64,000 nucleotides of DNA from Rhodopseudomonas rhenobacensis (lineage in GTDB: Bacteria > Pseudomonadota > Alphaproteobacteria > Rhizobiales > Xanthobacteraceae). The notes beneath the pieces were generated by a model. It was not told the origin of the DNA and did not search any database. It was given only the letters and a program-made list of their open reading frames with translations. The stretch spans positions 1 to 64,000 of the forward strand of contig NZ_JACHIH010000019.1 of assembly GCF_014203125.1 (NCBI RefSeq). Direction: 5' to 3'. The first letter of the stretch is position 1; every line of letters starts with the position of its first letter. The translations under genes and the position numbers were made by a program. Shown piece after piece: positions 1 to 64,000 of this stretch.

Positions 1-70
1 GCCTCCCCCCGTGGGGCCACCCCGCGCCCCCCCGCCCCGCGCGCCCCCCCCCCCCCCCCCCCCCCCCGCC
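1..70. other. GC homopolymer tract, probable sequence artefact
   Basis: The first 70 bases are almost only C and G, with C runs of more than 20. They carry no codon structure and directly abut the repeat element at 79-151. The same kind of tract occurs at 33420-33556 next to the same repeat family. I read this as low-quality or artefactual sequence. The remainder of 1-284 holds only the repeat and short noncoding DNA; no gene can be supported. Confidence 0.7.
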
Positions 71-78
71 TCGGCATA

Positions 79-151
79 ACGCGGCGCCCCCTCACCCGGC
101 GCGACAAGCTTCGCTTGTCACGCCACCCTCTCCCCGCAAGCGGGGCGAGGG
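79..151. repeat. Palindromic dispersed repeat (CGCCCCCTCACCC / CTCTCCCCGC type)
   Basis: This stretch has the arm CGCCCCCTCACCC at about 84-96, a small hairpin (GACAAGC ttc GCTTGTC), and CTCTCCCCGCAAGCGGGGCGAG. The same arms recur at 28531-28681 and 33337-33623. It lies downstream of the glgX stop codon and could act as a transcription end or mRNA-stabilising hairpin. It belongs to a repeat family common between genes in Hyphomicrobiales genomes. Confidence 0.7.
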
Positions 152-284
152 AAGATGCCGCGCCGCTTCGATCAAATTCGCAGCAGCAAAGGTTTCGTCG
201 TTGCGGGATGCCCGTCAGGCCGATGCCGAATTGGCACGACCAAACTCAAACGACCGACATCGTCGCGTGCCTGCGTCAAGCCCT

Positions 285-2363
<2,079 letters not shown>

Positions 2364-2365
2364 CG

Positions 2366-4516
2366 TCAGTCTTCCGGCGTGAGAAAGATGACGCCGAGCG
2401 GCGGCAGCGACAGGCTGAGCTCGGGGATCAGCTGATCCAGCGTGTGCACTTCGCCGGTGTTGCCGACGTTGCTGCCGCCGTAATGCGAGGAGTCCGAATT
2501 CAGCACCTCGCGCCATCTGCCGGGGAACGGCACCCGGACGCGATAGTCGTGGTAGACGTTGGGCGAGAAGTTCGCCACCACCAGGCAGCGCGCGCGGGCG
2601 TCGTTGCCCTTGCGGATCCAGGCGAACACGTTGCGGTCGGCGTCGTCGGTGATGATCCATTCGAAGCCGTAGCCGTCGCAGTCGAGCTGATGCAGCGCCG
2701 GCAGCCGGCGATACAGCCCGTTGAGGTCGCGGATCAGCGTCTGGATGCCTTGGTGGCTCGGCTGTTCGAGCAGATGCCAATCCAGCGAACGGTCGTGATT
2801 CCACTCGCGCTCCTGGGCAAATTCGCAGCCCATGAACATCAGCTTCTTGCCGGGATGCGCGAACATGAAGGCGTAATACGCCCGCAGATTGGCGAAGCGC
2901 TGCCAGGCGTCGCCCGGCATCCGGCCGATCAGCGAGCGTTTGCCGTGCACGACTTCGTCGTGCGACAGCGGCAGAATGAAGTTCTCCGAGAAGGCGTATT
3001 GCAGGCCGAACAGGATCTCGCCGTGGTGATATTTGCGGTAGATCGGATCCTGGCTGATGTAGTCCAGGGTGTCGTGCATCCAGCCCATGTTCCACTTGTA
3101 GCCGAAGCCCAGCCCGTCATATTCGACCGGCCGCGACACCTGCGGCCAGGCGGTGGATTCCTCGGCCGCCGTGGTGGCGTTGGGGAATTTCGCATAGACC
3201 TCGGTGTTGAAGCGGCGCAGGAAATCGATCGCCTCGAGGTTTTCGCGACCGCCGAACTTGTTCGGGATCCAGCCGCCCGCCGGGCGCGAATAGTCGAGAT
3301 ACAGCATCGACGCCACCGCATCGACCCGCAGCCCGTCGATGGCGTAGCGCTCCAGCCAGAACAGCGCGTTGGAGACCAGGAGGTTGACCACTTCGGTGCG
3401 GCCGTAATTGTAGATCAGCGTGCCCCAATCCATGTGCCGGCCCTGCAAGGGGTTGGCGTGTTCATAGAGCGCGGTGCCGTCGAAATTGGCGAGGCCGTGC
3501 GGATCGTCGGGGAAATGCCCCGGCACCCAGTCCAGCAGCACGCCGATATTCTCGCGATGGCAGGCGTCGATCAGCGCGACGAAATCTTCCGGCGAGCCGA
3601 ACCGGCTGGTCGGCGCGAACAGCCCGGTCGGCTGATAGCCCCAGGAGCCGTCGAACGGATGCTCGTTGACCGGCAGAAATTCGACATGGGTGAAGCCGAG
3701 ATCGCGGACGTAAGCCGGCAGCACCTCGGCGAGCTCGCGATAGCTCAGCCACTGATTGTCGTCCTTGCGGCGCCAGGAGCCGAGATGCACTTCGTAGATC
3801 GACATCGGCGCGTCGAGCGCGTTGATGTTGGCGGGCGCCGGGCGGGGATGCGACATCCGCGACGGATCGAGCACGATCGAGGCGGTGGAAGGGCGCAGCT
3901 CGGCGGCGAACGCCAGCGGGTCCGACTTCAGCGGCAGCTGCTGGCCGTTTTGGCCGATAATATCGAATTTGTAGTGATCGCCGGCCAGCGCGCGGGGAAT
4001 GAACAGCTCCCAATAGCCGCTGCCGCGCACCCGCATCGGGTGTCGTCGCGGATTCCAGAAGTTGAAATCGCCGACCACGCTGACGCGCTGCGCATTCGGC
4101 GCCAGCACCACGAAGCCGATGCCGTCGACGCCATCCATTGTCATCGGATGGGCGCCGAGCTTGTCGTACAGCCGCTGATGAGTGCCTTCGCCGAGCAGAT
4201 AGAGATCGAAGTCGGTCAGGATCGGCGGAAACCGATACGGATCGTCGAGATCGACGGTTGTTTCGCCGAACCGGGCGCGCAGCTGATAGCGGCTCGAGCC
4301 GTTCGGCAGCAGGCCGACGAACAAGCCGGCGTCGTGCACGCGCTCCAACACTGCGGTGCCGCCATGCTCGTCGACCGCGTCGACCATCGAGGCTTCCGGC
4401 AGGAACGCCCGCACCACGGTGCGATCATTCTCCTGATGGGGGCCGAGATAGCGAAACGGGTCGGCGTGGCGGCCTTCCACAATCGCGTATGCCTCCTCGG
4501 GCAGATTCGCAATCAT
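2366..4516 (-). CDS. glgB: 1,4-alpha-glucan branching enzyme GlgB
   Basis: The 716-residue enzyme introduces alpha-1,6 branches into linear alpha-1,4-glucan. Two N-terminal CBM48-type beta domains (about residues 1-215; [24 protein letters not shown]) precede the GH13 barrel. Landmarks are [27 protein letters not shown], the nucleophile Asp399 in [12 protein letters not shown], the acid/base Glu in AAEEST near residue 452, and [12 protein letters not shown]. The start at 4516 overlaps the treS-mak stop by 4 nt (ATGA) and has a strong AGGAGG ribosome-binding site 4-5 nt upstream, so translation is probably coupled. A longer open frame upstream lacks support. In the GlgE pathway GlgB branches the maltose-extended chains. 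No glgA or glgC is nearby, so the substrate here is probably GlgE product. Confidence 0.97.
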
Positions 4517-7500
4517 GTGACCTCCTGGGAACGCTGGGACAAAATCCGAATGACGCCGGCGAGCGGGACGCGGAGCCAATCGGGACGGTGGGCGAGTTCG
4601 TATTCGATTTCGTAGAAGGCTTTTTCTAGCAGGAAGAAATCGAGAATCCCACCCGCCGCCTCAGGATTACCAGGCCACAGCCGGGTATCGGTCATGGATT
4701 CGCGGTAGGCGCCGAGAAACGCCGCCGTCGAACGGTTACGCCACGCTTCGAGCGCCGAGGCAAGCTTGCCCTGGTCGTCCGGCGAGCTTTTCAGCGCGCG
4801 ATCCAGCGCCGCGGTGGCCGAATAGTCGATCGAGCGGATCAACCCGGCGACGTCGCGCGCCGCCGGCGCCTTGCGGCGTCGTTCGGTCTGGGTGCGGCGC
4901 GGCTCGCCCTCGAAATCGATAATAAAAACGTCATCCTTGACGATCAGCATCTGGCCGAGATGGAAATCGCCATGGTGGCGGATGTTCAGCCCGCCGCCGT
5001 CCTCGTGCAACAGGCCGCGCAGCCGCTCGCGGATCGAATCGCGCTGCCTGGCCAGTTCGTCGACCAGCGGCCGATCGGCTTCTTTCAGCTGATCGCGCCG
5101 GCGCTTCACCTCGTCGATGACGCGTTCGGCATAGGCGGTTACGTTGTCGACCCACTCGCGCAGCTGCGCGGCGGTGATCGGATCGGGCGCGAAATCCGCC
5201 ACTTCGTCGTGGGCGGCAAGTGCCACGTGCATCTCGGCGACGCGTCTGCCGGTCTGCGACATATAACGCAGATACGGCACGGTTTCGTCGCTTTCGCCGG
5301 GCTGTTCGGCGGTGGTGAGCAGCCGCTGCTCGTCGACGAAGCGATCGAGATAGGCCTGGGTCACGGTCCAGCCGTCGCCCTGGTTGCCGACGAAGGCGTG
5401 CACCACCGCCACTGCGCTGGTGTTGTCGCCCTCGATCAGTTCGACGCTGCCCATCAGCGCCGGGGTGTTGGCGAAGCCGGCGACGTCGGTGAGGAAGCGG
5501 CCCATCTCGATCTCGGGATTGATGCCGGTCTCCAGCCGCCGATACAGTTTCACCACATAATCGCCGTCGACCAGCGTGGTGCTGTTGGACTGTTCGGTCT
5601 CCACGGCGCGGATGTTCTGCAGCGGCTTGTCCGGCTTCTCGGCGAGCCGCGCGGTCGGACGGAACGCGAGCTGGGCGCCTTGCTCCTCGACCACCAGCGA
5701 CGCCCGCAGATTCTGCAACAACAGCGTCACGAAGTCGGGATCGGAGGCGACGTCGAGCAGGGTGCCTTCGCGGGCGCCCTGGCGCACCGCGGCAAACGCC
5801 CGCGGATTGAAGCGCTCGCGGTCGAAGCGCACCCAGTTGATCTGCATCGGCAGCACGTAGCGCGAGGTCACGCCGCGCTGCGTCGCCTCGAAGAACGCCA
5901 GCCACGGCCGGTTGTCGCCCTCGATGCAGAACGGAATCGCGGAGGTCAGCCGCGGATGGATGGCGCGCGGCGAGCGCTCCGGATACCAGCGGGTGCGCGC
6001 CAGATGCGCCGGCAGCACGTCACGCTCGAATACGCCGCGGGTGCGGCCGAGCGTCATCCAGGTGGCGCCGAGCGGCACCACCAGGGTCTCGAATTCCGGC
6101 ACCGCCGAGGTCGTCGGGTGCTGCGAAGCGTCGCGCTCGCACAGCCGGAACCAATAGAAGCCGTAGGGTGCCAGCGTGATCATGTAGGGCAGTTCGCCGA
6201 TCGCCGGAAACCTCGTGCGTCCCAGCATCTCCTGCGGAATCCGGTCCTTCCACGCCGACAGATCGAGCTCGGTGGCCTGTGCCGAACGCGACAGATTGGC
6301 GACGCAGAGAATCACTTCGTCCTCATATTGCCGGACATAGGCCAGCACCGCACGATTCGACGGCCGGATGAAGCTCATGGTGCCGCGGCCGAATGCCAGC
6401 GTCGACTTGCGCACCGAGATCAGTCGCTTGGTGGCGCTGAGCAGCGACGACAGGCTGCGCGACTGCGCCTCGACGTTGACCGCCTCGTAGCCGTACACCG
6501 GGTCCATGATGGTCGGCGCGTAGAGCCGCGCCGGGTCGGCGCGCGAGAAGCCGCCGTTGCGGTCCGGGGTCCACTGCATCGGCGTGCGCACGCCGTTGCG
6601 GTCGCCGAGATAGATGTTGTCGCCCATGCCGATTTCGTCGCCATAATAGATGATCGGCGTGCCGGGAAACGACAGCAGCAGCGAATTCATCAATTCGATC
6701 TTGCGGCGGTCGTTGTCCATCAACGGCGCAAGCCGCCGCCTGATGCCGACATTGATCCGCGCCCGCGGGTCGTTGGCGTAGGTCGACCACAGATAATCGC
6801 GCTCGACGTCGGTGACCATTTCGAGCGTCAGTTCGTCATGGTTGCGCAGGAACATCGCCCATTGGCAATTCGCCGGAATATCCGGGGTCTGCCGCAGAAT
6901 GTCGGTGATCGGAAAGCGGTCTTCCTGCGCCAGCGCCATGTAGATTCGCGGCATCAGCGGGAAGTGATAGGCCATGTGGCATTCGTCGCCGGCGCCGAAA
7001 TATTGCTGGACGTCCTCCGGCCATTGATTGGCTTCGGCGAGCAGCACCTTGCCCTTGGCATAGGCGTCGAGTTCGGCGCGCAACGTCTTGATGACGGCGT
7101 GGGTCTCGGGGAGATTCTCATTGTTGGTGCCATCGCGCTCGCACAAATAGGGAATGGCGTCGAGCCGGAAGCCGTCGACGCCGGTGTCGAGCCAGCGCTT
7201 CATCACCTGGATCACCGCGGAGACCACCCGCGGATTGTCGAAGTTCAGGTCCGGCTGATGCGAGAAGAAGCGGTGCCAGTAATACTGCTTGGCCTCGGCG
7301 TCCCACGACCAGTTGGATTTCTCGGTGTCGGTGAAGATGATCCGGGTGCCGGAATATTTCTGGTCGCTGTCGCTCCAGACGTACCAGTCGCGCGCGCTCG
7401 ATCCCTTCGGACTGCGGCGGGCGCGCTTGAACCAGTCGTGCTGGTCCGAGGTGTGGTTGATGACGAGCTCGGTGATGACGCGCAGGCCGCGGCGCTTGGC

Positions 7501-7812
7501 CTCGAAGATGAAGCGGCGGAAGTCCTTCATGGTGCCGTAGTCGGGGCTGACCGCGCCGTAATCGGCGATGTCGTAGCCGTCGTCGCGGCCGGGCGAGGGA
7601 TAGAACGGCATCAGCCACAGCGCGGTGACGCCGAGCTCCTGCAGATAGTCCAGCTTTTCGGTGAGGCCGGCAAAGTCGCCGATACCATCATTGTTGCTGT
7701 CGGCGAACGCCTTGACGTGCAGCTGATAGATGATGGCGTCTTTGTACCACAGCTCGTCGGTCTCGACGGTGGTCTGCGAGCCGTTCGGCTCGATCGAGGG
7801 CATGATATTCAT
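4513..7812 (-). CDS. treS: Trehalose synthase / maltokinase fusion (TreS-Mak)
   Basis: This 1099-residue bifunctional protein interconverts trehalose and maltose, then phosphorylates maltose to maltose 1-phosphate. Residues about 1-560 are a GH13 TreS domain: [26 protein letters not shown], the nucleophile in [12 protein letters not shown], and [14 protein letters not shown]. Residues about 600-1099 are the Mak/Pep2 aminoglycoside-kinase-like domain, with [10 protein letters not shown] for the ATP Lys, [10 protein letters not shown] as catalytic loop and [11 protein letters not shown] for the metal Asp. I start at ATG 7812 because GAAGGG lies about 7 nt upstream; a TTG at 7818 would add two residues. 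The gap to glgE is 11 nt and glgB overlaps downstream. The fusion makes substrate hand-off to GlgE direct: trehalose to maltose to maltose-1-P to glucan. Confidence 0.95.
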
Positions 7813-7823
7813 TGGCAAGCCCT

Positions 7824-9812
7824 TCAGGCTAAGCAGCGAAACAGCAGGGCGGGATCACGGTTGGGGTCGATGCGCAGGCGGACGCCACCCCATTCGAGCG
7901 GCACGCGCTCGCCGGTGATCAGATTTTCCAGCACGGCGACATTGCTCAGGCCATGACTGGTTTCAATCTGAACGTCCCCCAATGGAAACCAGACTTCGTG
8001 ATAATCGCGCGACAGCGCGATCGCCACCGCCACCGTATTCGACCCGTCGACCGATTGCTTGACGAAGCCGATCACGTTGCTGTCGTCGATGCCGACGAAG
8101 CGCAGATTGCTGGTCTGCAGCAACGCCGCATTGGCGCGCCGCACGCGGTTGATGTCGCGGATATAGGGCTTGAGGTTGCCGGGTTGATCCCAGTCGCGCA
8201 CCTTGATTTCGTATTTCTCGGAGTTGAGATATTCCTCCTTGCCGGGGATCGGCTCGTGTTCGAGCAGTTCGAAGCCGTTGTAGATGCCGTAGGTGCCGGA
8301 CAGCGTCGCCGCCAGCGCGAGGCGCGACTTGAACATCCAGGGTTCGCCGCTCTGCAGGTGATAGGGCAGGATGTCCGGGGTGTTGACGAAGAAGTTCGGG
8401 CGGTAATACTCCCGCATCGGGTAGGCGGCCAATTCGTTGAGATATTGCTCGATCTCCCACTTCTGGGTGCGCCAGGTGAAATAGGTGTAGGACTGCGTGA
8501 AGCCGAGCTTGGCCAGGCCCTGCATCACCTTCGGCCGGGTGAACGCTTCGGCCAGGAAGATGACGTCGGGGTGCTGCAGCTGAACCTCGTGGATCAGCCA
8601 TTCCCAGAACGGCAACGGCTTGGTGTGCGGATTGTCGACGCGGAAGATCTTGACGCCCTGTTCGGCCCAGAACAGTACCACGTCGCGCAGCGCGTTCCAC
8701 AGCGAGCCGGCGTCATCGCAGGCAAAATCCGGATTGACGATGTCTTCGTACTTCTTCGGCGGATTTTCTGCGTAGCGCATGGTGCCGTCGGGCCGGCGTC
8801 TGAACCAGTCGGGATGCTCGGTCAGCCACGGATGGTCCGGCGAACATTGCACGGCGATGTCGAGCGCGACCTCGATCTCCACCAGCTTGCAGGCGGCGAG
8901 AAAGGCGCGGAAATCCGCCAGCGTGCCCAATTCCGGATGGATCGCGTCGTGGCCGCCCTCGGCGCCGCCGATCGCGTAGGGGCTGCCGGGATCGCCGGGC
9001 TCGGCGGTCAGCGCGTTGTTGCGGCCCTTGCGGTTGGTCTTGCCGATCGGGTGGATCGGCGTGAAATAGATCACGTCGAAGCCCATCGCGGCGATATCGG
9101 GAAGCCGGTTGATGCAGTCGCGGAAGGTGCCGTGCTGGCCCGGCGTGGTGCCCTGGCTGCGCGGCACCATCTCGTACCAGGCGCCGGAGCGCGCCCGCGG
9201 CCGGTCGATCATCAGCGGCAGCGGCGGCGAGCGGGTCAGGTCCGGGCGCGCCTGGCTGTCGGCCATGGCGTCGCGCAGCTCCGGGGTGAGCAGCGGCTCG
9301 GGCTCGCCGGTCTCCAGATAGGCCTGGCAATGGCGTTGAATGATCGCCGCGGTGTCGCCGCCAGCGCGGGCCTTGGTCAGCATCGCCGCGCCTTCCAGCG
9401 CGTCGAGCGTGACGTCCTGGCCGGCCTTCAGCTTCAGTTCGAAGCTGTGCCGCCAGGTGGCGAATTCGTCGGTCCAGGCCTCGATCGCATAGACGTAGCG
9501 TCCCACCTGATCCGGCACGAACGAGCCGCCCCAGCGGTCGTTGACGTCATAGCGCAGCGGCGACCGCTGCCAGTCCTGATCCTGCTCGCGGCGCCAGACC
9601 ACCGCGGCGGCGATCACCTCGTGGCCGTCGCGAAAAATGTCGGCCCAGATCGCGATCGGCTCGCCGACGATGCGTTTGACCGCATAGCGGCCACCGTCAA
9701 CAATCGGAAAGATCTCTTCGATATGAAAAGTCCCGCCGGCTGCGGCGCTTTGAATGCTTTGTGCTGTTTTGTTCACGGTGATGCCAATATCTAGAATAAC
9801 CATCCCAATCAT
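7824..9812 (-). CDS. glgE: Alpha-1,4-glucan:maltose-1-phosphate maltosyltransferase GlgE
   Basis: The 662-residue GH13_3 enzyme transfers maltosyl units from maltose 1-phosphate onto alpha-1,4-glucan. An N-terminal DUF3416-type beta domain (about 30-130; IEEIFPIVDGGRYAVKRIVGE, YVYAIEAWTDEFATWR) precedes the catalytic barrel. The signature segments are VIYFTPIHPIGKTNRKGRNN, EVALDIAVQCSPDHPWL, the predicted nucleophile Asp393 in KIFRVDNPHTKP, and Glu422 in IFLAEAFTRP. These motifs separate GlgE from ordinary amylases. It heads the operon glgE, treS-mak, glgB, glgX and diverges from malQ. Start choice is uncertain between ATG 9812 and ATG 9803. Together these genes give a complete GlgE pathway without ADP-glucose. 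Confidence 0.95.
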   Translation of the reverse strand: MIGMVILDIGITVNKTAQSIQSAAAGGTFHIEEIFPIVDGGRYAVKRIVGEPIAIWADIFRDGHEVIAAAVVWRREQDQDWQRSPLRYDVNDRWGGSFVPDQVGRYVYAIEAWTDEFATWRHSFELKLKAGQDVTLDALEGAAMLTKARAGGDTAAIIQRHCQAYLETGEPEPLLTPELRDAMADSQARPDLTRSPPLPLMIDRPRARSGAWYEMVPRSQGTTPGQHGTFRDCINRLPDIAAMGFDVIYFTPIHPIGKTNRKGRNNALTAEPGDPGSPYAIGGAEGGHDAIHPELGTLADFRAFLAACKLVEIEVALDIAVQCSPDHPWLTEHPDWFRRRPDGTMRYAENPPKKYEDIVNPDFACDDAGSLWNALRDVVLFWAEQGVKIFRVDNPHTKPLPFWEWLIHEVQLQHPDVIFLAEAFTRPKVMQGLAKLGFTQSYTYFTWRTQKWEIEQYLNELAAYPMREYYRPNFFVNTPDILPYHLQSGEPWMFKSRLALAATLSGTYGIYNGFELLEHEPIPGKEEYLNSEKYEIKVRDWDQPGNLKPYIRDINRVRRANAALLQTSNLRFVGIDDSNVIGFVKQSVDGSNTVAVAIALSRDYHEVWFPLGDVQIETSHGLSNVAVLENLITGERVPLEWGGVRLRIDPNRDPALLFRCLA

Positions 9813-9968
9813 GAATTGGAGAACGGGCGGTCAGGTCCTATACAAAGTCTCCATACCGGGCATAGTTCCCGGAACCCACTCTACGCATCGACGTTGTGGA
9901 CGACTATCCTGTTCTTCAATTTGACAGATTCGCGACGCTCCCCGCGTTGCGTGCAGACAGCGTGTTTT
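9813..9968. promoter_or_regulatory. Divergent promoter region glgE / malQ
   Basis: This 156-nt noncoding stretch separates the minus-strand glgE operon from plus-strand malQ and the GH15 gene, so it must carry promoters for both directions. It is more AT-rich than the flanks. It contains an inverted motif, CCGGGcatagtTCCCGG, near 9856, a possible operator or hairpin. I cannot assign sigma-factor boxes with confidence. Confidence 0.45.
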
Positions 9969-11924
9969 ATGGATCTTTTCACTCAAGCGACCGAGCGCGG
10001 CATCCAGACCGAATTCTATGACGGGCAGGGCCACCGACGCGTCACCGACGCGGCGGCGCTGCAGATCATTCTCGACGCCATGCCGATGCAGCCCCACCGG
10101 CGCTGGCTGCCGGGGCCGGTGGTGATCCGCCGCGGCCAGGAGGCGCACACCGAATTGTCGGACGCTGTGGCATTGCCGGCGCGCTGGCGCATCAGCGACG
10201 ACGACGCCGTCATCGCCCAGGGCGAGACCGGCGACCGCACGCTGCGCTGGCCGGGGGATCTGCCGCTCGGCAGCTACCGGCTGCAGTTGACCGATGCGAC
10301 GCAAAGCCAGGACGAAGCGCCGCTGATCGTGGCGCCGCCGACCGGCTATAGCGGCAGCTTCGACCGCTGCTGGATCTTGGCGGTGCAGCTCTACAGCGTG
10401 CGATCGGCCCGCAACTGGGGCATGGGCGACTTCACCGATCTGGAGCGGCTGATCGATCTCGCCGCCTCGCTCGGCGCCGGCGGCGTCGGCCTCAACCCGC
10501 TGCACGCGCTGTTCGACGATCGCCCGTCGGATTGCAGCCCGTATTCGCCGAACAGCCGGCAGTTTCTCAACGCGCTGTATGTCGACGTCGAGCAATTGCC
10601 GGAGTTTTCACGGGGCGATTTTGCCGATTTCGAACCCGCCATGGCGGAATTGGCGCAAGCCGAAACCATCAGCTACGTGGCGGTCGCCGGGCTGAAATGG
10701 CGGGCGCTGCGCCAGGCCTTCGACCGCTTTTGCGCCGCGCCGCAGCCGGAGCGCGCCGCGGCGTTCGCCGCATTCCGCGAGGAGCGCGGCGCGTTGCTGT
10801 TGCGGTTCGCCTGTTTCGAAGTGTTGCGTCACAAATTTAAAACGCCATGGTGGGAGTGGCCGGCCGAGTGGCGGCAGCCGGACGACGAACGATGTGAAAG
10901 CTTGCGCGCGGGCGACGACGGCCGCGAGATCGAATTCATCGAATTCGTGCAATGGTGCGCCGACGAGCAGTTGCGCGGCTGTCGCGACAGCGCCAAGCGG
11001 CTCGGCATGAGCATCGGGCTGTATCTCGACGTCGCGGTGGGGGTGCAGAGCGACGGCTTCGACGCCTGGACCGAGCAGGTGGCGATTTCCCGCCAGCTCG
11101 GCGTCGGCGCGCCGCCCGACCCGCTGAACACCGCCGGGCAGGACTGGGGGCTCGCCGGATTCAATGCCGCCGGGCTCGAAGCGCGCTGCTTCGAGCCGTT
11201 CCGCGCCATGCTGCGCGCCTCGATGCGCTACGCCGGCGCGATTCGCCTCGACCACGTGCTCGGGCTGAAGCGGCTTTATCTGGTGCCGCATGGTTTCCGC
11301 GCCGACAACGGCGCCTATGTGCAGATGCCGTTCGAGGCGCTGCTCGCGGTCACCGCGCTGGAGAGCTGCGCGCATCGTTGCGTGGTGATCGGCGAGGACC
11401 TCGGCACCGTGCCGGACGGCTTCCGCGACCGGCTCGCGGCATGGGGCATCTGGTCGTACCGGGTGATGATCTTCGAGCGCGACGGCAACGGCTCGTTCCG
11501 CGGTCCCGACGCCTATCCGGCCAACGCGCTGGTGACCTTCAACACCCACGATCTGGCGACCTTCGCCGGCTGGCGCGCCTTCGCGGATCTGCAGTTCAAG
11601 CGCTCGATCGGCATCGACCCCGGCGAATCCGACGAGGCGCGCTGGCATGCGCTCGGCATGCTCGGCGACATGCTGCGGCACGAGGCGATCGAACGCGACG
11701 ATTTCTACGCCGTCACCAAATTCCTCACCCGCACGCATTCGCGGCTGCTGGCGATCTCGCTGGAGGACCTGTTGAAAGTCACCGACCAGCCCAATATCCC
11801 CGGCACCGTCGATCAGCATCCGAACTGGCGCCGCCGGCTGCCGGTGGCGCTCGAGGACATCGTGGCGGCGATCGACCAGCCGGCGCTGCAAGACGCCACC
11901 GCCGGTCGCGGCCAACAACGGTAA
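9969..11924 (+). CDS. malQ: 4-alpha-glucanotransferase MalQ (GH77)
   Basis: The 651-residue cytosolic amylomaltase moves maltodextrin segments between chains and releases glucose. GH77 landmarks are WGMGDFTDLERLIDLAASLGAGGVGLNPLHAL, SPYSPNSRQFLNALYVDVE, IGLYLDVAVGV, AIRLDHVLGLKRLYLVP with the nucleophile Asp, GEDLGTVP with the acid/base Glu, and FNTHDLATFAGW. An N-terminal MalQ-specific beta domain precedes them. I start at ATG 9969 (MDLFTQATERGIQ); the open frame continues 51 codons upstream into the promoter region without family character. It is followed 6 nt later by the GH15 gene, so the two are probably co-transcribed as the degradative arm opposite the synthetic GlgE operon. Confidence 0.93.
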   Translation: MDLFTQATERGIQTEFYDGQGHRRVTDAAALQIILDAMPMQPHRRWLPGPVVIRRGQEAHTELSDAVALPARWRISDDDAVIAQGETGDRTLRWPGDLPLGSYRLQLTDATQSQDEAPLIVAPPTGYSGSFDRCWILAVQLYSVRSARNWGMGDFTDLERLIDLAASLGAGGVGLNPLHALFDDRPSDCSPYSPNSRQFLNALYVDVEQLPEFSRGDFADFEPAMAELAQAETISYVAVAGLKWRALRQAFDRFCAAPQPERAAAFAAFREERGALLLRFACFEVLRHKFKTPWWEWPAEWRQPDDERCESLRAGDDGREIEFIEFVQWCADEQLRGCRDSAKRLGMSIGLYLDVAVGVQSDGFDAWTEQVAISRQLGVGAPPDPLNTAGQDWGLAGFNAAGLEARCFEPFRAMLRASMRYAGAIRLDHVLGLKRLYLVPHGFRADNGAYVQMPFEALLAVTALESCAHRCVVIGEDLGTVPDGFRDRLAAWGIWSYRVMIFERDGNGSFRGPDAYPANALVTFNTHDLATFAGWRAFADLQFKRSIGIDPGESDEARWHALGMLGDMLRHEAIERDDFYAVTKFLTRTHSRLLAISLEDLLKVTDQPNIPGTVDQHPNWRRRLPVALEDIVAAIDQPALQDATAGRGQQR

Positions 11925-11930
11925 TCGCAT

Positions 11931-13733
11931 TTGCCCGGACACATCGAAGATTACGGCCTGATCGGCGATTGCGAGACCGCCGCCCTGGTCGGCCGCGACG
12001 GCTCGATCGATTGGCTGTGCTGGCCGTCGTTCGATTCCGAGGCCTGCTTTTCCGCGCTGCTCGGCTCCAACAAGCACGGCCGCTGGCAGATCGCGCCGGC
12101 CGACCTGGTGATCGCCTGCTCGCGGCGCTACCGCGGCGATTCGCTGATCCTGGAGACCCGGCTCACCACCGCGACCGGCACCGTGACGCTGATCGACTTC
12201 ATGCCGCCGCGCGGCTCGGCCTCCGACGTGGTGCGGCTGGTGCGCGGCGACCACGGCCGCGTCAAGATGCGGATGGAGCTCGTGATCCGCTTCGGTTTCG
12301 GCGCCAATATTCCCTGGGTGAAGCGCACCGACGGCGGCGCCCTGCTGGCGATCTGCGGCCCCGATATGACGGTGCTGCGCACCCCGATCGACACCCATGG
12401 CGAAGCCATGACCACGGTGTCGGAGTTCGAGGTCGAAGCCGGCGCGACGGTGCCGTTCGTGCTGACCTATGCGGCGTCGCATCTGGCGGTGCCGGCGGCG
12501 ATCGACCCCGCGCAGGCGCTCGCCGAAACCGAGCAGTTCTGGGCGGAATGGTCCGGGCGCTGCAGCTATCACGGCGAGCATCGCGACCTGGTGATGCGCT
12601 CGCTGATCACGCTGAAGGCGCTGACCTTCGCGCCGAGCGGCGGCATCGTCGCCGCGCCCACCACCTCGCTGCCGGAGAAACTCGGCGGCGCCCGCAATTG
12701 GGACTATCGCTATTGCTGGCTGCGCGACGCCACCTTCACGCTGTTGGCGCTGATCAATTCCGGCTACACCGAGGAAGCCTCGGCCTGGCACAATTGGCTG
12801 CTGCGCGCGGTGGCAGGCTCCCCGGCCGACCTGCAGATCATGTACGGCATCATGGGGCAGCGCCGGCTGCTGGAATGGCAGGCTGACTGGCTGCCGGGCT
12901 ATGAGGGCGCCGAGCCGGTGCGGATCGGCAATGCGGCGCACGCGCAGTTGCAGCTCGACGTCTATGGCGAATTGATCGACGCGTTCCATCAGTGGCGGGT
13001 GGCCGACATCATGCTCGACGGCGAGTCGTGGTCGCTGGAATGCGCCGTGCTCGAGCATCTTGCGAAGATCTGGAACGAGCCCGACAGCGGCATCTGGGAG
13101 CGCCGCGGCGCCGGCCGGCACTACGTGTCCTCCAAGGTGATGACCTGGGTGGCGTTCGACCGCGGCATCAAGAGCGCGGAAATGTTCGGCCTCGACGGGC
13201 CGCTGGATACTTGGCGGGCGCTGCGCGACGACATTCATCGCGACGTCTGCACCAACGGCTTCGACAAAGAGCAAAACTGCTTTGTGGAATCCTACGGCGC
13301 CAAGGTGCTGGATGCCTCGATCCTGCTGCTGCCGTCGGTCGGTTTCCTGCCGGCGTCGGACCCACGGGTGCAGGGCACGCTCGAGGCGATCGAACAACAC
13401 CTGATGCGCGACGGCTTCGTGCTGCGCCACGATCCACGCGAAGCCACCGATGAACAGCAGCCGATCGAAGGCGCCTTCCTGGCCTGCAGCCTGTGGCTCG
13501 CCGACGCCTATCTGTTGGCCGGCGAGATCGACAAGGCGCGGGCGCTGTTCGACCGCGTCGCCTCGGTCGCCAACGACATCGGACTGCTCGCCGAAGAATA
13601 TGACTCCGATGCCAAGCGTCAGACCGGCAATTTCCCGCAGGCCTTGACCCACATCGCGCTGATCAACACCGCGCAAAACCTCTCCGCCGCACAACAGCCG
13701 GCCGACAAGCCGGTGACGCAGCGGGCGAAGTAA
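11931..13733 (+). CDS. Glycoside hydrolase family 15 (glucoamylase- or trehalase-like)
   Basis: The 600-residue protein belongs to GH15. It has an N-terminal beta domain (about 1-250; IEDYGLIGDCETAALVGRDGSIDWLCWPSFDSEACF) and an (alpha/alpha)6 barrel with the typical NWDYRYCWLRDATFTLLAL segment and later CNEEY-region equivalents around LLAEEYDS. It begins with TTG 6 nt after the malQ stop and ends 3 nt before the convergent HAD gene. No signal peptide is visible, so it acts in the cytosol. GH15 members of this layout include glucoamylases, glucodextranases and trehalases. In this neighbourhood either maltodextrin or trehalose hydrolysis would make sense, and the sequence alone does not decide. 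Confidence 0.85.
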   Translation: MPGHIEDYGLIGDCETAALVGRDGSIDWLCWPSFDSEACFSALLGSNKHGRWQIAPADLVIACSRRYRGDSLILETRLTTATGTVTLIDFMPPRGSASDVVRLVRGDHGRVKMRMELVIRFGFGANIPWVKRTDGGALLAICGPDMTVLRTPIDTHGEAMTTVSEFEVEAGATVPFVLTYAASHLAVPAAIDPAQALAETEQFWAEWSGRCSYHGEHRDLVMRSLITLKALTFAPSGGIVAAPTTSLPEKLGGARNWDYRYCWLRDATFTLLALINSGYTEEASAWHNWLLRAVAGSPADLQIMYGIMGQRRLLEWQADWLPGYEGAEPVRIGNAAHAQLQLDVYGELIDAFHQWRVADIMLDGESWSLECAVLEHLAKIWNEPDSGIWERRGAGRHYVSSKVMTWVAFDRGIKSAEMFGLDGPLDTWRALRDDIHRDVCTNGFDKEQNCFVESYGAKVLDASILLLPSVGFLPASDPRVQGTLEAIEQHLMRDGFVLRHDPREATDEQQPIEGAFLACSLWLADAYLLAGEIDKARALFDRVASVANDIGLLAEEYDSDAKRQTGNFPQALTHIALINTAQNLSAAQQPADKPVTQRAK

Positions 13734-13736
13734 GCC

Positions 13737-14549
13737 TCAGCTCGCCGCCTGCTGCTTCAAAATGAAATCCACCGCCGCCGCAAAGCCTTCGTCCTCGTTC
13801 GACGTGCTGACGTGGCGGGCCTGGCGCTGCACGTCGGCGGTGGCGTTGCCCATCGCTATCGGCAGCCCGCTGGTCTTGAACATCGCCAGATCGTTCTGCA
13901 TGTCGCCGATGGTGGCGATGGCGTCGGTGGTGATGCCGAGCCGCCGCGCCATCGCGCGGACGAAGCTGCCCTTATCCTGGCCGGGCGGGGTGATGTCGAG
14001 GTAGTAGCTCTGCGAGCGCACCGCCAAAGCCTCATGGCCGAGCGCCTGTTGCACGGCTTGTTCGCAGCGCTCCAGCAAATCCGCGTCATCGCTGGCGCCG
14101 ACGATCTTGCAGGCCTGGTCGAGATACGGCGCAAAATCCTCGATCGCCGTCGGATCGGACTGGATGGTCGACTGCTCATGCGCGACGTAAGCGCCATCGA
14201 GCTTGCGGACGAACCAGTGGTCGGTGGTGAACAGCCAGGCGTCGACCGAAAAATCCGCCAGCACCTTGAGCGCGGTCGCGGCGGCGTGTGCGGGAATCCG
14301 ATGCTGCTCCAGCACGACGAATTGCGGGTCGACGATCGAGGAGCCGTTGAACGGCCCCATCGGCAGATCGAGGTCGAGCGGGTCGACCAGCATCCGCATC
14401 CCGACCGGCGGCCGGCTGCTGGTCACGGTGAAGCCGATGCCGGCGCCGCGCAGCCGCGCCACCGCTTTCTGTGCGGCCTCGGTCAATCGCTTGTCCTTGG
14501 TCACCAGCGTGCCGTCGACGTCGGAGATCACCAGAGCGATGCGGCTCAT
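13737..14549 (-). CDS. HAD-superfamily Cof-type phosphatase
   Basis: The 270-residue protein has all HAD motifs: motif I SDVDGTL (Asp10 and Asp12), motif II TSSRPP, the motif III Lys region QDKGSFVRAM, and motif IV TIGDMQNDLAMF. The large type-IIB (Cof) cap places it among sugar-phosphate phosphatases such as YbiV/SupH or mannosyl-3-phosphoglycerate-like enzymes. Its start overlaps the gntK stop by 4 nt, so it is the last gene of the tal-pgi, gnd, zwf, pgl, gntK operon. It may dephosphorylate a gluconate- or pentose-pathway intermediate. The specific substrate is unknown. Confidence 0.85.
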   Translation of the reverse strand: MSRIALVISDVDGTLVTKDKRLTEAAQKAVARLRGAGIGFTVTSSRPPVGMRMLVDPLDLDLPMGPFNGSSIVDPQFVVLEQHRIPAHAAATALKVLADFSVDAWLFTTDHWFVRKLDGAYVAHEQSTIQSDPTAIEDFAPYLDQACKIVGASDDADLLERCEQAVQQALGHEALAVRSQSYYLDITPPGQDKGSFVRAMARRLGITTDAIATIGDMQNDLAMFKTSGLPIAMGNATADVQRQARHVSTSNEDEGFAAAVDFILKQQAAS

Positions 14550-15088
14550 TCAACCAGTTTCCTTGTGTGTCCCGGCAGCCGCGCCAGGATGTCGTCGACC
14601 ATCGCCTCGACCGGACGGTCGATCGCCACCACGATCGGCTGTTCGTCGGCGTGCGGCACTTCCAGCGTGCCGAACTGGCTGTCCAGCAATCCCGGCGGCA
14701 TGAAGTGATCGTGGCGCAGCGCCAGCCGCGCGCCGATCAGCTGGCGATCGCCGTCGAGATAGACCAGCCGGACGTCGCCGCGGCCATGCAGCAGCACGTC
14801 GCGATAGGCGCGTTTCAGCGCCGAGCAGGCGATCACCGCATGGCTGCCGGCGGCGGCGACGCGGTCGATCTCCTCGGCGATGGCGCGCAGCCACGGCCAG
14901 CGGTCGTCATCGGTCAAGGGATAACCGGCGCTCATCTTCGCCACATTGGCGGCGGGGTGAAAGCCGTCGGCGTCGGCAAAACGCCAGCCCAGCCGCTGCG
15001 CCAGGGCTTCGGCGATGGTGCTCTTGCCGGCGCCGGAGACCCCCATCACAATCAGCACGCTCGGCATCGCGTGCGTCTCATCACCCAT
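14546..15088 (-). CDS. gntK: Gluconokinase GntK
   Basis: The 180-residue kinase phosphorylates D-gluconate to 6-phosphogluconate. The P-loop GVSGAGKST (about residues 16-24) is followed by FADADGFHP and NVAKMSAGYPLTDDDRWPWL, both typical of GntK, and VIACSALKRAYRD. Start 15088 has GGAGAAG 7 nt upstream and overlaps pgl by 8 nt; a shorter start at 15067 (MPSVLIVMG) is also possible. Being inside the zwf-pgl operon, it feeds external gluconate into the same 6-phosphogluconate pool that Zwf and Pgl produce and Gnd consumes. Confidence 0.95.
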   Translation of the reverse strand: MGDETHAMPSVLIVMGVSGAGKSTIAEALAQRLGWRFADADGFHPAANVAKMSAGYPLTDDDRWPWLRAIAEEIDRVAAAGSHAVIACSALKRAYRDVLLHGRGDVRLVYLDGDRQLIGARLALRHDHFMPPGLLDSQFGTLEVPHADEQPIVVAIDRPVEAMVDDILARLPGHTRKLVE

Positions 15089-15815
15089 CGAACTTCTCCG
15101 GCCACGCGGCGCGGTCGATCAGCCAGACCGTTTCGCGCTGCGATTGCGCCCGCGCCGCCGGCAGATCCTCGCCGGCCAGCACGCGCGACAGTACGGCGCG
15201 CTTCTCGGCGCCGCCGACCAGAAACAGCATTTCGCGGCACGACGCCAGTGCCGGCAACGTCAGCGTGACGCGCGGCACGAACGGGGCGACATGCGCGGTC
15301 TCGACGCCGACCACCCAGCGCTGCCGTTCGCCGAGCGCCGGCGCGTCGGGAAACAGCGAGGCGGTGTGGCCGTCGGGGCCCATGCCCATCAGCACCAGGT
15401 CGAACAGCGGCCGCGCCGGCTCAAACTGATCGGCGCCGTAGAACGCCTGCAAGGTGCGTTGATAGGTGAGGGCGGCGTCGTCCGGCGTCGCGAGCTCGGT
15501 GGGAATCGCGTGGATATTTCCCGCCGGCGCGCGGCCGTCGAGCAGCATCCGCCGCGCCGTGCCGATGTTGCTCAGCTCGTCGTGCTGCGGCACGAAGCGG
15601 TCGTCGCCGATGAACCAATGCACCCGCGGCCAGGGAATCCGCGCGGAAAACTCATCCGCCAGCAATTCGAACAAGCGCTTCGGCCCGGAGCCGCCGGTCA
15701 GACAAATTGCGACGCGCTCCGGCTGCGCGTCGATCCGCGCCAGCAGCCGCGTGGCTGCGGCTCTGGCGAGCGACTCGGTATCGGCGACGATGTCGCGGCG
15801 GAGGGCCACGCTCAA
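15081..15815 (-). CDS. pgl: 6-phosphogluconolactonase Pgl (DevB type)
   Basis: The 244-residue enzyme hydrolyses 6-phosphogluconolactone to 6-phosphogluconate. Family signatures are CLTGGSGPKRLFELL, HWFIGDDRFVP and VLMGMGPDGHTASLFP. The start is TTG at 15815, overlapping the zwf stop by 4 nt (TTGA); a GTG lies two codons in at 15809. The overlap implies coupled translation with zwf, as expected for consecutive reactions. Length is normal for bacterial Pgl, and no signal sequence is present. Confidence 0.95.
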   Translation of the reverse strand: MSVALRRDIVADTESLARAAATRLLARIDAQPERVAICLTGGSGPKRLFELLADEFSARIPWPRVHWFIGDDRFVPQHDELSNIGTARRMLLDGRAPAGNIHAIPTELATPDDAALTYQRTLQAFYGADQFEPARPLFDLVLMGMGPDGHTASLFPDAPALGERQRWVVGVETAHVAPFVPRVTLTLPALASCREMLFLVGGAEKRAVLSRVLAGEDLPAARAQSQRETVWLIDRAAWPEKFDG

Positions 15816-17326
15816 CCCGGCTCGCGCCAGTTGCGGCCGTCGCGGGTCAAGAGCGCCTCGGCGCTGTCCGGGCCGGGGCTTCCGGCGCGATAGACCTGCA
15901 GGCCCTTGCCGGCGGCCTTGGCCCAGGCGTCGAGGAACGGCTGCACCACAGCCCAGCCGGCCTCGATGGCGTCGGCGCGCTGGAACAGGATGTTGTCGCC
16001 GATCATGCAGTCGTGGATCAGCGTCTCGTAGCCGGTCGACGGCGCGACCTTGAAGTAGTCCTTGTATTCGAAGGTCATCTCGACGCCGTCGATGGCGATG
16101 GTCGGACCCGGGATCTTCGAGTTGAACTGCAGCGAAATGCCCTCGACCGGCTCGATGCCGATCACCAGATAGTTCTGCGACAATTCCTGCACCGGGGTGC
16201 AGCGGAACATCGCGAACGGCGCCTGCTTGAACTTGATCGCCACCTCGGTGCGCTTGGCGCCCAGCGCCTTGCCGGTGCGCAGATAGAACGGCACGCCGGC
16301 CCAGCGCCAGTTGTCGATGGTCAGCTTCAGCGCCGCGTAGGTTTCGGTGGTGCTGTCCGGGTCGACGTCCTTGACGCTGCGATAATCGATCACCTCGGTG
16401 TCGCCGACCCGGCCGGAGACGTATTGCCCGCGCACCGAATTCTTCAACGCCTCGGTCTCGCTCTGGATCTGGATCGCGGTCAGCACCTCGGCCTTGGCGG
16501 AGCGCACCGCATGGGCGTTGAAATGCGCCGGCGGCTCCATCGCCACCAGCGACAGCAGCTGGAACAGATGATTCGGCACCATGTCGCGCAGCGCGCCGGT
16601 GGCGTCGTAGAAGCTGCCGCGATGCGCCACGCCGAGCTTTTCCTCGACGGTGATCTGCACGTGTTCGATATGGTCGCGGTTCCAGATCGGCTCGAACATG
16701 CCGTTGGCGAACCGCAGCACCAGAATGTTCTGCACGGTCTCTTTGCCGAGGTAGTGATCGATCCGGTACAGCTCGTGCTCCGGCACGATCTTCAGCAGTT
16801 CGGCATTCAGCGCCTTGGCGCTCGCAAGGTCAGTGCCGAACGGCTTTTCGACCACCAGCCGGCGCCAGGCGCCGCCGGGGTCCTCGTGCAAGAGGCCGGT
16901 GCGGCCGAGTTCGCGGCTGATCGGCGCGAACGCGTCCGGCGGCGTCGCCAGATAGAACAGCCGGTTGCCGCCGGTGGCGCGGTCGGCCTCGAGCTTCTCC
17001 AGCCGCTCGCGCAGCTTGTCGAAGGAGTCCGGATTGCCGGGATCGGCGCTGACCGCGGTGACGCAGTACAACAATCGCTCGGCCACCGCGTCGTCGACCG
17101 GCCGGGTTGCAAAGTCGTGCAGGCCCTTCATCAGACTGGCGCGCAGATCGTCGCTCGACATCTCCTTGCGGGTGATGCCGACCACGCAGAATTTTTCCGG
17201 CAGCAGATTGGCTTCGGCGAGATTGTACAGCGCCGGGATCACCAGCCGATGGGTGAGGTCGCCGGTGACGCCGAAGATCACGAAGGCGCAGCCCTCGGGC
17301 AAGGTGGGATCGGTTTGTGTGGTCAC
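15812..17326 (-). CDS. zwf: Glucose-6-phosphate 1-dehydrogenase
   Basis: The 504-residue enzyme oxidises glucose 6-phosphate to 6-phosphogluconolactone, reducing NAD(P)+. The Rossmann motif is [19 protein letters not shown] near the N terminus, and the active-site signature [21 protein letters not shown] is intact. Later substrate-binding segments, such as [21 protein letters not shown], are also present. The GTG start at 17326 overlaps the gnd stop by 4 nt (GTGA). Gene order gnd-zwf-pgl-gntK with 4-8 nt overlaps indicates one tightly coupled message for the oxidative pentose-phosphate branch. Cofactor preference cannot be stated from the sequence. Confidence 0.97.
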
Positions 17327-18360
17327 GAGCGCTCGGCCTCCGGCTTCAGGATCTTGGGGCCCGACTGCCGCACCGGGTCGGGGTGCTGCTGCGGCTCCTT
17401 GTGACCCCCGAAGCCGGCGCGCATCGCGGAGAGAATCTTTTCGGAGAAAGTATGTTCCTGGCGCGAGCGGAATCGCGCGAACAACGCCGCGGTCAGCACC
17501 TCGGCGGGCACTGCCTCGTCGATCGCGGCGTTGATGGTCCAGCGGCCTTCGCCGGAATCCTCGACGAAGCCCGAGTAGTTATCCAGCGTGTGGTTGTCGG
17601 CCAGCGCCGAGGCGGTGAGGTCGAGCAGCCAGGACGGGATCACGCTGCCGCGGCGCCAGACTTCGGCGATGTCGGCGATGTCGAGATCGAAGCGATGCTC
17701 GCTCGGCAATGCAGCGCCATTGGCGTTCTTCAGAATGTCGAAGCCCTCGGCATAGGCCTGCATCAGGCCGTATTCGATGCCGTTGTGGATCATCTTGACG
17801 AAATGCCCGGCGCCGACCGGGCCAGTATGCATGTAGCCCTGTTCGACGCGGGCGTCGCGGCCGTCGCGCCCCGGGGTGCGGGGGATGTCGCCGATGCCGG
17901 GCGAAAGCGTCGCGAAGATCGGATCGAGCCGATCGACGACCTTCTTGTCGCCGCCGATCATCATGCAATAGCCGCGGTCGATGCCCCAGACGCCGCCGCT
18001 GGTGCCGACGTCGACATAATGGATCTGGCGTTCGCGCAGCGCCTTGGCGCGGCGGATGTCGTCCTGCCAGAACGTGTTGCCGCCGTCGATCACCACGTCG
18101 TCGGGATCGAGCAGCTTGTGCAGGGTTTCGATGGTGGTTTCGGTGATGGGACCGGCCGGCAGCATCACCCAGACCGCGCGCGGCTTGTCGAGCTTGGCGA
18201 CCAGATCTTCCAGCGACGACGCACCCACCGCGCCGTGGCCCGCGAGGGCCGCGACGGCGGCGGGGTCTTTGTCATACACCACGGCATGATGCCCGTTGTT
18301 CATGAGGCGGCGGACGATATTTCCACCCATCCGCCCCAGGCCGATCATGCCAAGCTGCAT
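17323..18360 (-). CDS. gnd: 6-phosphogluconate dehydrogenase, decarboxylating (short type)
   Basis: The 345-residue protein converts 6-phosphogluconate to ribulose 5-phosphate and CO2. The N-terminal nucleotide-binding motif is [15 protein letters not shown]; the catalytic region contains [28 protein letters not shown] and [24 protein letters not shown] with the catalytic Lys and Asn. It is shorter than the roughly 470-residue E. coli enzyme and fits the short GndA/YqeC class, in which NAD+-dependent members are known. It lies 27 nt after tal-pgi and overlaps zwf by 4 nt. Confidence 0.94.
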
Positions 18361-18387
18361 AGAGTCCTCGTTGGTTTGTTGACGCTG

Positions 18388-21243
18388 TTAGTTGATGGCT
18401 TCGGCAATCGCGGCGTCGAGCATTTTCAGCCCGGCGGCGAGATCGCCCTTGAGATGCACGCGCAGCGCGCGCCGCCGACGCTCGGTCAGCACGTTGAAGT
18501 CGCCGCGCGCCTGCGCCGCCTTGATCACGCCGAAGCTCGCCTTCTGCTCCGGCACTGCGAGGTCGTGCGCATCGTCGGCGGTGATCTGCAGGAACACGCC
18601 CGAGTCCGGGCCGCCCTTGTAGGCTTGCCCGGTGGAGTGCAGGAAGCGCGGGCCGAATTCGGCGCAGGTCGCGACATGCTGGCGATCGCGCACCGCGAGC
18701 CGGATGTGCTGCAGCGTGTCGATATGATCGGGATTGCGGGCGATATAGGCCAGCAGCGCCACGTAGTCGCCGGCGCCGGCGCGGGCGAAGTGCGCCTTCA
18801 GCCAGGAGGCGAGATCGCCGTCGGCGCCAGCCTTGCGCAGCGTCGCGGCGTTCTTGTCGTCGGTGTAGAGGTCGGCCTCGGCGGTGGAGATCGCAGGCGT
18901 TTCCGCCGGCAGCGAGCCGGCCTTCTCGAAGGCTTCGATCAATTCGCGGGTCTTGATCTTGGCGGCTTCGACGTCGGGCTGGTTGAACGGGTTGATGCCG
19001 AGCACCGAGCCTGCCACCGCGGTGGCGAGTTCGAAGCGGAAGAATTCCTGGCCGATCTGATCGGCGGATTTCAACACGATCCGCACCACCGGATGGCCGG
19101 CCTGTTCGAGCGCTTGGAGTTTGGCGTCGTGCGCGGCGTCGGTTTCGGCCTCGGTGCGCAGATCGATGAAGAAGCGATCATTGCCGTAGGCGGCGGGCTC
19201 GCCCAGCGTCTCGCCATCGATCGGGATCAGGCCCTTGCCGTCCTTGCCGGTGGATTCGGCGATCAGCTGTTCGGCCCAGGCGCCGAAATCGGCCACCGCT
19301 TTCGACGACAGGATGGTGACCTTGTCGCGGCCGGCGAGCCCGGCGAGACCCAGCGCAAGGCCGAGCTGCACGCCGGGGTTCTGCTGCGGCGGCACGTCGG
19401 CTCCGCAGGAGCGCACCATCGCCAACGCGGAGTCGAGAAACTTCGCGACGTCGATGCCGGCGGCGGCGGCCGGCACCAGGCCGAACGGCGACAGCACCGA
19501 ATAGCGCCCGCCGATGGTCGGATCGCCGTGGAAGATCCGGGCGAAGCCCTGCTGCTTGGCGAGTTTTTCCAGCGACGAGCCGGGATCGGTGACGGCGACG
19601 AAATGCGCGGCCGCCTTGTCGGCGCCGAGCATCGCGCTGACCTGCGCGAAGAAATACGCCTTCATCACGTTGGGCTCGGTGGTGCCGCCGGATTTGCTGG
19701 AGACGATGAACAGCGTGGAGGTCAGGTTGACGGCGTCGCGGGTGGCGCGGACCTGCGCCGGATCGGTGGAATCCAGCACATGCAGTTTCGGAAAGCCCGA
19801 CACCTCGCCGAAGGTCTCGGCGAGTACTTCCGGGCCGAGGCTGGAGCCGCCCATGCCGAGCACCACCGCATCGGTGAAGCCCTCGGCCTTCACCCATTGG
19901 GCGAAGTCCTGATAGTCGGCGAGCTTGGCCTTTTCGGCGGCGGCGCTATTGAGCCAGCCGACCCATTTGGCTTCGTCGGTGTTGCTCCACACCGCGGCGT
20001 CGCCCTCCCACAGCCTGCGGATCTTGCCGGCGGCGCGCCATTCCTCGGTGCTGGCTTCGACCGATTTCGCGAGCGTCGTGCCGAGCGCCAGGGTCTGCGC
20101 GTCGATGCGCTGCGACAGCACGGTCTCGCGCTTGAAGGCCACCGCGCCGAGCAGCTTGTCGGCGGCGTCGGCGAACAGCTGCACGCCTTCCTTGACCAAC
20201 TGTTTGGTGATTTCGTCGAGCGAGATGCCGGCGGCCTCGAGATCGGCCAGCACCTGTTTGGCGTCGTCGAGGTTTTCCTCGAGGCTGTTGGCGCGCGGCA
20301 CGCCGTGATCGCGGAATGCGTCGAGCGTCGCCGGCGGCACGGTGTTGACGGTGTTCGGCCCGATCAGTTCTTCGACGTAAAGCACGTCGCGATAGGCTTT
20401 GTTCTTGGTGCCGGTGGAGGCCCACAACAGCCGCTGCGGCTTGGCGCCGGCGGCCTTCAGCTTGTCCCAGCGCGGGCCGGCATAGAGCTGTTTGTAATGC
20501 TGGTACGCCAGCTTGGCGTTGGCGATCGCCACCTTGCCCTTGAGGGCTGCAAGACGCTCTTTCTCGGTCGGGTCGTTGGCCTTGGCGATCTTGTCATCGA
20601 GTTGCTTGTCGACCGCGCTGTCGATCCGGCTGACGAAGAAGCTGGCGACGCTGCCGATATGCGACGGGTTGCCGCCGCCGGCGACATAGGCCTCGATGCC
20701 GGACAGATAGGCTTCGGCGACGTCGATATAGGCCTGCTGCGCGAACAGCAGCGTGACGTTGACGCTGATGCCCTTGGAGATCAGGTGCTTGATCGCGGGG
20801 ATGCCCTCGGGCGTCGCCGGCACCTTGACCATCAGATTGCTGCGGTCGACCTGCTTCCACAGCCGCTCCGCTTCGGCGATGGTGGCCTTGGTGTCGAGCG
20901 CCAGATAGGGCGAGACTTCCAGGCTGACGTAGCCGTCATTGCCGTCGTATTGGTCGTACACCGGCCGCAGCACGTCGGCGGCGTGCTGGATGTCTTCGAC
21001 CGCGAGCGCTTCGTAGAGGTCGATCACCGGGCGGTCGCCGCCCTTCAGGGCGCTGCCGATCGCGCCGTCATATTCGTCCGAACTGCCGATCGCCTTTTCG
21101 AAGATCGACGGGTTCGAGGTGACGCCTTTCACCCCGTCGACGTCGATCAGCTTCTTGAGGTCGCCGTTGGCGATAAAGCCGCGGGCCAGGAAATCCAGCC
21201 AGACGGCTTGGCCGTGTTGTTCGAGCGCTTTGACGGGGGTCAT
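18388..21243 (-). CDS. tal-pgi: Bifunctional transaldolase / phosphoglucose isomerase
   Basis: The 951-residue protein is a natural fusion. Residues about 1-370 are transaldolase, with the Schiff-base Lys140 in SNLMVKVPATPEG and GVTSNPSIFEKAI. Residues about 380-951 are phosphoglucose isomerase, with VLGMGGSSLGPEV, FIVSSKSGGTTEPN and GGRYSVLSPFGLVPAAAAG. The start at 21243 has AAGG about 6 nt upstream. It is the first gene of the operon with gnd, zwf, pgl and gntK. The enzyme joins the non-oxidative pentose-phosphate branch and the glucose-6-P/fructose-6-P equilibrium, so the operon can cycle fructose 6-phosphate back into Zwf. Tal-Pgi fusions of this length are known from several bacteria. 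Confidence 0.95.
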   Translation of the reverse strand: MTPVKALEQHGQAVWLDFLARGFIANGDLKKLIDVDGVKGVTSNPSIFEKAIGSSDEYDGAIGSALKGGDRPVIDLYEALAVEDIQHAADVLRPVYDQYDGNDGYVSLEVSPYLALDTKATIAEAERLWKQVDRSNLMVKVPATPEGIPAIKHLISKGISVNVTLLFAQQAYIDVAEAYLSGIEAYVAGGGNPSHIGSVASFFVSRIDSAVDKQLDDKIAKANDPTEKERLAALKGKVAIANAKLAYQHYKQLYAGPRWDKLKAAGAKPQRLLWASTGTKNKAYRDVLYVEELIGPNTVNTVPPATLDAFRDHGVPRANSLEENLDDAKQVLADLEAAGISLDEITKQLVKEGVQLFADAADKLLGAVAFKRETVLSQRIDAQTLALGTTLAKSVEASTEEWRAAGKIRRLWEGDAAVWSNTDEAKWVGWLNSAAAEKAKLADYQDFAQWVKAEGFTDAVVLGMGGSSLGPEVLAETFGEVSGFPKLHVLDSTDPAQVRATRDAVNLTSTLFIVSSKSGGTTEPNVMKAYFFAQVSAMLGADKAAAHFVAVTDPGSSLEKLAKQQGFARIFHGDPTIGGRYSVLSPFGLVPAAAAGIDVAKFLDSALAMVRSCGADVPPQQNPGVQLGLALGLAGLAGRDKVTILSSKAVADFGAWAEQLIAESTGKDGKGLIPIDGETLGEPAAYGNDRFFIDLRTEAETDAAHDAKLQALEQAGHPVVRIVLKSADQIGQEFFRFELATAVAGSVLGINPFNQPDVEAAKIKTRELIEAFEKAGSLPAETPAISTAEADLYTDDKNAATLRKAGADGDLASWLKAHFARAGAGDYVALLAYIARNPDHIDTLQHIRLAVRDRQHVATCAEFGPRFLHSTGQAYKGGPDSGVFLQITADDAHDLAVPEQKASFGVIKAAQARGDFNVLTERRRRALRVHLKGDLAAGLKMLDAAIAEAIN

Positions 21244-21482
21244 GATGCCTTGATTCTGTTGGATTTTTGCGGAAGCCGCTTCGGTTCCCTTGTTCTGGCG
21301 CAGAGCCGAAGTTTGTCAACACAACGTTCGGCAGCCGACCGACCGGCCGCCCCCACTTTACGTCCAAAGCGGCCATCGGTTCCAGCGGGGCAGCTATCCG
21401 TAACCTGCGTTTCCGATCACGTGAATGACACGGCGACGGCCGCATCGTGCTGCCGTCGACCCTTGCGGGGCGGCGGCGGTAT

Positions 21483-22469
21483 TCAGCGTCCAGATTGGGT
21501 GATCCTAAGCCCGAGGTCGGCGATCGCCTTGATCACGGTGTCGCGAACGCCGGGATCGTATAGCGAGTGACCGGCGCCCTCGACGACCCGGATGTCGGCC
21601 TGCGGCCATTTCGCCGCCAGCGCATAGGACGTGGCCGGCGGGCACAGCAGATCGTAGCGGCCCTGCACGATGATGCCGGGAATCCCGGCCAGCCGGCCGG
21701 CCTCGTCCAGCAACTGGTTCGGCCGCAAAAAGCAGTCATGGCTGAAATAATGCGCTTCCATGATCGGCGTGGTCGGCAGCGGCCGCGCGCCGGTCAGCGA
21801 CGGCAGATCGAGCCGCGAGCGGCCGGGCGTGTGCTCCGACAGCATCCGCTCGGTGTCGTGCCAGGCGCGGGCGGCCGGCCCATGGATCGCCGGATCGGGA
21901 TCGAGGATGCGGCGCCAATAGGCTTGCAGCGGCTGCTCGCGCTCCTGCGGGCTGAGCAGGCTGAGAAAATCTTGGTGCAGGCCGGGATAGAACCGCGGCA
22001 GCACCCCGAGGAACGCGGCGTCGAGTTCGGCGCGGCTGCCGAGGAAGGTGGCGCGCAGCACCAATCCGCTGACCCGCTGCGGATAGGCCTGCGCATAGGC
22101 CAGCGCCAGCGTCGCGCCCCAGGAGCCGCCGACCACCATCCAGCGTTCGAAGCCGAAGCGCTCGCGGATCATCTCCATATCGGCGATCAAATCGGCCAGC
22201 GTGTTGGCCTCGCGGCTGGCTTTCGGCCGGCTGCGGCCGGAGCCGCGCTGATCGAACAGCACCGCGCAGAATTGCTCGGCGTCGAACAGCCGGCGATGAT
22301 CGGGCTGGCAACCGCCGCCGGGGCCGCCATGCAGATAGACCGCGGGGATGCCGTCGGCGCGGCCGACCGATTCGACGTAGATCTCGTGATCACCGCCGGC
22401 TGGCCACCATTGCGACGACAGCGGCGCCGGGCGGTCGGTGGCTTTGACGGGTTGCGCTTCGGCTTCCAT
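21483..22469 (-). CDS. pip: Proline iminopeptidase (alpha/beta hydrolase)
   Basis: The 328-residue peptidase removes N-terminal proline from peptides. Alpha/beta hydrolase S33 landmarks are HGGPGGGCQPDHRRLFD for the oxyanion hole, VVGGSWGATLALAYAQ with nucleophile Ser116, GRYDLLCPP with the acidic residue, and GAGHSLYDP with the catalytic His. Length agrees with Pip. There is no signal peptide. It stands alone on the minus strand, 239 nt upstream of tal-pgi and divergent from the DUF6894 gene. The 239-nt gap contains no supported gene. Confidence 0.92.
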   Translation of the reverse strand: MEAEAQPVKATDRPAPLSSQWWPAGGDHEIYVESVGRADGIPAVYLHGGPGGGCQPDHRRLFDAEQFCAVLFDQRGSGRSRPKASREANTLADLIADMEMIRERFGFERWMVVGGSWGATLALAYAQAYPQRVSGLVLRATFLGSRAELDAAFLGVLPRFYPGLHQDFLSLLSPQEREQPLQAYWRRILDPDPAIHGPAARAWHDTERMLSEHTPGRSRLDLPSLTGARPLPTTPIMEAHYFSHDCFLRPNQLLDEAGRLAGIPGIIVQGRYDLLCPPATSYALAAKWPQADIRVVEGAGHSLYDPGVRDTVIKAIADLGLRITQSGR

Positions 22470-22596
22470 CCGCTTTGGTTACAGCCAATGCGACCGCTTT
22501 GCGAGACGCTTTTGCGCCGGGGCCGATTGCCCGTTCGAGGGTTGCGGAACGCCTCGGCAATTCTCACCTTTGCAGCAGAGCAACTGGAACCCACTC

Positions 22597-22854
22597 ATGC
22601 CGCGCTATTATTTCAACACCCGCATCGGCACCGAACTGATCCTCGATCCCGAAGGCGAGACGCTGCGCAACCCGGATCAGGCCTGGGAAGTCGCCCGCAC
22701 CACGATCCGCCAGATCCTGAAGGCCGAAGGCAGTCAGCCCAGCCTGCTGCAGGCGAGCCTCGAGGTCACCGACGAGGAGGGCGAGATCGTGCTGGAATTT
22801 CCGTTCAGCGAGGCGCTGCTCGACATCCACGAGGCGTCGCCGACGACGCATTGA
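22597..22854 (+). CDS. DUF6894-type small protein
   Basis: The 85-residue product begins MPRYYFNTRIGTELILDPEG, the pattern of the small DUF6894 proteins that are abundant in Bradyrhizobium and relatives. It has an Asp/Glu-rich body (VTDEEGEIVLEFPFSEALLDI), no membrane segment and no cysteine. Function is unknown. I chose ATG 22597 because it gives exactly the family length; the open frame extends upstream without similarity. It is divergent from pip and upstream of the glutathione peroxidase gene, with 151 nt between them. Confidence 0.8.
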   Translation: MPRYYFNTRIGTELILDPEGETLRNPDQAWEVARTTIRQILKAEGSQPSLLQASLEVTDEEGEIVLEFPFSEALLDIHEASPTTH

Positions 22855-23005
22855 CGCCGCACCCGGTCCGGGGCGTTGCGCCCCGGCCAAATCCGTCTGG
22901 GCGGCCTGTGTCTGGCCGCCGGCGCGGCGATCGAGGCCGGCGGCACGCCTTGCGTCGCCGATCGATCCCGTTGCCTGAATCAGTTTGAACCCGGATAAGC
23001 CTGCC

Positions 23006-23482
23006 ATGACCTCTGTGTATGATTTTTCCGCCAGGACGCTGGACGGCCAGGAGTTGCCGCTGAAGCAGTTCGAGGGCCAGGTGCTGTTGATCGTCAACAC
23101 CGCCAGCGCCTGCGGTTTCACGCCGCAATACAAGGGGCTGGAGGAGCTGCAACAGGCCTATGGCGATCGCGGCTTTTCCGTGCTCGGGTTTCCCTGCAAC
23201 CAGTTCGGCCATCAGGAGCCCGGCGACGCGGCCGCGATCGGGCAATTCTGCCAGAAGAATTACGGCGTCAGCTTTCCGATGTTCGACAAGGTCGAGGTCA
23301 ACGGCAGCGGCGCCCATCCGCTGTTTCAGTATCTGAAGGCCGAAAAATCCGGCCTATTGGGTGCGGCGATCAAATGGAATTTCACCAAATTCCTGGTCGA
23401 TCGATCCGGCAGGGTGGTGGCGCGGCACGCGCCGACCACGACGCCGCAATCGCTCACCAAGGACATCGAGGCGCTGCTGTGA
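23006..23482 (+). CDS. Glutathione peroxidase (thiol peroxidase family)
   Basis: The 158-residue protein reduces peroxides with a catalytic cysteine, Cys36 in NTASACGFTPQY. The conserved FPCNQFGHQEPG (Gln70 and resolving-type Cys64) and IKWNFTKFLVD (catalytic Trp) are present. Cysteine replaces selenocysteine, as usual in bacteria, and such enzymes often use thioredoxin rather than glutathione. ATG 23006 fits the family start; an upstream TTG at 22985 is less likely. No signal peptide is present. It is followed directly by the DUF3297 gene with a 1-nt TGATG overlap, suggesting an operon. Confidence 0.93.
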   Translation: MTSVYDFSARTLDGQELPLKQFEGQVLLIVNTASACGFTPQYKGLEELQQAYGDRGFSVLGFPCNQFGHQEPGDAAAIGQFCQKNYGVSFPMFDKVEVNGSGAHPLFQYLKAEKSGLLGAAIKWNFTKFLVDRSGRVVARHAPTTTPQSLTKDIEALL

Positions 23483-23757
23483 TGACGAAAGATCAGACCA
23501 TGACCGACAATCTGCCCGACCGGCTCTCCAACGATCCGAAGAGCCCTTACTACAACGAAGAGATTCTCGCGCTCGACGTCGGCATCCGCTTCAAGGGCGC
23601 CGAGAAGACCAACGTCGCGGAGTATTGCGTCAGCGAGGGCTGGATCCGCGTCACCGCCGGCAACGCCAAGGACCGCTTCGGCAATCCGCTCACCATCAAG
23701 GTGAGTGGGCCGGTCGAGCCGTATCTGCGCAGCAAGGGCGAGCAGGGCGGCGCTTGA
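23482..23757 (+). CDS. DUF3297 family protein
   Basis: The product is 91 residues if it starts at ATG 23482, or 85 if it starts at ATG 23500, where the family signature begins (LPDRLSNDPKSPYYNEEILALDVGIRF). The conserved core KTNVAEYCVSEGWIRV and GNPLTIKVSGPVEPYL is intact. DUF3297 proteins are small, soluble and uncharacterised. The ATG at 23482 overlaps the peroxidase stop codon (TGATG), pointing to co-expression with it and perhaps a role in redox stress, which is inference only. Confidence 0.88.
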   Translation: MTKDQTMTDNLPDRLSNDPKSPYYNEEILALDVGIRFKGAEKTNVAEYCVSEGWIRVTAGNAKDRFGNPLTIKVSGPVEPYLRSKGEQGGA

Positions 23758-23791
23758 CCTCAGCTTGGCTCGCGTATCGATGTTTCAACGC

Positions 23792-23900
23792 GTGATTGCG
23801 AGGAGCTCTTGCGACGAAGCAATCCAGGGCGGCGCGTGAGGCCCCTGGATTGCTTCGCACTTCGGCCGGCGCTCCGCGCCGGCCTCGGCTCGCAATGACG
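23792..23900. repeat. Palindromic repeat, ATTGCGAGG...AATCCAGG type
   Basis: An imperfect hairpin is formed by ATTGCGAGG...GAAGCAATCCAGG and its complement CCTGGATTGCTTC...CTCGCAATGACG. A second copy is at 33659-33740. It sits just downstream of the DUF3297 gene and could end or stabilise that transcript. No transposase is attached. Confidence 0.75.
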
Positions 23901-23929
23901 AATTAACCTTTGCTAACCGCGAACGCGGA

Positions 23930-24700
23930 ACGCTGCGGCATCGAGCACGGCGCGAAGCCCGCATCTTGTGCCGCGTCGGCTCGTCCGTCGCGCGATCTAG
24001 CGGTGAACGCGAAGAACATCGCGATTCGGCTGATTCGGCCGCGTTTTGTTCCGCCCGCGTTCCAAAGCTTAACGAGGCTTGCCGAAAGCGTCGCATTTCG
24101 GGACGGCGCGAGGCTCACGCCTGATCCGACCCAACTCCGAATGATCTCAACAGACGCTCGTGCTCACGCGCGCCCGCCGCGGCGCTTCGACGGCGCTTGG
24201 TGCGGCCTGTTAACCGGCGCTTAGTTGCGCGGCGTCGCATGGCGTCGCGCGGGCGTTCGCGCTGTCCAGATGTTGTGCCCGCCGGCGGCATTGGATTTGA
24301 TATCTAGCCGTGAACGCGAGGCCGCTTGCTGATTTGGCTGATTCGGCCGCGTTTCGTTCCGCTGCCGTTCCAAAGCTTAACAGGGCTTGGTGACGCGTCG
24401 CATTTCGGCACGCCGCAATGCGTCGAGAATGATCCCGAACAGCCGCGGCCGGATTCGCAGTGTTGATCCTTCTCACTCCCGCGCGCGAGGGCGCGTTAAC
24501 CGGCGCTTAGTTGTTCGGCGGCGCGGGTGCGCTGCTGCTGTCCAGATCTAGTGCAAGGAAGCGGCGGCAGATTTGATATCTAGTCCCGAACGCCAAGCAA
24601 CCTGGTGATTCGGCCGATTCGGGCGCGTTTCGTTCCGCTGCCGTTCCAATGCTTAACAGGGCCGGGCGAAAGCGTCGCATTGCGGGACAACGTCGAGCAA
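23930..24700. repeat. Three degenerate tandem units (about 276-308 bp) in noncoding DNA
   Basis: The 0.95-kb stretch between the DUF3297 gene and the small gene at 24704 has no convincing coding region. It consists of about three diverged copies of one unit. TTCCAAAGCTTAAC occurs at 24060 and 24368, and TTCCAATGCTTAAC at 24644. GTTAACCGGCGCTTAGTTG ends units at 24209-24227 and 24495-24513. GATTCGGCCGCGTTT(C/T)GTTCCG and GTCGCATTTCGGGAC-like segments recur in each. Short minus-strand frames in each unit share an LSFGTAAERNAAESA-like peptide, but coding is unlikely because the frames start and stop at unrelated points. Confidence 0.75.
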
Positions 24701-24703
24701 GCC

Positions 24704-24910
24704 TCAGCGGCGCGGCAACCGCCAGCCCACCACGGTGGCCTCGACCACGCCGTCGGATTGCGCGTTGCGCCATTCGCCGTCGATCATCCGGCAGGCAAAC
24801 GGAAGCTGATAGGTGCCGCTGTGGTCTTCGCATAGCAGCTCGACCAGTTGGTCGGGCAGGGGATCGCCGTTGCCGTTGAACTCGGCGAGCCGCTTCTCGC
24901 GCGTGGCCAT
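24704..24910 (-). CDS. Conserved small protein of unknown function
   Basis: The 68-residue frame MATREKRLAEFNGNGDPLPDQ...GWRLPRR resembles short hypothetical proteins of Bradyrhizobium and Rhodopseudomonas with the pattern EKRLAEFNG...VELLCEDHSGTYQLPF. It is hydrophilic, with no signal or membrane segment and only two cysteines. It lies 57 nt from the GIY-YIG gene, on the same strand and downstream of it. The function is not known. Confidence 0.65.
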   Translation of the reverse strand: MATREKRLAEFNGNGDPLPDQLVELLCEDHSGTYQLPFACRMIDGEWRNAQSDGVVEATVVGWRLPRR

Positions 24911-24966
24911 GTCATTCCCCCTTGCGACGCCCGGATCATCTGCGCGTCATCGCGCCCGCTGCGACC

Positions 24967-25263
24967 TCACAGCGAAACTGCAGCGCCGGAATGAGGTTTT
25001 TGGATGTTGCCGGTCGCCGCCTGCGCCAGCCGCTTGCGAAACGTCCGGTCGCGTTTCAGATGCCACTCGCGGCTCATCGCCTCGCGGCGCGAGCCGTAGC
25101 GCTCGCTGTGCAGCAGCACCCAGCTGCGGCCGCGGGTCGAGCGGGCGCCGCTGCCGGAATTGTGCTGCGCCAGCCTGCGGTCGAGGTCGAGCGTCCAACC
25201 GACATAGGTCAGGTAGCGGTCGCCGCTGGCGCAGCCGAGCACATAGACGAAGCAGTCTTCCAT
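24967..25263 (-). CDS. GIY-YIG superfamily nuclease-like protein (UPF0213/YhbQ type)
   Basis: The 98-residue product has the GIY-YIG core in its common small bacterial form: FVYVLGCASGDRYLTYVGWTLDLDRRLAQHNSG with a TYVGWT motif in place of YIG, followed by TRGRSWVLLHSERYGSRREAMSREWHLKR including the conserved Arg and Glu. Proteins of this size (YhbQ/UPF0213) have weak or unproven nuclease activity. ATG 25263 begins at the domain; the longer open frame upstream overlaps the opposite-strand gene at 25375 and is not supported. Confidence 0.88.
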   Translation of the reverse strand: MEDCFVYVLGCASGDRYLTYVGWTLDLDRRLAQHNSGSGARSTRGRSWVLLHSERYGSRREAMSREWHLKRDRTFRKRLAQAATGNIQKPHSGAAVSL

Positions 25264-25374
25264 GCCCCGGAGTCTTTCACGAAACCACGGGGCGGGCAAA
25301 TTCGGGCTGATAGTCGTTGACAGCCGGGGCCGGCAGCCGCTTGGCTGCGCCATACACAATTCAGCGAGGCGGCA

Positions 25375-25764
25375 ATGATGGTCCGAATGACGATGGCGCT
25401 GCTCACGCTCTGGCTTTCCGTCGGCATGGCGCGCGCCCAGGACGTCCCCGGCATCGAGATCTGCACCGTGGAAAAAACCATGGAGCGGCGCACCAGCTGC
25501 CTGCAGAGCAACGTCGACTTCCTGATGAAGACGCTCAGTAAGCTCGGCCGCGATCAGCAGCTGAAGCTGGATGCCGCCAACCGCCAGATCGAGGCGCTGA
25601 AGGCGAGCCTGGTCGGATTGCAGAGCACGGTGGACGAATTGAAGGCGGCGCAAACCAAGTCTGCCCCCGCCGAGGCCGCGCCGCAGCCCAAAGATCAGGC
25701 CAAGGACCAACCGGCCAAGGATCTTCCGGCCAAGGATCAGCCAGCGAAAGATGCGGCCAAATAG
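25375..25764 (+). CDS. Secreted coiled-coil protein with KDxPA repeats
   Basis: The 129-residue protein has an N-terminal signal peptide (MVRMTMALLTLWLSVGMARAQ, cleavage after ARA). The mature segment has two cysteines (EICTVEK, SCLQ) that could pair. A helical region, about 45-95, has coiled-coil character (LKLDAANRQIEALKASLVGLQSTVDELKAAQ). The tail holds about five KDQPA-like pentapeptides, each close to a 15-bp DNA repeat. Starts at 25375, 25378 or 25387 are all possible. It is probably periplasmic; no function is assigned. The Lys/Pro/Ala tail could contact peptidoglycan or vary in length between strains. Confidence 0.75.
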   Translation: MMVRMTMALLTLWLSVGMARAQDVPGIEICTVEKTMERRTSCLQSNVDFLMKTLSKLGRDQQLKLDAANRQIEALKASLVGLQSTVDELKAAQTKSAPAEAAPQPKDQAKDQPAKDLPAKDQPAKDAAK

Positions 25765-25833
25765 CAGCGCGGCTGCCACGGGTTTGCCGCACCGTTCTAC
25801 GGCCGGAAAACCGGCCGCAGCCGAGGCGATCGA

Positions 25834-26100
25834 TCAGGCCGAGGCGACCCGGCGCGGGGCGTAGCGCGGCGCCTGGTCGGAGCCGGCCAGCGCGCGCAAC
25901 GGCGCAACCGCCATCGCCGCATCAGCCGGTTCGATGAACAGGCAATAGTCCGGCAGCTCGACCACCGAGGTGCAAGCCAGCGCCATATGGATGGTGTGGT
26001 CGCAGCCAGAACAGCTCCAGGAGTACAGCTCGTAGACGCCGTCGACGTTCTCGACGTCCATCGTCGTGGTCGCGTCGCCGCATCGCATGCAATTCGCCAT
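25834..26100 (-). CDS. Small zinc-ribbon-like protein
   Basis: The 88-residue product carries two CxxC pairs, Cys4-x2-Cys7 (NCMRCGD) and Cys30-x2-Cys33 (WSCSGCDH), spaced as in a single zinc ribbon. His35 and His38 follow. The remainder is a soluble tail. Similar short proteins are common hypotheticals in Bradyrhizobiaceae. It is monocistronic, and its upstream region is the 425-nt noncoding stretch to tRNA-Gln. No function is claimed. Confidence 0.75.
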   Translation of the reverse strand: MANCMRCGDATTTMDVENVDGVYELYSWSCSGCDHTIHMALACTSVVELPDYCLFIEPADAAMAVAPLRALAGSDQAPRYAPRRVASA

Positions 26101-26525
26101 GGTACTCGTCCTTTATGTCGCGGAACCGTCTGATCAAGGAAACGATTCCCTGAAACGAGCCCTCTTGGAGGTGGTTTGGCTCCCTAAATTTCTGTGACAG
26201 CGGTTTAACAGCAGATAGGTGCGCTGCACCATTTCGCAATGCGCTAGATCAATCCCAATGCCGTGTATAGGTAATATTTGGTGGATTGCTGCCCAAAAAA
26301 TGGGCTGGTGGAATTGATCTGAAAACTACGGAACCACTAAGCGTAGCCAAGCGAATGCGGCATAAATCATTGTAGAGAAACACTATTTATAGGTCTGGCA
26401 GGTTCGTTCGGGATTGGCGAGGCCGGCCGAATTGATGAGCGCGTCGCGCATGATTCGAGCGCAACAGTCTCGCCTGCAGTGCAGCAATGCAGCGATTCGG
26501 ACTTACGATGGGAAGGGGCCGGGGC
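26101..26525. other. Noncoding, AT-richer gap with nested inverted repeats
   Basis: No open frame here looks real. The stretch is clearly more AT-rich than its surroundings. It contains an outer inverted repeat AGATCAAT (26246-26253) / ATTGATCT (26313-26320) enclosing a compact hairpin GCCCA-AAAAA-TGGGC (26291-26305). This could be the 5' leader of the zinc-ribbon gene or a small RNA locus. Nothing else is identifiable. Confidence 0.5.
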
Positions 26526-26599
26526 TGGCTGGGGAACTAGGATTCGAACCTAGACAAACAGAGTCAGAGTCTGTTGTGCTACCGTTACACCATTCCCCA
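26526..26599 (-). tRNA. tRNA-Gln (anticodon CTG)
   Basis: Read on the minus strand, a 74-nt cloverleaf including an encoded CCA runs from TGGGGAA to TTCCCCAGCCA, with a perfect 7-bp acceptor stem. The anticodon stem-loop is ACAGA-CTCTGAC-TCTGT, giving anticodon CTG (codon CAG). The T arm is TAGGTTCGAATCCTA. All four arms pair. Confidence 0.96.
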
Positions 26600-26788
26600 A
26601 TGGTTTCCGTGGCTTAGGCTGTTTTTCCAAAGCTGAGGAGAAAACCGCGAAGCGCAAGGTGCGTCCTTCTACCCGCTCACTCCCGGGCTTGGCAAGCGCA
26701 GAACCGGCGCAAAGCCACAGCGATTTGCATCGCGCGGCAAGAAGGCGCCGCCGCGCGGGCAGGGCGGCGCCGTCGCGGCCCGGCCCGG

Positions 26789-27535
26789 TCAATAAGTGGC
26801 GCGGCCGCCGGAGATGTCGAACACCGCGCCGGTGGAAAACGCGCAGTCCTCCGAGGCCAGCCACGCCACCATCGCCGCCAGCTCTTCCACCAGCACGAAG
26901 CGGCCCTTGGGGATCTTCGACAGCATGAAGTCGATCTGCTGCTGCGTCATCTGCTCGAAGATCGCGGTCTTGGCCGCCGCCGGCGTCACCGCGTTGACGG
27001 CGATGTCGTAGGCCGCCAATTCCTTGCCGAGCGATTTCGTCAGCGCGATCAGACCGGCTTTCGACGCGGAGTAATGCGCGGCGTTGGGGTTGCCCTCCTT
27101 GCCGGCGATCGAGGCGATGTTGATGATGCGGCCGTATTTGTGCCCGATCATCAACGGCACGATCGCCTTGCAGCAGATGAACGGGCCGTCGAGATTGATC
27201 CGCAGCACCTTGCGCCATTCGGCGAGATCGGTCTCCCACACCGGCTTGTTGATGCCGGCGATGCCGGCATTGTTGACCAGGATGTCGATCTTGCCGAAGG
27301 CTTTCATCGTGGCGTCGCGCGCGGCTTCGACCGCGGCCACATCGGAGACGTCGACTTCGACCGCGGTGACCGGGTCGCCGATTTCCTTGGCGGTCCGCTC
27401 AGCGAAGGCGATGTCATGGTCCCAGATCGCGACCCTCGCGCCCGAAGCGACGAAGCGTTCGGTGATGGCGCGGCCAAAGCCCTGCGCGCCGCCGGTGACC
27501 ACGGCGCAGCGGCCGTTGAGATCGATGCTGTTCAT
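26789..27535 (-). CDS. SDR-family NAD(P)-dependent sugar dehydrogenase (putative)
   Basis: The 248-residue classical short-chain dehydrogenase has the cofactor motif TGGAQGFGRAI near residues 15-25, NNAGIAG, the catalytic Ser in NIASIAG and the YxxxK pair in HYSASKAG. Asp in the segment VAIWDHD after beta-2 suggests NAD(H) preference. ATG 27535 starts at the domain; 17 extra residues upstream in the open frame are not needed. It lies about 175 nt downstream of a second SDR gene and the XylD-type dehydratase, so it probably oxidises an aldose or a keto-deoxy acid in the same pathway. A FabG-like role is the alternative. Confidence 0.85.
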   Translation of the reverse strand: MNSIDLNGRCAVVTGGAQGFGRAITERFVASGARVAIWDHDIAFAERTAKEIGDPVTAVEVDVSDVAAVEAARDATMKAFGKIDILVNNAGIAGINKPVWETDLAEWRKVLRINLDGPFICCKAIVPLMIGHKYGRIINIASIAGKEGNPNAAHYSASKAGLIALTKSLGKELAAYDIAVNAVTPAAAKTAIFEQMTQQQIDFMLSKIPKGRFVLVEELAAMVAWLASEDCAFSTGAVFDISGGRATY

Positions 27536-27710
27536 GTCCGACTCTCTCTTTGCCTTCGGTTTCGTGTCCCGGGCGCGATGCGGCATTCTTCATGCCGCTT
27601 CGCAGAACCGGGACCGTTACGGATGCCGACTTTGTGACGGCCCCGGCTCTGCGAAGCGATACTGCGTATCGCATCGCGTCCGGGGCACGGTGCGGAGAGC
27701 GCGGGCAAAT

Positions 27711-28445
27711 TCACAGCGTCCAGCCGCCGTCGATGATATGCGCGACGCCGGTGGTGAACGAACTCTCGTCGCTGGCGAGATAGACCGCGAGTGCGGCGAT
27801 CTCCTCGGCCGTGCCGAGCCGGCCCATCGGCTGCCGCGACACGAACAGCTCGCGGCCCTGCGGTCCGGCGGCGGCGGCGCGCTGCAGCATCGACGGCGTC
27901 TCGATGGTGCCGGGGCAGATCGCGTTGCAGCGGATTCCTTTAGTGACGAAATCCACCGCCACCGCGCGGGTCAGTGCCGCCACCGCGGCCTTGCTGGCGC
28001 CGTAGACGTAGCGGTTCGGCGCCGCCTTGAACACGCCGGCGGCCGACGCGATGTTGACGATGCTGCCGTGGCCGGCCTGCAGCATGCGCGGCAGAAACGC
28101 CCGGATGGTGCGGTGCATCGATTTGACGTTGAGGTCGAAAGAAAACTCCCAGTCGTCGTCGGAGCAATCCAGCACGCTGCCGTGATGCACGAAGCCGGCG
28201 GCGTTGAGCAGGATGTCGACGGTGCCGATGTGCGACGCGAGAGCGGCGACCGCGGCGCTGTCGCGCACGTCGAGCCGGTGCACTTCGCTGACGCCCTCGA
28301 CGGCGAGCGTTGCCAGCGCCGCCTCGTCGATGTCGGTGGCGATCACGCTGGCGCCTTCGCGTGCAAAGGCGATCGCGCAGGCCCGGCCAATACCGGCCGC
28401 GGCGGCGGTCACCAGCGCGCGCTTGCCCTGCAGGCGGTTGGACAT
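27711..28445 (-). CDS. SDR dehydrogenase, 2-keto-3-deoxy-L-fuconate dehydrogenase type
   Basis: The 244-residue SDR has TAAAAGIGRACA, VIATDIDEAAL with the Asp expected for NAD+, NAAGFVHHGSVLDCSDDDWEFSFDLNV, NIASAAG and YGASKAA with catalytic Tyr and Lys, and a C-terminal TTGVAHIIDGGWTL. The stretch around FVHHGSVLDCSDDDW...SMHRTIRAFLPRML closely resembles 2-keto-3-deoxy-L-fuconate dehydrogenases of the non-phosphorylated L-fucose route. Such enzymes oxidise the C4 hydroxyl of keto-deoxy sugar acids. A dehydratase gene upstream on the same strand fits this. Start ATG 28445 begins at the domain. Confidence 0.82.
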   Translation of the reverse strand: MSNRLQGKRALVTAAAAGIGRACAIAFAREGASVIATDIDEAALATLAVEGVSEVHRLDVRDSAAVAALASHIGTVDILLNAAGFVHHGSVLDCSDDDWEFSFDLNVKSMHRTIRAFLPRMLQAGHGSIVNIASAAGVFKAAPNRYVYGASKAAVAALTRAVAVDFVTKGIRCNAICPGTIETPSMLQRAAAAGPQGRELFVSRQPMGRLGTAEEIAALAVYLASDESSFTTGVAHIIDGGWTL

Positions 28446-28530
28446 CGCGTTTCTCCCCTCATTGTTGTCCTTCGGTTTAAGCCGCCAGACGCGTGTCAAC
28501 TTGATCGTTGCTTGACTCGGCGGCGTTCTT

Positions 28531-28681
28531 CCCTCTCCCCGCGCGCGGGGAGAGGGTGGCTCGAATGCGCGTAGCGCGTTCGAGTCGGGTGAGGGGGCGT
28601 CACAGCGAAACGCTGGCGCCCCCTCACCCGGCCGGCTTCGCTGCGCTCGCCGGCCGACCTCTCCCCGCAAGCGGGGAGAGG
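28531..28681. repeat. Compound palindromic repeat (CTCTCCCCGC / GGTGAGGGGGCG)
   Basis: Nested hairpins occur here: CCCTCTCCCCGC-GCGGGGAGAGGG, GAATGCGC-GCGTTCG, GGTGAGGGGGCG pairing with CGCCCCCTCACC, GGCCGGC...GCCGGCC, and CCTCTCCCCGC-GCGGGGAGAGG. It fills most of the 260-nt gap between the dehydratase stop and the SDR start, so it may separate their expression. It is the same family as 79-151 and 33337-33623. Confidence 0.85.
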
Positions 28682-28705
28682 TGAGCAGTGCGTGGATCGC
28701 TTCTC

Positions 28706-30505
28706 CTAGTGATTATGCCTCGCCACCCCGACCAGGCCGGCGATGTCGTGATAGCGCGTCGCGAGTTCCAGGCAGGCGCCGGTGGCCTGCTGGCCCACGG
28801 TCGCGCGATACAGCTCCTGCCACGGCGTCTGGTGCGCCGGATATTTGAAGCCGCCATGCGCCTTCAGCTCGGCGCGGCGTTGCGCCAACTCGTCGTCGGA
28901 GATCAGAATATTGGCGCTACCCACATTGAGGTCGATCCGCACCTTGTCGCCGGTCTTCAGGATTGCGAGGCCGCCATCGGCGGCGGCTTCCGGCGTGGCG
29001 TTGAGGATCGACGGCGAGCCCGAGGTGCCGGACTGCCTTCCATCGCCGATGCAGGGCAGCGAGTGGATGCCGCGTTTGATCAAGGCGGCCGGCGGCTGCA
29101 TGTTGACCACCTCGGCGCCGCCCGGATAGCCGATCGGGCCGGTGCCGCGCACGAACAGGATGCAGTGCTCGTCGATGTCGAGCGCTTCGTCGTCGATCCG
29201 GGCGTGATAGTCCTCCGGGCCTTCGAACACGATGGCGCGGCCCTCGAAGGCGTTGAGATCGCCCGGCGTCGACAGATAGCGCTCGCGGAATTCCAGCGAT
29301 ATTACGCTGGTCTTCATGATCGCGGACTCGAACAGGTTGCCGCGCAGCACCAGGAAGCCGGCGTCCTGCACCAGCGGGCCGTCGTAAGTCTTGATCACCT
29401 CGCCGTCGGGCAAAGCCGCGTTGGCGCAGTTCGCGCCGATGCCGCGGCCATTCACCGTCAGCGCGTCGTTGTGGATCTTGCCGTGCTTGGTCAGTTCGCG
29501 CACCACCGAAGGCACGCCGCCGGCGCGATGAAATTCCTCGCCGAGATAGAAGCCCGCCGGCTGCATGTTGACCAGCAGCGGAATCTTATGGCCGACGCTC
29601 TGCCAGTCGTCGATCGAAAGCTCCACGCCGATATGGCGCGCCAGCGCATTGAGGTGGATCGGCGCATTGGTGGAGCCGCCGATCGCCGAATTCACCACGA
29701 TGGCGTTCTCGAAGGCTTGTCGCGTCAGAATGTCCGATGGCTTCAGATCTTCCCAGACCATTTGCACCGCGCGCAGCCCGGTCTGGTAGGCGATCTGGCC
29801 GCGCTCGCGATACGGCGCCGGGATCGCGGCGCAGCCGGGCAGCGACATCCCGAGCGCTTCGGCCAGCGCGTTCATCGTCGACGCCGTGCCCATGGTGTTG
29901 CAATGTCCGACCGACGGCGCCGAGGAGGCGACGATGTCCATGAACTCCTCGTAGTCGATCTCGCCCGCGGCCATCCGCTCGCGCGACTTCCAGATCACGG
30001 TTCCGGAGCCGGTGCGCTCGCCCTCATGCCAGCCGTTCAGCATCGGCCCGCCGGACAACACGATCGCCGGCAGGTTCACCGTCGCCGCCGCCATCAGGCA
30101 GGCCGGCGTGGTCTTGTCGCAGCCGGTGGTTAGCACCACGCCGTCGAGCGGGTAGCTGAACAGGATCTCGACCAGCCCGAGATAGGCCAGGTTGCGGTCG
30201 AGCGCCGCGGTCGGCCGCTTGCCGGTCTCTTGGATCGGATGCATCGGAAATTCCATCGCGATGCCGCCGGCCTCGCGGATGCCCTCGCGCACCCGCTGCG
30301 CCAGTTCCAAATGATGCCTGTTGCACGGCGAAAGATCGTTGCCGGTCTGCGCGATGCCGATGATCGGCTTGCCGGCCTGTAGTTCTTTTCTGGTCAGTCC
30401 GTAGTTCAAATAGCGCTCCAGATAGAGCGCGGTCATCGCGGGATTGTGAGGGTCATTGAACCATTCGCTGGAGCGCAGCTTGCGCCTGGTCACCGGCTTG
30501 TCCAT
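28706..30505 (-). CDS. IlvD/Edd-family sugar-acid dehydratase (xylonate/arabinonate type)
   Basis: The 599-residue Fe-S dehydratase removes water from an aldonate to give a 2-keto-3-deoxy acid. Cluster-associated cysteines lie in [22 protein letters not shown] and [15 protein letters not shown]; the substrate region includes [16 protein letters not shown]. Overall it resembles Caulobacter xylonate dehydratase and L-arabinonate dehydratases, down to the C-terminal ARHNH ending, more than IlvD or Edd. ATG 30505 fits the family start; the open frame upstream is promoter DNA. It diverges from the ABC transporter genes. Substrate could be D-xylonate, L-arabinonate or L-fuconate; the neighbouring KDF-type SDR favours a six-carbon deoxy acid, which is inference. 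Confidence 0.9.
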
Positions 30506-30721
30506 CGTTTCTCCCGCAGCGCACACATTGATCTTTTGGCGCGCATTTGTTGTTTGCTGGCGAATGTTGGCACGCCGATCTGGACTGCGCAACGCCGGCC
30601 GCGCGATGTCCGTCACGTTTTCATGCGGCGACACCGCCGAAAATTTCTGCTAAGACCTCGGTCAACAAACGCGGCGGCGGCAATGACCGCACACAAGCCG
30701 ACGGTGTCTGGGAGGAATTTG
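30506..30721. promoter_or_regulatory. Divergent promoter region, dehydratase / ABC transporter
   Basis: This 216-nt noncoding region between the minus-strand dehydratase and plus-strand ATPase gene must host both promoters. It is AT-richer around 30525-30565. No regulator gene is next to it, so control is probably exerted from elsewhere. I cannot identify a specific operator with confidence. Confidence 0.4.
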
Positions 30722-31786
30722 ATGGCGTCGGTGCAGATCCACGACGTGCGGAAATCTTTCGGCGGCTTCGAAGTGTTGCACGGCGTCAGCGTCCCGATCG
30801 AGGACGGCGCCTTCGTGGTGCTGGTCGGCCCCTCCGGCTGCGGCAAGTCCACCTTACTACGGATGCTGGCCGGGCTGGAGAAGATCACCTCCGGCACTAT
30901 TTCGATCGGCGACCGCGTGGTCAACGACGTGCAGCCCAAAGAGCGCGACATCGCCATGGTGTTCCAGAACTACGCGCTGTATCCGCATATGACCGTGGCG
31001 CAGAATATGGGCTTCTCGCTGAAGCTGCGCGGCGCCGAGCAGGCGATCATCGACGAAAAGGTCAACCGCGCCGCCGACATCTTGGATTTGCGCAAGCTGC
31101 TCGATCGCTATCCGCGGCAACTCTCCGGCGGCCAGCGCCAGCGGGTGGCGATGGGCCGGGCGATCGTGCGCGATCCGCAGGTGTTTCTGTTCGACGAGCC
31201 GTTGTCCAACCTCGACGCCAAGCTGCGGGTGGCGATGCGCACCGAGATCAAGGAACTGCACCAGCGGCTGAAAACCACCACGGTCTATGTCACCCACGAC
31301 CAGATCGAGGCGATGACCATGGCCGACAAGATCGTGGTGATGCAGGACGGCATCGTCGAGCAGATGGGCTCGCCGCTCGATCTCTACGACCGCCCCGACA
31401 ACAAATTCGTCGCCGGGTTCATCGGCTCGCCGGCGATGAATTTCCTCAACGGCGAGCTCAAGGTCAACGGCGGCCAGCCCTGGGTGGAGACCGCGAGCGG
31501 CGCCAGGCTGCCGATCGAGGCGGCGCCGGCGTCGGCCAACGGCAAGGCGGTGACCTATGGTATCAGGCCCGAGCACCTGGAATTCGCCGACGACGGCATC
31601 GAGGCCGAAGTGGTGGTGGTCGAGCCGACCGGCTCGGAAACCCAGATCGTGGCGCGGGTCGGCACCCAGGAACTGATCGCGGTCTTCCGCGATCGCCGCA
31701 GCGTGCAGCCCGGCGATCGCATCTATCTCAAGCCGCGCGCCAGCGCCGCGCATCTGTTCGACGACGCCACCGGCAAGCGACTCTGA
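30722..31786 (+). CDS. Sugar ABC transporter ATP-binding protein (UgpC/MalK type)
   Basis: The 354-residue ATPase drives carbohydrate import. Walker A is GPSGCGKST, the Q loop VFQNYALYPHM, the signature LSGGQRQRVAMGRA, Walker B VFLFDEPLSNLDA, and the H loop VYVTHDQ. A C-terminal TOBE/MalK regulatory domain (about 235-354; YGIRPEHLEF) follows. ATG 30722 starts at MASVQIHDVRKSFGGFEVL. It is first in a transporter set with the solute-binding protein and two permeases, although repeats interrupt the spacing. Confidence 0.93.
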   Translation: MASVQIHDVRKSFGGFEVLHGVSVPIEDGAFVVLVGPSGCGKSTLLRMLAGLEKITSGTISIGDRVVNDVQPKERDIAMVFQNYALYPHMTVAQNMGFSLKLRGAEQAIIDEKVNRAADILDLRKLLDRYPRQLSGGQRQRVAMGRAIVRDPQVFLFDEPLSNLDAKLRVAMRTEIKELHQRLKTTTVYVTHDQIEAMTMADKIVVMQDGIVEQMGSPLDLYDRPDNKFVAGFIGSPAMNFLNGELKVNGGQPWVETASGARLPIEAAPASANGKAVTYGIRPEHLEFADDGIEAEVVVVEPTGSETQIVARVGTQELIAVFRDRRSVQPGDRIYLKPRASAAHLFDDATGKRL

Positions 31787-31824
31787 ACTTGGAGAGAGTG
31801 AAATTGCGCTTCAGCACAGCCTTG

Positions 31825-31943
31825 GTCATTCCGGGATGCAGGCCAGGCGGCGTTAGCCGGCTGGCGTACAGGCCTGGAATCCATACTCCCGGCGGTGGTT
31901 ATGGATTCCGGGCTCGCTCGCTTTGCTCGCGCCCCGGAATGAC
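31825..31943. repeat. Palindromic repeat, GTCATTCCGGG...CCGGAATGAC type, copy 1
   Basis: Outer arms GTCATTCCGGG and CCCGGAATGAC enclose inner arms TGGAATCCATA / TATGGATTCCGGG. Related copies are at 35723-35848 and 36930-37047, all between genes of the same sugar-acid locus. It lies in the 215-nt gap between the ATPase and solute-binding-protein genes. Confidence 0.85.
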
Positions 31944-32001
31944 GCTTCGTTAAAATCAATTGGTCGATCAACGAACCAATGCCACAGGGAGACGACGCAA
32001 G

Positions 32002-33327
32002 ATGACTGGATTTACACCGGATCGCCGAACCTTGCTGAAGGGCAGCGCGTTGACGCTGGCCGCCGCGGCGACCATGTCGGCCGAACAATTGCTGGGCTAT
32101 GCCAAGGCCTGGGCGCAGGCCGCGCCGTTCAAGCCGGAAGCCGGCGCCAAGATCAACCTGCTGCGCTGGAAGCGCTTCGTCGAAGCCGAAGACGTCGCCT
32201 TCATGAAGATCGTCGAGGCGTTCCAGCAGGCCACCGGCTGCACCGTCAGCGTCTCCAACGAATCCTACGACGACATCCAGCCCAAGGCCTCGGTGGCGGC
32301 GAACACCGGGCAGGGGCTCGATATGGTGTGGGGGCTGTATTCGCTGCCGCATCTCTTAGGCAACAAGGTCACCGACGTCGCCGACGTCGCGAATTATCTC
32401 GGCGGCAAGTACGGCGGCTGGACCGAATCCGCGGAGGCGTATTGCAAAGTCGGCAACAAATGGGTCGGCGTGCCGATCGCCACCACCGGGGCGCTGATCA
32501 ATTATCGCATCGCCGCCTGCGAGAAGGCCGGCTTCAAGGAATTTCCGAAAGACACTGCGGGCTTCCTGGAGTTGTGCAAGGGCCTGCAGAAGAACGGCAC
32601 TCCGGCCGGCATGGCGCTCGGCCACGCCTCGGGCGACGCCAACACCTGGCTGTACTGGGCGCTGTGGACGTTCGGCGGCAATCTGGTCGACGCCAACAAC
32701 AAGGTGGTGATCAACTCGCCGGAAACCGCCGCCTCGCTGGAATACATCAAGCAGCTGTACGGCACCTTCATCCCCGGCACGGTGTCGTGGAACGACAGCT
32801 CCAACAACAAGGCGTTCCTCGGCGGGCAGTTGCACCTCACCGTGAACGGCATCTCGATCTACGTCACCGCCAAGCGCGAGGCGCCGGCGATCGCCGAGGA
32901 CATGAACCACGCCTATATGCCGATCGGCCCCTACGGCAAGCCGAGCGAGATGCATCTGGCGTTCCCGATGCTGATCTTCAACTTCACGAAGTATCCGCAG
33001 GCCTGCAAGGCGTTCACCGCCTTCATGCTGGAGGCGCCGCAGTTCAATCCGTGGATCGAGGCGGCGCAGGGCTATCTGTCGCACTTCCTCAACGCCTACG
33101 ACAATAACCCGATCTGGACCGCGGACCCCAAGACCACGCCGTATCGCGACGTCGCCAAGCGCGCGCGGACTCCGGCCGGGCTCGGCACGCTCGGCGAGAA
33201 TGCGGCGTCGGCGATCGCCGACTTCATCCTGGTCGACATGTTCGCGAACTACTGCACCGGCCGCGAGGACGTCAAAGGCTCGATCGCCTCGGCGGAACGG
33301 CAATTGAAGCGGATCTATCGGAGTTGA
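32002..33327 (+). CDS. Extracellular solute-binding protein family 1, Tat-type signal
   Basis: The 441-residue periplasmic receptor feeds the ABC importer. The N terminus has a Tat-like motif, DRRTLLKG, followed by a short hydrophobic stretch and an AQA cleavage region near residue 35. The mature protein has the family-1 pattern: LLRWKRFVEAEDVAFMKIVEAFQQATG, then hinge-type segments such as VGVPIATTGALINYR. ATG 32002 follows a GGGAGACGA ribosome-binding site; a start 14 codons upstream would bury the signal. The ligand is a sugar, sugar acid or polyol; the adjoining catabolic genes suggest a C5/C6 aldose or aldonate. Confidence 0.9.
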   Translation: MTGFTPDRRTLLKGSALTLAAAATMSAEQLLGYAKAWAQAAPFKPEAGAKINLLRWKRFVEAEDVAFMKIVEAFQQATGCTVSVSNESYDDIQPKASVAANTGQGLDMVWGLYSLPHLLGNKVTDVADVANYLGGKYGGWTESAEAYCKVGNKWVGVPIATTGALINYRIAACEKAGFKEFPKDTAGFLELCKGLQKNGTPAGMALGHASGDANTWLYWALWTFGGNLVDANNKVVINSPETAASLEYIKQLYGTFIPGTVSWNDSSNNKAFLGGQLHLTVNGISIYVTAKREAPAIAEDMNHAYMPIGPYGKPSEMHLAFPMLIFNFTKYPQACKAFTAFMLEAPQFNPWIEAAQGYLSHFLNAYDNNPIWTADPKTTPYRDVAKRARTPAGLGTLGENAASAIADFILVDMFANYCTGREDVKGSIASAERQLKRIYRS

Positions 33328-33336
33328 TGGAGGTCA

Positions 33337-33623
33337 CCTCTCCCCGCAAGCGGGGAGAGGTCGCCGCGCTCTTGCGCGGCGGGTGAGGGGGCGTCTCTCC
33401 GAGTCAGACCTCGCGGAGGCGGGGGGGGGGGGGGGCCCCCCGCCCCCCCCCCCCCCCCGCCCGCGCGGGGGGGGGGGGGGGGGGCCGCCCGCCCCCCCCC
33501 CCCCCCCCCGGGGGGGGGGGGGGGCGGGGGGGGGGGGGGGGGGGGCGCCCCCCCGTCTCTCCGAGTCAGACCTCGCGGAGGCGCCCCCTCACCCCGACCC
33601 TCTCCCCGCAGGCGGGGAGAGGG
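33337..33623. repeat. Compound palindromic repeat interrupted by GC homopolymers
   Basis: The left arm is CCTCTCCCCGCAAGCGGGGAGAGG...GGGTGAGGGGGCG (33337-33392). The right arm is CGCCCCCTCACCCC...CTCTCCCCGCAGGCGGGGAGAG (to 33623). Between them a 29-nt segment beginning CGTCTCTCCGAGTCAG occurs twice in direct orientation (33392-33420 and 33554-33582), flanking the G/C tract. The layout suggests one normal repeat copy whose centre was disturbed. Confidence 0.8.
33420..33556. other. GC homopolymer tract, probable sequence artefact
   Basis: About 137 bases are composed only of G and C runs with no codon pattern, bracketed by a 29-nt direct duplication and placed in the loop of a strong palindromic repeat. 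Genuine bacterial DNA of this composition would be exceptional. A sequencing or gap-filling artefact at a hairpin is the simpler explanation. Confidence 0.75.
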
Positions 33624-33658
33624 AGAAAGCCGCGCGGTTTGGAATGACGGTTCAACAC

Positions 33659-33740
33659 GTCATTGCGAGCGCAGCGAAGCAATCCAGGGGCAGCACATGC
33701 GGTTCTGGATTGCTTCGTCGCTTCGCTCCTCGCAATGACG
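33659..33740. repeat. Palindromic repeat, ATTGCGAG...CTCGCAATGACG, second copy
   Basis: Arms GTCATTGCGAGCG.AGCGAAGCAATCCAG and CTGGATTGCTTCGTCGCTTCGCTCCTCGCAATGACG pair almost fully. The first copy is at 23792-23900. Together with the preceding repeat it fills the 477-nt gap between the binding-protein and first permease genes; no gene is visible in that gap. Confidence 0.8.
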
Positions 33741-33804
33741 GGCAACCGGCACGGCGCAACACAGGCGAGGGCATTGTCTTGATCCACTTCGGAGACATGA
33801 CGCG

Positions 33805-34761
33805 ATGAGCATCCTGCAATCCTCGCTCCCTGGGCGGCGGCCGATGCCGGTGGCGACCGCCTGGCAGCGGCTCAATAGCAACCGCGGCTGGCTGGCGCTG
33901 TGGTTCATGCTGCCGGCGGCGGCGTTCCTGGTCCTGTTTCTGGCCTATCCGTTGTTTCTCGGCGTCTGGATGAGCTTCACCGACGCCCGGATCGGCCGCG
34001 ACGGGGTGTTTATCGGGCTGGAGAACTATCAGTGGCTGTGGGACGACTCGGTGTTCTGGCTAAGTGTGTTCAACACGCTGCTCTACACGGTCGTGGCCTC
34101 GGCCATTAAATTCGCGGTCGGGCTCTATCTCGCGCTGCTACTCAACCGCCATATGCCGTTCAAGGCGATGATCCGCGCCGCGGTGCTGATCCCGTTCATC
34201 GTGCCGACCGTACTGTCGGCGATCGCGTTCTGGTGGATCTACGATTCGCAGTTCTCGATCATCTCCTGGTCGCTGACCAAGATGGGGCTGATCCACGAGA
34301 ACATCAATTTCCTCGGCGATTCCAACTGGGCGCGCGCCAGCGTGATCTTCGCCAATATCTGGCGCGGCGTGCCGTTCGTGGCGATCACGCTGCTCGCCGG
34401 GCTGCAGACGGTGTCGCCGTCGCTCTATGAAGCTGCGACGCTCGACGGCGCCACTTCCTGGCAGCGCTTCCGCTACATCACCTATCCGTTGCTGACGCCG
34501 ATCATCGCCGTGGTGATGACGTTCTCGGTGCTGTTCACCTTCACCGACTTTCAACTGATCTGGGCGCTCACCCGCGGCGGCCCGGTCAACGCCACGCATC
34601 TGATGGCGACGCTGAGCTATCAGCGCGGCATTCTGTCGGGCCGGCTCGGCGAGGGTGCGGCGATCGCCACCGCGATGATCCCGTTCCTGATGGCGGCGAT
34701 CGCGATTTCCTGGTTCGGCATGCAGCGCCGCAAGTGGCAGCAAGGCACAGACAATGACTGA
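33805..34761 (+). CDS. Sugar ABC transporter permease (MalF/UgpA type)
   Basis: The 318-residue inner-membrane permease has about six transmembrane helices: LWFMLPAAAFLVLFLAYPLFLGVW, LLYTVVASAIKFAVGLYLALLL, AAVLIPFIVPTVLSAIAFWWIY, and further helices to FLMAAIAISWF. The EAA loop is YEAATLDGATSWQRFRYITYPLL, the docking site for the ATPase. The start at 33805 follows a GACATGACGCG context without a strong ribosome site. Its 3' end overlaps the next permease by 8 nt, so the two are translationally coupled. Confidence 0.92.
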   Translation: MSILQSSLPGRRPMPVATAWQRLNSNRGWLALWFMLPAAAFLVLFLAYPLFLGVWMSFTDARIGRDGVFIGLENYQWLWDDSVFWLSVFNTLLYTVVASAIKFAVGLYLALLLNRHMPFKAMIRAAVLIPFIVPTVLSAIAFWWIYDSQFSIISWSLTKMGLIHENINFLGDSNWARASVIFANIWRGVPFVAITLLAGLQTVSPSLYEAATLDGATSWQRFRYITYPLLTPIIAVVMTFSVLFTFTDFQLIWALTRGGPVNATHLMATLSYQRGILSGRLGEGAAIATAMIPFLMAAIAISWFGMQRRKWQQGTDND

Positions 34762-35674
34762 AACCACCGCCAACGATCCGCGCCTCGCCACCGCCGCGAC
34801 CGCGGCCAAGGACGACGACAGCGACGGCATGAGCTATCTGGAGTCGCTGCCACGGCGGCTGGTCACGCTGTATCTGCCGCTGTTTATCATTCTCGTGGTG
34901 CTGCTGTTTCCGTTCTATTGGATGGCGCTGACCTCGATCAAGCCGGACGAGCAGTTGATCGACATGGAGACCTACAACCCGTTCTGGGTGGTCAAGCCGA
35001 CGCTGAAGCACATTTCGAAGCTGTTGTTCGAAACGCAATATCCGCGCTGGCTGTGGAATACGATGTATGTCGCGGCAGCCGCGACCACGTTGTCGATCAT
35101 CGCTTCGGTGCTCGCGGCCTACGCTATCGTGCGCTTGCGGTTTCGCGGCGCGCAGACCGTCGGCGCGCTGATCTTCATGGCCTATCTGGTGCCGCCCTCG
35201 GTGCTGTTCATTCCGCTGGCCTCGGTGATCCAGGCCTACGGCCTGTTCGACTCGCCGCTGTCGCTGATCCTGGTCTATCCGACGCTGCTGATCCCGTTCT
35301 CGACCTGGCTGTTGATGGGATATTTCAAGACCATTCCGTTTGAACTGGAGGAATGCGCGCTGATCGACGGCGCCTCGCGCTGGCAGATCCTGACCCGCAT
35401 CGTGGTGCCGCTGGCGGTGCCGGGGCTGATCTCGGCCTTCATCTTCTCGTTCACGCTGTGCTGGAACGAGTTCATCTACGCGCTGACCTTCCTGCAATCG
35501 ACCCAGAACAAGACCGTGCCGGTGGCGATCGTCAACGAATTCGTCGACGGCGATATCTACAAATGGGGCTCGCTGATGGCCGGCGCGCTGGTCGGGTCAT
35601 TGCCGCTGGTGATCCTTTACGCGTTCTTCGTCGAGCACTACGTGTCGGCGATGACCGGCGCGGTGAAGGAGTAG
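34754..35674 (+). CDS. Sugar ABC transporter permease (MalG/UgpE type)
   Basis: The 306-residue permease has an N-terminal cytosolic tail of about 35 residues, then the helix LPLFIILVVLLFPFYWMALTSIKP and about five more. The EAA motif is ELEECALIDGASRWQILTRIVVPLA, and FVEHYVSAMTGAVKE ends the protein as in UgpE/MalG homologues. It completes the importer with the ATPase at 30722, the receptor at 32002 and the permease at 33805. It overlaps the previous gene by 8 nt. Confidence 0.92.
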   Translation: MTETTANDPRLATAATAAKDDDSDGMSYLESLPRRLVTLYLPLFIILVVLLFPFYWMALTSIKPDEQLIDMETYNPFWVVKPTLKHISKLLFETQYPRWLWNTMYVAAAATTLSIIASVLAAYAIVRLRFRGAQTVGALIFMAYLVPPSVLFIPLASVIQAYGLFDSPLSLILVYPTLLIPFSTWLLMGYFKTIPFELEECALIDGASRWQILTRIVVPLAVPGLISAFIFSFTLCWNEFIYALTFLQSTQNKTVPVAIVNEFVDGDIYKWGSLMAGALVGSLPLVILYAFFVEHYVSAMTGAVKE

Positions 35675-35722
35675 CTTGCTGCAACCCCTCATTCGTCGCA
35701 ATGCGATCCGACATCGGCAGCT

Positions 35723-35848
35723 GTCATTCCGGGGCGCGAGCAGCGATAGCTGTGAGCGAGCCCGGAATCCATAACCACCACAGGGAATATGGATTCCGGG
35801 CCTGCACTCCAGCCGGCTGTCGCCGACTGAAGCGCATCCCGGAATGAC
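35723..35848. repeat. Palindromic repeat, GTCATTCCGGG type, copy 2
   Basis: Arms GTCATTCCGGGGCGCGAG and CCCGGAATGAC with inner GGAATCCATA / TATGGATTCC. It ends a few bases before the dehydrogenase at 35901 and supplies a misleading in-frame ATG at 35844 within its right arm. Confidence 0.85.
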
Positions 35849-35900
35849 GAACTCAGAGTCTGAGCCAAAAGAAATCGAAGGTCACGACAGGAGCGACGTC

Positions 35901-36887
35901 TTGCACATCCTCATTCTCGGCGCCGCCGGCATGGTCGGGCGCAAACTGACCGAGCGGCTACTGCGCGACGGTCATCTCGGCGACCGCGCGATCAGCGGGT
36001 TGACGTTGCAGGACGTGGTGGCGGCGCCGAAGCCGCTCGATGCGACGATCCCGGTCACCATCGTCACCTCGGATTTCGCCGATCCGCTGGGGGCCGCGCC
36101 GCTGGTGGCGTCGTGCCCCGAGGTGATCTTCCATCTTGCGGCGATCGTGTCCGGCGAGGCCGAGGTCGAATTCGACAAGGGCTACCGCATCAATCTCGAC
36201 GGCACCCGCTATCTGATCGAGGCGATCCGCGCCATCGGCGACGGCTACCGGCCGCGGCTGGTCTTCACCTCGTCGATCGCGGTGTTCGGCGCGCCGTTCC
36301 CCGACAAGATCGGCGACGAGTTCTTTCACACCCCGCTGACCAGCTACGGCACCCAGAAATCGATCTGCGAATTGCTGCTGGCCGACTACAGCCGCAAGGG
36401 ATTTCTGGACGGCATCGGCATCCGGCTGCCGACGATCTGCGTCCGCCCGGGCACGCCGAACAAGGCGGCGTCCGGGTTCTTCTCCAACATCATCCGCGAG
36501 CCGCTGGCCGGGCATGAGGCGGTGCTGCCGGTGTCCGATGACGTGCGGCATTGGCACGCCTCGCCGCGCTCCGCGGTAGGCTTCCTGCTGCACGCCGCCA
36601 CCATGGATCTGGCGACGATCGGGCCGCGGCGCAATCTGTCGATGCCGGGGCTGTCGGTGACGGTCGGCGAGCAGATCGCCGCGCTGCAAAGGGTGGCGGG
36701 GCCGGGCGTCGTGGCGCGGATCAGGCGCGAGCCGGATCCGGCGATCATCGGCATCGTCGCCGGCTGGCCGCGCGACTTTTCCACCGACCGCGCAAAAGCG
36801 CTCGGCTTCACCACCGCGGAAAAAACCTTCGACGACATCATCCGGAGTCACATCGAGGACGAACTCGGCGGCGAGTTCGTAAGGTAG
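35901..36887 (+). CDS. D-erythronate dehydrogenase-type NAD-dependent oxidoreductase
   Basis: The 328-residue extended SDR starts LHILILGAAGMVGRKLTERL, with the NAD motif GAAGMVG, then VIFHLAAIVSGEAEVEFDKGYRINLDGT, the catalytic Ser region FTSSIAVFG and the YGTQK Tyr-Lys pair. The pattern matches DenD, which oxidises D-erythronate at C2, and related sugar-acid dehydrogenases. I chose TTG 35901 with AGGAG 9-10 nt upstream, because family members begin at this point and the upstream ATG at 35844 lies inside a dispersed repeat. It follows the ABC permeases, so it likely acts on the imported compound or a product of the dehydratase route. Confidence 0.82.
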   Translation: MHILILGAAGMVGRKLTERLLRDGHLGDRAISGLTLQDVVAAPKPLDATIPVTIVTSDFADPLGAAPLVASCPEVIFHLAAIVSGEAEVEFDKGYRINLDGTRYLIEAIRAIGDGYRPRLVFTSSIAVFGAPFPDKIGDEFFHTPLTSYGTQKSICELLLADYSRKGFLDGIGIRLPTICVRPGTPNKAASGFFSNIIREPLAGHEAVLPVSDDVRHWHASPRSAVGFLLHAATMDLATIGPRRNLSMPGLSVTVGEQIAALQRVAGPGVVARIRREPDPAIIGIVAGWPRDFSTDRAKALGFTTAEKTFDDIIRSHIEDELGGEFVR

Positions 36888-36929
36888 AGATTTTTGAGTT
36901 GGATTGATGCGCTTCAAGATTCCCAGGCT

Positions 36930-37047
36930 GTCATTCCGGGGCGGGCGCAGCGTAAGCTGCGCACGAACCCGGAATCCCGCAGCGAGCACAAGCCTTCCCC
37001 GAGGCAAGATTCCGGGTTCGCTCGCAAGTGCTCGCGCCCCGGAATGA
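36930..37047. repeat. Palindromic repeat, GTCATTCCGGG type, copy 3
   Basis: Arms GTCATTCCGGGGCGGGCGCAG and GCGCCCCGGAATGAC with inner ACCCGGAATCC / GATTCCGGGTT. It lies in the convergent gap between the DenD-type gene and rlmB and may serve both as a bidirectional transcript end. Confidence 0.85.
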
Positions 37048-37073
37048 CTCGCCTAAGAGGAAGCGGCTGAACG

Positions 37074-37901
37074 CTAACCGGCCTTCATCAACCCGAGCCG
37101 GCTCGCCCCGATATAGAGCGCCAATGCTGCGGCGTTGGAGACGTTGAGGCTCTTGATCTCGCCCGGCATGTCGAGCCGCGCCAGCGCGCTGCAGGTCTGC
37201 CGCGTCAGCTGCCGCAGCCCCTTGCCCTCGGCGCCGAGCACCAGCGCCAGCGGCGCGGTGAGCGGAATCGTCGCGAGGTCGTCGCCGCCCTCGCTGTCGA
37301 GGCCCACGGTCTGAAAGCCGCGGTCGTTCAAGTCGGTCAGCGCACGCGCCAGATTCTGCACCGTGACCATCGGCACGAGCTCCAGCGCGCCGGAGGCGGA
37401 TTTCGCCAGCACGCCGGTGGCTTCCGGGCTGTGCCGGGCGGTGGTGACGATCGCCTTGACGGCAAACGCCGCCGCCGAGCGCAGAATCGCCCCGACATTG
37501 TGCGGGTCGGTGATCTGGTCGAGCACCAGCACGATGCCCTGCTGCGGCAGGGTGTCGAGCTCCGGCGGCTCCAGCGGGTCGGCTTCGGCGAGCAGGCCCT
37601 GATGCACCGCGTCGGGGCCGAGCCGCTGGTCGATCAGGCTCGGGCGGACGATCTCCGGCGTCACCCGGGTGTCGATGTTCTCGTCCGCGAGCCTGCGGGC
37701 GGCGTTCTCGCTGAGCAGCAATTTGCGAATCGTGCGCTGCGGATTGCCCAGCGCCGCCACCACGGTATGCCAGCCATAGAGGATGGCGGGGCCGTCGGGG
37801 CGGGAGTCGCGGTCGCGCCAGGGTTGCCCGCCGGCTTCCTTGGGGTTGCGGGCTTTGTTGGGACCACGTCCAAAACGCGGCTTTCGCTCGAAATCAGTCA
37901 T
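37074..37901 (-). CDS. rlmB: 23S rRNA (guanosine-2'-O-)-methyltransferase RlmB
   Basis: The 275-residue SpoU/TrmH-family enzyme methylates the 2'-O of a guanosine in 23S rRNA (G2251 in E. coli). An N-terminal basic extension (residues about 1-40) precedes the substrate-binding domain (LYGWHTVVAALGNP) and the knotted SAM domain, with DQITDPHNVGAILRSAAAF, LVLGAEGKGLRQLTRQTC and SLNVSNAAALALY. ATG 37901 is preferred over an upstream candidate at 37916. It stands alone, divergent from tRNA-Tyr. The RlmB name rests on overall pattern; other TrmH-family members are possible. Confidence 0.92.
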   Translation of the reverse strand: MTDFERKPRFGRGPNKARNPKEAGGQPWRDRDSRPDGPAILYGWHTVVAALGNPQRTIRKLLLSENAARRLADENIDTRVTPEIVRPSLIDQRLGPDAVHQGLLAEADPLEPPELDTLPQQGIVLVLDQITDPHNVGAILRSAAAFAVKAIVTTARHSPEATGVLAKSASGALELVPMVTVQNLARALTDLNDRGFQTVGLDSEGGDDLATIPLTAPLALVLGAEGKGLRQLTRQTCSALARLDMPGEIKSLNVSNAAALALYIGASRLGLMKAG

Positions 37902-38093
37902 CCCGGCTTGTCTCACGGGCTCCTCGGCTTGGCAATTCGACCGATGCCGCTCTGGCTCCCCGAAATTCGCCGTCGCATCGGTTGACTTTGGGGGCGGGGT
38001 TCGCCCATAACCGCGCCAAGATTGGATGCCCGCTAGCGGGCTTCGCTTTCGTCGCCGATCCGGGCATTGCGATGGCCGGCCGGCACGTCAAGC

Positions 38094-38179
38094 GGGGGAG
38101 TGTCCCGAGTGGCAAAGGGAGCTGACTGTAAATCAGCCGTCTTATGACTTCGAAGGTTCGAGTCCTTCTTCCCCCACCA
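38094..38179 (+). tRNA. tRNA-Tyr (anticodon GTA)
   Basis: The 86-nt gene includes an encoded CCA and a long variable arm, as expected for a class II tRNA. The acceptor GGGGGAG pairs with TTCCCCC, with one G-T wobble. The anticodon stem-loop is GCTGA-CTGTAAA-TCAGC (anticodon GTA), the variable arm CGTCTTATGACTTCG, and the T arm AAGGTTCGAGTCCTT. The 208 nt after it, up to torS, show no gene. Confidence 0.97.
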
Positions 38180-38387
38180 ATCACCTGAAAATCATCGAAG
38201 AAATTGCCAAAACAGGGTCCGAAATGGCCCGTTTTCCTGCGTCCGGAAATGACAAACCGAGGTCCGCCTGATCCTTCGTCGGCTTGACCTCGATCATGGT
38301 AACGGGTTCCCCGCTTTGTAGGATCAGCCGTCCTCGGAAAAGAGCTTGCCGCCGTCGCAGCCGCCGTTACCGATGGGGGCTCGCCGT

Positions 38388-41192
38388 ATGTTCCGCAGTT
38401 TCGTCTTCCGCAATTCCGTCGCGCGCTCGGTTTTGATGCTTTACTGGATCGCCGTCCTGGTGATCCTCGGCACCGCCGCCCAATTCGCGGTCTCGGCTTG
38501 GCGGAATGATTTTCGCGCGCGCGAGGTCGTCGATCTCGTGACTCTCGATCGCACGGTTTTCCAATCGACCGCCGAGGTTCGCCTGGAGATCGGCTCGGTG
38601 GGCGTCGCGCTGTTGCGTGATGATGATCCCAGCGCCGGCGTCGAACTCGGTCTCGGCGAAATGGTCGACGCCTGGCAGCGGGCGCAGGCCGCGCTCGCCG
38701 CCTCCGCGCTGCCCGATCGGGACCGGCTGATCGCCCGGCTGTCCCGCGCGGGAGCGGCGTTCCAGGCGGCGCGGCGCTATGTCGACGCCGAGGCCGCGCT
38801 GCCACGCGCGGCCCGCGACGCCACCCGCATCGAGCCATGGCGCATGGCGGTGTATGATCTCGCCGCCGCGATCGACGCCTTGGGCACTTCGGTCGGCCGG
38901 CAATTGCGCGCCCACGATCTGGAGCTCGGCGAGCTCGTCGCCATCCGGCAGATGTCTTTCACCATCCGGGACCGCTATTCGCGGCAATGCTCGGCGTTCC
39001 GCCCGGCGGTGCAACTCGACACGCCGCTGACGCCGGCCGAGCGCGACCGCTGGCGTGAAGACATCGGCGCCTATGCCGCGCTGTGGACGCAGATGCAGCG
39101 CATCGCCCTGCAATTGCCTGAAGCCACCGGATTTGCCCCGCTCGTCGCCGAAGGCCTGAGACGCACCGAGGCGGCGCAGGCCGTCATGACGAGGACACTC
39201 GACGGCCTGTCGGGCTCCGGAAGGCCGGCCTTCGACGCCGCGGCCTGGTCGGAGAACTGTGTCTCCGCCTATTCGTCGATTCTCGGGGTCGGCAGCCATG
39301 CGCTCGACCTCGAAACCCGGCAGGCCGACAACAGCCGTGCGGAAGCCTTTCGCACCGGCGCTATATCAACCGCCGTCCTGGTGCTGGTCGGCGTGCTCGG
39401 CTTCATTTCTCTGACCTTCGTCCGGACCCGGCTGTCGGCCCCGATGCGCAACATCGAGGCCGCGCTCGCCACCCTGCGGGCGGGCGACCTCGACACGCCG
39501 ATCCAGGTGCCACGATGGAATGACGAACCGAGCGCCATCATCCGGGCGCTCGAGGGATTCCGCCTGGAGGCGCTCGAGGCGCGTCGCATGCGAGTGCGGA
39601 TCGACCAGACCCGCGACGAAATGGTCCGACACTCGGAAAAGCTCGGCCGGACCAAGTCGCAATTCCTCGCCAACATGAGCCATGAAATCCGCACCCCGCT
39701 GCATGGGATTCTCGGAACCGTCCAGCTGCTTGCGCAAAGTCGGGTGAGCAACGAGCAGCGCGCCTGGGTGCAGGCGCTCGATCAGTCCGGTCGGCTGTTG
39801 CGCGATATCCTCGACGACATTCTCGACTTCACCCGTTTGGAGAGCGGTCGCATTCGGGTCGACACCGCGCTGTTCTCGCTCAGGGAACGCATCGCCATGG
39901 TCGACGCGACGATCCGCTCGTCGATGCAGCGCAAGGGGCTGGATTTCACGGTCGACATCGATCCGGAGCTTCCCGAGATGCTCTGCGGTGACGCGGGCAA
40001 GCTCGGCCAGATCCTGCTCAATCTGCTCGGCAACGCGGCGAAATTCACCAAGCAGGGCGGGGTTCGTCTTACTGTCGCCGGCGAGCCCGGGCGACCCGAC
40101 CTGCTGCACATCACCGTCGCCGATACCGGCATCGGGATTGCGCGCGACGCGCTCGCACACATCTTCGAGCCGTTCTCCCAGGCCGACGGATCGGTCGCCC
40201 GGCGGTTCGGCGGCTCGGGGCTCGGCCTTGCGGTCTGCCGGGGACTTCTCGATGCGCTCGGCGGTGAGATCGATCTGCAGACCGAGGTCGGTCACGGCAC
40301 CAGCTTCACGGTGCTGTTTCCGGTGGCCCTGGGGGAGAACGACGCGGCGCCCGTCGCCGACGGCGTGGATGAACTCGCGGACGAACTGCCCAAGCTTCAT
40401 GTGCTGGTCGCCGAGGACAATCCGGTCAATGCCCTGATCGTCCGTACCATGCTCGAGCGCGACGGGCATCGGGTCCGCCACGTCGAGACCGGCGGCGACG
40501 CGGTCGCGGCGGCCGGCGCGGAGGATTTCGACGTCGTCCTGATGGATCTCGCCATGCCGGGTCTCGACGGCACCAGTGCCTGCCGGCAGATCCGCGCCTG
40601 TGGCCATCCCACGCGGGCGGTGGTGCCTGTTCTGGCGGTTTCCGCCGGCGGCGCGTCGCCGGACGACATCGACGCCGGTTTCGACGGCCGGCTCGAAAAG
40701 CCGTTTCATCGCGAAGACCTGTTCTGCGCGCTTGCCGGGGCCATCGGCCTGCGATCGTCGCGGCGCGCAACACGGCGAGAGAGCCTGGGTGCGATCGGCG
40801 AGCAGGCGCGCGATCTCGGCGTCGACGGCGCCCGCAAGCTGGTCTCGCTTTATCTGTCGTCGCAGCCGCCGCTGCTGGCCGAGACCGTCGCGTCGGTGCG
40901 CCATGGCGATCACGACCAGGCGCGCTTACTCGCGCATCGCCTCAGGGGGGCCGCGGCGCATATCGGCGCCGACGATCTGGCCGCGGCCGCCGCGACGCTC
41001 GAACGCGCGGTGGCGGAAGACGGCGCCATCGTCACGGCCGCGGAGCGCCTTGCAACCCTCGGTCGAACGCATTTCGCGGCTTTCGCGGTCTATGCGGAGC
41101 ACGAGCTTGCGTGCGTCGGGAGCAACGCGGTCGCCAAGGATCGCGCCGCAATCGATCGCGCCTATCAGGCGACCTTTTCGGCGAAGACGTAG
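38388..41192 (+). CDS. torS: TorS/DorS-type hybrid sensor histidine kinase
   Basis: The 934-residue inner-membrane kinase senses S-/N-oxide respiration substrate, directly or through a partner. A first membrane helix (about 12-40) leads into a roughly 280-residue helical periplasmic sensor domain of TorS type, then a second helix (TAVLVLVGVLGFISLTFV) and HAMP. The HisKA box FLANMSHEIRTPLHG carries His432. The ATPase domain shows NLLGNAAKFTKQGG, DTGIGIARD and GGSGLGLAV. A receiver domain follows with phospho-acceptor Asp720 (VVLMDLAMPG), then an Hpt domain with His850 (LLAHRLRGAAAHIG). The His-Asp-His chain ends on TorR, encoded convergently with a 28-bp 3' overlap. Start is uncertain: ATG 38388, ATG 38373 or TTG 38346. 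No TorT-like binding protein is nearby. Confidence 0.92.
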   Translation: MFRSFVFRNSVARSVLMLYWIAVLVILGTAAQFAVSAWRNDFRAREVVDLVTLDRTVFQSTAEVRLEIGSVGVALLRDDDPSAGVELGLGEMVDAWQRAQAALAASALPDRDRLIARLSRAGAAFQAARRYVDAEAALPRAARDATRIEPWRMAVYDLAAAIDALGTSVGRQLRAHDLELGELVAIRQMSFTIRDRYSRQCSAFRPAVQLDTPLTPAERDRWREDIGAYAALWTQMQRIALQLPEATGFAPLVAEGLRRTEAAQAVMTRTLDGLSGSGRPAFDAAAWSENCVSAYSSILGVGSHALDLETRQADNSRAEAFRTGAISTAVLVLVGVLGFISLTFVRTRLSAPMRNIEAALATLRAGDLDTPIQVPRWNDEPSAIIRALEGFRLEALEARRMRVRIDQTRDEMVRHSEKLGRTKSQFLANMSHEIRTPLHGILGTVQLLAQSRVSNEQRAWVQALDQSGRLLRDILDDILDFTRLESGRIRVDTALFSLRERIAMVDATIRSSMQRKGLDFTVDIDPELPEMLCGDAGKLGQILLNLLGNAAKFTKQGGVRLTVAGEPGRPDLLHITVADTGIGIARDALAHIFEPFSQADGSVARRFGGSGLGLAVCRGLLDALGGEIDLQTEVGHGTSFTVLFPVALGENDAAPVADGVDELADELPKLHVLVAEDNPVNALIVRTMLERDGHRVRHVETGGDAVAAAGAEDFDVVLMDLAMPGLDGTSACRQIRACGHPTRAVVPVLAVSAGGASPDDIDAGFDGRLEKPFHREDLFCALAGAIGLRSSRRATRRESLGAIGEQARDLGVDGARKLVSLYLSSQPPLLAETVASVRHGDHDQARLLAHRLRGAAAHIGADDLAAAAATLERAVAEDGAIVTAAERLATLGRTHFAAFAVYAEHELACVGSNAVAKDRAAIDRAYQATFSAKT

Positions 41193-41893
41193 CCGAGACC
41201 GTATTCTGTCACGATGATCTGCGGCTTGCCCGGGTCGGCCTCGATCTTGCGGCGCAGCCGGCCGACCAGCACATCGACCGTGCGATCGTTGGAATCCCAC
41301 TCGCGGCTGCTCATCACATCGAGCAGATCGTTGCGGCTCATGATGCGCCCCGGGTGGCGGACCAGGGCCGCCAGCAGTTCGAACTCTGCCGAGGTCAGCC
41401 GCATCGACTCGCCGGCAGGCGAGGTCAGCCGGTGATTCTCGAGATCGAGACACCAGCCGGCGAACCGTCGCAATCGCTTGCCGCGCCCCGGATCGGTGAC
41501 CGCGCGGGTCCGGCGCAGCACCGTCTTCACGCGGGCCAGCACTTCGCGCGGAGAAAACGGCTTGGTGACATAGTCGTCGGCACCGAGTTCGAGGCCGATG
41601 ATGCGGTCGGCCTCTTCGGCGCGGCTGGTGATCAGGATGACCGGCACGTCGCTGTCGGCGCGGATCTCGCGCATCAGGGTGAGGCCGTCGCCATCGGGCA
41701 GCCGGATATCGAGCAGGATGAAGTCGATCTTTTCCCGCGCCATCAGCCGCCGCAGCTGGTCGGCCGTTTCGGCGCTGCGGACGGCGAAGCCGGCGTTCTG
41801 GAAATAGCTGACGAGGGTCGACTGGATCAGCGGTTCGTCATCGACGATTGCGATCACCACGTCGCTTGATTGCAGGGCGCCCTCGTTTCGCAT
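41165..41893 (-). CDS. torR: TorR/DorR-type OmpR-family response regulator
   Basis: The 242-residue regulator has a receiver domain (phospho-acceptor Asp62 in FILLDIRLPDGDG, Lys111 in DDYVTKPF) and a C-terminal winged-helix DNA-binding domain (LTSAEFELLAALVRHPGRIMSR, NDRTVDVLVGRLRRKIE, TEYGLGYVF). It should receive phosphate from the Hpt domain of the adjacent kinase and activate the divergent torC operon. The gene starts at ATG 41893, so the direct repeats at 41901-41940 lie immediately upstream of both torR and torC, allowing autoregulation as known for E. coli TorR. Confidence 0.93.
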   Translation of the reverse strand: MRNEGALQSSDVVIAIVDDEPLIQSTLVSYFQNAGFAVRSAETADQLRRLMAREKIDFILLDIRLPDGDGLTLMREIRADSDVPVILITSRAEEADRIIGLELGADDYVTKPFSPREVLARVKTVLRRTRAVTDPGRGKRLRRFAGWCLDLENHRLTSPAGESMRLTSAEFELLAALVRHPGRIMSRNDLLDVMSSREWDSNDRTVDVLVGRLRRKIEADPGKPQIIVTEYGLGYVFAEKVA

Positions 41894-41900
41894 TTCGCTG

Positions 41901-41940
41901 TTTTCAATTCGTTCACAATTGAGTTCGGGCCGTTCACGTT
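41901..41940. promoter_or_regulatory. Putative tor-box operator array
   Basis: The divergent torR/torC region holds four direct TTC-centred elements: TTTTCAATT (TTC at 41903), CGTTCACAAT (41912), AGTTCGGGCC (41924) and CGTTCACGTT (41933). Spacings are 9, 12 and 9, so alternating elements recur every 21 bp, two helical turns. The CGTTCAC core resembles the E. coli tor box CTGTTCATAT, which also occurs as direct repeats. Assignment to TorR is inference. Confidence 0.6.
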
Positions 41941-42016
41941 TCGCCCGGAGCTGGTTTACACCGCGCCGCTAGTTTTTCCGCACTAGGCAGATCCACAGAT
42001 ATCGACCGGTACGGAA

Positions 42017-43186
42017 ATGGCAAACCCTTTCATCGCAGTCGTCCGATTCATGAAGAAGCCCGTCGCCCTCGGAGCCGCCGGCTTGATCGGCGTGATCGTC
42101 GGCGTGGTCGGATGGGGGGCCTTCAACACCGCCATGGAAGCGACCTCTAGTTTAGAGTTCTGTACGTCTTGTCACGAGATGAGAGACAATGTCTTTCAGG
42201 AGTACAAGAAGACGATCCATTACTCGAACCCCGCCGGCGTCCGCGCGGTCTGTTCGGACTGCCACGTGCCGAAAGATTGGACCCACAAGATCATTCGCAA
42301 GGTCCAGGCTTCCAAGGAGGTCTGGGGCAAGATCACCGGCGTGATTGATACGCCGGAAAAATTCGAGAGCAAGCGCCTCGAACTCGCCAAACACGAGTGG
42401 GCGCGCATGAAGGCGTCCGACAGCCGGGAGTGCCGCAACTGCCACTCCTTCGAGGCGATGGATTTCACCCATCAGCGGCCGAAAGCCTCCAAGCAAATGC
42501 AGAAGGCCTTCAAGGAAGGCGGCACTTGCATCGACTGTCACAAGGGCATCGCGCATAAGTTGCCGGATATGTCGGGCGGCTTCCGCTCCAAGATGAAGGA
42601 CCTCAAAGCCGCGGGCCTGAAGGACGGCGGCAAAGCAGAGAAGAGCTTTGCGCTCACCACCTCGCCGGCCTGGGGCGATCTCGACAAGGCCGCCGCCGGC
42701 GGTTCGGGTGAAGGACGCATCCTGCCGGCCGCGCCCGTCACCGTGCTGAAGCTCTCGGGCGATCTGGCTCAAGTCCGCATCGATGGTTGGCAGCAGGCCG
42801 GCGCCGAGCGGCTGATCGTCGCGCTGCCCGGCAAGCGGATCATGCTCGCGGCGGTCTCTGCGGCGCTTGCTGAGACCGCGCAAGTGAAGTCGACCCGCCA
42901 CGACGACGAGACCGACCTCGATTGGAAAGAGGCCTCGATCGTGCTGTGGATGCCGAAGGCCAATCTCACCGCCGACCAAAAAGCGCTGTGGGCCTACGGC
43001 GCGGAAATGTTCGACGCGTCCTGCGGCGCCTGTCATTCGCCGGCTCCTCCCGGCCATTTCCCGGCAAACCAGTGGGTCGGCATCGTCAACGATATGAAGG
43101 CCAACACCTCGCTCGAGGAAGACGAAGTGCGCTTCCTGCAGGCCTACCTTCAGAACCATGCCCAGGACGTGGCGGGCGGTCACTGA
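42017..43186 (+). CDS. torC: Pentahaem c-type cytochrome TorC/DorC
   Basis: The 389-residue membrane-anchored quinol dehydrogenase passes electrons from the quinol pool to periplasmic TMAO/DMSO reductase. An N-terminal helix (about 16-38) anchors it. A NapC/NirT tetrahaem domain has CTSCH (49-53), CSDCH (79-83), CRNCH (139-143) and CIDCH (171-175). The C-terminal domain has the fifth site CGACH (336-340). The five-haem layout is that of TorC/DorC. It is the first gene of the structural operon, divergent from torR, with a 10-bp hairpin between it and torD. Confidence 0.96.
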
Positions 43187-43197
43187 CCGAAGTGTTG

Positions 43198-43221
43198 CCG
43201 CGTGGCGTGTTCGCCACGCGG
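43198..43221 (+). terminator. Intercistronic hairpin torC-torD
   Basis: A perfect 10-bp stem, CCGCGTGGCG / CGCCACGCGG, closes a TGTT loop 12 nt after the torC stop. There is no T tract, so it may reduce read-through or protect the torC mRNA 3' end rather than terminate fully. Confidence 0.6.
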
Positions 43222-43250
43222 CCAGGGGGCTCTCTCCCGGAGATCATTCG

Positions 43251-43883
43251 ATGAAGTTCAAATCCGCCGATCCGTTTCAGTCCGCCGATTGCTTTGCCGA
43301 ACTCGCCCGCCTGTTCGGCGCGCCGCTCGATGAGGTCGAGATCGCCGCGCTGTTCGAACGCGGACGCTTCGACGCGCTGCAGGCGCTGGACTGCGACCCG
43401 CGGCACGCGGTCGATCTGCGCGCCGCCATCGCTGCGGTGAAGTCGGCCGGCGATGCGGCGGCTGCGACGTCGCGGCTCAACAGCGTGTTCTGCCGGCTTT
43501 TCCTCGGCCTCGGCCCGACCCCGGAGACGCTGCCGATCGAATCGGCGCATCGCGGCGAGGGCCGACTGTTCCAGGAGCCGGCCGCGGTGATGAGCGAAAT
43601 GCTGACCGCCCACGGGCTCTGCCTGACCGAAAACTGCGCCGAGCCGCCGGATCACCTCGCCGTCGAACTGTCGCTGCTCGAGCAGTTCATCCGGCTGGAG
43701 GCAAGCCTCGTCGATCTCGACGAGCGGCCCGCGATCGCGTCGCTGCGCCGACGCCTCGCCGAATGGACGCCGGGCTTCGCCGAGGCCGTAACCTTGCACG
43801 ATCCGACCGGCTTCTACGCCGCGCTCGCCCGCATCCTGGTTCGTCTGCTCGATGACGTCGCCCTCGATACTGTTTCCGCCTGA
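43251..43883 (+). CDS. torD: TorD-family molybdoenzyme chaperone
   Basis: The 210-residue cytosolic chaperone belongs to the TorD/DmsD/NarJ family. These bind the Tat signal and core of the reductase before cofactor insertion and export. It is all-helical, with ADCFAELARLFGAPLDEVEIAALFERG at the N terminus, the family-typical RLFLGLGP region, and a C-terminal YAALARILVRLL helix. The start ATG 43251 follows CCCGGAGATCATTCG. Its place between torC and the reductase gene is the usual one. It probably serves the first reductase, whose twin-arginine signal is intact; whether it also serves the second is unknown. Confidence 0.88.
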   Translation: MKFKSADPFQSADCFAELARLFGAPLDEVEIAALFERGRFDALQALDCDPRHAVDLRAAIAAVKSAGDAAAATSRLNSVFCRLFLGLGPTPETLPIESAHRGEGRLFQEPAAVMSEMLTAHGLCLTENCAEPPDHLAVELSLLEQFIRLEASLVDLDERPAIASLRRRLAEWTPGFAEAVTLHDPTGFYAALARILVRLLDDVALDTVSA

Positions 43884-43896
43884 GCCGGAGCTCATC

Positions 43897-43962
43897 ATGA
43901 CCGCGCTTTCCCGTTTCGCGCGCGACGCGCGGCGCCCCCCGAATTTGTTCGGCCGCACCTGA
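43897..43962 (+). CDS. Possible 21-residue leader peptide between torD and torA
   Basis: A 21-codon frame starts at an ATG with GGAG about 7 nt upstream and ends at TGA 43962, inside the 108-nt gap between torD and the reductase gene. It encodes an Arg-rich peptide (SRFARDARRPP). It could be a translated leader or chance; there is no family to compare with. I include it because the ribosome-binding site is good and the gap is otherwise unexplained. Confidence 0.3.
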   Translation: MTALSRFARDARRPPNLFGRT

Positions 43963-43991
43963 CGGCCCGTTTCACTCCAAGGAGTTGCAAG

Positions 43992-46445
43992 ATGTCCCAG
44001 CCTGCCACCCACGCTCTCTCCCGCCGTCGCTTCCTCACCGCGGCAAGTACGCTTGCCGCCTCGTCGGCGTTGTCGCCGCTGTTCGGCATCAACCTCGCGA
44101 GCGCTGCGACGCCCGATGGCGAGATTTTGAGTTGTTCGAATTTCGGTGCGTTCTGGGCCAAGGTGCAGGCCGGCCGGGTGGTCGGAGTGAGGCCGTGGGA
44201 GGGCGATCCCCACCCGATCGCGACCATCGAGGGCGCCGTCGACCTCGCTTATTCGCCCTCGCGCATCCGCTATCCGATGGTGCGGCGGTCGTGGCTCGAA
44301 AAAGGCCCCGGCGCCGAACCCGAGACCCGCGGCCGCGATGACTTCGTCCGGGTGTCCTGGGACAAGGCGCTCGACCTCGTCGCCGCCGAGATCAAGCGCT
44401 GCGCCGCGATGGGACCGTGGTCGATCTACACCGGCTCCTATGGCTGGGGCCATTTCGGCCGGCTGTTCAACTCGCAGACCGGCCTGCGCCGGCTCTTCAA
44501 CCTGATGGGCGGTTCGGTCGGCTCGTCGTCGAACTACTCCAAGGCCGGCCTCGAGGCGATCATGCCCTACGTGCTCGGCCAGATCGACGCCGAGGGCCCG
44601 CAGACCTCGCACCAGACCATCCTCGAGAACACCGACCTCATCGTGTTCTGGGCCTGCGATCCGCTCAAGGACAATCACATCTCCACCAACGTGCCGGATC
44701 ACGGCGAATACGGCTGGTTCGAGGCGATGAAGAAGGCCGGCAAGAAGGCGATCTTCATTGATCCGATTAAGACCGAGGGATGCAAACTCCTCAACGGCGA
44801 ATGGCTGCCGGTGCGGCCGCATTCCGACGTGGCGCTCGCGCTCGGCATCGCCCATGTGCTGATCACCGAGAACCTCGCCGACAAGAAATTCCTCGCCGAC
44901 TACACCACCGGCTGGGAGGTCTTTTTCGACTACGTGACCGGCAAGCCTGACGGCACGCCGAAGACGCCGGAATGGGCGGCGGAAAAGACCGAGATCCCGG
45001 CCGAGACCATCCGCGAGCTCGCCCGTCGCTTCGCCAAGGGCCGCACCATGCTGGTCTCCGGCTGGACGCCGCAGCGCCAGCAGCACGGCGAGCAGTTCCC
45101 GTGGGTCTTCGTCACGCTTGCGGCGATGATCGGCCAGATCGGCTTGCCCGGCGGCGGCTTCAGCCAGCGCTACCATCTCGACAATGCCGGCGCGCCGCAG
45201 GCCGATAGCCCGGCGCTGTCGACCACCATGCAGGCCGGCAAACGCAAGGAGACGATGCCCTGGCCGAAGGAGAAGGGCGCCGAGACGATTCCCGTCGCCC
45301 GCATCGTCGACATGCTGATGAACCCCGGCAAACCCTACGAGCACAACGGCAAGACCTTCATCTATCCCGACGTCAAGATGACCTATTGGGTGGGCGGCAA
45401 TCCGCTGCATCACCATCAGGACCGCAACCGTCAGGTCGCGGCCTGGAAGAAGTTCGACACCGTCATCGTGCAGGACTTCCAGTGGACCGCCTCGGCGCGC
45501 TTCGCCGATATCGTGCTGCCGGCGGCGACCGGGCTCGAGCGCGAAGACATCGAGGGGCTCGGCGTCGTCACCCGCAAGGCGTACTTCGCCGTGCGCAAGG
45601 TGATCGAGCCGCTGTACGAGGCGAAGTCGGACTACGTCATCTTCCAGATGCTCGCCGAGAAGCTCGGCATTGAGCCGGAGTTTTCCGACGGCAAGACCGA
45701 ACTGGACCGGGTCAAGCAGGTCTATGCCGCGGCCTTGGAGCAGGCCACGGCCAAGAAGATTCCGATGCCGGATTTCGATGCGTTCTGGAAAGCCGGCATC
45801 GTCGAATTCGCCACCCCGGAGAAGAACGTGCGGCGGACCAAGTACGCGCAATTCCGCGAGGATCCGCTGCTCAATCCATTGCCGACGCCGTCCGGCAAGA
45901 TCGAGATCTTCTCCAAGACCATCGCGAAGTTCGGCTATGACGACTGCCCGCCGCACGCCACCTGGCTCGAGCCGGTCGAATGGCTCGGAGCCAAGGAGAA
46001 GAAGTACCCGCTGCACGTCAATTCGAACCATCCGGACTACCGGCTGCATTCGCAGTTGAACGGCACCAAGGTGCGGGCGATCTATGCCGCCGCGGGGCGC
46101 GAGCCTTGCACGATCAACACCCGCGACGCCGCCGCGCGCGGCATCAAGGCCGGCGATGTGGTGCGCGTGTTCAACGATCGCGGCCAGTGTCTCGCCGGGG
46201 CCGTCGTCTCCGACGATATCCGCCCCGGCGTGATCCAGCTGCAGGAAGGCGGCTGGTACGATCCGGTGAAGGCCAACGAGCCGAACGCGCTGTGCAAATA
46301 CGGCGACGTCAACGTGCTGACGCTCGACATCCCGACCTCACGGCTCGCGATGGCCACCTCGGCGCATACCTGCATGGCCGACGTCGAGCTGTTCAAGGGC
46401 GAGCTGCCCAAGGTGTCGGTGTTCGACCAGCCGAAAAACGGTTGA
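43992..46445 (+). CDS. torA: Periplasmic DMSO/TMAO reductase, molybdopterin (DorA-like)
   Basis: The 817-residue enzyme reduces S- or N-oxides with a bis-MGD molybdenum centre. The Tat signal is canonical: SRRRFLTA followed by a hydrophobic stretch and an ASA cleavage region near residue 38. The Mo-ligand Ser183 lies in SSSNYSKAG. Tyr150 and Trp152 (SYGWG) lie 33 and 31 residues before it, the same spacing as Tyr114/Trp116 to Ser147 in Rhodobacter DMSO reductase. There is no Fe-S motif, as expected for this single-subunit class. The Tyr points to activity on S-oxides as well as N-oxides. It is downstream of torD; a strong hairpin follows the stop. dorA would be an equally fair name. Confidence 0.94.
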   Translation: MSQPATHALSRRRFLTAASTLAASSALSPLFGINLASAATPDGEILSCSNFGAFWAKVQAGRVVGVRPWEGDPHPIATIEGAVDLAYSPSRIRYPMVRRSWLEKGPGAEPETRGRDDFVRVSWDKALDLVAAEIKRCAAMGPWSIYTGSYGWGHFGRLFNSQTGLRRLFNLMGGSVGSSSNYSKAGLEAIMPYVLGQIDAEGPQTSHQTILENTDLIVFWACDPLKDNHISTNVPDHGEYGWFEAMKKAGKKAIFIDPIKTEGCKLLNGEWLPVRPHSDVALALGIAHVLITENLADKKFLADYTTGWEVFFDYVTGKPDGTPKTPEWAAEKTEIPAETIRELARRFAKGRTMLVSGWTPQRQQHGEQFPWVFVTLAAMIGQIGLPGGGFSQRYHLDNAGAPQADSPALSTTMQAGKRKETMPWPKEKGAETIPVARIVDMLMNPGKPYEHNGKTFIYPDVKMTYWVGGNPLHHHQDRNRQVAAWKKFDTVIVQDFQWTASARFADIVLPAATGLEREDIEGLGVVTRKAYFAVRKVIEPLYEAKSDYVIFQMLAEKLGIEPEFSDGKTELDRVKQVYAAALEQATAKKIPMPDFDAFWKAGIVEFATPEKNVRRTKYAQFREDPLLNPLPTPSGKIEIFSKTIAKFGYDDCPPHATWLEPVEWLGAKEKKYPLHVNSNHPDYRLHSQLNGTKVRAIYAAAGREPCTINTRDAAARGIKAGDVVRVFNDRGQCLAGAVVSDDIRPGVIQLQEGGWYDPVKANEPNALCKYGDVNVLTLDIPTSRLAMATSAHTCMADVELFKGELPKVSVFDQPKNG

Positions 46446-46458
46446 TCCCAATCTGTTT

Positions 46459-46482
46459 CCGGGAGCGGTTTGCCGCTCCCGG
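46459..46482 (+). terminator. Intercistronic hairpin after the first reductase gene
   Basis: A perfect 10-bp stem, CCGGGAGCGG / CCGCTCCCGG, with TTTG loop begins 14 nt after the reductase stop and 25 nt before the DUF2271 gene. No T tract follows, so partial termination or mRNA processing is more likely than a full stop. Confidence 0.6.
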
Positions 46483-46506
46483 CCGCCCGATTGTGGAGGT
46501 GAGACC

Positions 46507-47016
46507 ATGTCCATTGCCGGTCATCCCGGTTCGGTCCGGCTGAAGCGCTTGTTGGCTGTCGTGGTGCTCGGCTCGGCCCTTGGCCTCGCGGCCGTGCCTC
46601 CGGCCGAGGCGGCGCGGCTGCGGCTCCGGGCGACGATGGAGCGTTACTCCGGCAATCCGGCCTATCTCGCCGTCTATGTGACCGACGCCAAGGGGCACTT
46701 CATGGCGACGGTGCAGATCTTCGGCGACAAGGTTCAATACTATCCGCATCTGTCGCATTGGATGCGCGCGGTCGGTCCGCAGAGCGTGGCGCTCGACGGC
46801 ATCACCGGGGCGTCCGTCGGCTCCGGACGCGGGCTCGACGTCAGCGTTGAAGTCGCCGACGCCCTGATCGGTGCCGGCCTTCAGCTCCGCGTCGATGCGG
46901 CGGCGGAGAACATCGCCGACGATCCCGCCGAAATCATCATCCCGCTCGAACCAGCCGCCGCCGGTCGCGATGCGACCGGACGCGGCCTCATCGCGCGGTT
47001 TCGCTTCGACATGTAA
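46507..47016 (+). CDS. Secreted DUF2271 protein with FMN-attachment motif
   Basis: The 169-residue protein has a signal peptide (RLKRLLAVVVLGSALGLAAV, cleavage near AEA, residue 36) and no twin arginine. The mature domain has the DUF2271 pattern (NPAYLAVYVTDAKGHFMATVQIFGDKVQYYPHLSHWMRA). At residues 97-103 it has DGITGAS followed by VGSGRG, matching the D-G-x-(S/T)-G-A-(T/S) sequence that ApbE uses to link FMN through phosphoester to the final Thr/Ser; here that is Ser103. An ApbE domain is encoded 16 nt downstream. I infer a periplasmic covalent flavoprotein acting as an electron carrier. GGAGGTGAGACC gives a good ribosome site for ATG 46507. Confidence 0.87.
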   Translation: MSIAGHPGSVRLKRLLAVVVLGSALGLAAVPPAEAARLRLRATMERYSGNPAYLAVYVTDAKGHFMATVQIFGDKVQYYPHLSHWMRAVGPQSVALDGITGASVGSGRGLDVSVEVADALIGAGLQLRVDAAAENIADDPAEIIIPLEPAAAGRDATGRGLIARFRFDM

Positions 47017-47031
47017 CCCGGGGGATCGCAG

Positions 47032-49410
47032 ATGCCGGCGCGTCGATATCACCTCTGGCTCGGCTGCCTCGCCGGTCCCTTTTTGGTGGTGCTCGCCGTC
47101 ACCGGCGTCCTGCTTGCGGTCGATGCTCTGCGGGCGCACGCGACCCAACCAGCCGCGGCGCCCGCCGGGCTCAGCGTCGCCGACCTCGCTGCGGGCCTTG
47201 CACGCCACGGCACACTCGAACGGCTGGCGGTGACGCCCATGGGCACGATCGTCGCACAATTCGCGACGCCGCGCCGTCGCGCCACGATCGACCCGGCCGA
47301 TCTCTCGCTTCGCCCGGTCGCCGAGGCGGGCGACACCATCCGGACCGTGACCGAGATCCACCGCACGCTGATGACCGGCGACCCCGGTCGCCTCATCCTG
47401 GCGCTCGCCACCTTCGCCGGCCTGCTGCTCGCCGCAACCGGCCTCGCACGGATCTGGCGTGGCGAACGCGGCGGCGGGGCGCTGCGGCGGCTGCATCGCA
47501 GCCTCGGCCTGACCTTCGCGCTGCCGTTTGTCGTGTCCGCGGCGACCGGGCTCGGGCTTGCCGCCGCCGCCATGTTTCCCGTCGACGGCGTGCGCCCGGC
47601 GTTTCCGTCCGCCTTCGCCGAGGGCGACCGGCTGCCGGTCGGCGCGGTCGCGGCGCTCGCGGCAGTGGCGGTCGGCGATCTCGAAGAACTGGTGCTGCCG
47701 CGCGCCGACGATGCCGATGACGGTTATTTTCTGGCGACCGCCGATCGCTTCGCCTGGATCGATCCGGTGAGCGGTCGTGTTGCGGCGGCGAGCGAGCGCC
47801 CGGTGATGCATCGGCTGACGGCCGCAATCCTGCGCTTGCACGCCGGGCGCAGCATGACGGCGCTGGCTATCATCTTCGGTCTCGCCGCCGCCGCAGTGGC
47901 GTTGCTCGGACTGACCGGCCTCGCTGCCGGCGGGATCGCGATCCGGCGACGACGGCCCGTCGTCAGCGGCGCCGCGGCCAAGGCTGATACTATCATTCTC
48001 GTCGGCAGCCAGGGCGGCACCACCTGGGGCTTCGCCGAGCGGCTGGCGGCGCGGCTGACCGAGGCCGGCCACCGCGTCGATCTCGCGGCGATGAACAGCC
48101 TTGCCTCGGACTATCCGACAGCCGAGCGGCTCATCGTGCTCACCGCGACCCACGGCGTCGGCGAGCCGCCGGGCTCCGCCGATCGGTTTCTCGCGCGGCT
48201 GCCGCAGGCGATCCTGCCACCGGCCTTCGCCGTGCTCGGATTTGGCGACCGCGAGGCCAAAGCCTTCTGCGGCTTTGCCGAAGCGGTCGACGCTGCATTG
48301 CTGGCCACGGGCGCCAAGCCGATGCTGCCGCTGGCGCGGATCCATCGCCGCTCCGAACCGGACTATGCCGCCTGGGTCGAGCGGCTGCTTGCCGCGCTCG
48401 GTCACGCGCGCGAGGCCGTTGCTCCGACCGATCGTCCGGTGCCGGCGCCGCTGGTCAGAGGATCGCTGACGCGCCGCGTCGTCTCCGGAAAGGCGATGGG
48501 CTCGCGGTGGTCGGTGACGCTTTGGGCGCCGGAGCATCGCGACTTGTCCGATCTTGTGGCGGGGCTTGCAGCCCGGATCGCCGCGATCGAAACATCGATG
48601 TCCCGCTTCCGCGACGACTCCGAGGTTTCTGCCTTCGACCGGGCGCCGTGCGATGCGTGGCAATCGGTGTCGCGCGATCTGGCTGAAGTCCTTGCCGTCG
48701 GTCTCGACATCGGGCGTCGCTCGGGCGGGGCGTTCGACGTCGGGCTCGCCGCCGAGGTAGCAGCCCGTGGTTTCGGCGCGGGATGGAGCGGCAGCGGCGT
48801 CGCGCGGGATCGGATCGTTCCAGCGCATGAGACGATCGAGCTCGATCTCGGCGCTCGGCGGATCCGCAAGCGCGCCGCCGTCTCGCTCGATCTCGCCGGC
48901 ATCGCCAAGGGCTGGGCGGTCGACGAACTGTCCCGTCTCGTCGCCGAGGCCGGCTTTCCGTCGCATCTGGTGGCGCTCGACGGCGAACTTCGCGCCGGCG
49001 CCGTGCAGCCCGACGGCCGGCCGTGGGCGATCGGCCTCGAGGCGCCCGCGATCGGCCGCCGTGCCGTGATCGGCCACATCGACCTGATCGAGCGATCGGT
49101 CGCGACCTCCGGCAACAATCGCCGCTGCGATGCGAACGGCGGCCACACCATCGATCCGGCGACCGGGCGCTCCGTCGCCGCTGCGCCGGCCTCGGTGAGC
49201 GTGCTCGGCTCGACCTGCATCGTGGCCGACGCCTGGGCGACGGCGCTCATGGTGCGCGGCCGTGATGGCCTCGCCGCAGCGCGGGCCGCCGGCGTCGAAG
49301 CCCTGTTCGTGGCGCGTGAGCCGCTGGCGATGCCGCCGACGGCGCGTGCTGCGCGGTGGCTCGGCGCGCAGCTCTCAAATCACAGGAGGTGCCGCGACGC
49401 ACAGCCATGA
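47032..49410 (+). CDS. PepSY-TM / flavodoxin / ApbE triple-domain fusion
   Basis: The 792-residue protein has three parts. (1) A PepSY-type membrane domain, about 1-305, with four helices (8-30, 118-140, 157-181, 274-300), two periplasmic PepSY-like loops, and helix-end histidines 110, 155, 260 and 270 that could bind haem. (2) A flavodoxin domain, 318-455, with SQGGTTWG for phosphate binding, TATHGVGEPPGSADRF and VLGFGDREAKAFCGFAEAVD. (3) An ApbE FMN transferase, 480-780, with MGSRWSV, GGAFDVGL, LAGIAKGWAVDEL, VATSGNN, HTIDPATGRS and metal residues Asp733/Thr737. The IRRRR after helix 4 puts domains 2 and 3 in the cytosol by the positive-inside rule. It likely moves electrons across the membrane and modifies the adjacent DUF2271 protein. 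Confidence 0.88.
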   Translation: MPARRYHLWLGCLAGPFLVVLAVTGVLLAVDALRAHATQPAAAPAGLSVADLAAGLARHGTLERLAVTPMGTIVAQFATPRRRATIDPADLSLRPVAEAGDTIRTVTEIHRTLMTGDPGRLILALATFAGLLLAATGLARIWRGERGGGALRRLHRSLGLTFALPFVVSAATGLGLAAAAMFPVDGVRPAFPSAFAEGDRLPVGAVAALAAVAVGDLEELVLPRADDADDGYFLATADRFAWIDPVSGRVAAASERPVMHRLTAAILRLHAGRSMTALAIIFGLAAAAVALLGLTGLAAGGIAIRRRRPVVSGAAAKADTIILVGSQGGTTWGFAERLAARLTEAGHRVDLAAMNSLASDYPTAERLIVLTATHGVGEPPGSADRFLARLPQAILPPAFAVLGFGDREAKAFCGFAEAVDAALLATGAKPMLPLARIHRRSEPDYAAWVERLLAALGHAREAVAPTDRPVPAPLVRGSLTRRVVSGKAMGSRWSVTLWAPEHRDLSDLVAGLAARIAAIETSMSRFRDDSEVSAFDRAPCDAWQSVSRDLAEVLAVGLDIGRRSGGAFDVGLAAEVAARGFGAGWSGSGVARDRIVPAHETIELDLGARRIRKRAAVSLDLAGIAKGWAVDELSRLVAEAGFPSHLVALDGELRAGAVQPDGRPWAIGLEAPAIGRRAVIGHIDLIERSVATSGNNRRCDANGGHTIDPATGRSVAAAPASVSVLGSTCIVADAWATALMVRGRDGLAAARAAGVEALFVAREPLAMPPTARAARWLGAQLSNHRRCRDAQP

Positions 49411-49531
49411 TCGTCGGACCACGACGATCTTCGCGACAATCAGCCGGACGCGCCCGCGGGCATCATCCGGACCAGAGATGAACCACAGGCCTGGCCGGTC
49501 GAGCGACCGGCGGGCGACGAAAGGACCAGCA

Positions 49532-51910
49532 ATGTCGATCACACGTAGTACGTTTATCCGCAGTATCATTCCCGGCGCGGTCGGACTGGCGATGTTTCCC
49601 CACCTCGCGCGCGGCGCCTCCGGCTCCGGCGGCGTCGTCGACGGCCGCGTGCTTGTGAACACCTCGATCGGCCCGATGTTCTTGGTGAAGAAGGGCGGCA
49701 AGGTCGTCGGCGTCGAGCAACTGAAGCAGGACGGCGAACCCTGGAAGCTGCTCGGCGACATGCCGGACCGGCTCTACAACAAGGCGCGCGTCAAGGCGCC
49801 GATGATCCGCCGCGAATTCCTGAAAAATCGCGAGAAGAGCGATCGGACCGACCGCGGCAGCCGCGACTTCGTCGAGGTGAGCTGGGACGACGCGTTGAAG
49901 ATCGTCAGCGAGGAAATGCAGCGGATCAAGACCAAATTCGGCAACGCCTCGCTGCACCGCGGCAAGAGCTCCTGGGCCTCGAACCACGCGCATTTCTATC
50001 GCACCGAGGCGCTGCTGCAGCGCTTCCTCAACGGCTTCGGCGGGTCGTCGACCTTCTTCGGCAACTACTCGAACCAAGCCATCTCGGAGATCCTGCCGGC
50101 GGTTGCCTGGTCGAGTCCGGCCGCAGCGAGCGACTGGCCGGTGATCCATCAGAACGCCAAACTGATGGTGCTGTGGGGCTGCAATCCGGTGGCCACCACC
50201 CGCATCCTGTCCGGCCGCTACGCCACGCACGCCTGGTACGAGGCGAAGAAGCGCGGCATCGAGATCATCGCGATCGACCCGATGAAGTCGGAGACCGTGA
50301 AGGAGCTCGGCTGCGAATGGCTGCCGATCCGGCCCAACACCGACGTCGCGCTGGCGCTCGGCCTGATGCACACGCTGCTCACCGAGAACCTCCAAGACAA
50401 GGCGTTCATCGAGGGCTACACCAAGGGTTTCAAGGATTTCGAGCCCTATCTCACCGGCGCCAAGGACGGCACGCCGAAGACCGCCGAGTGGGCTTCGGGC
50501 ATCACCGGCATTCCGGCCGACACGATCCGCGGTCTCGCCCGCAAGATGGCGGGCACCCGCACCACCATTGCCGGAGGCTGGTCGACCCAACGCCAGCATC
50601 ACGGCGAGCAGGCCCCTTGGGCCTTGGTCGCGCTTGGCGCCATGCTCGGCCAGATGGGACTTCCCGGCGGCGGTGTGAGCTTCGGCCTGCACTATGCCGA
50701 CGGCGGATATCCGCGGCCCACCATGCCGGTGGTCGGCGGCATCTCGCCCGGTACCAATGCGGTGCCGAATCCGTTCCCGATCGCCTGCCTGTCGGACGCT
50801 TACTTGAACCCGGGCAAGACCATCGAGTGCAAAGGGCGCAAGATCACCTATCCGGACATTCGTCTCGTCTATACTTCGGGCGGCAACCAGCTCACCCATC
50901 ATCAAGACACCAATCGGGTGATCGAAGCCTTCCGCAAGCCGGAGGTGGTGATCGTCCAGGATCCCTGGTGGAGCCCGAGCGCCCGCTTCGCCGATATCGT
51001 GCTGCCGGCTTCGAGCGATCTGGAGCGCAACGACCTCGGCCAAACGCTCAACCTGATCACTGCCGCGCATGCGGCCGTCGATCCGCTGTTCAAGTCGCGT
51101 ACCGACTACGACATCTTGACCGAACTCGCCGACCGGCTCGGCCACCGCCAGGCCTTCACCGAGGGACGCAGCGAGATGGAGTGGGTGCAGTTCTTCTATG
51201 ACGCGGCCAAGGCGCAGTCGAAGGCGGTGAAGATGCCTGACTTCGACGAGTTCTGGGCCGGCGAGGGGATCGTCGAATTCCCTGCAGGCAAAGGCGAATT
51301 CGTGCATCTGGCCGACTTCCGCAACGATCCGCTGCTGCAGCCGCTGTCGACCGCCTCCGGCCTCATCGAGTTCGTCTCTCCTTACGTCGGCAAGCTCGGC
51401 TACGATGACTGCCCGGCGCATCCGACCTGGATCGAGCCGGTGGAATGGAAAGGCAGCAAAGGGGCGGACAAGTTCCCGCTGCAGCTGATCTCTCCCCACC
51501 CGCCGCTGCGTCTGCATTCGCAGATGTGCAACACCGAGACGCGCAAGAGCTACACCGTCGCCGACCGCGAACCCGTCGTCATCAACGCCGAGGACGCGGC
51601 GAAAAGGGGCATCAAGAGCGGCGATATCGTCCGGCTGTTCAACGACCGCGGCCAAACGCTTGCCGGTGCGATCGTTACGCCCGACATCCTCCAAGGCACG
51701 ATCTGCCTGCACGAGGGCGGTTGGTACGACCCGGCCAAGCCAGGGGAAAAGGGAGCTCTCGACAAATACGGCTCGCCGAACCTGCTGACCCTCGACGTGC
51801 CGCTCTCCTCGCGCTTTGCCCAGGCAACGATTTCCGGCACGGCGATTTGCGACGTGGAGAAGTGGAAGGGCGAGGCCCTGCCGGTGACCGCGTTCGACGC
51901 CGTCGGCTGA
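49532..51910 (+). CDS. Second molybdopterin N-/S-oxide reductase (TorA-like), atypical signal
   Basis: The 792-residue paralogue of the enzyme at 43992 keeps the bis-MGD fold and the Mo-ligand Ser180 (FGNYSNQA). Around the active-site Tyr position it reads KSSWAS in place of SYGW, one residue shorter and without Tyr, the condition reported for E. coli TorA; N-oxide preference is inferred. The N terminus SITRSTFIRSIIPGAVGLAMF is laid out like a Tat signal but has Arg-Ser instead of Arg-Arg. An in-frame ATG at 49478 would add DRRATKGPAM, with the RR poorly placed far from the hydrophobic stretch. Export is therefore doubtful. It follows the flavin-module gene by 121 nt, and a strong hairpin follows its stop. 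Confidence 0.9.
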   Translation: MSITRSTFIRSIIPGAVGLAMFPHLARGASGSGGVVDGRVLVNTSIGPMFLVKKGGKVVGVEQLKQDGEPWKLLGDMPDRLYNKARVKAPMIRREFLKNREKSDRTDRGSRDFVEVSWDDALKIVSEEMQRIKTKFGNASLHRGKSSWASNHAHFYRTEALLQRFLNGFGGSSTFFGNYSNQAISEILPAVAWSSPAAASDWPVIHQNAKLMVLWGCNPVATTRILSGRYATHAWYEAKKRGIEIIAIDPMKSETVKELGCEWLPIRPNTDVALALGLMHTLLTENLQDKAFIEGYTKGFKDFEPYLTGAKDGTPKTAEWASGITGIPADTIRGLARKMAGTRTTIAGGWSTQRQHHGEQAPWALVALGAMLGQMGLPGGGVSFGLHYADGGYPRPTMPVVGGISPGTNAVPNPFPIACLSDAYLNPGKTIECKGRKITYPDIRLVYTSGGNQLTHHQDTNRVIEAFRKPEVVIVQDPWWSPSARFADIVLPASSDLERNDLGQTLNLITAAHAAVDPLFKSRTDYDILTELADRLGHRQAFTEGRSEMEWVQFFYDAAKAQSKAVKMPDFDEFWAGEGIVEFPAGKGEFVHLADFRNDPLLQPLSTASGLIEFVSPYVGKLGYDDCPAHPTWIEPVEWKGSKGADKFPLQLISPHPPLRLHSQMCNTETRKSYTVADREPVVINAEDAAKRGIKSGDIVRLFNDRGQTLAGAIVTPDILQGTICLHEGGWYDPAKPGEKGALDKYGSPNLLTLDVPLSSRFAQATISGTAICDVEKWKGEALPVTAFDAVG

Positions 51911-51927
51911 TCGGACCATCGCTACCG

Positions 51928-51954
51928 CGCCCTGGGGAGAACATCCCCAGGGCG
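51928..51954 (+). terminator. Hairpin terminator at the end of the tor operon
   Basis: A perfect 11-bp stem, CGCCCTGGGGA / TCCCCAGGGCG, with a GAACA loop starts 17 nt after the second reductase stop. It is the strongest hairpin in the island and precedes a 250-nt noncoding gap to the next gene, fitting transcript end, although no T tract follows. Confidence 0.7.
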
Positions 51955-52201
51955 TCGCGGCGGCGCTTGGTTAGCCCCGAGCGTAGCGGCATCGACCACG
52001 AATTGAGCTTGCGCCTGAGGCTCAGGCGCACGGGCGGCTTCACGATAGTGTCATAGCGCTCAATTACCGATCTCGCGAACTGGAGCGGCGCCGTCGTTTC
52101 AGGATGGATCGGGTCGCGCGGCGTCGTCGGCGGTCTTGTCCACGGAATCCGCGGGTTGTGGGATCCAGTCGCCTGTTCAGTTTCGTAGCGGGGAAGCGTG
52201 C

Positions 52202-52909
52202 GTGCAATCGGATCGGCTTGGCCGCAGGCGGTTCGCCTCCGGGGTTTCGCTGGCGATGGGGCTGACGGCGGCGCATTTTTCTCCTGCCTACGTCCAACAG
52301 GCTTCGGCGCAGCAACCGCGTCACGAGATCAGGTTCGATATCCCCTCGCAATCCCTCGCCGATGCGCTGGTGGTCTATGCCAGGAGCACCGGCCTGGAAA
52401 TTCTGGCTGACGACGGCGTCGTCTCGGGCCGTCGGTCCACCGCGGTCAGCGGCGAGTTGAACCCGACGATCGCCTTGCGTCGGATGCTGGCCGAGACCGG
52501 GCTCGAGATTCACTATCTCGATCGCGGCGCCGTCACCCTGCTGCCGTCCCGCGGCCCCGGCGGCGAGCCGGGGGAGCGCGCAACAGATCGCTATGCGTCG
52601 TTTTCGGCGGCGCTGCAGGTCGCGCTGGTGCGGGCGATGTGCGGATATGACGGCGGCCGCGCCGCGGCCTCCCGCGTCGCCGCGCAGCTCTGGATCGCGC
52701 TTGACGGCAGCATCGAGCGGTCCTTGTTGCTCGACAGCACCGGCGATCGTCGGCGCGACGCGGCGATCTTGGCGCAACTCGAAACGCTCACGGTTGGTCA
52801 GGCGCGGCCCGCGGATTTGCCGCAGCCTGCGACCGTGATCCTGGCGTCGCGGTCGTCGCAGGACAATGCCGGCTGCAGGCCGGTCAGGCGCGCGGGCGTC
52901 GCGCCATGA
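52202..52909 (+). CDS. Stand-alone STN (secretin/TonB short N-terminal) domain protein
   Basis: The product is 235 residues from GTG 52202, which has GGGGAAG about 6-10 nt upstream; TTG 52136 would add 22 residues. The signal sequence contains RRRFASGVSLAMGL, compatible with Tat. An STN domain follows (IRFDIPSQSLADALVVYARSTGLEILADDGVVSGRRSTAVSGELNPTIALRRMLAETGLEIHYL). A second domain (about 125-215) looks like a TonB-C-type fold (LQVALVRAMCGYDG...LWIALDGSIERSLLLDSTGDRRRDAAIL). STN is normally the signalling domain at the N terminus of FecA-type receptors; here it is a separate protein. Its stop overlaps the ECF sigma start by 4 nt, so it is probably the periplasmic input for the sigma/FecR pair. 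Confidence 0.82.
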   Translation: MQSDRLGRRRFASGVSLAMGLTAAHFSPAYVQQASAQQPRHEIRFDIPSQSLADALVVYARSTGLEILADDGVVSGRRSTAVSGELNPTIALRRMLAETGLEIHYLDRGAVTLLPSRGPGGEPGERATDRYASFSAALQVALVRAMCGYDGGRAAASRVAAQLWIALDGSIERSLLLDSTGDRRRDAAILAQLETLTVGQARPADLPQPATVILASRSSQDNAGCRPVRRAGVAP

Positions 52910-53448
52910 CCGAAACCAGTTGGGGAGCGCTGCGCGATCTGCTGGTCGATCGCTATGATGAGCTGAGGGCGCGGCTGGCGCGGCGGTTGCGTTCGGCGGA
53001 TCTTGCCAACGACATCTTGCAGGAGACCTGGCTGCGGCTGGCGCGCGGCGGCAGCGCCGGCGTGCTGCGCAGTCCGGAGGCCTATCTGTTTCGAATGGCG
53101 CTCAACGTCGCCGCCAACGAGCGGGAGTCGCAGAAACGACGCCTGGCCTATTCGGAGGTCGATCCTCTGATGAAATTCGAAGACGACGAACTCGACCCGG
53201 AACGCTTCGCCGCGGCCCGCTCGGAGATTGGCGCATTGGCCCAGGCGCTCGACGAACTGCCGCCACGCCGGCGGGCGATTTTTATGATGGCCCGTATCGA
53301 CGGGCTGCCGCATCGCGAAATCGGCGAGCGGACCGGCCTTTCGGTGCGCATGGTCGATCGGGAATTGCGCAAGGCACTGGCGCATTGCGGACAGCGGCTC
53401 GACCGGAAAGTCGTCAGAATTTTCGGTCCCAGAGAATTAGAAGAGTAG
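52906..53448 (+). CDS. FecI-type ECF RNA polymerase sigma factor
   Basis: The 180-residue sigma-70 family protein has region 2 (LRSADLANDILQETWLRLARGG...PEAYLFRMALNVAANERES) and region 4 (ALDELPPRRRAIFMMARIDGLPHREIGERTGLSVRMVDRELRKALAHCGQ), the latter typical of FecI. ATG 52906 overlaps the STN gene stop (ATGA). FecR lies 46 nt downstream. The obvious target is the giant haemagglutinin gene 167 nt after fecR, plus perhaps its own operon. Confidence 0.93.
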   Translation: MTETSWGALRDLLVDRYDELRARLARRLRSADLANDILQETWLRLARGGSAGVLRSPEAYLFRMALNVAANERESQKRRLAYSEVDPLMKFEDDELDPERFAAARSEIGALAQALDELPPRRRAIFMMARIDGLPHREIGERTGLSVRMVDRELRKALAHCGQRLDRKVVRIFGPRELEE

Positions 53449-53494
53449 TCATGATCGCTCCTGTGCTGATTCGTAATCCGGGACGTCTCCGCTG

Positions 53495-54484
53495 ATGAAT
53501 GGAGATCTTGCCGAGACCGCCACCGCTGCGGACGCCGTTTCGCGTGAGGCGCAGGCGTGGGTCTCGCGGCTGACTTCGGGAGAGGCCACCACTGCAGACC
53601 TCGCGCAGTTCGAGCGCTGGCGCTCGTCAAGTGCTACGCATCGCCGGGCCTTTCGCGAAGCCAAGCTGTTGTGGAACGTGATGGGTCCGGCGGCCGAACT
53701 GTCGCGGGCCCGCTCCGCCGCCGCGGGCATCGCCAGCCATCGATCGCAAACCCTGCTCGGGCGCCGAGCCTTGCTCGGCGGTGCGATGGCGGCTTCGCTG
53801 GCCGGCGTCGCGATCGTGGTGGCGCAGCCGCCGCTCGGATTGTGGCCGTCTTTGACCGAAGCGATGTCCGACTATCGCACCGCCAAGGGTGAGATCCGCG
53901 AGATCCGCGTTGCCGACGTCGCGCTGGAATTGAACACCCAGACCAGCATCGCGCTGCGTCCGCCATCCGCGGACACCGACCTGATCGAACTGATTGCCGG
54001 CGAAGCGGCGGTGGCGACCGAGCGGAATTCGAGGCGCTACGTCTCGGTGCTCGCCGGTGGCGCGCGCGCGACCGCAAGGAATGCCGCGTTCAACGTCCGT
54101 CGCACCGCGGCGTCCGGATGCATCAGCTGCAAGACCGGAGAGGTCGTCGTCGCGCATGGCGGAGCCGAGGTGACGCTGCAGTCGCAACAGCAGGTCAGTT
54201 ATGACGGACAGGGGCTGCAGCCGGTGGTCGCTACCGACCTCGCCGTCGTCACCGCATGGCAGCAGGGCATGCTGGTGTTTCGCAGCGATCCGTTGTCCCG
54301 GGTGATCGATGAAGTCAATCGCTACCGGCCGGGACGCATCGTGGTGATGAATGAAGAATTGGGGCGCCGCCAGGTGTTCGCCAATTTCCGCATCGACCGG
54401 CTCGACGAGGTGGTGCCGCGGCTGCAGGCGGCGTTCGGGATCCGGGTGCGGTCGCTGCCGGGCGGGATCGTTTTGCTGAGCTGA
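53495..54484 (+). CDS. fecR: FecR-family anti-sigma/sigma regulator
   Basis: The 329-residue inner-membrane regulator has a cytosolic N-terminal DUF4880 domain (AQAWVSRLTSGEATTADLAQFERWRSSSATHRRAFREAKLLWNVM) that binds sigma. One membrane helix lies at about 90-115. The periplasmic FecR beta domain contains TAKGEIREIRVADVALELNTQTSIAL, and a C-terminal STN-like DUF4974 (GMLVFRSDPLSRVIDEVNRYRPGRIVVMNEEL...VFANFRIDRLDEVVPRLQAAFGI) ends the protein. GRRALLGG before the helix is Tat-like, as in some FecR proteins. It should relay the signal from the STN protein to the ECF sigma factor. Confidence 0.93.
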   Translation: MNGDLAETATAADAVSREAQAWVSRLTSGEATTADLAQFERWRSSSATHRRAFREAKLLWNVMGPAAELSRARSAAAGIASHRSQTLLGRRALLGGAMAASLAGVAIVVAQPPLGLWPSLTEAMSDYRTAKGEIREIRVADVALELNTQTSIALRPPSADTDLIELIAGEAAVATERNSRRYVSVLAGGARATARNAAFNVRRTAASGCISCKTGEVVVAHGGAEVTLQSQQQVSYDGQGLQPVVATDLAVVTAWQQGMLVFRSDPLSRVIDEVNRYRPGRIVVMNEELGRRQVFANFRIDRLDEVVPRLQAAFGIRVRSLPGGIVLLS

Positions 54485-54651
54485 GTCCATGCGACAGCCG
54501 TGTGACATCGGACTACGCTAACGCTGAAATAAATCAACTTCCGACGTGTCAGTCTCGGGCCATCCCGTTGGTCAACTCAGTGAGACGGTGCCGTCGATCG
54601 TGGGCACGCGGCCCATGATCACCGCCGACAACTGATGCGTAGAGGTTCCTG

Positions 54652-57600
54652 ATGTCCTTGCCCCTGACCGCTGTTCGCTCTGCAACGCGGTATTCCGCGC
54701 GCGGCCTTCGTCGCGCATCGCTGTTGGTGGGCGTCAGTGCCGCGGCGTTGCTGCTCGGCTTCATCGCCGGCGCGGAAGCGCGTAGTCTCGGGGGTGGCGG
54801 TTCGGCGACGACAACGGCCGCCACGGCCGCTGCCGCGGCGGCGCAGGCCAGTGCGCAGCAATCGGCGGCGACCGCGTCGCAGGCCATGATGCGTGCGTCG
54901 GCGGCGGTGCAGAGCCTGCGTGCGGCGCAGACCGCCGCGCGTGCGGCCGCGATGGCGGCGAGCAGCGCCGTGCCGAATGGTTTGACGCCGGGCGGCCTGG
55001 TGATGGCGCCGGGCGCGACGCCGAGCGTGACCGATGGCGGCGCGGGTCTGTGGCAAGGCGCCAACCTGCCGACGCAGGCGGTGTCCGGCGGCCGCACCCA
55101 GGTCGAGATCAAGCAGACCGAGGCCAAGGCGATCCTGACCTGGCAGAGCTTCAATGTCGGCCGCGACACCGATCTGTACTTCAACCAGAGCGCCGGCGGC
55201 GACAAGGTCGCGAACTGGATCGCGCTCAATCGCGTGCTCGATCCGAGCCTTGCGCCCAGCCGGATTCTCGGTCGCATCGGCGCGGAGGGACAGGTTTATG
55301 TCATCAACCGCAACGGCATCATTTTCGACGGCTCGAGTCAGGTCGACGTGCATACGCTGGTGGCGTCGTCGCTGAGTCTCAGCAATGCGCAGTTCATGGC
55401 GGGGATCAATAAGCCGCTCAGCATTCCGGATATCTATTCGTCCGGCGCCGACAATTCGATTCCGACATTCGGCGACGCTCCCACCAGCACGACCTTGACC
55501 GACGCGCCGGTGGCCTACGCGACGCCGCCGGGCGACGTGGTGGTTCGTGCCGGTGCGCTGATCGAAAGCCAGGTCGGCGGCAAGGCGATGCTGTTCGCGC
55601 CGCACGTGGTCAATGCCGGAACCATCTGGACCCCAGGCGGACAGGCGATTCTCGCCGCCGGCGAGAACGTCTGGCTGGCCGATCCGCTGATCACCGACCA
55701 GTCCAGCACGTTGCGCGGTCTCGACGTCGCGGCGTCGTCGCCGACCGGATTCCTGCTGCAATACTACGCCCTCTCAGGAGAGGTGATGGGGTGGAACAAG
55801 AATCCCGTCATGGCCAATGTGCTCGCGGCGATGGACGCCCGCGCCGCCAGCGTCGGCTACAGCGTCACCAACACCGGCGTGGTCGAAGCCGCCCGCGGCA
55901 ACATCTCGGTGGTGGCGCGCGAGATCAACCAGAACGGCGCGCTGATCGCCTCGACCGCGCTCAACAACCAGGATGGCTCGATCATCCTGCACGCCTATTC
56001 TCAGGGCTTCTTCGGCTATGGCGACGGCCAGCGAATGTTCTCGTGGTCGAGCGGCACCGTGAACCTCGGTTCCGCCAGCGCGACCGTCGTGGGGCCGGAT
56101 TTGACCGACACCAGCAGCATCGAGCAGACCAACATCGCCACCCGCTATCGCGCCGGCAGCGTCGATCTGCGCGGCGAGCTGATCGACATCGAGGCCGGCG
56201 CCACCGTCGTGGTGCCGTCCGGGACGATCACGGCGGTCGCCAGCAGCCTGCCGAAGTTCGGCGCCGTCCCGGCCTCCAGCGAAAAGGTGGTCGACGGCAG
56301 CCGGATCTATATCGGCGAAGGCGCGTTGCTCAGCGTCGCCGGCCTGCAGAACGTGTTGCTCAGCATGGAAAGCAATACCGTCACCGCCGAACTACGCATC
56401 AACGAATTGCGCGACAGCGTGCTTTATATCGACTCCTGGCTGCGCGGTGCGACGATCTATATCGACAAGCGCGTCAAGGGCACCTTCACCGATGGCCCGA
56501 TGGCCGGGGTGCAGTGGATCCAGAACAAGGACGGCAGCTATCAGGTCGGCAATTGGGTCGGCACGCCGATCGGCGACGTCTCGGCCTGGATCGGCACCGG
56601 CACCACCACGCTGGCGGAGTTGTCCACCACGGGCGGTTCGATCACGCTGAAATCGGGCGGCGATATCATCACCCGCGCCGGTTCGGTGCTGGACGTCGCC
56701 GGCGGCTCGGTCCGCTATGCCTCGGGCTACGTCACCACCACGCAATTGCTGGGCGCCGACGGCAGGATCTACAACATCGGCAGCGCGATGCCCGATCAGG
56801 TCTATGTCGGCCTCGCCGGCGGGTTCACGCGCGATCATGCGCATTGGGGGATCAAGGAGACCTGGACCAGCATTCTGGGCCGCGGCAGCAAGAGCGTCCG
56901 GTTCGAGGAAGGCTACACCGACGGCCGCAACGCCGGCGGCATCGTCATCTACAATGGCGCGGGCCTGGTGATGGAAGGCGAGATCGACGGCCACGTCATC
57001 ACCGGCGCGCGGCAGGCCACCGGCAGCAGCGTTGCGACCGCGGGTTCGCTGCAGCTCGGCGGCGGCAGCGATCCGGAGCGCAGCTGGCTGAGTTCCAACA
57101 TCATTGTCAGTAACGATCCCGCCCGGCTGGCCGCCGGCTTCACCGTCGCCTCGGCGTTGTCGACCGCCTTCTTCGACACCTCCGTCGAACAGCCCTACCG
57201 CGCCAAGACGACCTATCTGGACGCCGACATGCTCAGCGAGTCGGGCATCGGCACGTTCAACCTGTTCTATAACAAGACCTTCGAGGTCGCGACGGGCACC
57301 GCGCTGGAATTGGCGCCGGGCGCCACGCTGAACATCTTTCAGAATTTGAGCCCGTCGGCCACCACGCAGACCAACGTGTCGATCGACGGCAGCATCCGCG
57401 TTGCCGGCGGCACCATCAAGGTCACATCCAATAACGGCATCTCGATTGGCGCCCATGCCACGCTGGATGTCAGCGGCCTGTGGTTCAACGAATTCACCAG
57501 CGGCACGGCGGCGGAGGCGCCGAAGGTCAACGGCGGCAGCATCACGCTCGATGTCAACGAAAACGCCACCAAGGTGGGAATCGTCGGGGGTGTCGAGATC

Positions 57601-60600
57601 GCCGCGACAGCGGTGCTGGATGTCTCCGGCGGCGGCTGGCTGCGCCAGGTCGGCGGCAAGCCGAAGCTGAAGGTCGGCGATGCCGGCGCGATCAAGATCG
57701 TCAGCCTGGTCACGACGGACCTCGCCGCGCTGGACCTGCGCGGCTATGCCGCCGGCTCCGGCGGCAGCATCTCCATCGTGATGCTCGGCGATATGCAGGT
57801 CGGCGGGACCAAGCCGGCCGATCCGGCGACGATCTATTTGCCGGCGATGCTGTGGGCGGACCGCGGGTTTCGCGCGGTGAACGTCGCCACCGACGGCGAT
57901 GTCGAGATTCCGGATGGCGCCACGGTCAGTCAGCTGCCGGTCAACGTCGATATGCTCGGCGCGGACTATGCCTCGGTTGCCACCGGAATGCCGATCACCG
58001 CGGTGGGCAAGCTGCGCGTGCTCGATCTGGTCGATCGGCTGACGCGCAAATCGGCGTCGCTCACCATCAGCAGCCCGAAGACCATCACGCTGGGCAGCGG
58101 CGCGACGCTGGCGAGCGACGTCAAGGGCAGCATCACGCTGACCCAAGGCGAGGCGGTCAACACCGGCGCGGCGGTGATCAAGGGCAGCATCGACGCGCCG
58201 GCCGGCGTGATCACCATCAATGCCAATAAGCTCACCGTGGCGGGCGGGGCGAGGCTCACCGCGCGCGGCGTCGCGGCGATCGTCACCGATCCCGCCACGG
58301 GTCTGCGCACCGGCACGGTGCTGAATGGCGGCACCGTCAGCCTCACTGGCGCGATGGCGCTCGAGGCCAGCGTGCTGATCGACGTGTCCGGCACCGCCGG
58401 CGTGATCGACGACCCGCAGCGCGCACGCGGCAGCAATGCCACGGTACTGCTGGCGAGCGACGGCGGAACGATCTCTTTGACCGGCGGCACTTCGGCGGGG
58501 TCGACCATTGATGCAGGGCTGCTGGCCAAGGCGGGCGGCGCGGGTGCATCGGGCGGCACGCTGACGCTGACGAACGGCGCCGTGTTGGGCTCGGCACAAA
58601 ATTCGATGCCGACCGCGACGACGACCTATATCGGCTACTTCAAGCTGGTCGGGGCCGGTGGCAAGTATTCGTACGATCCCGCGACCGGCGCCTACTACGC
58701 CAATGCGGCCAGCGGGACGTATAATTTTGTCGGCGGGACTGCTTTCGGGACTGCCGCCGCTGTGATCGATCTCGATCCCTACGACGAATACGGCACAACC
58801 GCCTACAAGCTGCCCGCGGCGATGCGTTCTGCGATCAATAATCTGAGCACTCTCACGGCTGCGTCGATGCAGATCGTAAATGGTCTGGCGGCGGATGCCC
58901 CGGCTCCGGATGGCATCAAACCTTGGGTGCAGAACACCGCGATCACCGAGAAGGCGGTGGTGCTGCTCAACAAGTACTTCTACGCCGCCATCCGATCCGG
59001 GCCGTCCAGCGCCTACGTCTACACACCGGGGACCAAGATCAAGATCGCGGATATTGCGGGTGCTTCGGTTTCGGTTTCCGCCAACGCCATCAACAATGGC
59101 GGCTTCGGCGCGGTCAATTTGCCTGGGGTGAAGCTCGGCAATGGTGTCAATTTGAACCTGCCGGGAGCGGCGCTCTCGATCGGAAGGCTGACCGCCCCTT
59201 CGGTCGGCGCCAGCGCGGAAATTAACGCCGCCTATATTGCGCTCGGTGGTAACGTCAACGCCAACACCGCGCCGGCCGGCGGCACGCTGACGCTGACTGC
59301 CGAACTGATCGACGTGACAGCGGGCGTGACGCGGGGCTATGGCGATACAAAGCTGATCGCCGGCGACATCCGCCTGGTCGGCAACGATTTCACCCCCAAT
59401 CCTCTCCTCAATGTCGACGGCACGCTGACGCTGCAGGCGGCGCAGATCTATCCCGCGACGCAGACCATCGCCACGATCACCGCGGCCGACCGGATCGTGG
59501 TGCTGCCGAACGGCACCGCCGCCGCGCCGCTTTCCGCCGGCGGCAGTCTCACGTTAAGCGCACCCGACATCGACATCTACGGCACCGTCCGGGTGCCGTT
59601 CGGCAGCCTGACGCTGTCCGCGTCGCACGAGATCACGCTCGGCGCCGAAGCGGTTGTGTCGGTGTCCGGTGACGGACTGACTGTGCCTTACGGCGTGCTG
59701 CTCAACGGCGATACCTGGGCGCTGCAGACATCGGCCGGCGGCGTGCCGGTGACGATCGCGGCTCCGCCGCAGAAGAAGATCACGCTCGACGCGCCGTCGG
59801 TGACGATGGCCTCCGGCTCGACCACCGACATCCGCGGCGGCGGCGATCTCTATGCGTCGGAATTCGTCGTCGGCAGCGGCGGCTCGCACAACATCCTGAC
59901 CATGGCCGGGGTCTATGCGATCCTGCCGGCCTCCGGATCGGTCACGGCGCCCAGCAGCGCGCTGGCGGTTGGCAGCCGGGTCTGGCTCGCCGGCGGCAAC
60001 GGCCTTGCGGCCGGCTGGTACACGCTGCTGCCGGCGCAGTATGCGCTGCTGCCGGGCGCGATGGCGATCCAGATGGTCGCCGGCAGCAGCGGCAAATCGC
60101 TCCCCAAGCCGTTCACGATGAACGACGGCACCGTGCTGATGTCGGGCCGGCTCGGCAATGCGCTCGACGGTTCGACCGATGCGCTGAGCTCGAATTTCCG
60201 GGTGATGAGCGGCCGCGTGGTGCGGGCCTACAGCGAATACAACGAGGCCACCGCCAACGCCTTCTTCTCCTCCGACGCGTTCAGGCTGACGCAGTACCGG
60301 CTGACCGGGCTCGACGTCGTCACGCCGCAGCGGCCGATGGACGGCGGCTCGGTGGTGTTCAAGGCGATCAACCAATTGACCCTGGACGGCCAGCTGCAAT
60401 CCGTCGCCGCCGATGGCGGCCGCGCCGGTCTGGTCGATATCGCCGCGGCCAAGATCGCGGTGCTCGGCGCCGGGCAGGACACGAGCGGCCTTGCCGGTTA
60501 CCTGATCATCGACTCGTCGCGGCTGTCCGGCTTCGGCGCCGCCAGCCTGTTGCTGGGCGGCGTCCGCACCCAGACCGCGACCGGGCTGGCGGTCGAAGTG

Positions 60601-63600
60601 TTCGCCAATAGCATCGAGGTGCGCAACGACGGCGCCAGCGCGCTGGTCGGGCCGGAGATCATTCTGGCCGCATCGGACGGCATCACCATCGCCGCAGGCA
60701 GCGCGCTGCGCGCCGAGGGCAAGGTGTTCGGCGGCAGCGGCAATCTGATCATGAAGCCGCAGGTCGCCGAGGTGTGGAGCGACAACGGTACGTCCTGGGA
60801 CCCCAAGGATGACTACATGGTCAGCCCCGCCCGCGACTACGGCGCGCTGATCCGGCTGTCGAACGGCGATGTGGTCGCGGTCAACCGCACCAATGCCGAC
60901 GGCTCCAGCCATGGCAATGTCAGCATCGGCGCCGGTGCCGTGCTGTCCGGCGGCAAGGCCTTGCTGATCGACGCCACCCGCAGCGCGACGCTGGCGAGTT
61001 CGGCGGCGCTTTCGGCCGCCGACATCACGCTGTCCGGCAGCCGGATCGGCTTCGGCGGCGGCAGCAGCGGCCTGGTGTTCGATGCCGCCAGCCTGGCGCG
61101 TTTCAACGCCGCGCAGAACCTGACGTTGCGCAGCTATTCCAGCATCGACTTCTACACCGCGATCGATTTCGGCTCGGCCGGGCTGAAGTCGGTGACGCTC
61201 GACGCCACCGGCCTGGTCGGCCGCAGCGCTGCTGCCACGACCATCACCGGCGAGACCGTGGTGCTGCGCAACACCGTCGGCGCCTTCAGCGAGCCCGCCG
61301 TCGCCGATCAGGGCGCGCTCACGCTCGACACCAACCAGCTGGTGCTGGGCAGCGGCGCCAAGATTTTGCGCGGCTTCGGCGCAGTGACGCTGAATGCGGC
61401 CGGCCGTGTGGTCGGCCAGGGCGACGGCAGCCTCGATGCCGGCAGTGCCGCAATCCGGATCGTCACGCCGCTGATCACGGCACTGAACGGCGCCGGGCAG
61501 GCGGTGACCACCACCGGCGGTCTTGCCGTGGTCGGCGGCGTCGCGACGCAGGTCGCGCGCGATGCCGCAAGCCTCGGTTCGCGCTGGAGCTTCACCGCCG
61601 CCGCGATCGATTTCGGCGGCCGCGTCGACGCGCTCGGCGGCCGCGTGGCGCTGACCGCAGTCGGCGGCGACGTCGTGCTTGGCGGCGGCGCCAGCATCGA
61701 CGTCGGCGGCTTCGACAAGACCTTCAACGACGTCACCGCCACCAGCAACGCCGGCACCATCAGCTTGACGTCGGTCGGCGGCAGCGTTCGCGCCAATGCC
61801 GGCTCGATGCTCAATCTTGCCGCCGCGGCCGGCGGCGGCGACGCCGGCACGCTGTCGGCGGTGGCCTCGGGCGGCGGCTCGGTCGATCTCGCCGGCACCA
61901 TCGATGCGCATGCGAGCTCAGGCAAGGGCGGTGCGTTCACGCTCGACATCGGCGCGCTACCCGACTTCGACGGGTTCAGCCAGCGGCTCGAAGCCGCCGG
62001 CTTCACCCGGTCGCGTCAGTTCCGCATCCGCAGCGGCGACGTCGTGCTCGACGGCAATACTGTGGTCGAGGATTTCGTGCTCAGCGCCGACGCCGGCACC
62101 GTCACCATCATCGGCCGCATCGATGCCAGCGCGGCCTATGGCGGATCGATCGCGATCGCGGGCGGCAATGGCCTGGTGATGACGTCGTCGGCCAATCTGA
62201 TGGCGCGCTCGACCACGGCGCTCGGCAGCGGCCGGGTCACGCTGGAGGCCTCTGGCGGCGCACTCGATATTTCCGGCGGCGTCATCGACGTCTCCGGCGG
62301 CGAGCGCGGCCGGGTACGCTTCCGCGCGCTGCAGAACAGCACGCATGACGGCGTCGCGGTGAGCAATCTGCAGGTCGATATCAGCGGCGCGCGTGCCGCG
62401 GTGCTGGAAGCGGTCGCGGTCTATGACAGCGCCGACGGCCGCGTCGAAACGCCATGGGCCGGCGCCGTCACCGACGCCGCGAGCTTCATGGCCGCAGCGC
62501 CCGGGATTGCGGCGACGATCTCCAGCGGGATCGCGGTGATGGCCGGCATCGAAATCCGCAGTGCCGGCGATCTGACGCTGAATGCGAGCCTCGATCTCGC
62601 CAGCACGTTCTCCGGTCATCAGGGCGGGCTGACGCTGCGCGCGGCCGGAAACCTCAACATCCTCGGCAATATCAGCGACGGCTTCAGCGATGCAACCAAG
62701 ACGGGCGCGCTCCTGGCGCAGCAGTCCTGGGATCTCCGGCTGGTCGCCGGTGCTGATCTTTCCTCCGCCAATTCGCTCGCAGTGACACCAATTGCGGGGC
62801 TGGCAAGCAACAGCGGTTCGCTGGTGATCGGCGATGCCAGTAACGGCTATCTGGTCCGCACCGGCACCGGCGATCTCGCCGCCCGCGCCGGCCGCGACAT
62901 CCGGCTCGCCAACTATCAATCGGTGATCTACACCGCGGGCAAGCAAGACACCACAGTCTACGCCGATTTCAGCACCGGATCGACCGGCGCGGTCTACGGC
63001 ATCCAGGGCGGCAATCTCGGAATCGCTGCCGGGGGCAGCATCAGCAGCACGCTGCCGACCGACACCACCGACAACATGCTGTTCACCAACTGGTTGAAGA
63101 AAGCCGGAATGGTCAACAACGCCTTCGTCTTCACCGGGCAGCAGAGCACCTGGTGGATCGACTATTCCGGCTTCACCCAGGGCGTCGGCGCGCTCGGCGG
63201 CGGCAATGTCAACGTCCAGGCCGGCGGCGATCTCGACAATTTGCTGGTGGCGCTCGCCACCACCGGCCGCGTTCACGGCGGCACCGTCACCGCCGACGAC
63301 AAGGTGCTGCAGGTCGACAATGGCGGCGCCATGACCGTGGTCGCGGGCGGGGCGGTGAAGGCCGGCAGCTACTACATCGCGCGCGGTGCCGCGACCATCG
63401 ACGCCGGCACGTTCGAAAATGGCCGCCAGGTCACCAGCACGGTGACCGGAGGCAACGCGCCCGTCATCACGACTTACGACATTGCGCCGATGCTGGCGCT
63501 GGGCGACGCCACGTTGAATGTGCGCACGGCCGGCGATCTCAGGCTGCAGACGGTGCTCGATCCGCTGCTGGCCTATGACCCTCATGCGGGCATCTATAAT

Positions 63601-64000
63601 CAGACATATTTGCTCGGCATCACTGGCAACAGCCAACTGAACCTGACGTCCGTCGGCGGCAATGTCACTCTGGTCAACCAGGCGCGCTATCTGTCGCAGG
63701 ACGTCGAGACGGCGTCGTTCTGGCACGCAATTCAGCAGACCACGGTTCAATTTGCCAACCAGTATGCCGGCAATCTCTATCCGGCGCTCACCCACATCAC
63801 GGCGCTGAACGGCTCGGTCAGCAATCTCGGCCAGCTCAGCACCTTGCCGGCGGCGCGCAGCGAGCTGACGATCCTGGCGGCGCAGGATATCGACCTCGGC
63901 AATATCCTGATGGCGCGCGCCACGCCCGACATGCTGCCGTCGCCGTTCCACCCGATCAGCGGCAGCGGCAGCGCCCTGCAATATTACGACCTCTCCGAGA
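54652..64000 (+). CDS. Giant filamentous-haemagglutinin-family adhesin (3' end outside window)
   Basis: An uninterrupted frame of 3116 codons starts at ATG 54652 (AGAGG 6-8 nt upstream) and is still open at the window end. The product has a long N-terminal signal (ARGLRRASLLVGVSAAALLLGFIAG), an Ala-rich linker (about 50-115), and a TPS/haemagglutination-activity domain at about 145-260 (EAKAILTWQSFNVG, NWIALNRVLDPSLAPSRILGRIGAEGQVYVINRNGIIFDG). A very long series of beta-helix repeats of the GGxxTL.A / LDVSGG type follows. It should be a two-partner-secretion exoprotein at the cell surface; no TpsB transporter is in the window. The sigma/FecR/STN genes upstream probably control it. Large antisense frames across it are codon-bias shadows. 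Confidence 0.93.
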   Translation, partial: MSLPLTAVRSATRYSARGLRRASLLVGVSAAALLLGFIAGAEARSLGGGGSATTTAATAAAAAAQASAQQSAATASQAMMRASAAVQSLRAAQTAARAAAMAASSAVPNGLTPGGLVMAPGATPSVTDGGAGLWQGANLPTQAVSGGRTQVEIKQTEAKAILTWQSFNVGRDTDLYFNQSAGGDKVANWIALNRVLDPSLAPSRILGRIGAEGQVYVINRNGIIFDGSSQVDVHTLVASSLSLSNAQFMAGINKPLSIPDIYSSGADNSIPTFGDAPTSTTLTDAPVAYATPPGDVVVRAGALIESQVGGKAMLFAPHVVNAGTIWTPGGQAILAAGENVWLADPLITDQSSTLRGLDVAASSPTGFLLQYYALSGEVMGWNKNPVMANVLAAMDARAASVGYSVTNTGVVEAARGNISVVAREINQNGALIASTALNNQDGSIILHAYSQGFFGYGDGQRMFSWSSGTVNLGSASATVVGPDLTDTSSIEQTNIATRYRAGSVDLRGELIDIEAGATVVVPSGTITAVASSLPKFGAVPASSEKVVDGSRIYIGEGALLSVAGLQNVLLSMESNTVTAELRINELRDSVLYIDSWLRGATIYIDKRVKGTFTDGPMAGVQWIQNKDGSYQVGNWVGTPIGDVSAWIGTGTTTLAELSTTGGSITLKSGGDIITRAGSVLDVAGGSVRYASGYVTTTQLLGADGRIYNIGSAMPDQVYVGLAGGFTRDHAHWGIKETWTSILGRGSKSVRFEEGYTDGRNAGGIVIYNGAGLVMEGEIDGHVITGARQATGSSVATAGSLQLGGGSDPERSWLSSNIIVSNDPARLAAGFTVASALSTAFFDTSVEQPYRAKTTYLDADMLSESGIGTFNLFYNKTFEVATGTALELAPGATLNIFQNLSPSATTQTNVSIDGSIRVAGGTIKVTSNNGISIGAHATLDVSGLWFNEFTSGTAAEAPKVNGGSITLDVNENATKVGIVGGVEIAATAVLDVSGGGWLRQVGGKPKLKVGDAGAIKIVSLVTTDLAALDLRGYAAGSGGSISIVMLGDMQVGGTKPADPATIYLPAMLWADRGFRAVNVATDGDVEIPDGATVSQLPVNVDMLGADYASVATGMPITAVGKLRVLDLVDRLTRKSASLTISSPKTITLGSGATLASDVKGSITLTQGEAVNTGAAVIKGSIDAPAGVITINANKLTVAGGARLTARGVAAIVTDPATGLRTGTVLNGGTVSLTGAMALEASVLIDVSGTAGVIDDPQRARGSNATVLLASDGGTISLTGGTSAGSTIDAGLLAKAGGAGASGGTLTLTNGAVLGSAQNSMPTATTTYIGYFKLVGAGGKYSYDPATGAYYANAASGTYNFVGGTAFGTAAAVIDLDPYDEYGTTAYKLPAAMRSAINNLSTLTAASMQIVNGLAADAPAPDGIKPWVQNTAITEKAVVLLNKYFYAAIRSGPSSAYVYTPGTKIKIADIAGASVSVSANAINNGGFGAVNLPGVKLGNGVNLNLPGAALSIGRLTAPSVGASAEINAAYIALGGNVNANTAPAGGTLTLTAELIDVTAGVTRGYGDTKLIAGDIRLVGNDFTPNPLLNVDGTLTLQAAQIYPATQTIATITAADRIVVLPNGTAAAPLSAGGSLTLSAPDIDIYGTVRVPFGSLTLSASHEITLGAEAVVSVSGDGLTVPYGVLLNGDTWALQTSAGGVPVTIAAPPQKKITLDAPSVTMASGSTTDIRGGGDLYASEFVVGSGGSHNILTMAGVYAILPASGSVTAPSSALAVGSRVWLAGGNGLAAGWYTLLPAQYALLPGAMAIQMVAGSSGKSLPKPFTMNDGTVLMSGRLGNALDGSTDALSSNFRVMSGRVVRAYSEYNEATANAFFSSDAFRLTQYRLTGLDVVTPQRPMDGGSVVFKAINQLTLDGQLQSVAADGGRAGLVDIAAAKIAVLGAGQDTSGLAGYLIIDSSRLSGFGAASLLLGGVRTQTATGLAVEVFANSIEVRNDGASALVGPEIILAASDGITIAAGSALRAEGKVFGGSGNLIMKPQVAEVWSDNGTSWDPKDDYMVSPARDYGALIRLSNGDVVAVNRTNADGSSHGNVSIGAGAVLSGGKALLIDATRSATLASSAALSAADITLSGSRIGFGGGSSGLVFDAASLARFNAAQNLTLRSYSSIDFYTAIDFGSAGLKSVTLDATGLVGRSAAATTITGETVVLRNTVGAFSEPAVADQGALTLDTNQLVLGSGAKILRGFGAVTLNAAGRVVGQGDGSLDAGSAAIRIVTPLITALNGAGQAVTTTGGLAVVGGVATQVARDAASLGSRWSFTAAAIDFGGRVDALGGRVALTAVGGDVVLGGGASIDVGGFDKTFNDVTATSNAGTISLTSVGGSVRANAGSMLNLAAAAGGGDAGTLSAVASGGGSVDLAGTIDAHASSGKGGAFTLDIGALPDFDGFSQRLEAAGFTRSRQFRIRSGDVVLDGNTVVEDFVLSADAGTVTIIGRIDASAAYGGSIAIAGGNGLVMTSSANLMARSTTALGSGRVTLEASGGALDISGGVIDVSGGERGRVRFRALQNSTHDGVAVSNLQVDISGARAAVLEAVAVYDSADGRVETPWAGAVTDAASFMAAAPGIAATISSGIAVMAGIEIRSAGDLTLNASLDLASTFSGHQGGLTLRAAGNLNILGNISDGFSDATKTGALLAQQSWDLRLVAGADLSSANSLAVTPIAGLASNSGSLVIGDASNGYLVRTGTGDLAARAGRDIRLANYQSVIYTAGKQDTTVYADFSTGSTGAVYGIQGGNLGIAAGGSISSTLPTDTTDNMLFTNWLKKAGMVNNAFVFTGQQSTWWIDYSGFTQGVGALGGGNVNVQAGGDLDNLLVALATTGRVHGGTVTADDKVLQVDNGGAMTVVAGGAVKAGSYYIARGAATIDAGTFENGRQVTSTVTGGNAPVITTYDIAPMLALGDATLNVRTAGDLRLQTVLDPLLAYDPHAGIYNQTYLLGITGNSQLNLTSVGGNVTLVNQARYLSQDVETASFWHAIQQTTVQFANQYAGNLYPALTHITALNGSVSNLGQLSTLPAARSELTILAAQDIDLGNILMARATPDMLPSPFHPISGSGSALQYYDLSE

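Follow-up and report, generated by a model that had tools for sequence, protein, structure and literature searches.

A DUF2271 gene and a PepSY-flavodoxin-ApbE fusion gene in a torSRCDA-like operon: a possible flavin wire to a divergent S/N-oxide reductase

Introduction

What do a DUF2271 gene and a gene for a PepSY-flavodoxin-ApbE fusion contribute to a torSRCDA-like operon, between the genes of its two molybdoenzymes? PepSY, DUF2271 and ApbE proteins together make up the PepSY-like flavinylation system, which the literature has so far tied to iron reduction (Meheust et al. 2021, PMC8238504). In that system the DUF2271 protein is flavinylated by its ApbE, and an NAD-binding domain is found in a subset, 1077 PepSY-like genes (PMC8238504). 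Cytochrome and flavin carriers have like roles in related respiratory systems, and their exchange has been proposed (PMC8238504). The arrangement had not been recognised as described in the original prediction; both the flavinylation class and the idea of carrier exchange are already in that paper, from whose main text the words molybd-, DMSO and trimethylamine are absent. The operon pair shares with the published system a PepSY_TM protein, an exported DUF2271 protein with the motif, an ApbE, and adjoining genes, but differs in that ApbE is fused to PepSY-flavodoxin, the NAD-binding domain is absent, and the setting is a tor operon. No description of the arrangement was found in the open-licence literature, as judged from titles and abstract openings among the matches listed for flavinylation, ApbE or PepSY with TMAO/DMSO reductase, and for DUF2271. 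The parts are already known.

The reading favoured here, tentatively and with a likelihood a little short of even, is that the pair is a PepSY-like flavinylation module in remodelled form, working for its respiratory operon and feeding the second reductase, TorA2, in place of TorC. Such a module may fill the role that a multi-haem cytochrome normally has. If so, a covalent-flavin carrier would replace a multi-haem cytochrome as the donor to a DMSO/TMAO-type molybdoenzyme, and the interchange proposed for flavin and haem carriers would extend to that enzyme family.

The operon and its occurrence in a second genome

The window, i.e. the whole stretch of 64,000 nucleotides that was analysed, contains the features listed in Table 1. 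The original prediction placed the pair between two molybdoenzyme genes, and TorA1 and TorA2 are both molybdopterin oxidoreductases; the gap between the DUF2271 and fusion genes is 15 nt, not 16 as first given. The fusion gene ends 130 nt ahead of the TorA2 ATG. A scan of the operon for consensus promoters and terminators returned 0 and 5 sites, respectively, vs 0.9 and 6.9 in shuffles. The top NCBIfam matches of the kinase, cytochrome and chaperone are TorS (390.5 bits, cut-off 676.5), torC (462.7, cut-off 478.2) and TorD (78.3, cut-off 132), each below its cut-off. The TorS-, TorR-, TorC-, TorD- and TorA-like genes are shared with TorCAD/DorCDA systems controlled by TorS/TorR, from which the operon differs in its divergent second reductase and the flavin module in between.

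Table 1. Coordinates of the operon genes and protein domains in the window
Feature	Coordinates	Strand	Evidence
TorS-like hybrid histidine kinase	38346..41192	+	HisKA, HATPase_c, Response_reg, Hpt
TorR-like response regulator	41165..41893	-	top NCBIfam match TorR, 249.6 bits, below cut-off 275
TorC-like pentahaem cytochrome, NapC/NirT domain	42017..43186	+	PF03264, 5.7e-77
TorD-like chaperone	43251..43883	+	PF02613, 2.4e-19; start inferred, ATG 43251
TorA1, DorA-type S/N-oxide reductase, canonical Tat signal SRRRFLT	43992..46445	+	TIGR00509, 1020.4 bits
DUF2271 protein, Sec-type signal peptide (by eye)	46507..47016	+	PF10029, 2.3e-22
Codons of DGITGAS (residues 97-103), predicted FMN attachment site (Ser103)	46795..46815	+	motif in both operon copies
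PepSY_TM-flavodoxin-ApbE fusion, 792 aa	47032..49410	+	three Pfam domains
PepSY membrane domain	47032..47961	+	PepSY_TM PF03929, residues 5-297, 1.1e-24
Flavodoxin domain, predicted cytosolic	47983..48411	+	Flavodoxin_1 PF00258, residues 322-438, 3.9e-17
ApbE (FMN transferase) domain, predicted cytosolic	48484..49341	+	PF02424, residues 489-759, 4.1e-56
TorA2, divergent S/N-oxide reductase, TRSTFIR instead of SRRxFLK	49541..51910	+	TIGR00509, 900.8 bits

The same order, torSRCDA-DUF2271-fusion-torA2, is found in G027, a genome from another family of the same order. The two fusions are 57% identical over their length; the TorS-like kinases are 74% identical (904 aligned residues), the TorR-like regulators 83-84% and the TorC-like cytochromes 85-86%. 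This conservation as a unit makes chance or a local assembly error unlikely. Full-length matches to the fusion were found in the window genome (G000) and G027 among 297 genomes of the order, in G000 only among 385 of the class, 198 of its own family and 398 of the phylum, and in G027 only among 15 genomes of that family; none of these scans yielded a third copy. Since the samples overlap and, in most, just the best few candidates per genome were scored, rarity is indicated rather than proven, and the link of the fusion with a tor operon is one seen in two genomes only. Among plasmid records, 378 match and 0 cover 80% of the fusion. Long open reading frames with an ApbE match occur elsewhere, one of 916 aa in G202 (order scan) and one of 675 aa in G308 (class scan).

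The DUF2271 protein and the fusion

The secreted DUF2271 protein with DGITGAS at residues 97-103 was confirmed as originally proposed, with a PF10029 score of 79.6 bits (cut-off 27.3). Its [S/T]GA[S/T] core is TGAS at 100-103, and the motif written as [DN]Gx[ST]GA[ST] is present in 37 of 39 related, ordinary loci. Of the 27 columns with at least 92% conservation across the 39 ordinary DUF2271 proteins, 21 are kept in both operon copies.

The claim of a single protein with four PepSY helices, a flavodoxin and an ApbE domain also stands: three Pfam domains match, and hydropathy scanning gives four membrane segments of at least 1.8 in each of the two fusions, along with weaker peaks of 1.3-1.7, some inside soluble domains. 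The flavodoxin-ApbE linker (430-500) peaks at 0.63 and 0.92 in the two proteins. The PepSY_TM domain, which adjoins DUF2271 and is fused to ApbE, scores 88.2 bits (cut-off 28.8) and the ApbE domain 190.9 bits (cut-off 25.6). Histidines 7, 110, 155 and 270 of the PepSY domain, the predicted ligands of two haems, are present in 38/38 ordinary proteins and both fusions. The match of this domain to FoxB (7abw) is weak (E 0.92, ranked under a flagellin, 0.26); in the alignment only H7 and H110 pair with FoxB histidines, and two later FoxB histidine stretches fall on the same half of the profile. Flavodoxin residues G325, S326, T331, T373, G375 and G377 are kept. In the ApbE domain, 38 ordinary ApbEs share 50 columns with at least 95% conservation, of which 36 are kept in both fusions and 14 are changed in at least one; those kept include K626, TSG692-694, H705, D733 and T737. 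Four residues between TSG and His705, present in the six ordinary rows shown, are absent from both fusions. Single-sequence structure models were unusable (mean pLDDT 37.6 for the fusion, 44.0 for DUF2271).

Comparison with ordinary modules

The 39 related loci usually encode DUF2271, a PepSY-flavodoxin-FNR protein and a free-standing ApbE. These loci were taken from the best PepSY and ApbE matches and are a non-random set, with 6-15 kb examined in each; L109, with a split PepSY frame and an ApbE whose start could not be fixed, does not enter the PepSY tree or the residue counts for PepSY and ApbE. Set against the ordinary form, the operon copy has three peculiarities: i) the NADPH-binding FNR is absent, NAD_binding_1 (PF00175) having no match in the fusion and being found in the ordinary protein of G077; ii) ApbE is fused to the flavodoxin; and iii) torA adjoins. 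Without the one domain and with the other fused, the construct is compact, has three parts and lends itself to study in a laboratory strain. A check suggested with the original prediction was whether DUF2271 plus PepSY-flavodoxin-ApbE co-occurs with torA/dorA across genomes. For DUF2271 with PepSY-flavodoxin in the ordinary form, matches to torA, torC and torD were found in 0/39 loci within the 6-15 kb stretches, and a general association with torA was rejected.

In the PepSY tree the fusions form one clade (100/100) on a long stem (1.59), within an 18-row group (97/96) whose other 16 rows are ordinary modules. The long stem is compatible with a change of role. In the ApbE tree they also form one clade (98/90), whose place is not settled, with long branches elsewhere in the tree.

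TorA2 and the proposed electron path

TorA1 exceeds the curated BisC/DorA/TorA cut-off (TIGR00509, 1017.55 bits), matches the DMSO reductase 1eu1 (1.5e-290) and keeps the SYGW stretch. TorA2 falls short of that cut-off and is thus related, yet outside the curated family. Both are below the cut-off of 909 for the TMAO reductase TorA family NF011682 (888.6 for TorA1, 773.8 for TorA2). TorA2 keeps the Ser at what we take to be the Mo-ligand position and has KSSW in place of SYGW.

The closest module-free relatives of TorA2, in G060 (73%) and G097 (72%), both directly adjoin TorC, and DUF2271, PepSY and ApbE have no match in the G060 and G097 stretches. This favours a flavin/haem wire to TorA2 rather than to the first reductase, which the original prediction had named as perhaps the acceptor; TorA2 is also the likelier partner because TorA1 already has a torC and a torD next to it. 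In the favoured reading, a reductase encoded elsewhere would pass cytosolic electrons to the FMN of the flavodoxin; from there they would move over the two PepSY-domain b haems to the exported DUF2271 protein, reducing its Ser103-bound FMN, and DUF2271 would carry them to TorA2, standing in for the TorC that accompanies TorA2 in the two other genomes. From the cytosolic face, the ApbE domain would put FMN on DUF2271 either ahead of Sec export or in its course. TorA2 relatives with TorC in place of the module are compatible with the TorC-independent branch first proposed, a proposal that had missed the absence of the NADPH-binding domain. Also in favour of the reading are the gene order shared by two genomes, the retained haem histidines and DUF2271 and ApbE residues, the long stem of the fusions, purifying selection on the fusion as a whole and the signal-less ApbEs of the ordinary loci. 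The absence of FNR leaves no evident electron donor, which counts against the favoured reading, as do the operon's own torC, which could serve both reductases, the usual role proposed for the module, iron reduction, the missing twin arginine of TorA2, the fast evolution of the PepSY domain, the residues altered in the fused ApbE and the Tat-like ApbE encoded in the same genome.

Such a wire would be analogous to MsrQ feeding the periplasmic molybdoenzyme MsrP. In MsrPQ, a periplasmic methionine sulfoxide reductase receives electrons from a haem protein of the membrane, and the system acts in repair; to our knowledge, neither a covalent flavin carrier nor ApbE is part of it. Neither an MsrP nor an MsrQ domain (PF00174, PF01794) was reported for the 10 proteins scanned here. 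The likeness to the favoured reading is that a membrane haem protein feeds a periplasmic molybdoenzyme, and the membrane cores of PepSY and MsrQ are alike (PMC11334425). NosR/PceC/NapH-like donors share with the proposed path a flavinylated carrier for a periplasmic respiratory enzyme, but they use an FMN-bind domain and an FeS membrane protein where DUF2271 and predicted b haems are found here (PMC8238504).

Alternative roles of the module

The module might still reduce ferric iron or another periplasmic acceptor and merely be under TorR control, its neighbourhood being regulatory. This is unlikely, if the most serious of the alternatives. VIT1, TonB receptors and Fur connect PepSY-like clusters with iron (PMC8238504), and in Caulobacter a PepSY locus is important for fitness in the presence of EDTA (PMC11870441). 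In the stretches examined, 3/39 ordinary loci have a VIT1-like gene and 2/39 a ferric-reductase-like gene; one locus bearing such genes, L039, was the source of both query sequences. FecI/FecR-like genes also lie downstream of the operon in the window, at 52906-54484. However, no iron transporter, VIT1 or TonB receptor is among the operon proteins scanned; the window proteins at 52136-64000, FecIR-like ones included, have no match in the G027 stretches; the fusion has lost the NADPH domain and sits on its long stem; and TorA2 elsewhere adjoins TorC.

The signal of TorA2 points to a second possibility, distinctly less probable: TorA2 would stay inside the cell or on its cytosolic side, its Tat signal broken, and be fed directly by the flavodoxin, with the wire running inward from DUF2271 or the flavodoxin reduced by a soluble reductase. 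DUF2271 might in that case be reduced by TorC. The original prediction had missed that TorA2 has no twin-arginine pair. The pair is Arg-Ser in both fusion operons (TRSTFIR in the window and G027), vs SRREFIR in G060 and G097, which makes export uncertain. In SufI, changing the second Arg to D, E, H, N or Q blocks export, Ser being outside that list (PMC5539426), and a flavodoxin without FNR is free for another partner. On the other hand, the TorA2 signal region is 78% identical between the two copies and its hydrophobic stretch is retained and more hydrophobic (1.43/1.42 vs 1.18/1.18), a kind of change by which such mutants regain Tat export (PMC5539426); the reason for keeping an exported DUF2271 would also be less clear. 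An elaboration, decidedly a long shot, is that the NADPH-binding domain was lost as the flavodoxin gained TorA2, docked on the cytosolic side, with an inward wire from TorC or DUF2271 and the fused ApbE charging the carrier before export.

It is very unlikely that the pair serves reductase upkeep, supplying electrons to activate or repair the Mo centre or the methionines of periplasmic TorA1 and TorA2. The same anatomy would suit this, MsrQ/MsrP likewise drawing on a membrane haem protein for repair, but a TorD-like chaperone is already there for maturation, and we know of no activator of such a type for DorA/TorA enzymes.

The least credible reading is that the fusion gene has no function and is decaying or chimeric: it lacks FNR, its PepSY domain evolves fast (pN/pS 0.71, about 49-50% identity between the copies, vs 62-65% for L094 and L099 at about 75% DUF2271 identity to G077), and a conserved ApbE Tyr retained in G027 is lost in the window (Y696N), but its frame is open over 792 codons in the window and the gene is full-length in a genome of a second family, purifying selection acts on the whole (dN/dS 0.46), the four haem histidines and most ApbE residues are kept, and the ordinary pairs of L092 and L093 diverge as much (DUF2271 74-75%, PepSY 44-46%).

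Side of flavin loading

A point missed in the original prediction is that ApbE is predicted on the cytosolic side while its predicted substrate is exported; FMN loading would thus precede export unless another ApbE acts. We know of no established route for cytosolic-side flavinylation of a Sec substrate. ApbE has no signal peptide in 38/38 readable ordinary loci (37 were scored; in the remaining one, L095, just 8 residues precede the domain), which raises the question of how an exported DUF2271 gets FMN from an intracellular enzyme. A signal peptide is present in the 7 controls scored, out of 12 proteins, 5 having been left out for want of an anchorable start. The controls came from 11 loci found by a contig scan with a single-protein query; by BLAST at 1e-4 these contain ApbE relatives and general two-component proteins and no match to PepSY, flavodoxin, FNR or DUF2271. 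The absence of a signal peptide is shared with the cytosolic ApbE of Klebsiella, and the joining of ApbE to a redox protein with the ApbE-fumarate reductase fusions of trypanosomatids; the targets there are intracellular, whereas the predicted target here has a Sec-type signal peptide (PMC12052999). Contig C21 of the host genome also encodes an ApbE, this one with a Tat-like signal, which might load DUF2271 instead.

Operon layout and its second copy

The genes lie in the row TorS-like, TorR-like (opposite strand), TorC-like, TorD-like, TorA1, DUF2271, the PepSY_TM-flavodoxin-ApbE fusion and TorA2, and the gaps from TorD through TorA1, DUF2271 and the fusion to TorA2 are 108, 61, 15 and 130 nt. 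The original prediction of a DUF2271 gene with a DGITGAS motif followed by a single PepSY-flavodoxin-ApbE gene was borne out (table). Tor models are the top NCBIfam matches of TorS, TorR, TorC and TorD, yet their scores fall under the curated cut-offs.

Features of the operon and its surroundings in the window
Feature	Position	Strand	Remark
RNA-methyltransferase-like gene and divergent tRNA-Tyr	37074-38179		just ahead of torS
DUF2271	46507-47016	+	DGITGAS at residues 97-103
PepSY_TM-flavodoxin-ApbE fusion	47032-49410	+	792 residues
STN-domain protein, ECF sigma factor, FecR-like gene, then a long frame	52136-64000		

A frame of >3100 codons follows the FecR-like gene and exits the window; judged by eye, it resembles a filamentous-haemagglutinin-type secreted protein.

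Among the matches listed for 297 genomes of the order, the sole other full-length fusion is in G027, from a different family. Its operon has the window gene order plus a MobB gene (molybdopterin guanine dinucleotide synthesis; L036:12589-13131) inserted between torA1 and DUF2271; MobB-like genes also lie 3' of torA in loci L117 and L118. Identities between the two copies are 86% (TorC), 87% (TorA1), 87% (TorA2), 84% (TorR), 72% (DUF2271), 57% (fusion) and 65% (TorD, from frames that begin somewhat upstream of the likely start). dN/dS is 0.10 to 0.46, the fusion being highest.

When all window frames of at least 120 codons were compared with the G027 stretches, the block common to both was torS to torA2. 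Beyond it, matches are just 30-39% identical and of two kinds, presumably short-chain-dehydrogenase-like and ABC-ATPase-like. The limits of this block and the tRNA-Tyr 166 nt before the start of the window copy suggest that the operon may have spread laterally. No tRNA was found in the examined stretches of G027 or of G097, a genome with a TorA2 relative and no module match in its examined stretch. G060, another such genome, has the same methyltransferase/tRNA pair (L110:467-1598; protein 52% identical) ~2.2 kb from TorC-TorA2, on the other side; the pair near tor genes in window and G060 may reflect a common neighbourhood or an insertion hot spot.

TorA2 as the favoured partner

TorA1 belongs to the DorA type (1eu1, 1.5e-290) and retains the SYGW stretch. 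TorA2 diverges more: the serine at the Mo-ligand position is retained, and KSSW stands where SYGW would be. We take Tyr114 and Ser147 to be significant in this reductase comparison. TorA2 relatives above 70% identity occur, among the matches listed for 297 genomes of the order, only in G027, G060 and G097; in the class (385 genomes) no match exceeds 46% outside the window's genome.

TorC directly adjoins TorA2 in G060 and G097, and the fusion is the adjoining gene in both fusion operons. The 17.5 kb and 19.9 kb stretches of G060 and G097 contain no DUF2271, PepSY or ApbE match, and both genomes are absent from those with a fusion match in the 297-genome search. The first reductase had been suggested as a possible acceptor; since the fusion stands where G060 and G097 have TorC, TorA2 is favoured instead, and the module would take the place of TorC. 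Like roles of flavin and cytochrome carriers in related respiratory systems are described in section 17 of PMC8238504. G097 also has an NADH:flavin-oxidoreductase (Oxidored_FMN) family gene a little upstream of TorA2-TorC (L111:5685-7799). A second torS-R-C-D-A set lies on contig C5 of the window's genome (L114:3137-11526; TorA 64% identical to TorA1), with no flavin-module match in the examined stretch.

The TorA2 N-terminus reads TRSTFIR in both fusion operons versus SRREFIR in G060 and G097. According to parts of PMC5539426, replacing the second arginine of SufI singly by D, E, H, N or Q abolishes Tat export, and raised h-region hydrophobicity rescues it. Hydrophobicity of the h-region is 1.43 and 1.42 in the TRSTFIR proteins versus 1.18 and 1.18 in the SRREFIR proteins, which agrees with compensation for the lost arginine. 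Export of TorA2 is thus likely; a cytosolic TorA2 is possible.

Origin and topology of the fusion

The ordinary form was found in 39 loci (L037, L039, L073-L109) chosen by hand from the best matches in order and class: DUF2271, PepSY-flavodoxin-FNR, then a distinct ApbE gene, with the PepSY frame split in L109. In G077, a family member, a single protein carries the Pfam domains PepSY_TM, Flavodoxin_1 and NAD_binding_1, and ApbE is encoded by the following gene; Pfam found no NAD_binding_1 in the window fusion. A TorR-like (OmpR-type) regulator matched in 37 of the 39 examined stretches and torA, torC or torD in none, so the co-occurrence of such modules with torA, put forward for checking, did not hold among these loci.

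In the PepSY-flavodoxin tree (40 rows) the two fusions form one clade (100/100), set off by a stem 1.59 changes per column long and nested in an 18-row group (97/96) whose remaining 16 rows are ordinary modules. They are again one clade in the ApbE tree (98/90), which does not fix its position. Most simply, the fusion would have arisen once from an ordinary module that lost FNR and was joined to its ApbE. In the window's genome four places match PF03929 (PepSY_TM) and five match PF00175 (NAD-binding), without overlap; hence no second PepSY-flavodoxin-FNR protein was seen. A putative separate reductase could possibly supply the flavodoxin domain in trans.

Hydropathy gives four segments of at least 1.8 in each fusion, with additional weaker peaks, and no membrane-like segment between flavodoxin and ApbE in either. 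In the window fusion, Lys/Arg near the membrane is commonest in the helix 2-3 loop and past helix 4; in G027 the pattern is less clear. The two domains are therefore predicted to lie on one side, the cytosolic. Both fusions lack nine residues of the helix 2-3 loop, including the GGW stretch of ordinary proteins.

His7, His110, His155 and His270 are present in both fusions and 38/38 ordinary proteins. A profile of 12 PepSY domains matched FoxB (7abw) weakly (E 0.92, ranked under a flagellin at 0.26). In the main FoxB stretch His7 and His110 fall opposite FoxB histidines; the two later His stretches fall on the same profile half, so a FoxB counterpart for His155 and His270 can only be proposed. 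7ABW has two haem sites, each with two conserved His (part of PMC11334425).

PepSY/DUF2271/ApbE systems, DUF2271 flavinylation and a proposed iron role are already published in passages of PMC8238504, and such a locus is important for Caulobacter fitness in EDTA (part of PMC11870441). Of the branch thought undescribed, the kit is thus known; the FNR-less ApbE fusion, its fixed position in a tor operon and the swap with TorC beside TorA2 appear new as far as literature searches show.

Predicted flavin loading of DUF2271

The ordinary-locus ApbE has no signal peptide in 38/38 readable loci, and often begins MSKxST among the 39. The most hydrophobic 10 residues within the 45 preceding the ApbE domain score at most 1.25 in 37 of these; the 38th, L095, with just 8 residues ahead of the domain, lies outside the scoring. 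Seven signal-bearing ApbE controls, one from contig C21 of the window's genome and six from other loci, score 1.82 to 3.79. A Tat-like signal precedes the C21 ApbE, whose neighbours are presumably NosY/NosL-like. In each operon copy the DUF2271 signal is of the Sec type and lacks a twin arginine. With a signal-less ApbE and an exported DUF2271, loading would take place ahead of export or in its course, or else be the work of an exported ApbE, for instance that of C21. Cytosolic ApbEs with intracellular targets are documented in part of PMC12052999; the passages of PMC8238504 concerned treat extracytosolic ApbE, and a signal-less ApbE with an exported substrate is not met in them.

Contig C39 of the same genome has a second DUF2271 locus (L038:5021-8063), comprising a PepSY_TM match, DUF2271, a further protein and an ApbE whose start, by eye, has no evident signal. 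The further protein we take to be DUF4198-like, with a TonB-receptor-like gene nearby. Its DUF2271 has DGLSSPT at the flavinylation-motif position, despite the adjoining ApbE.
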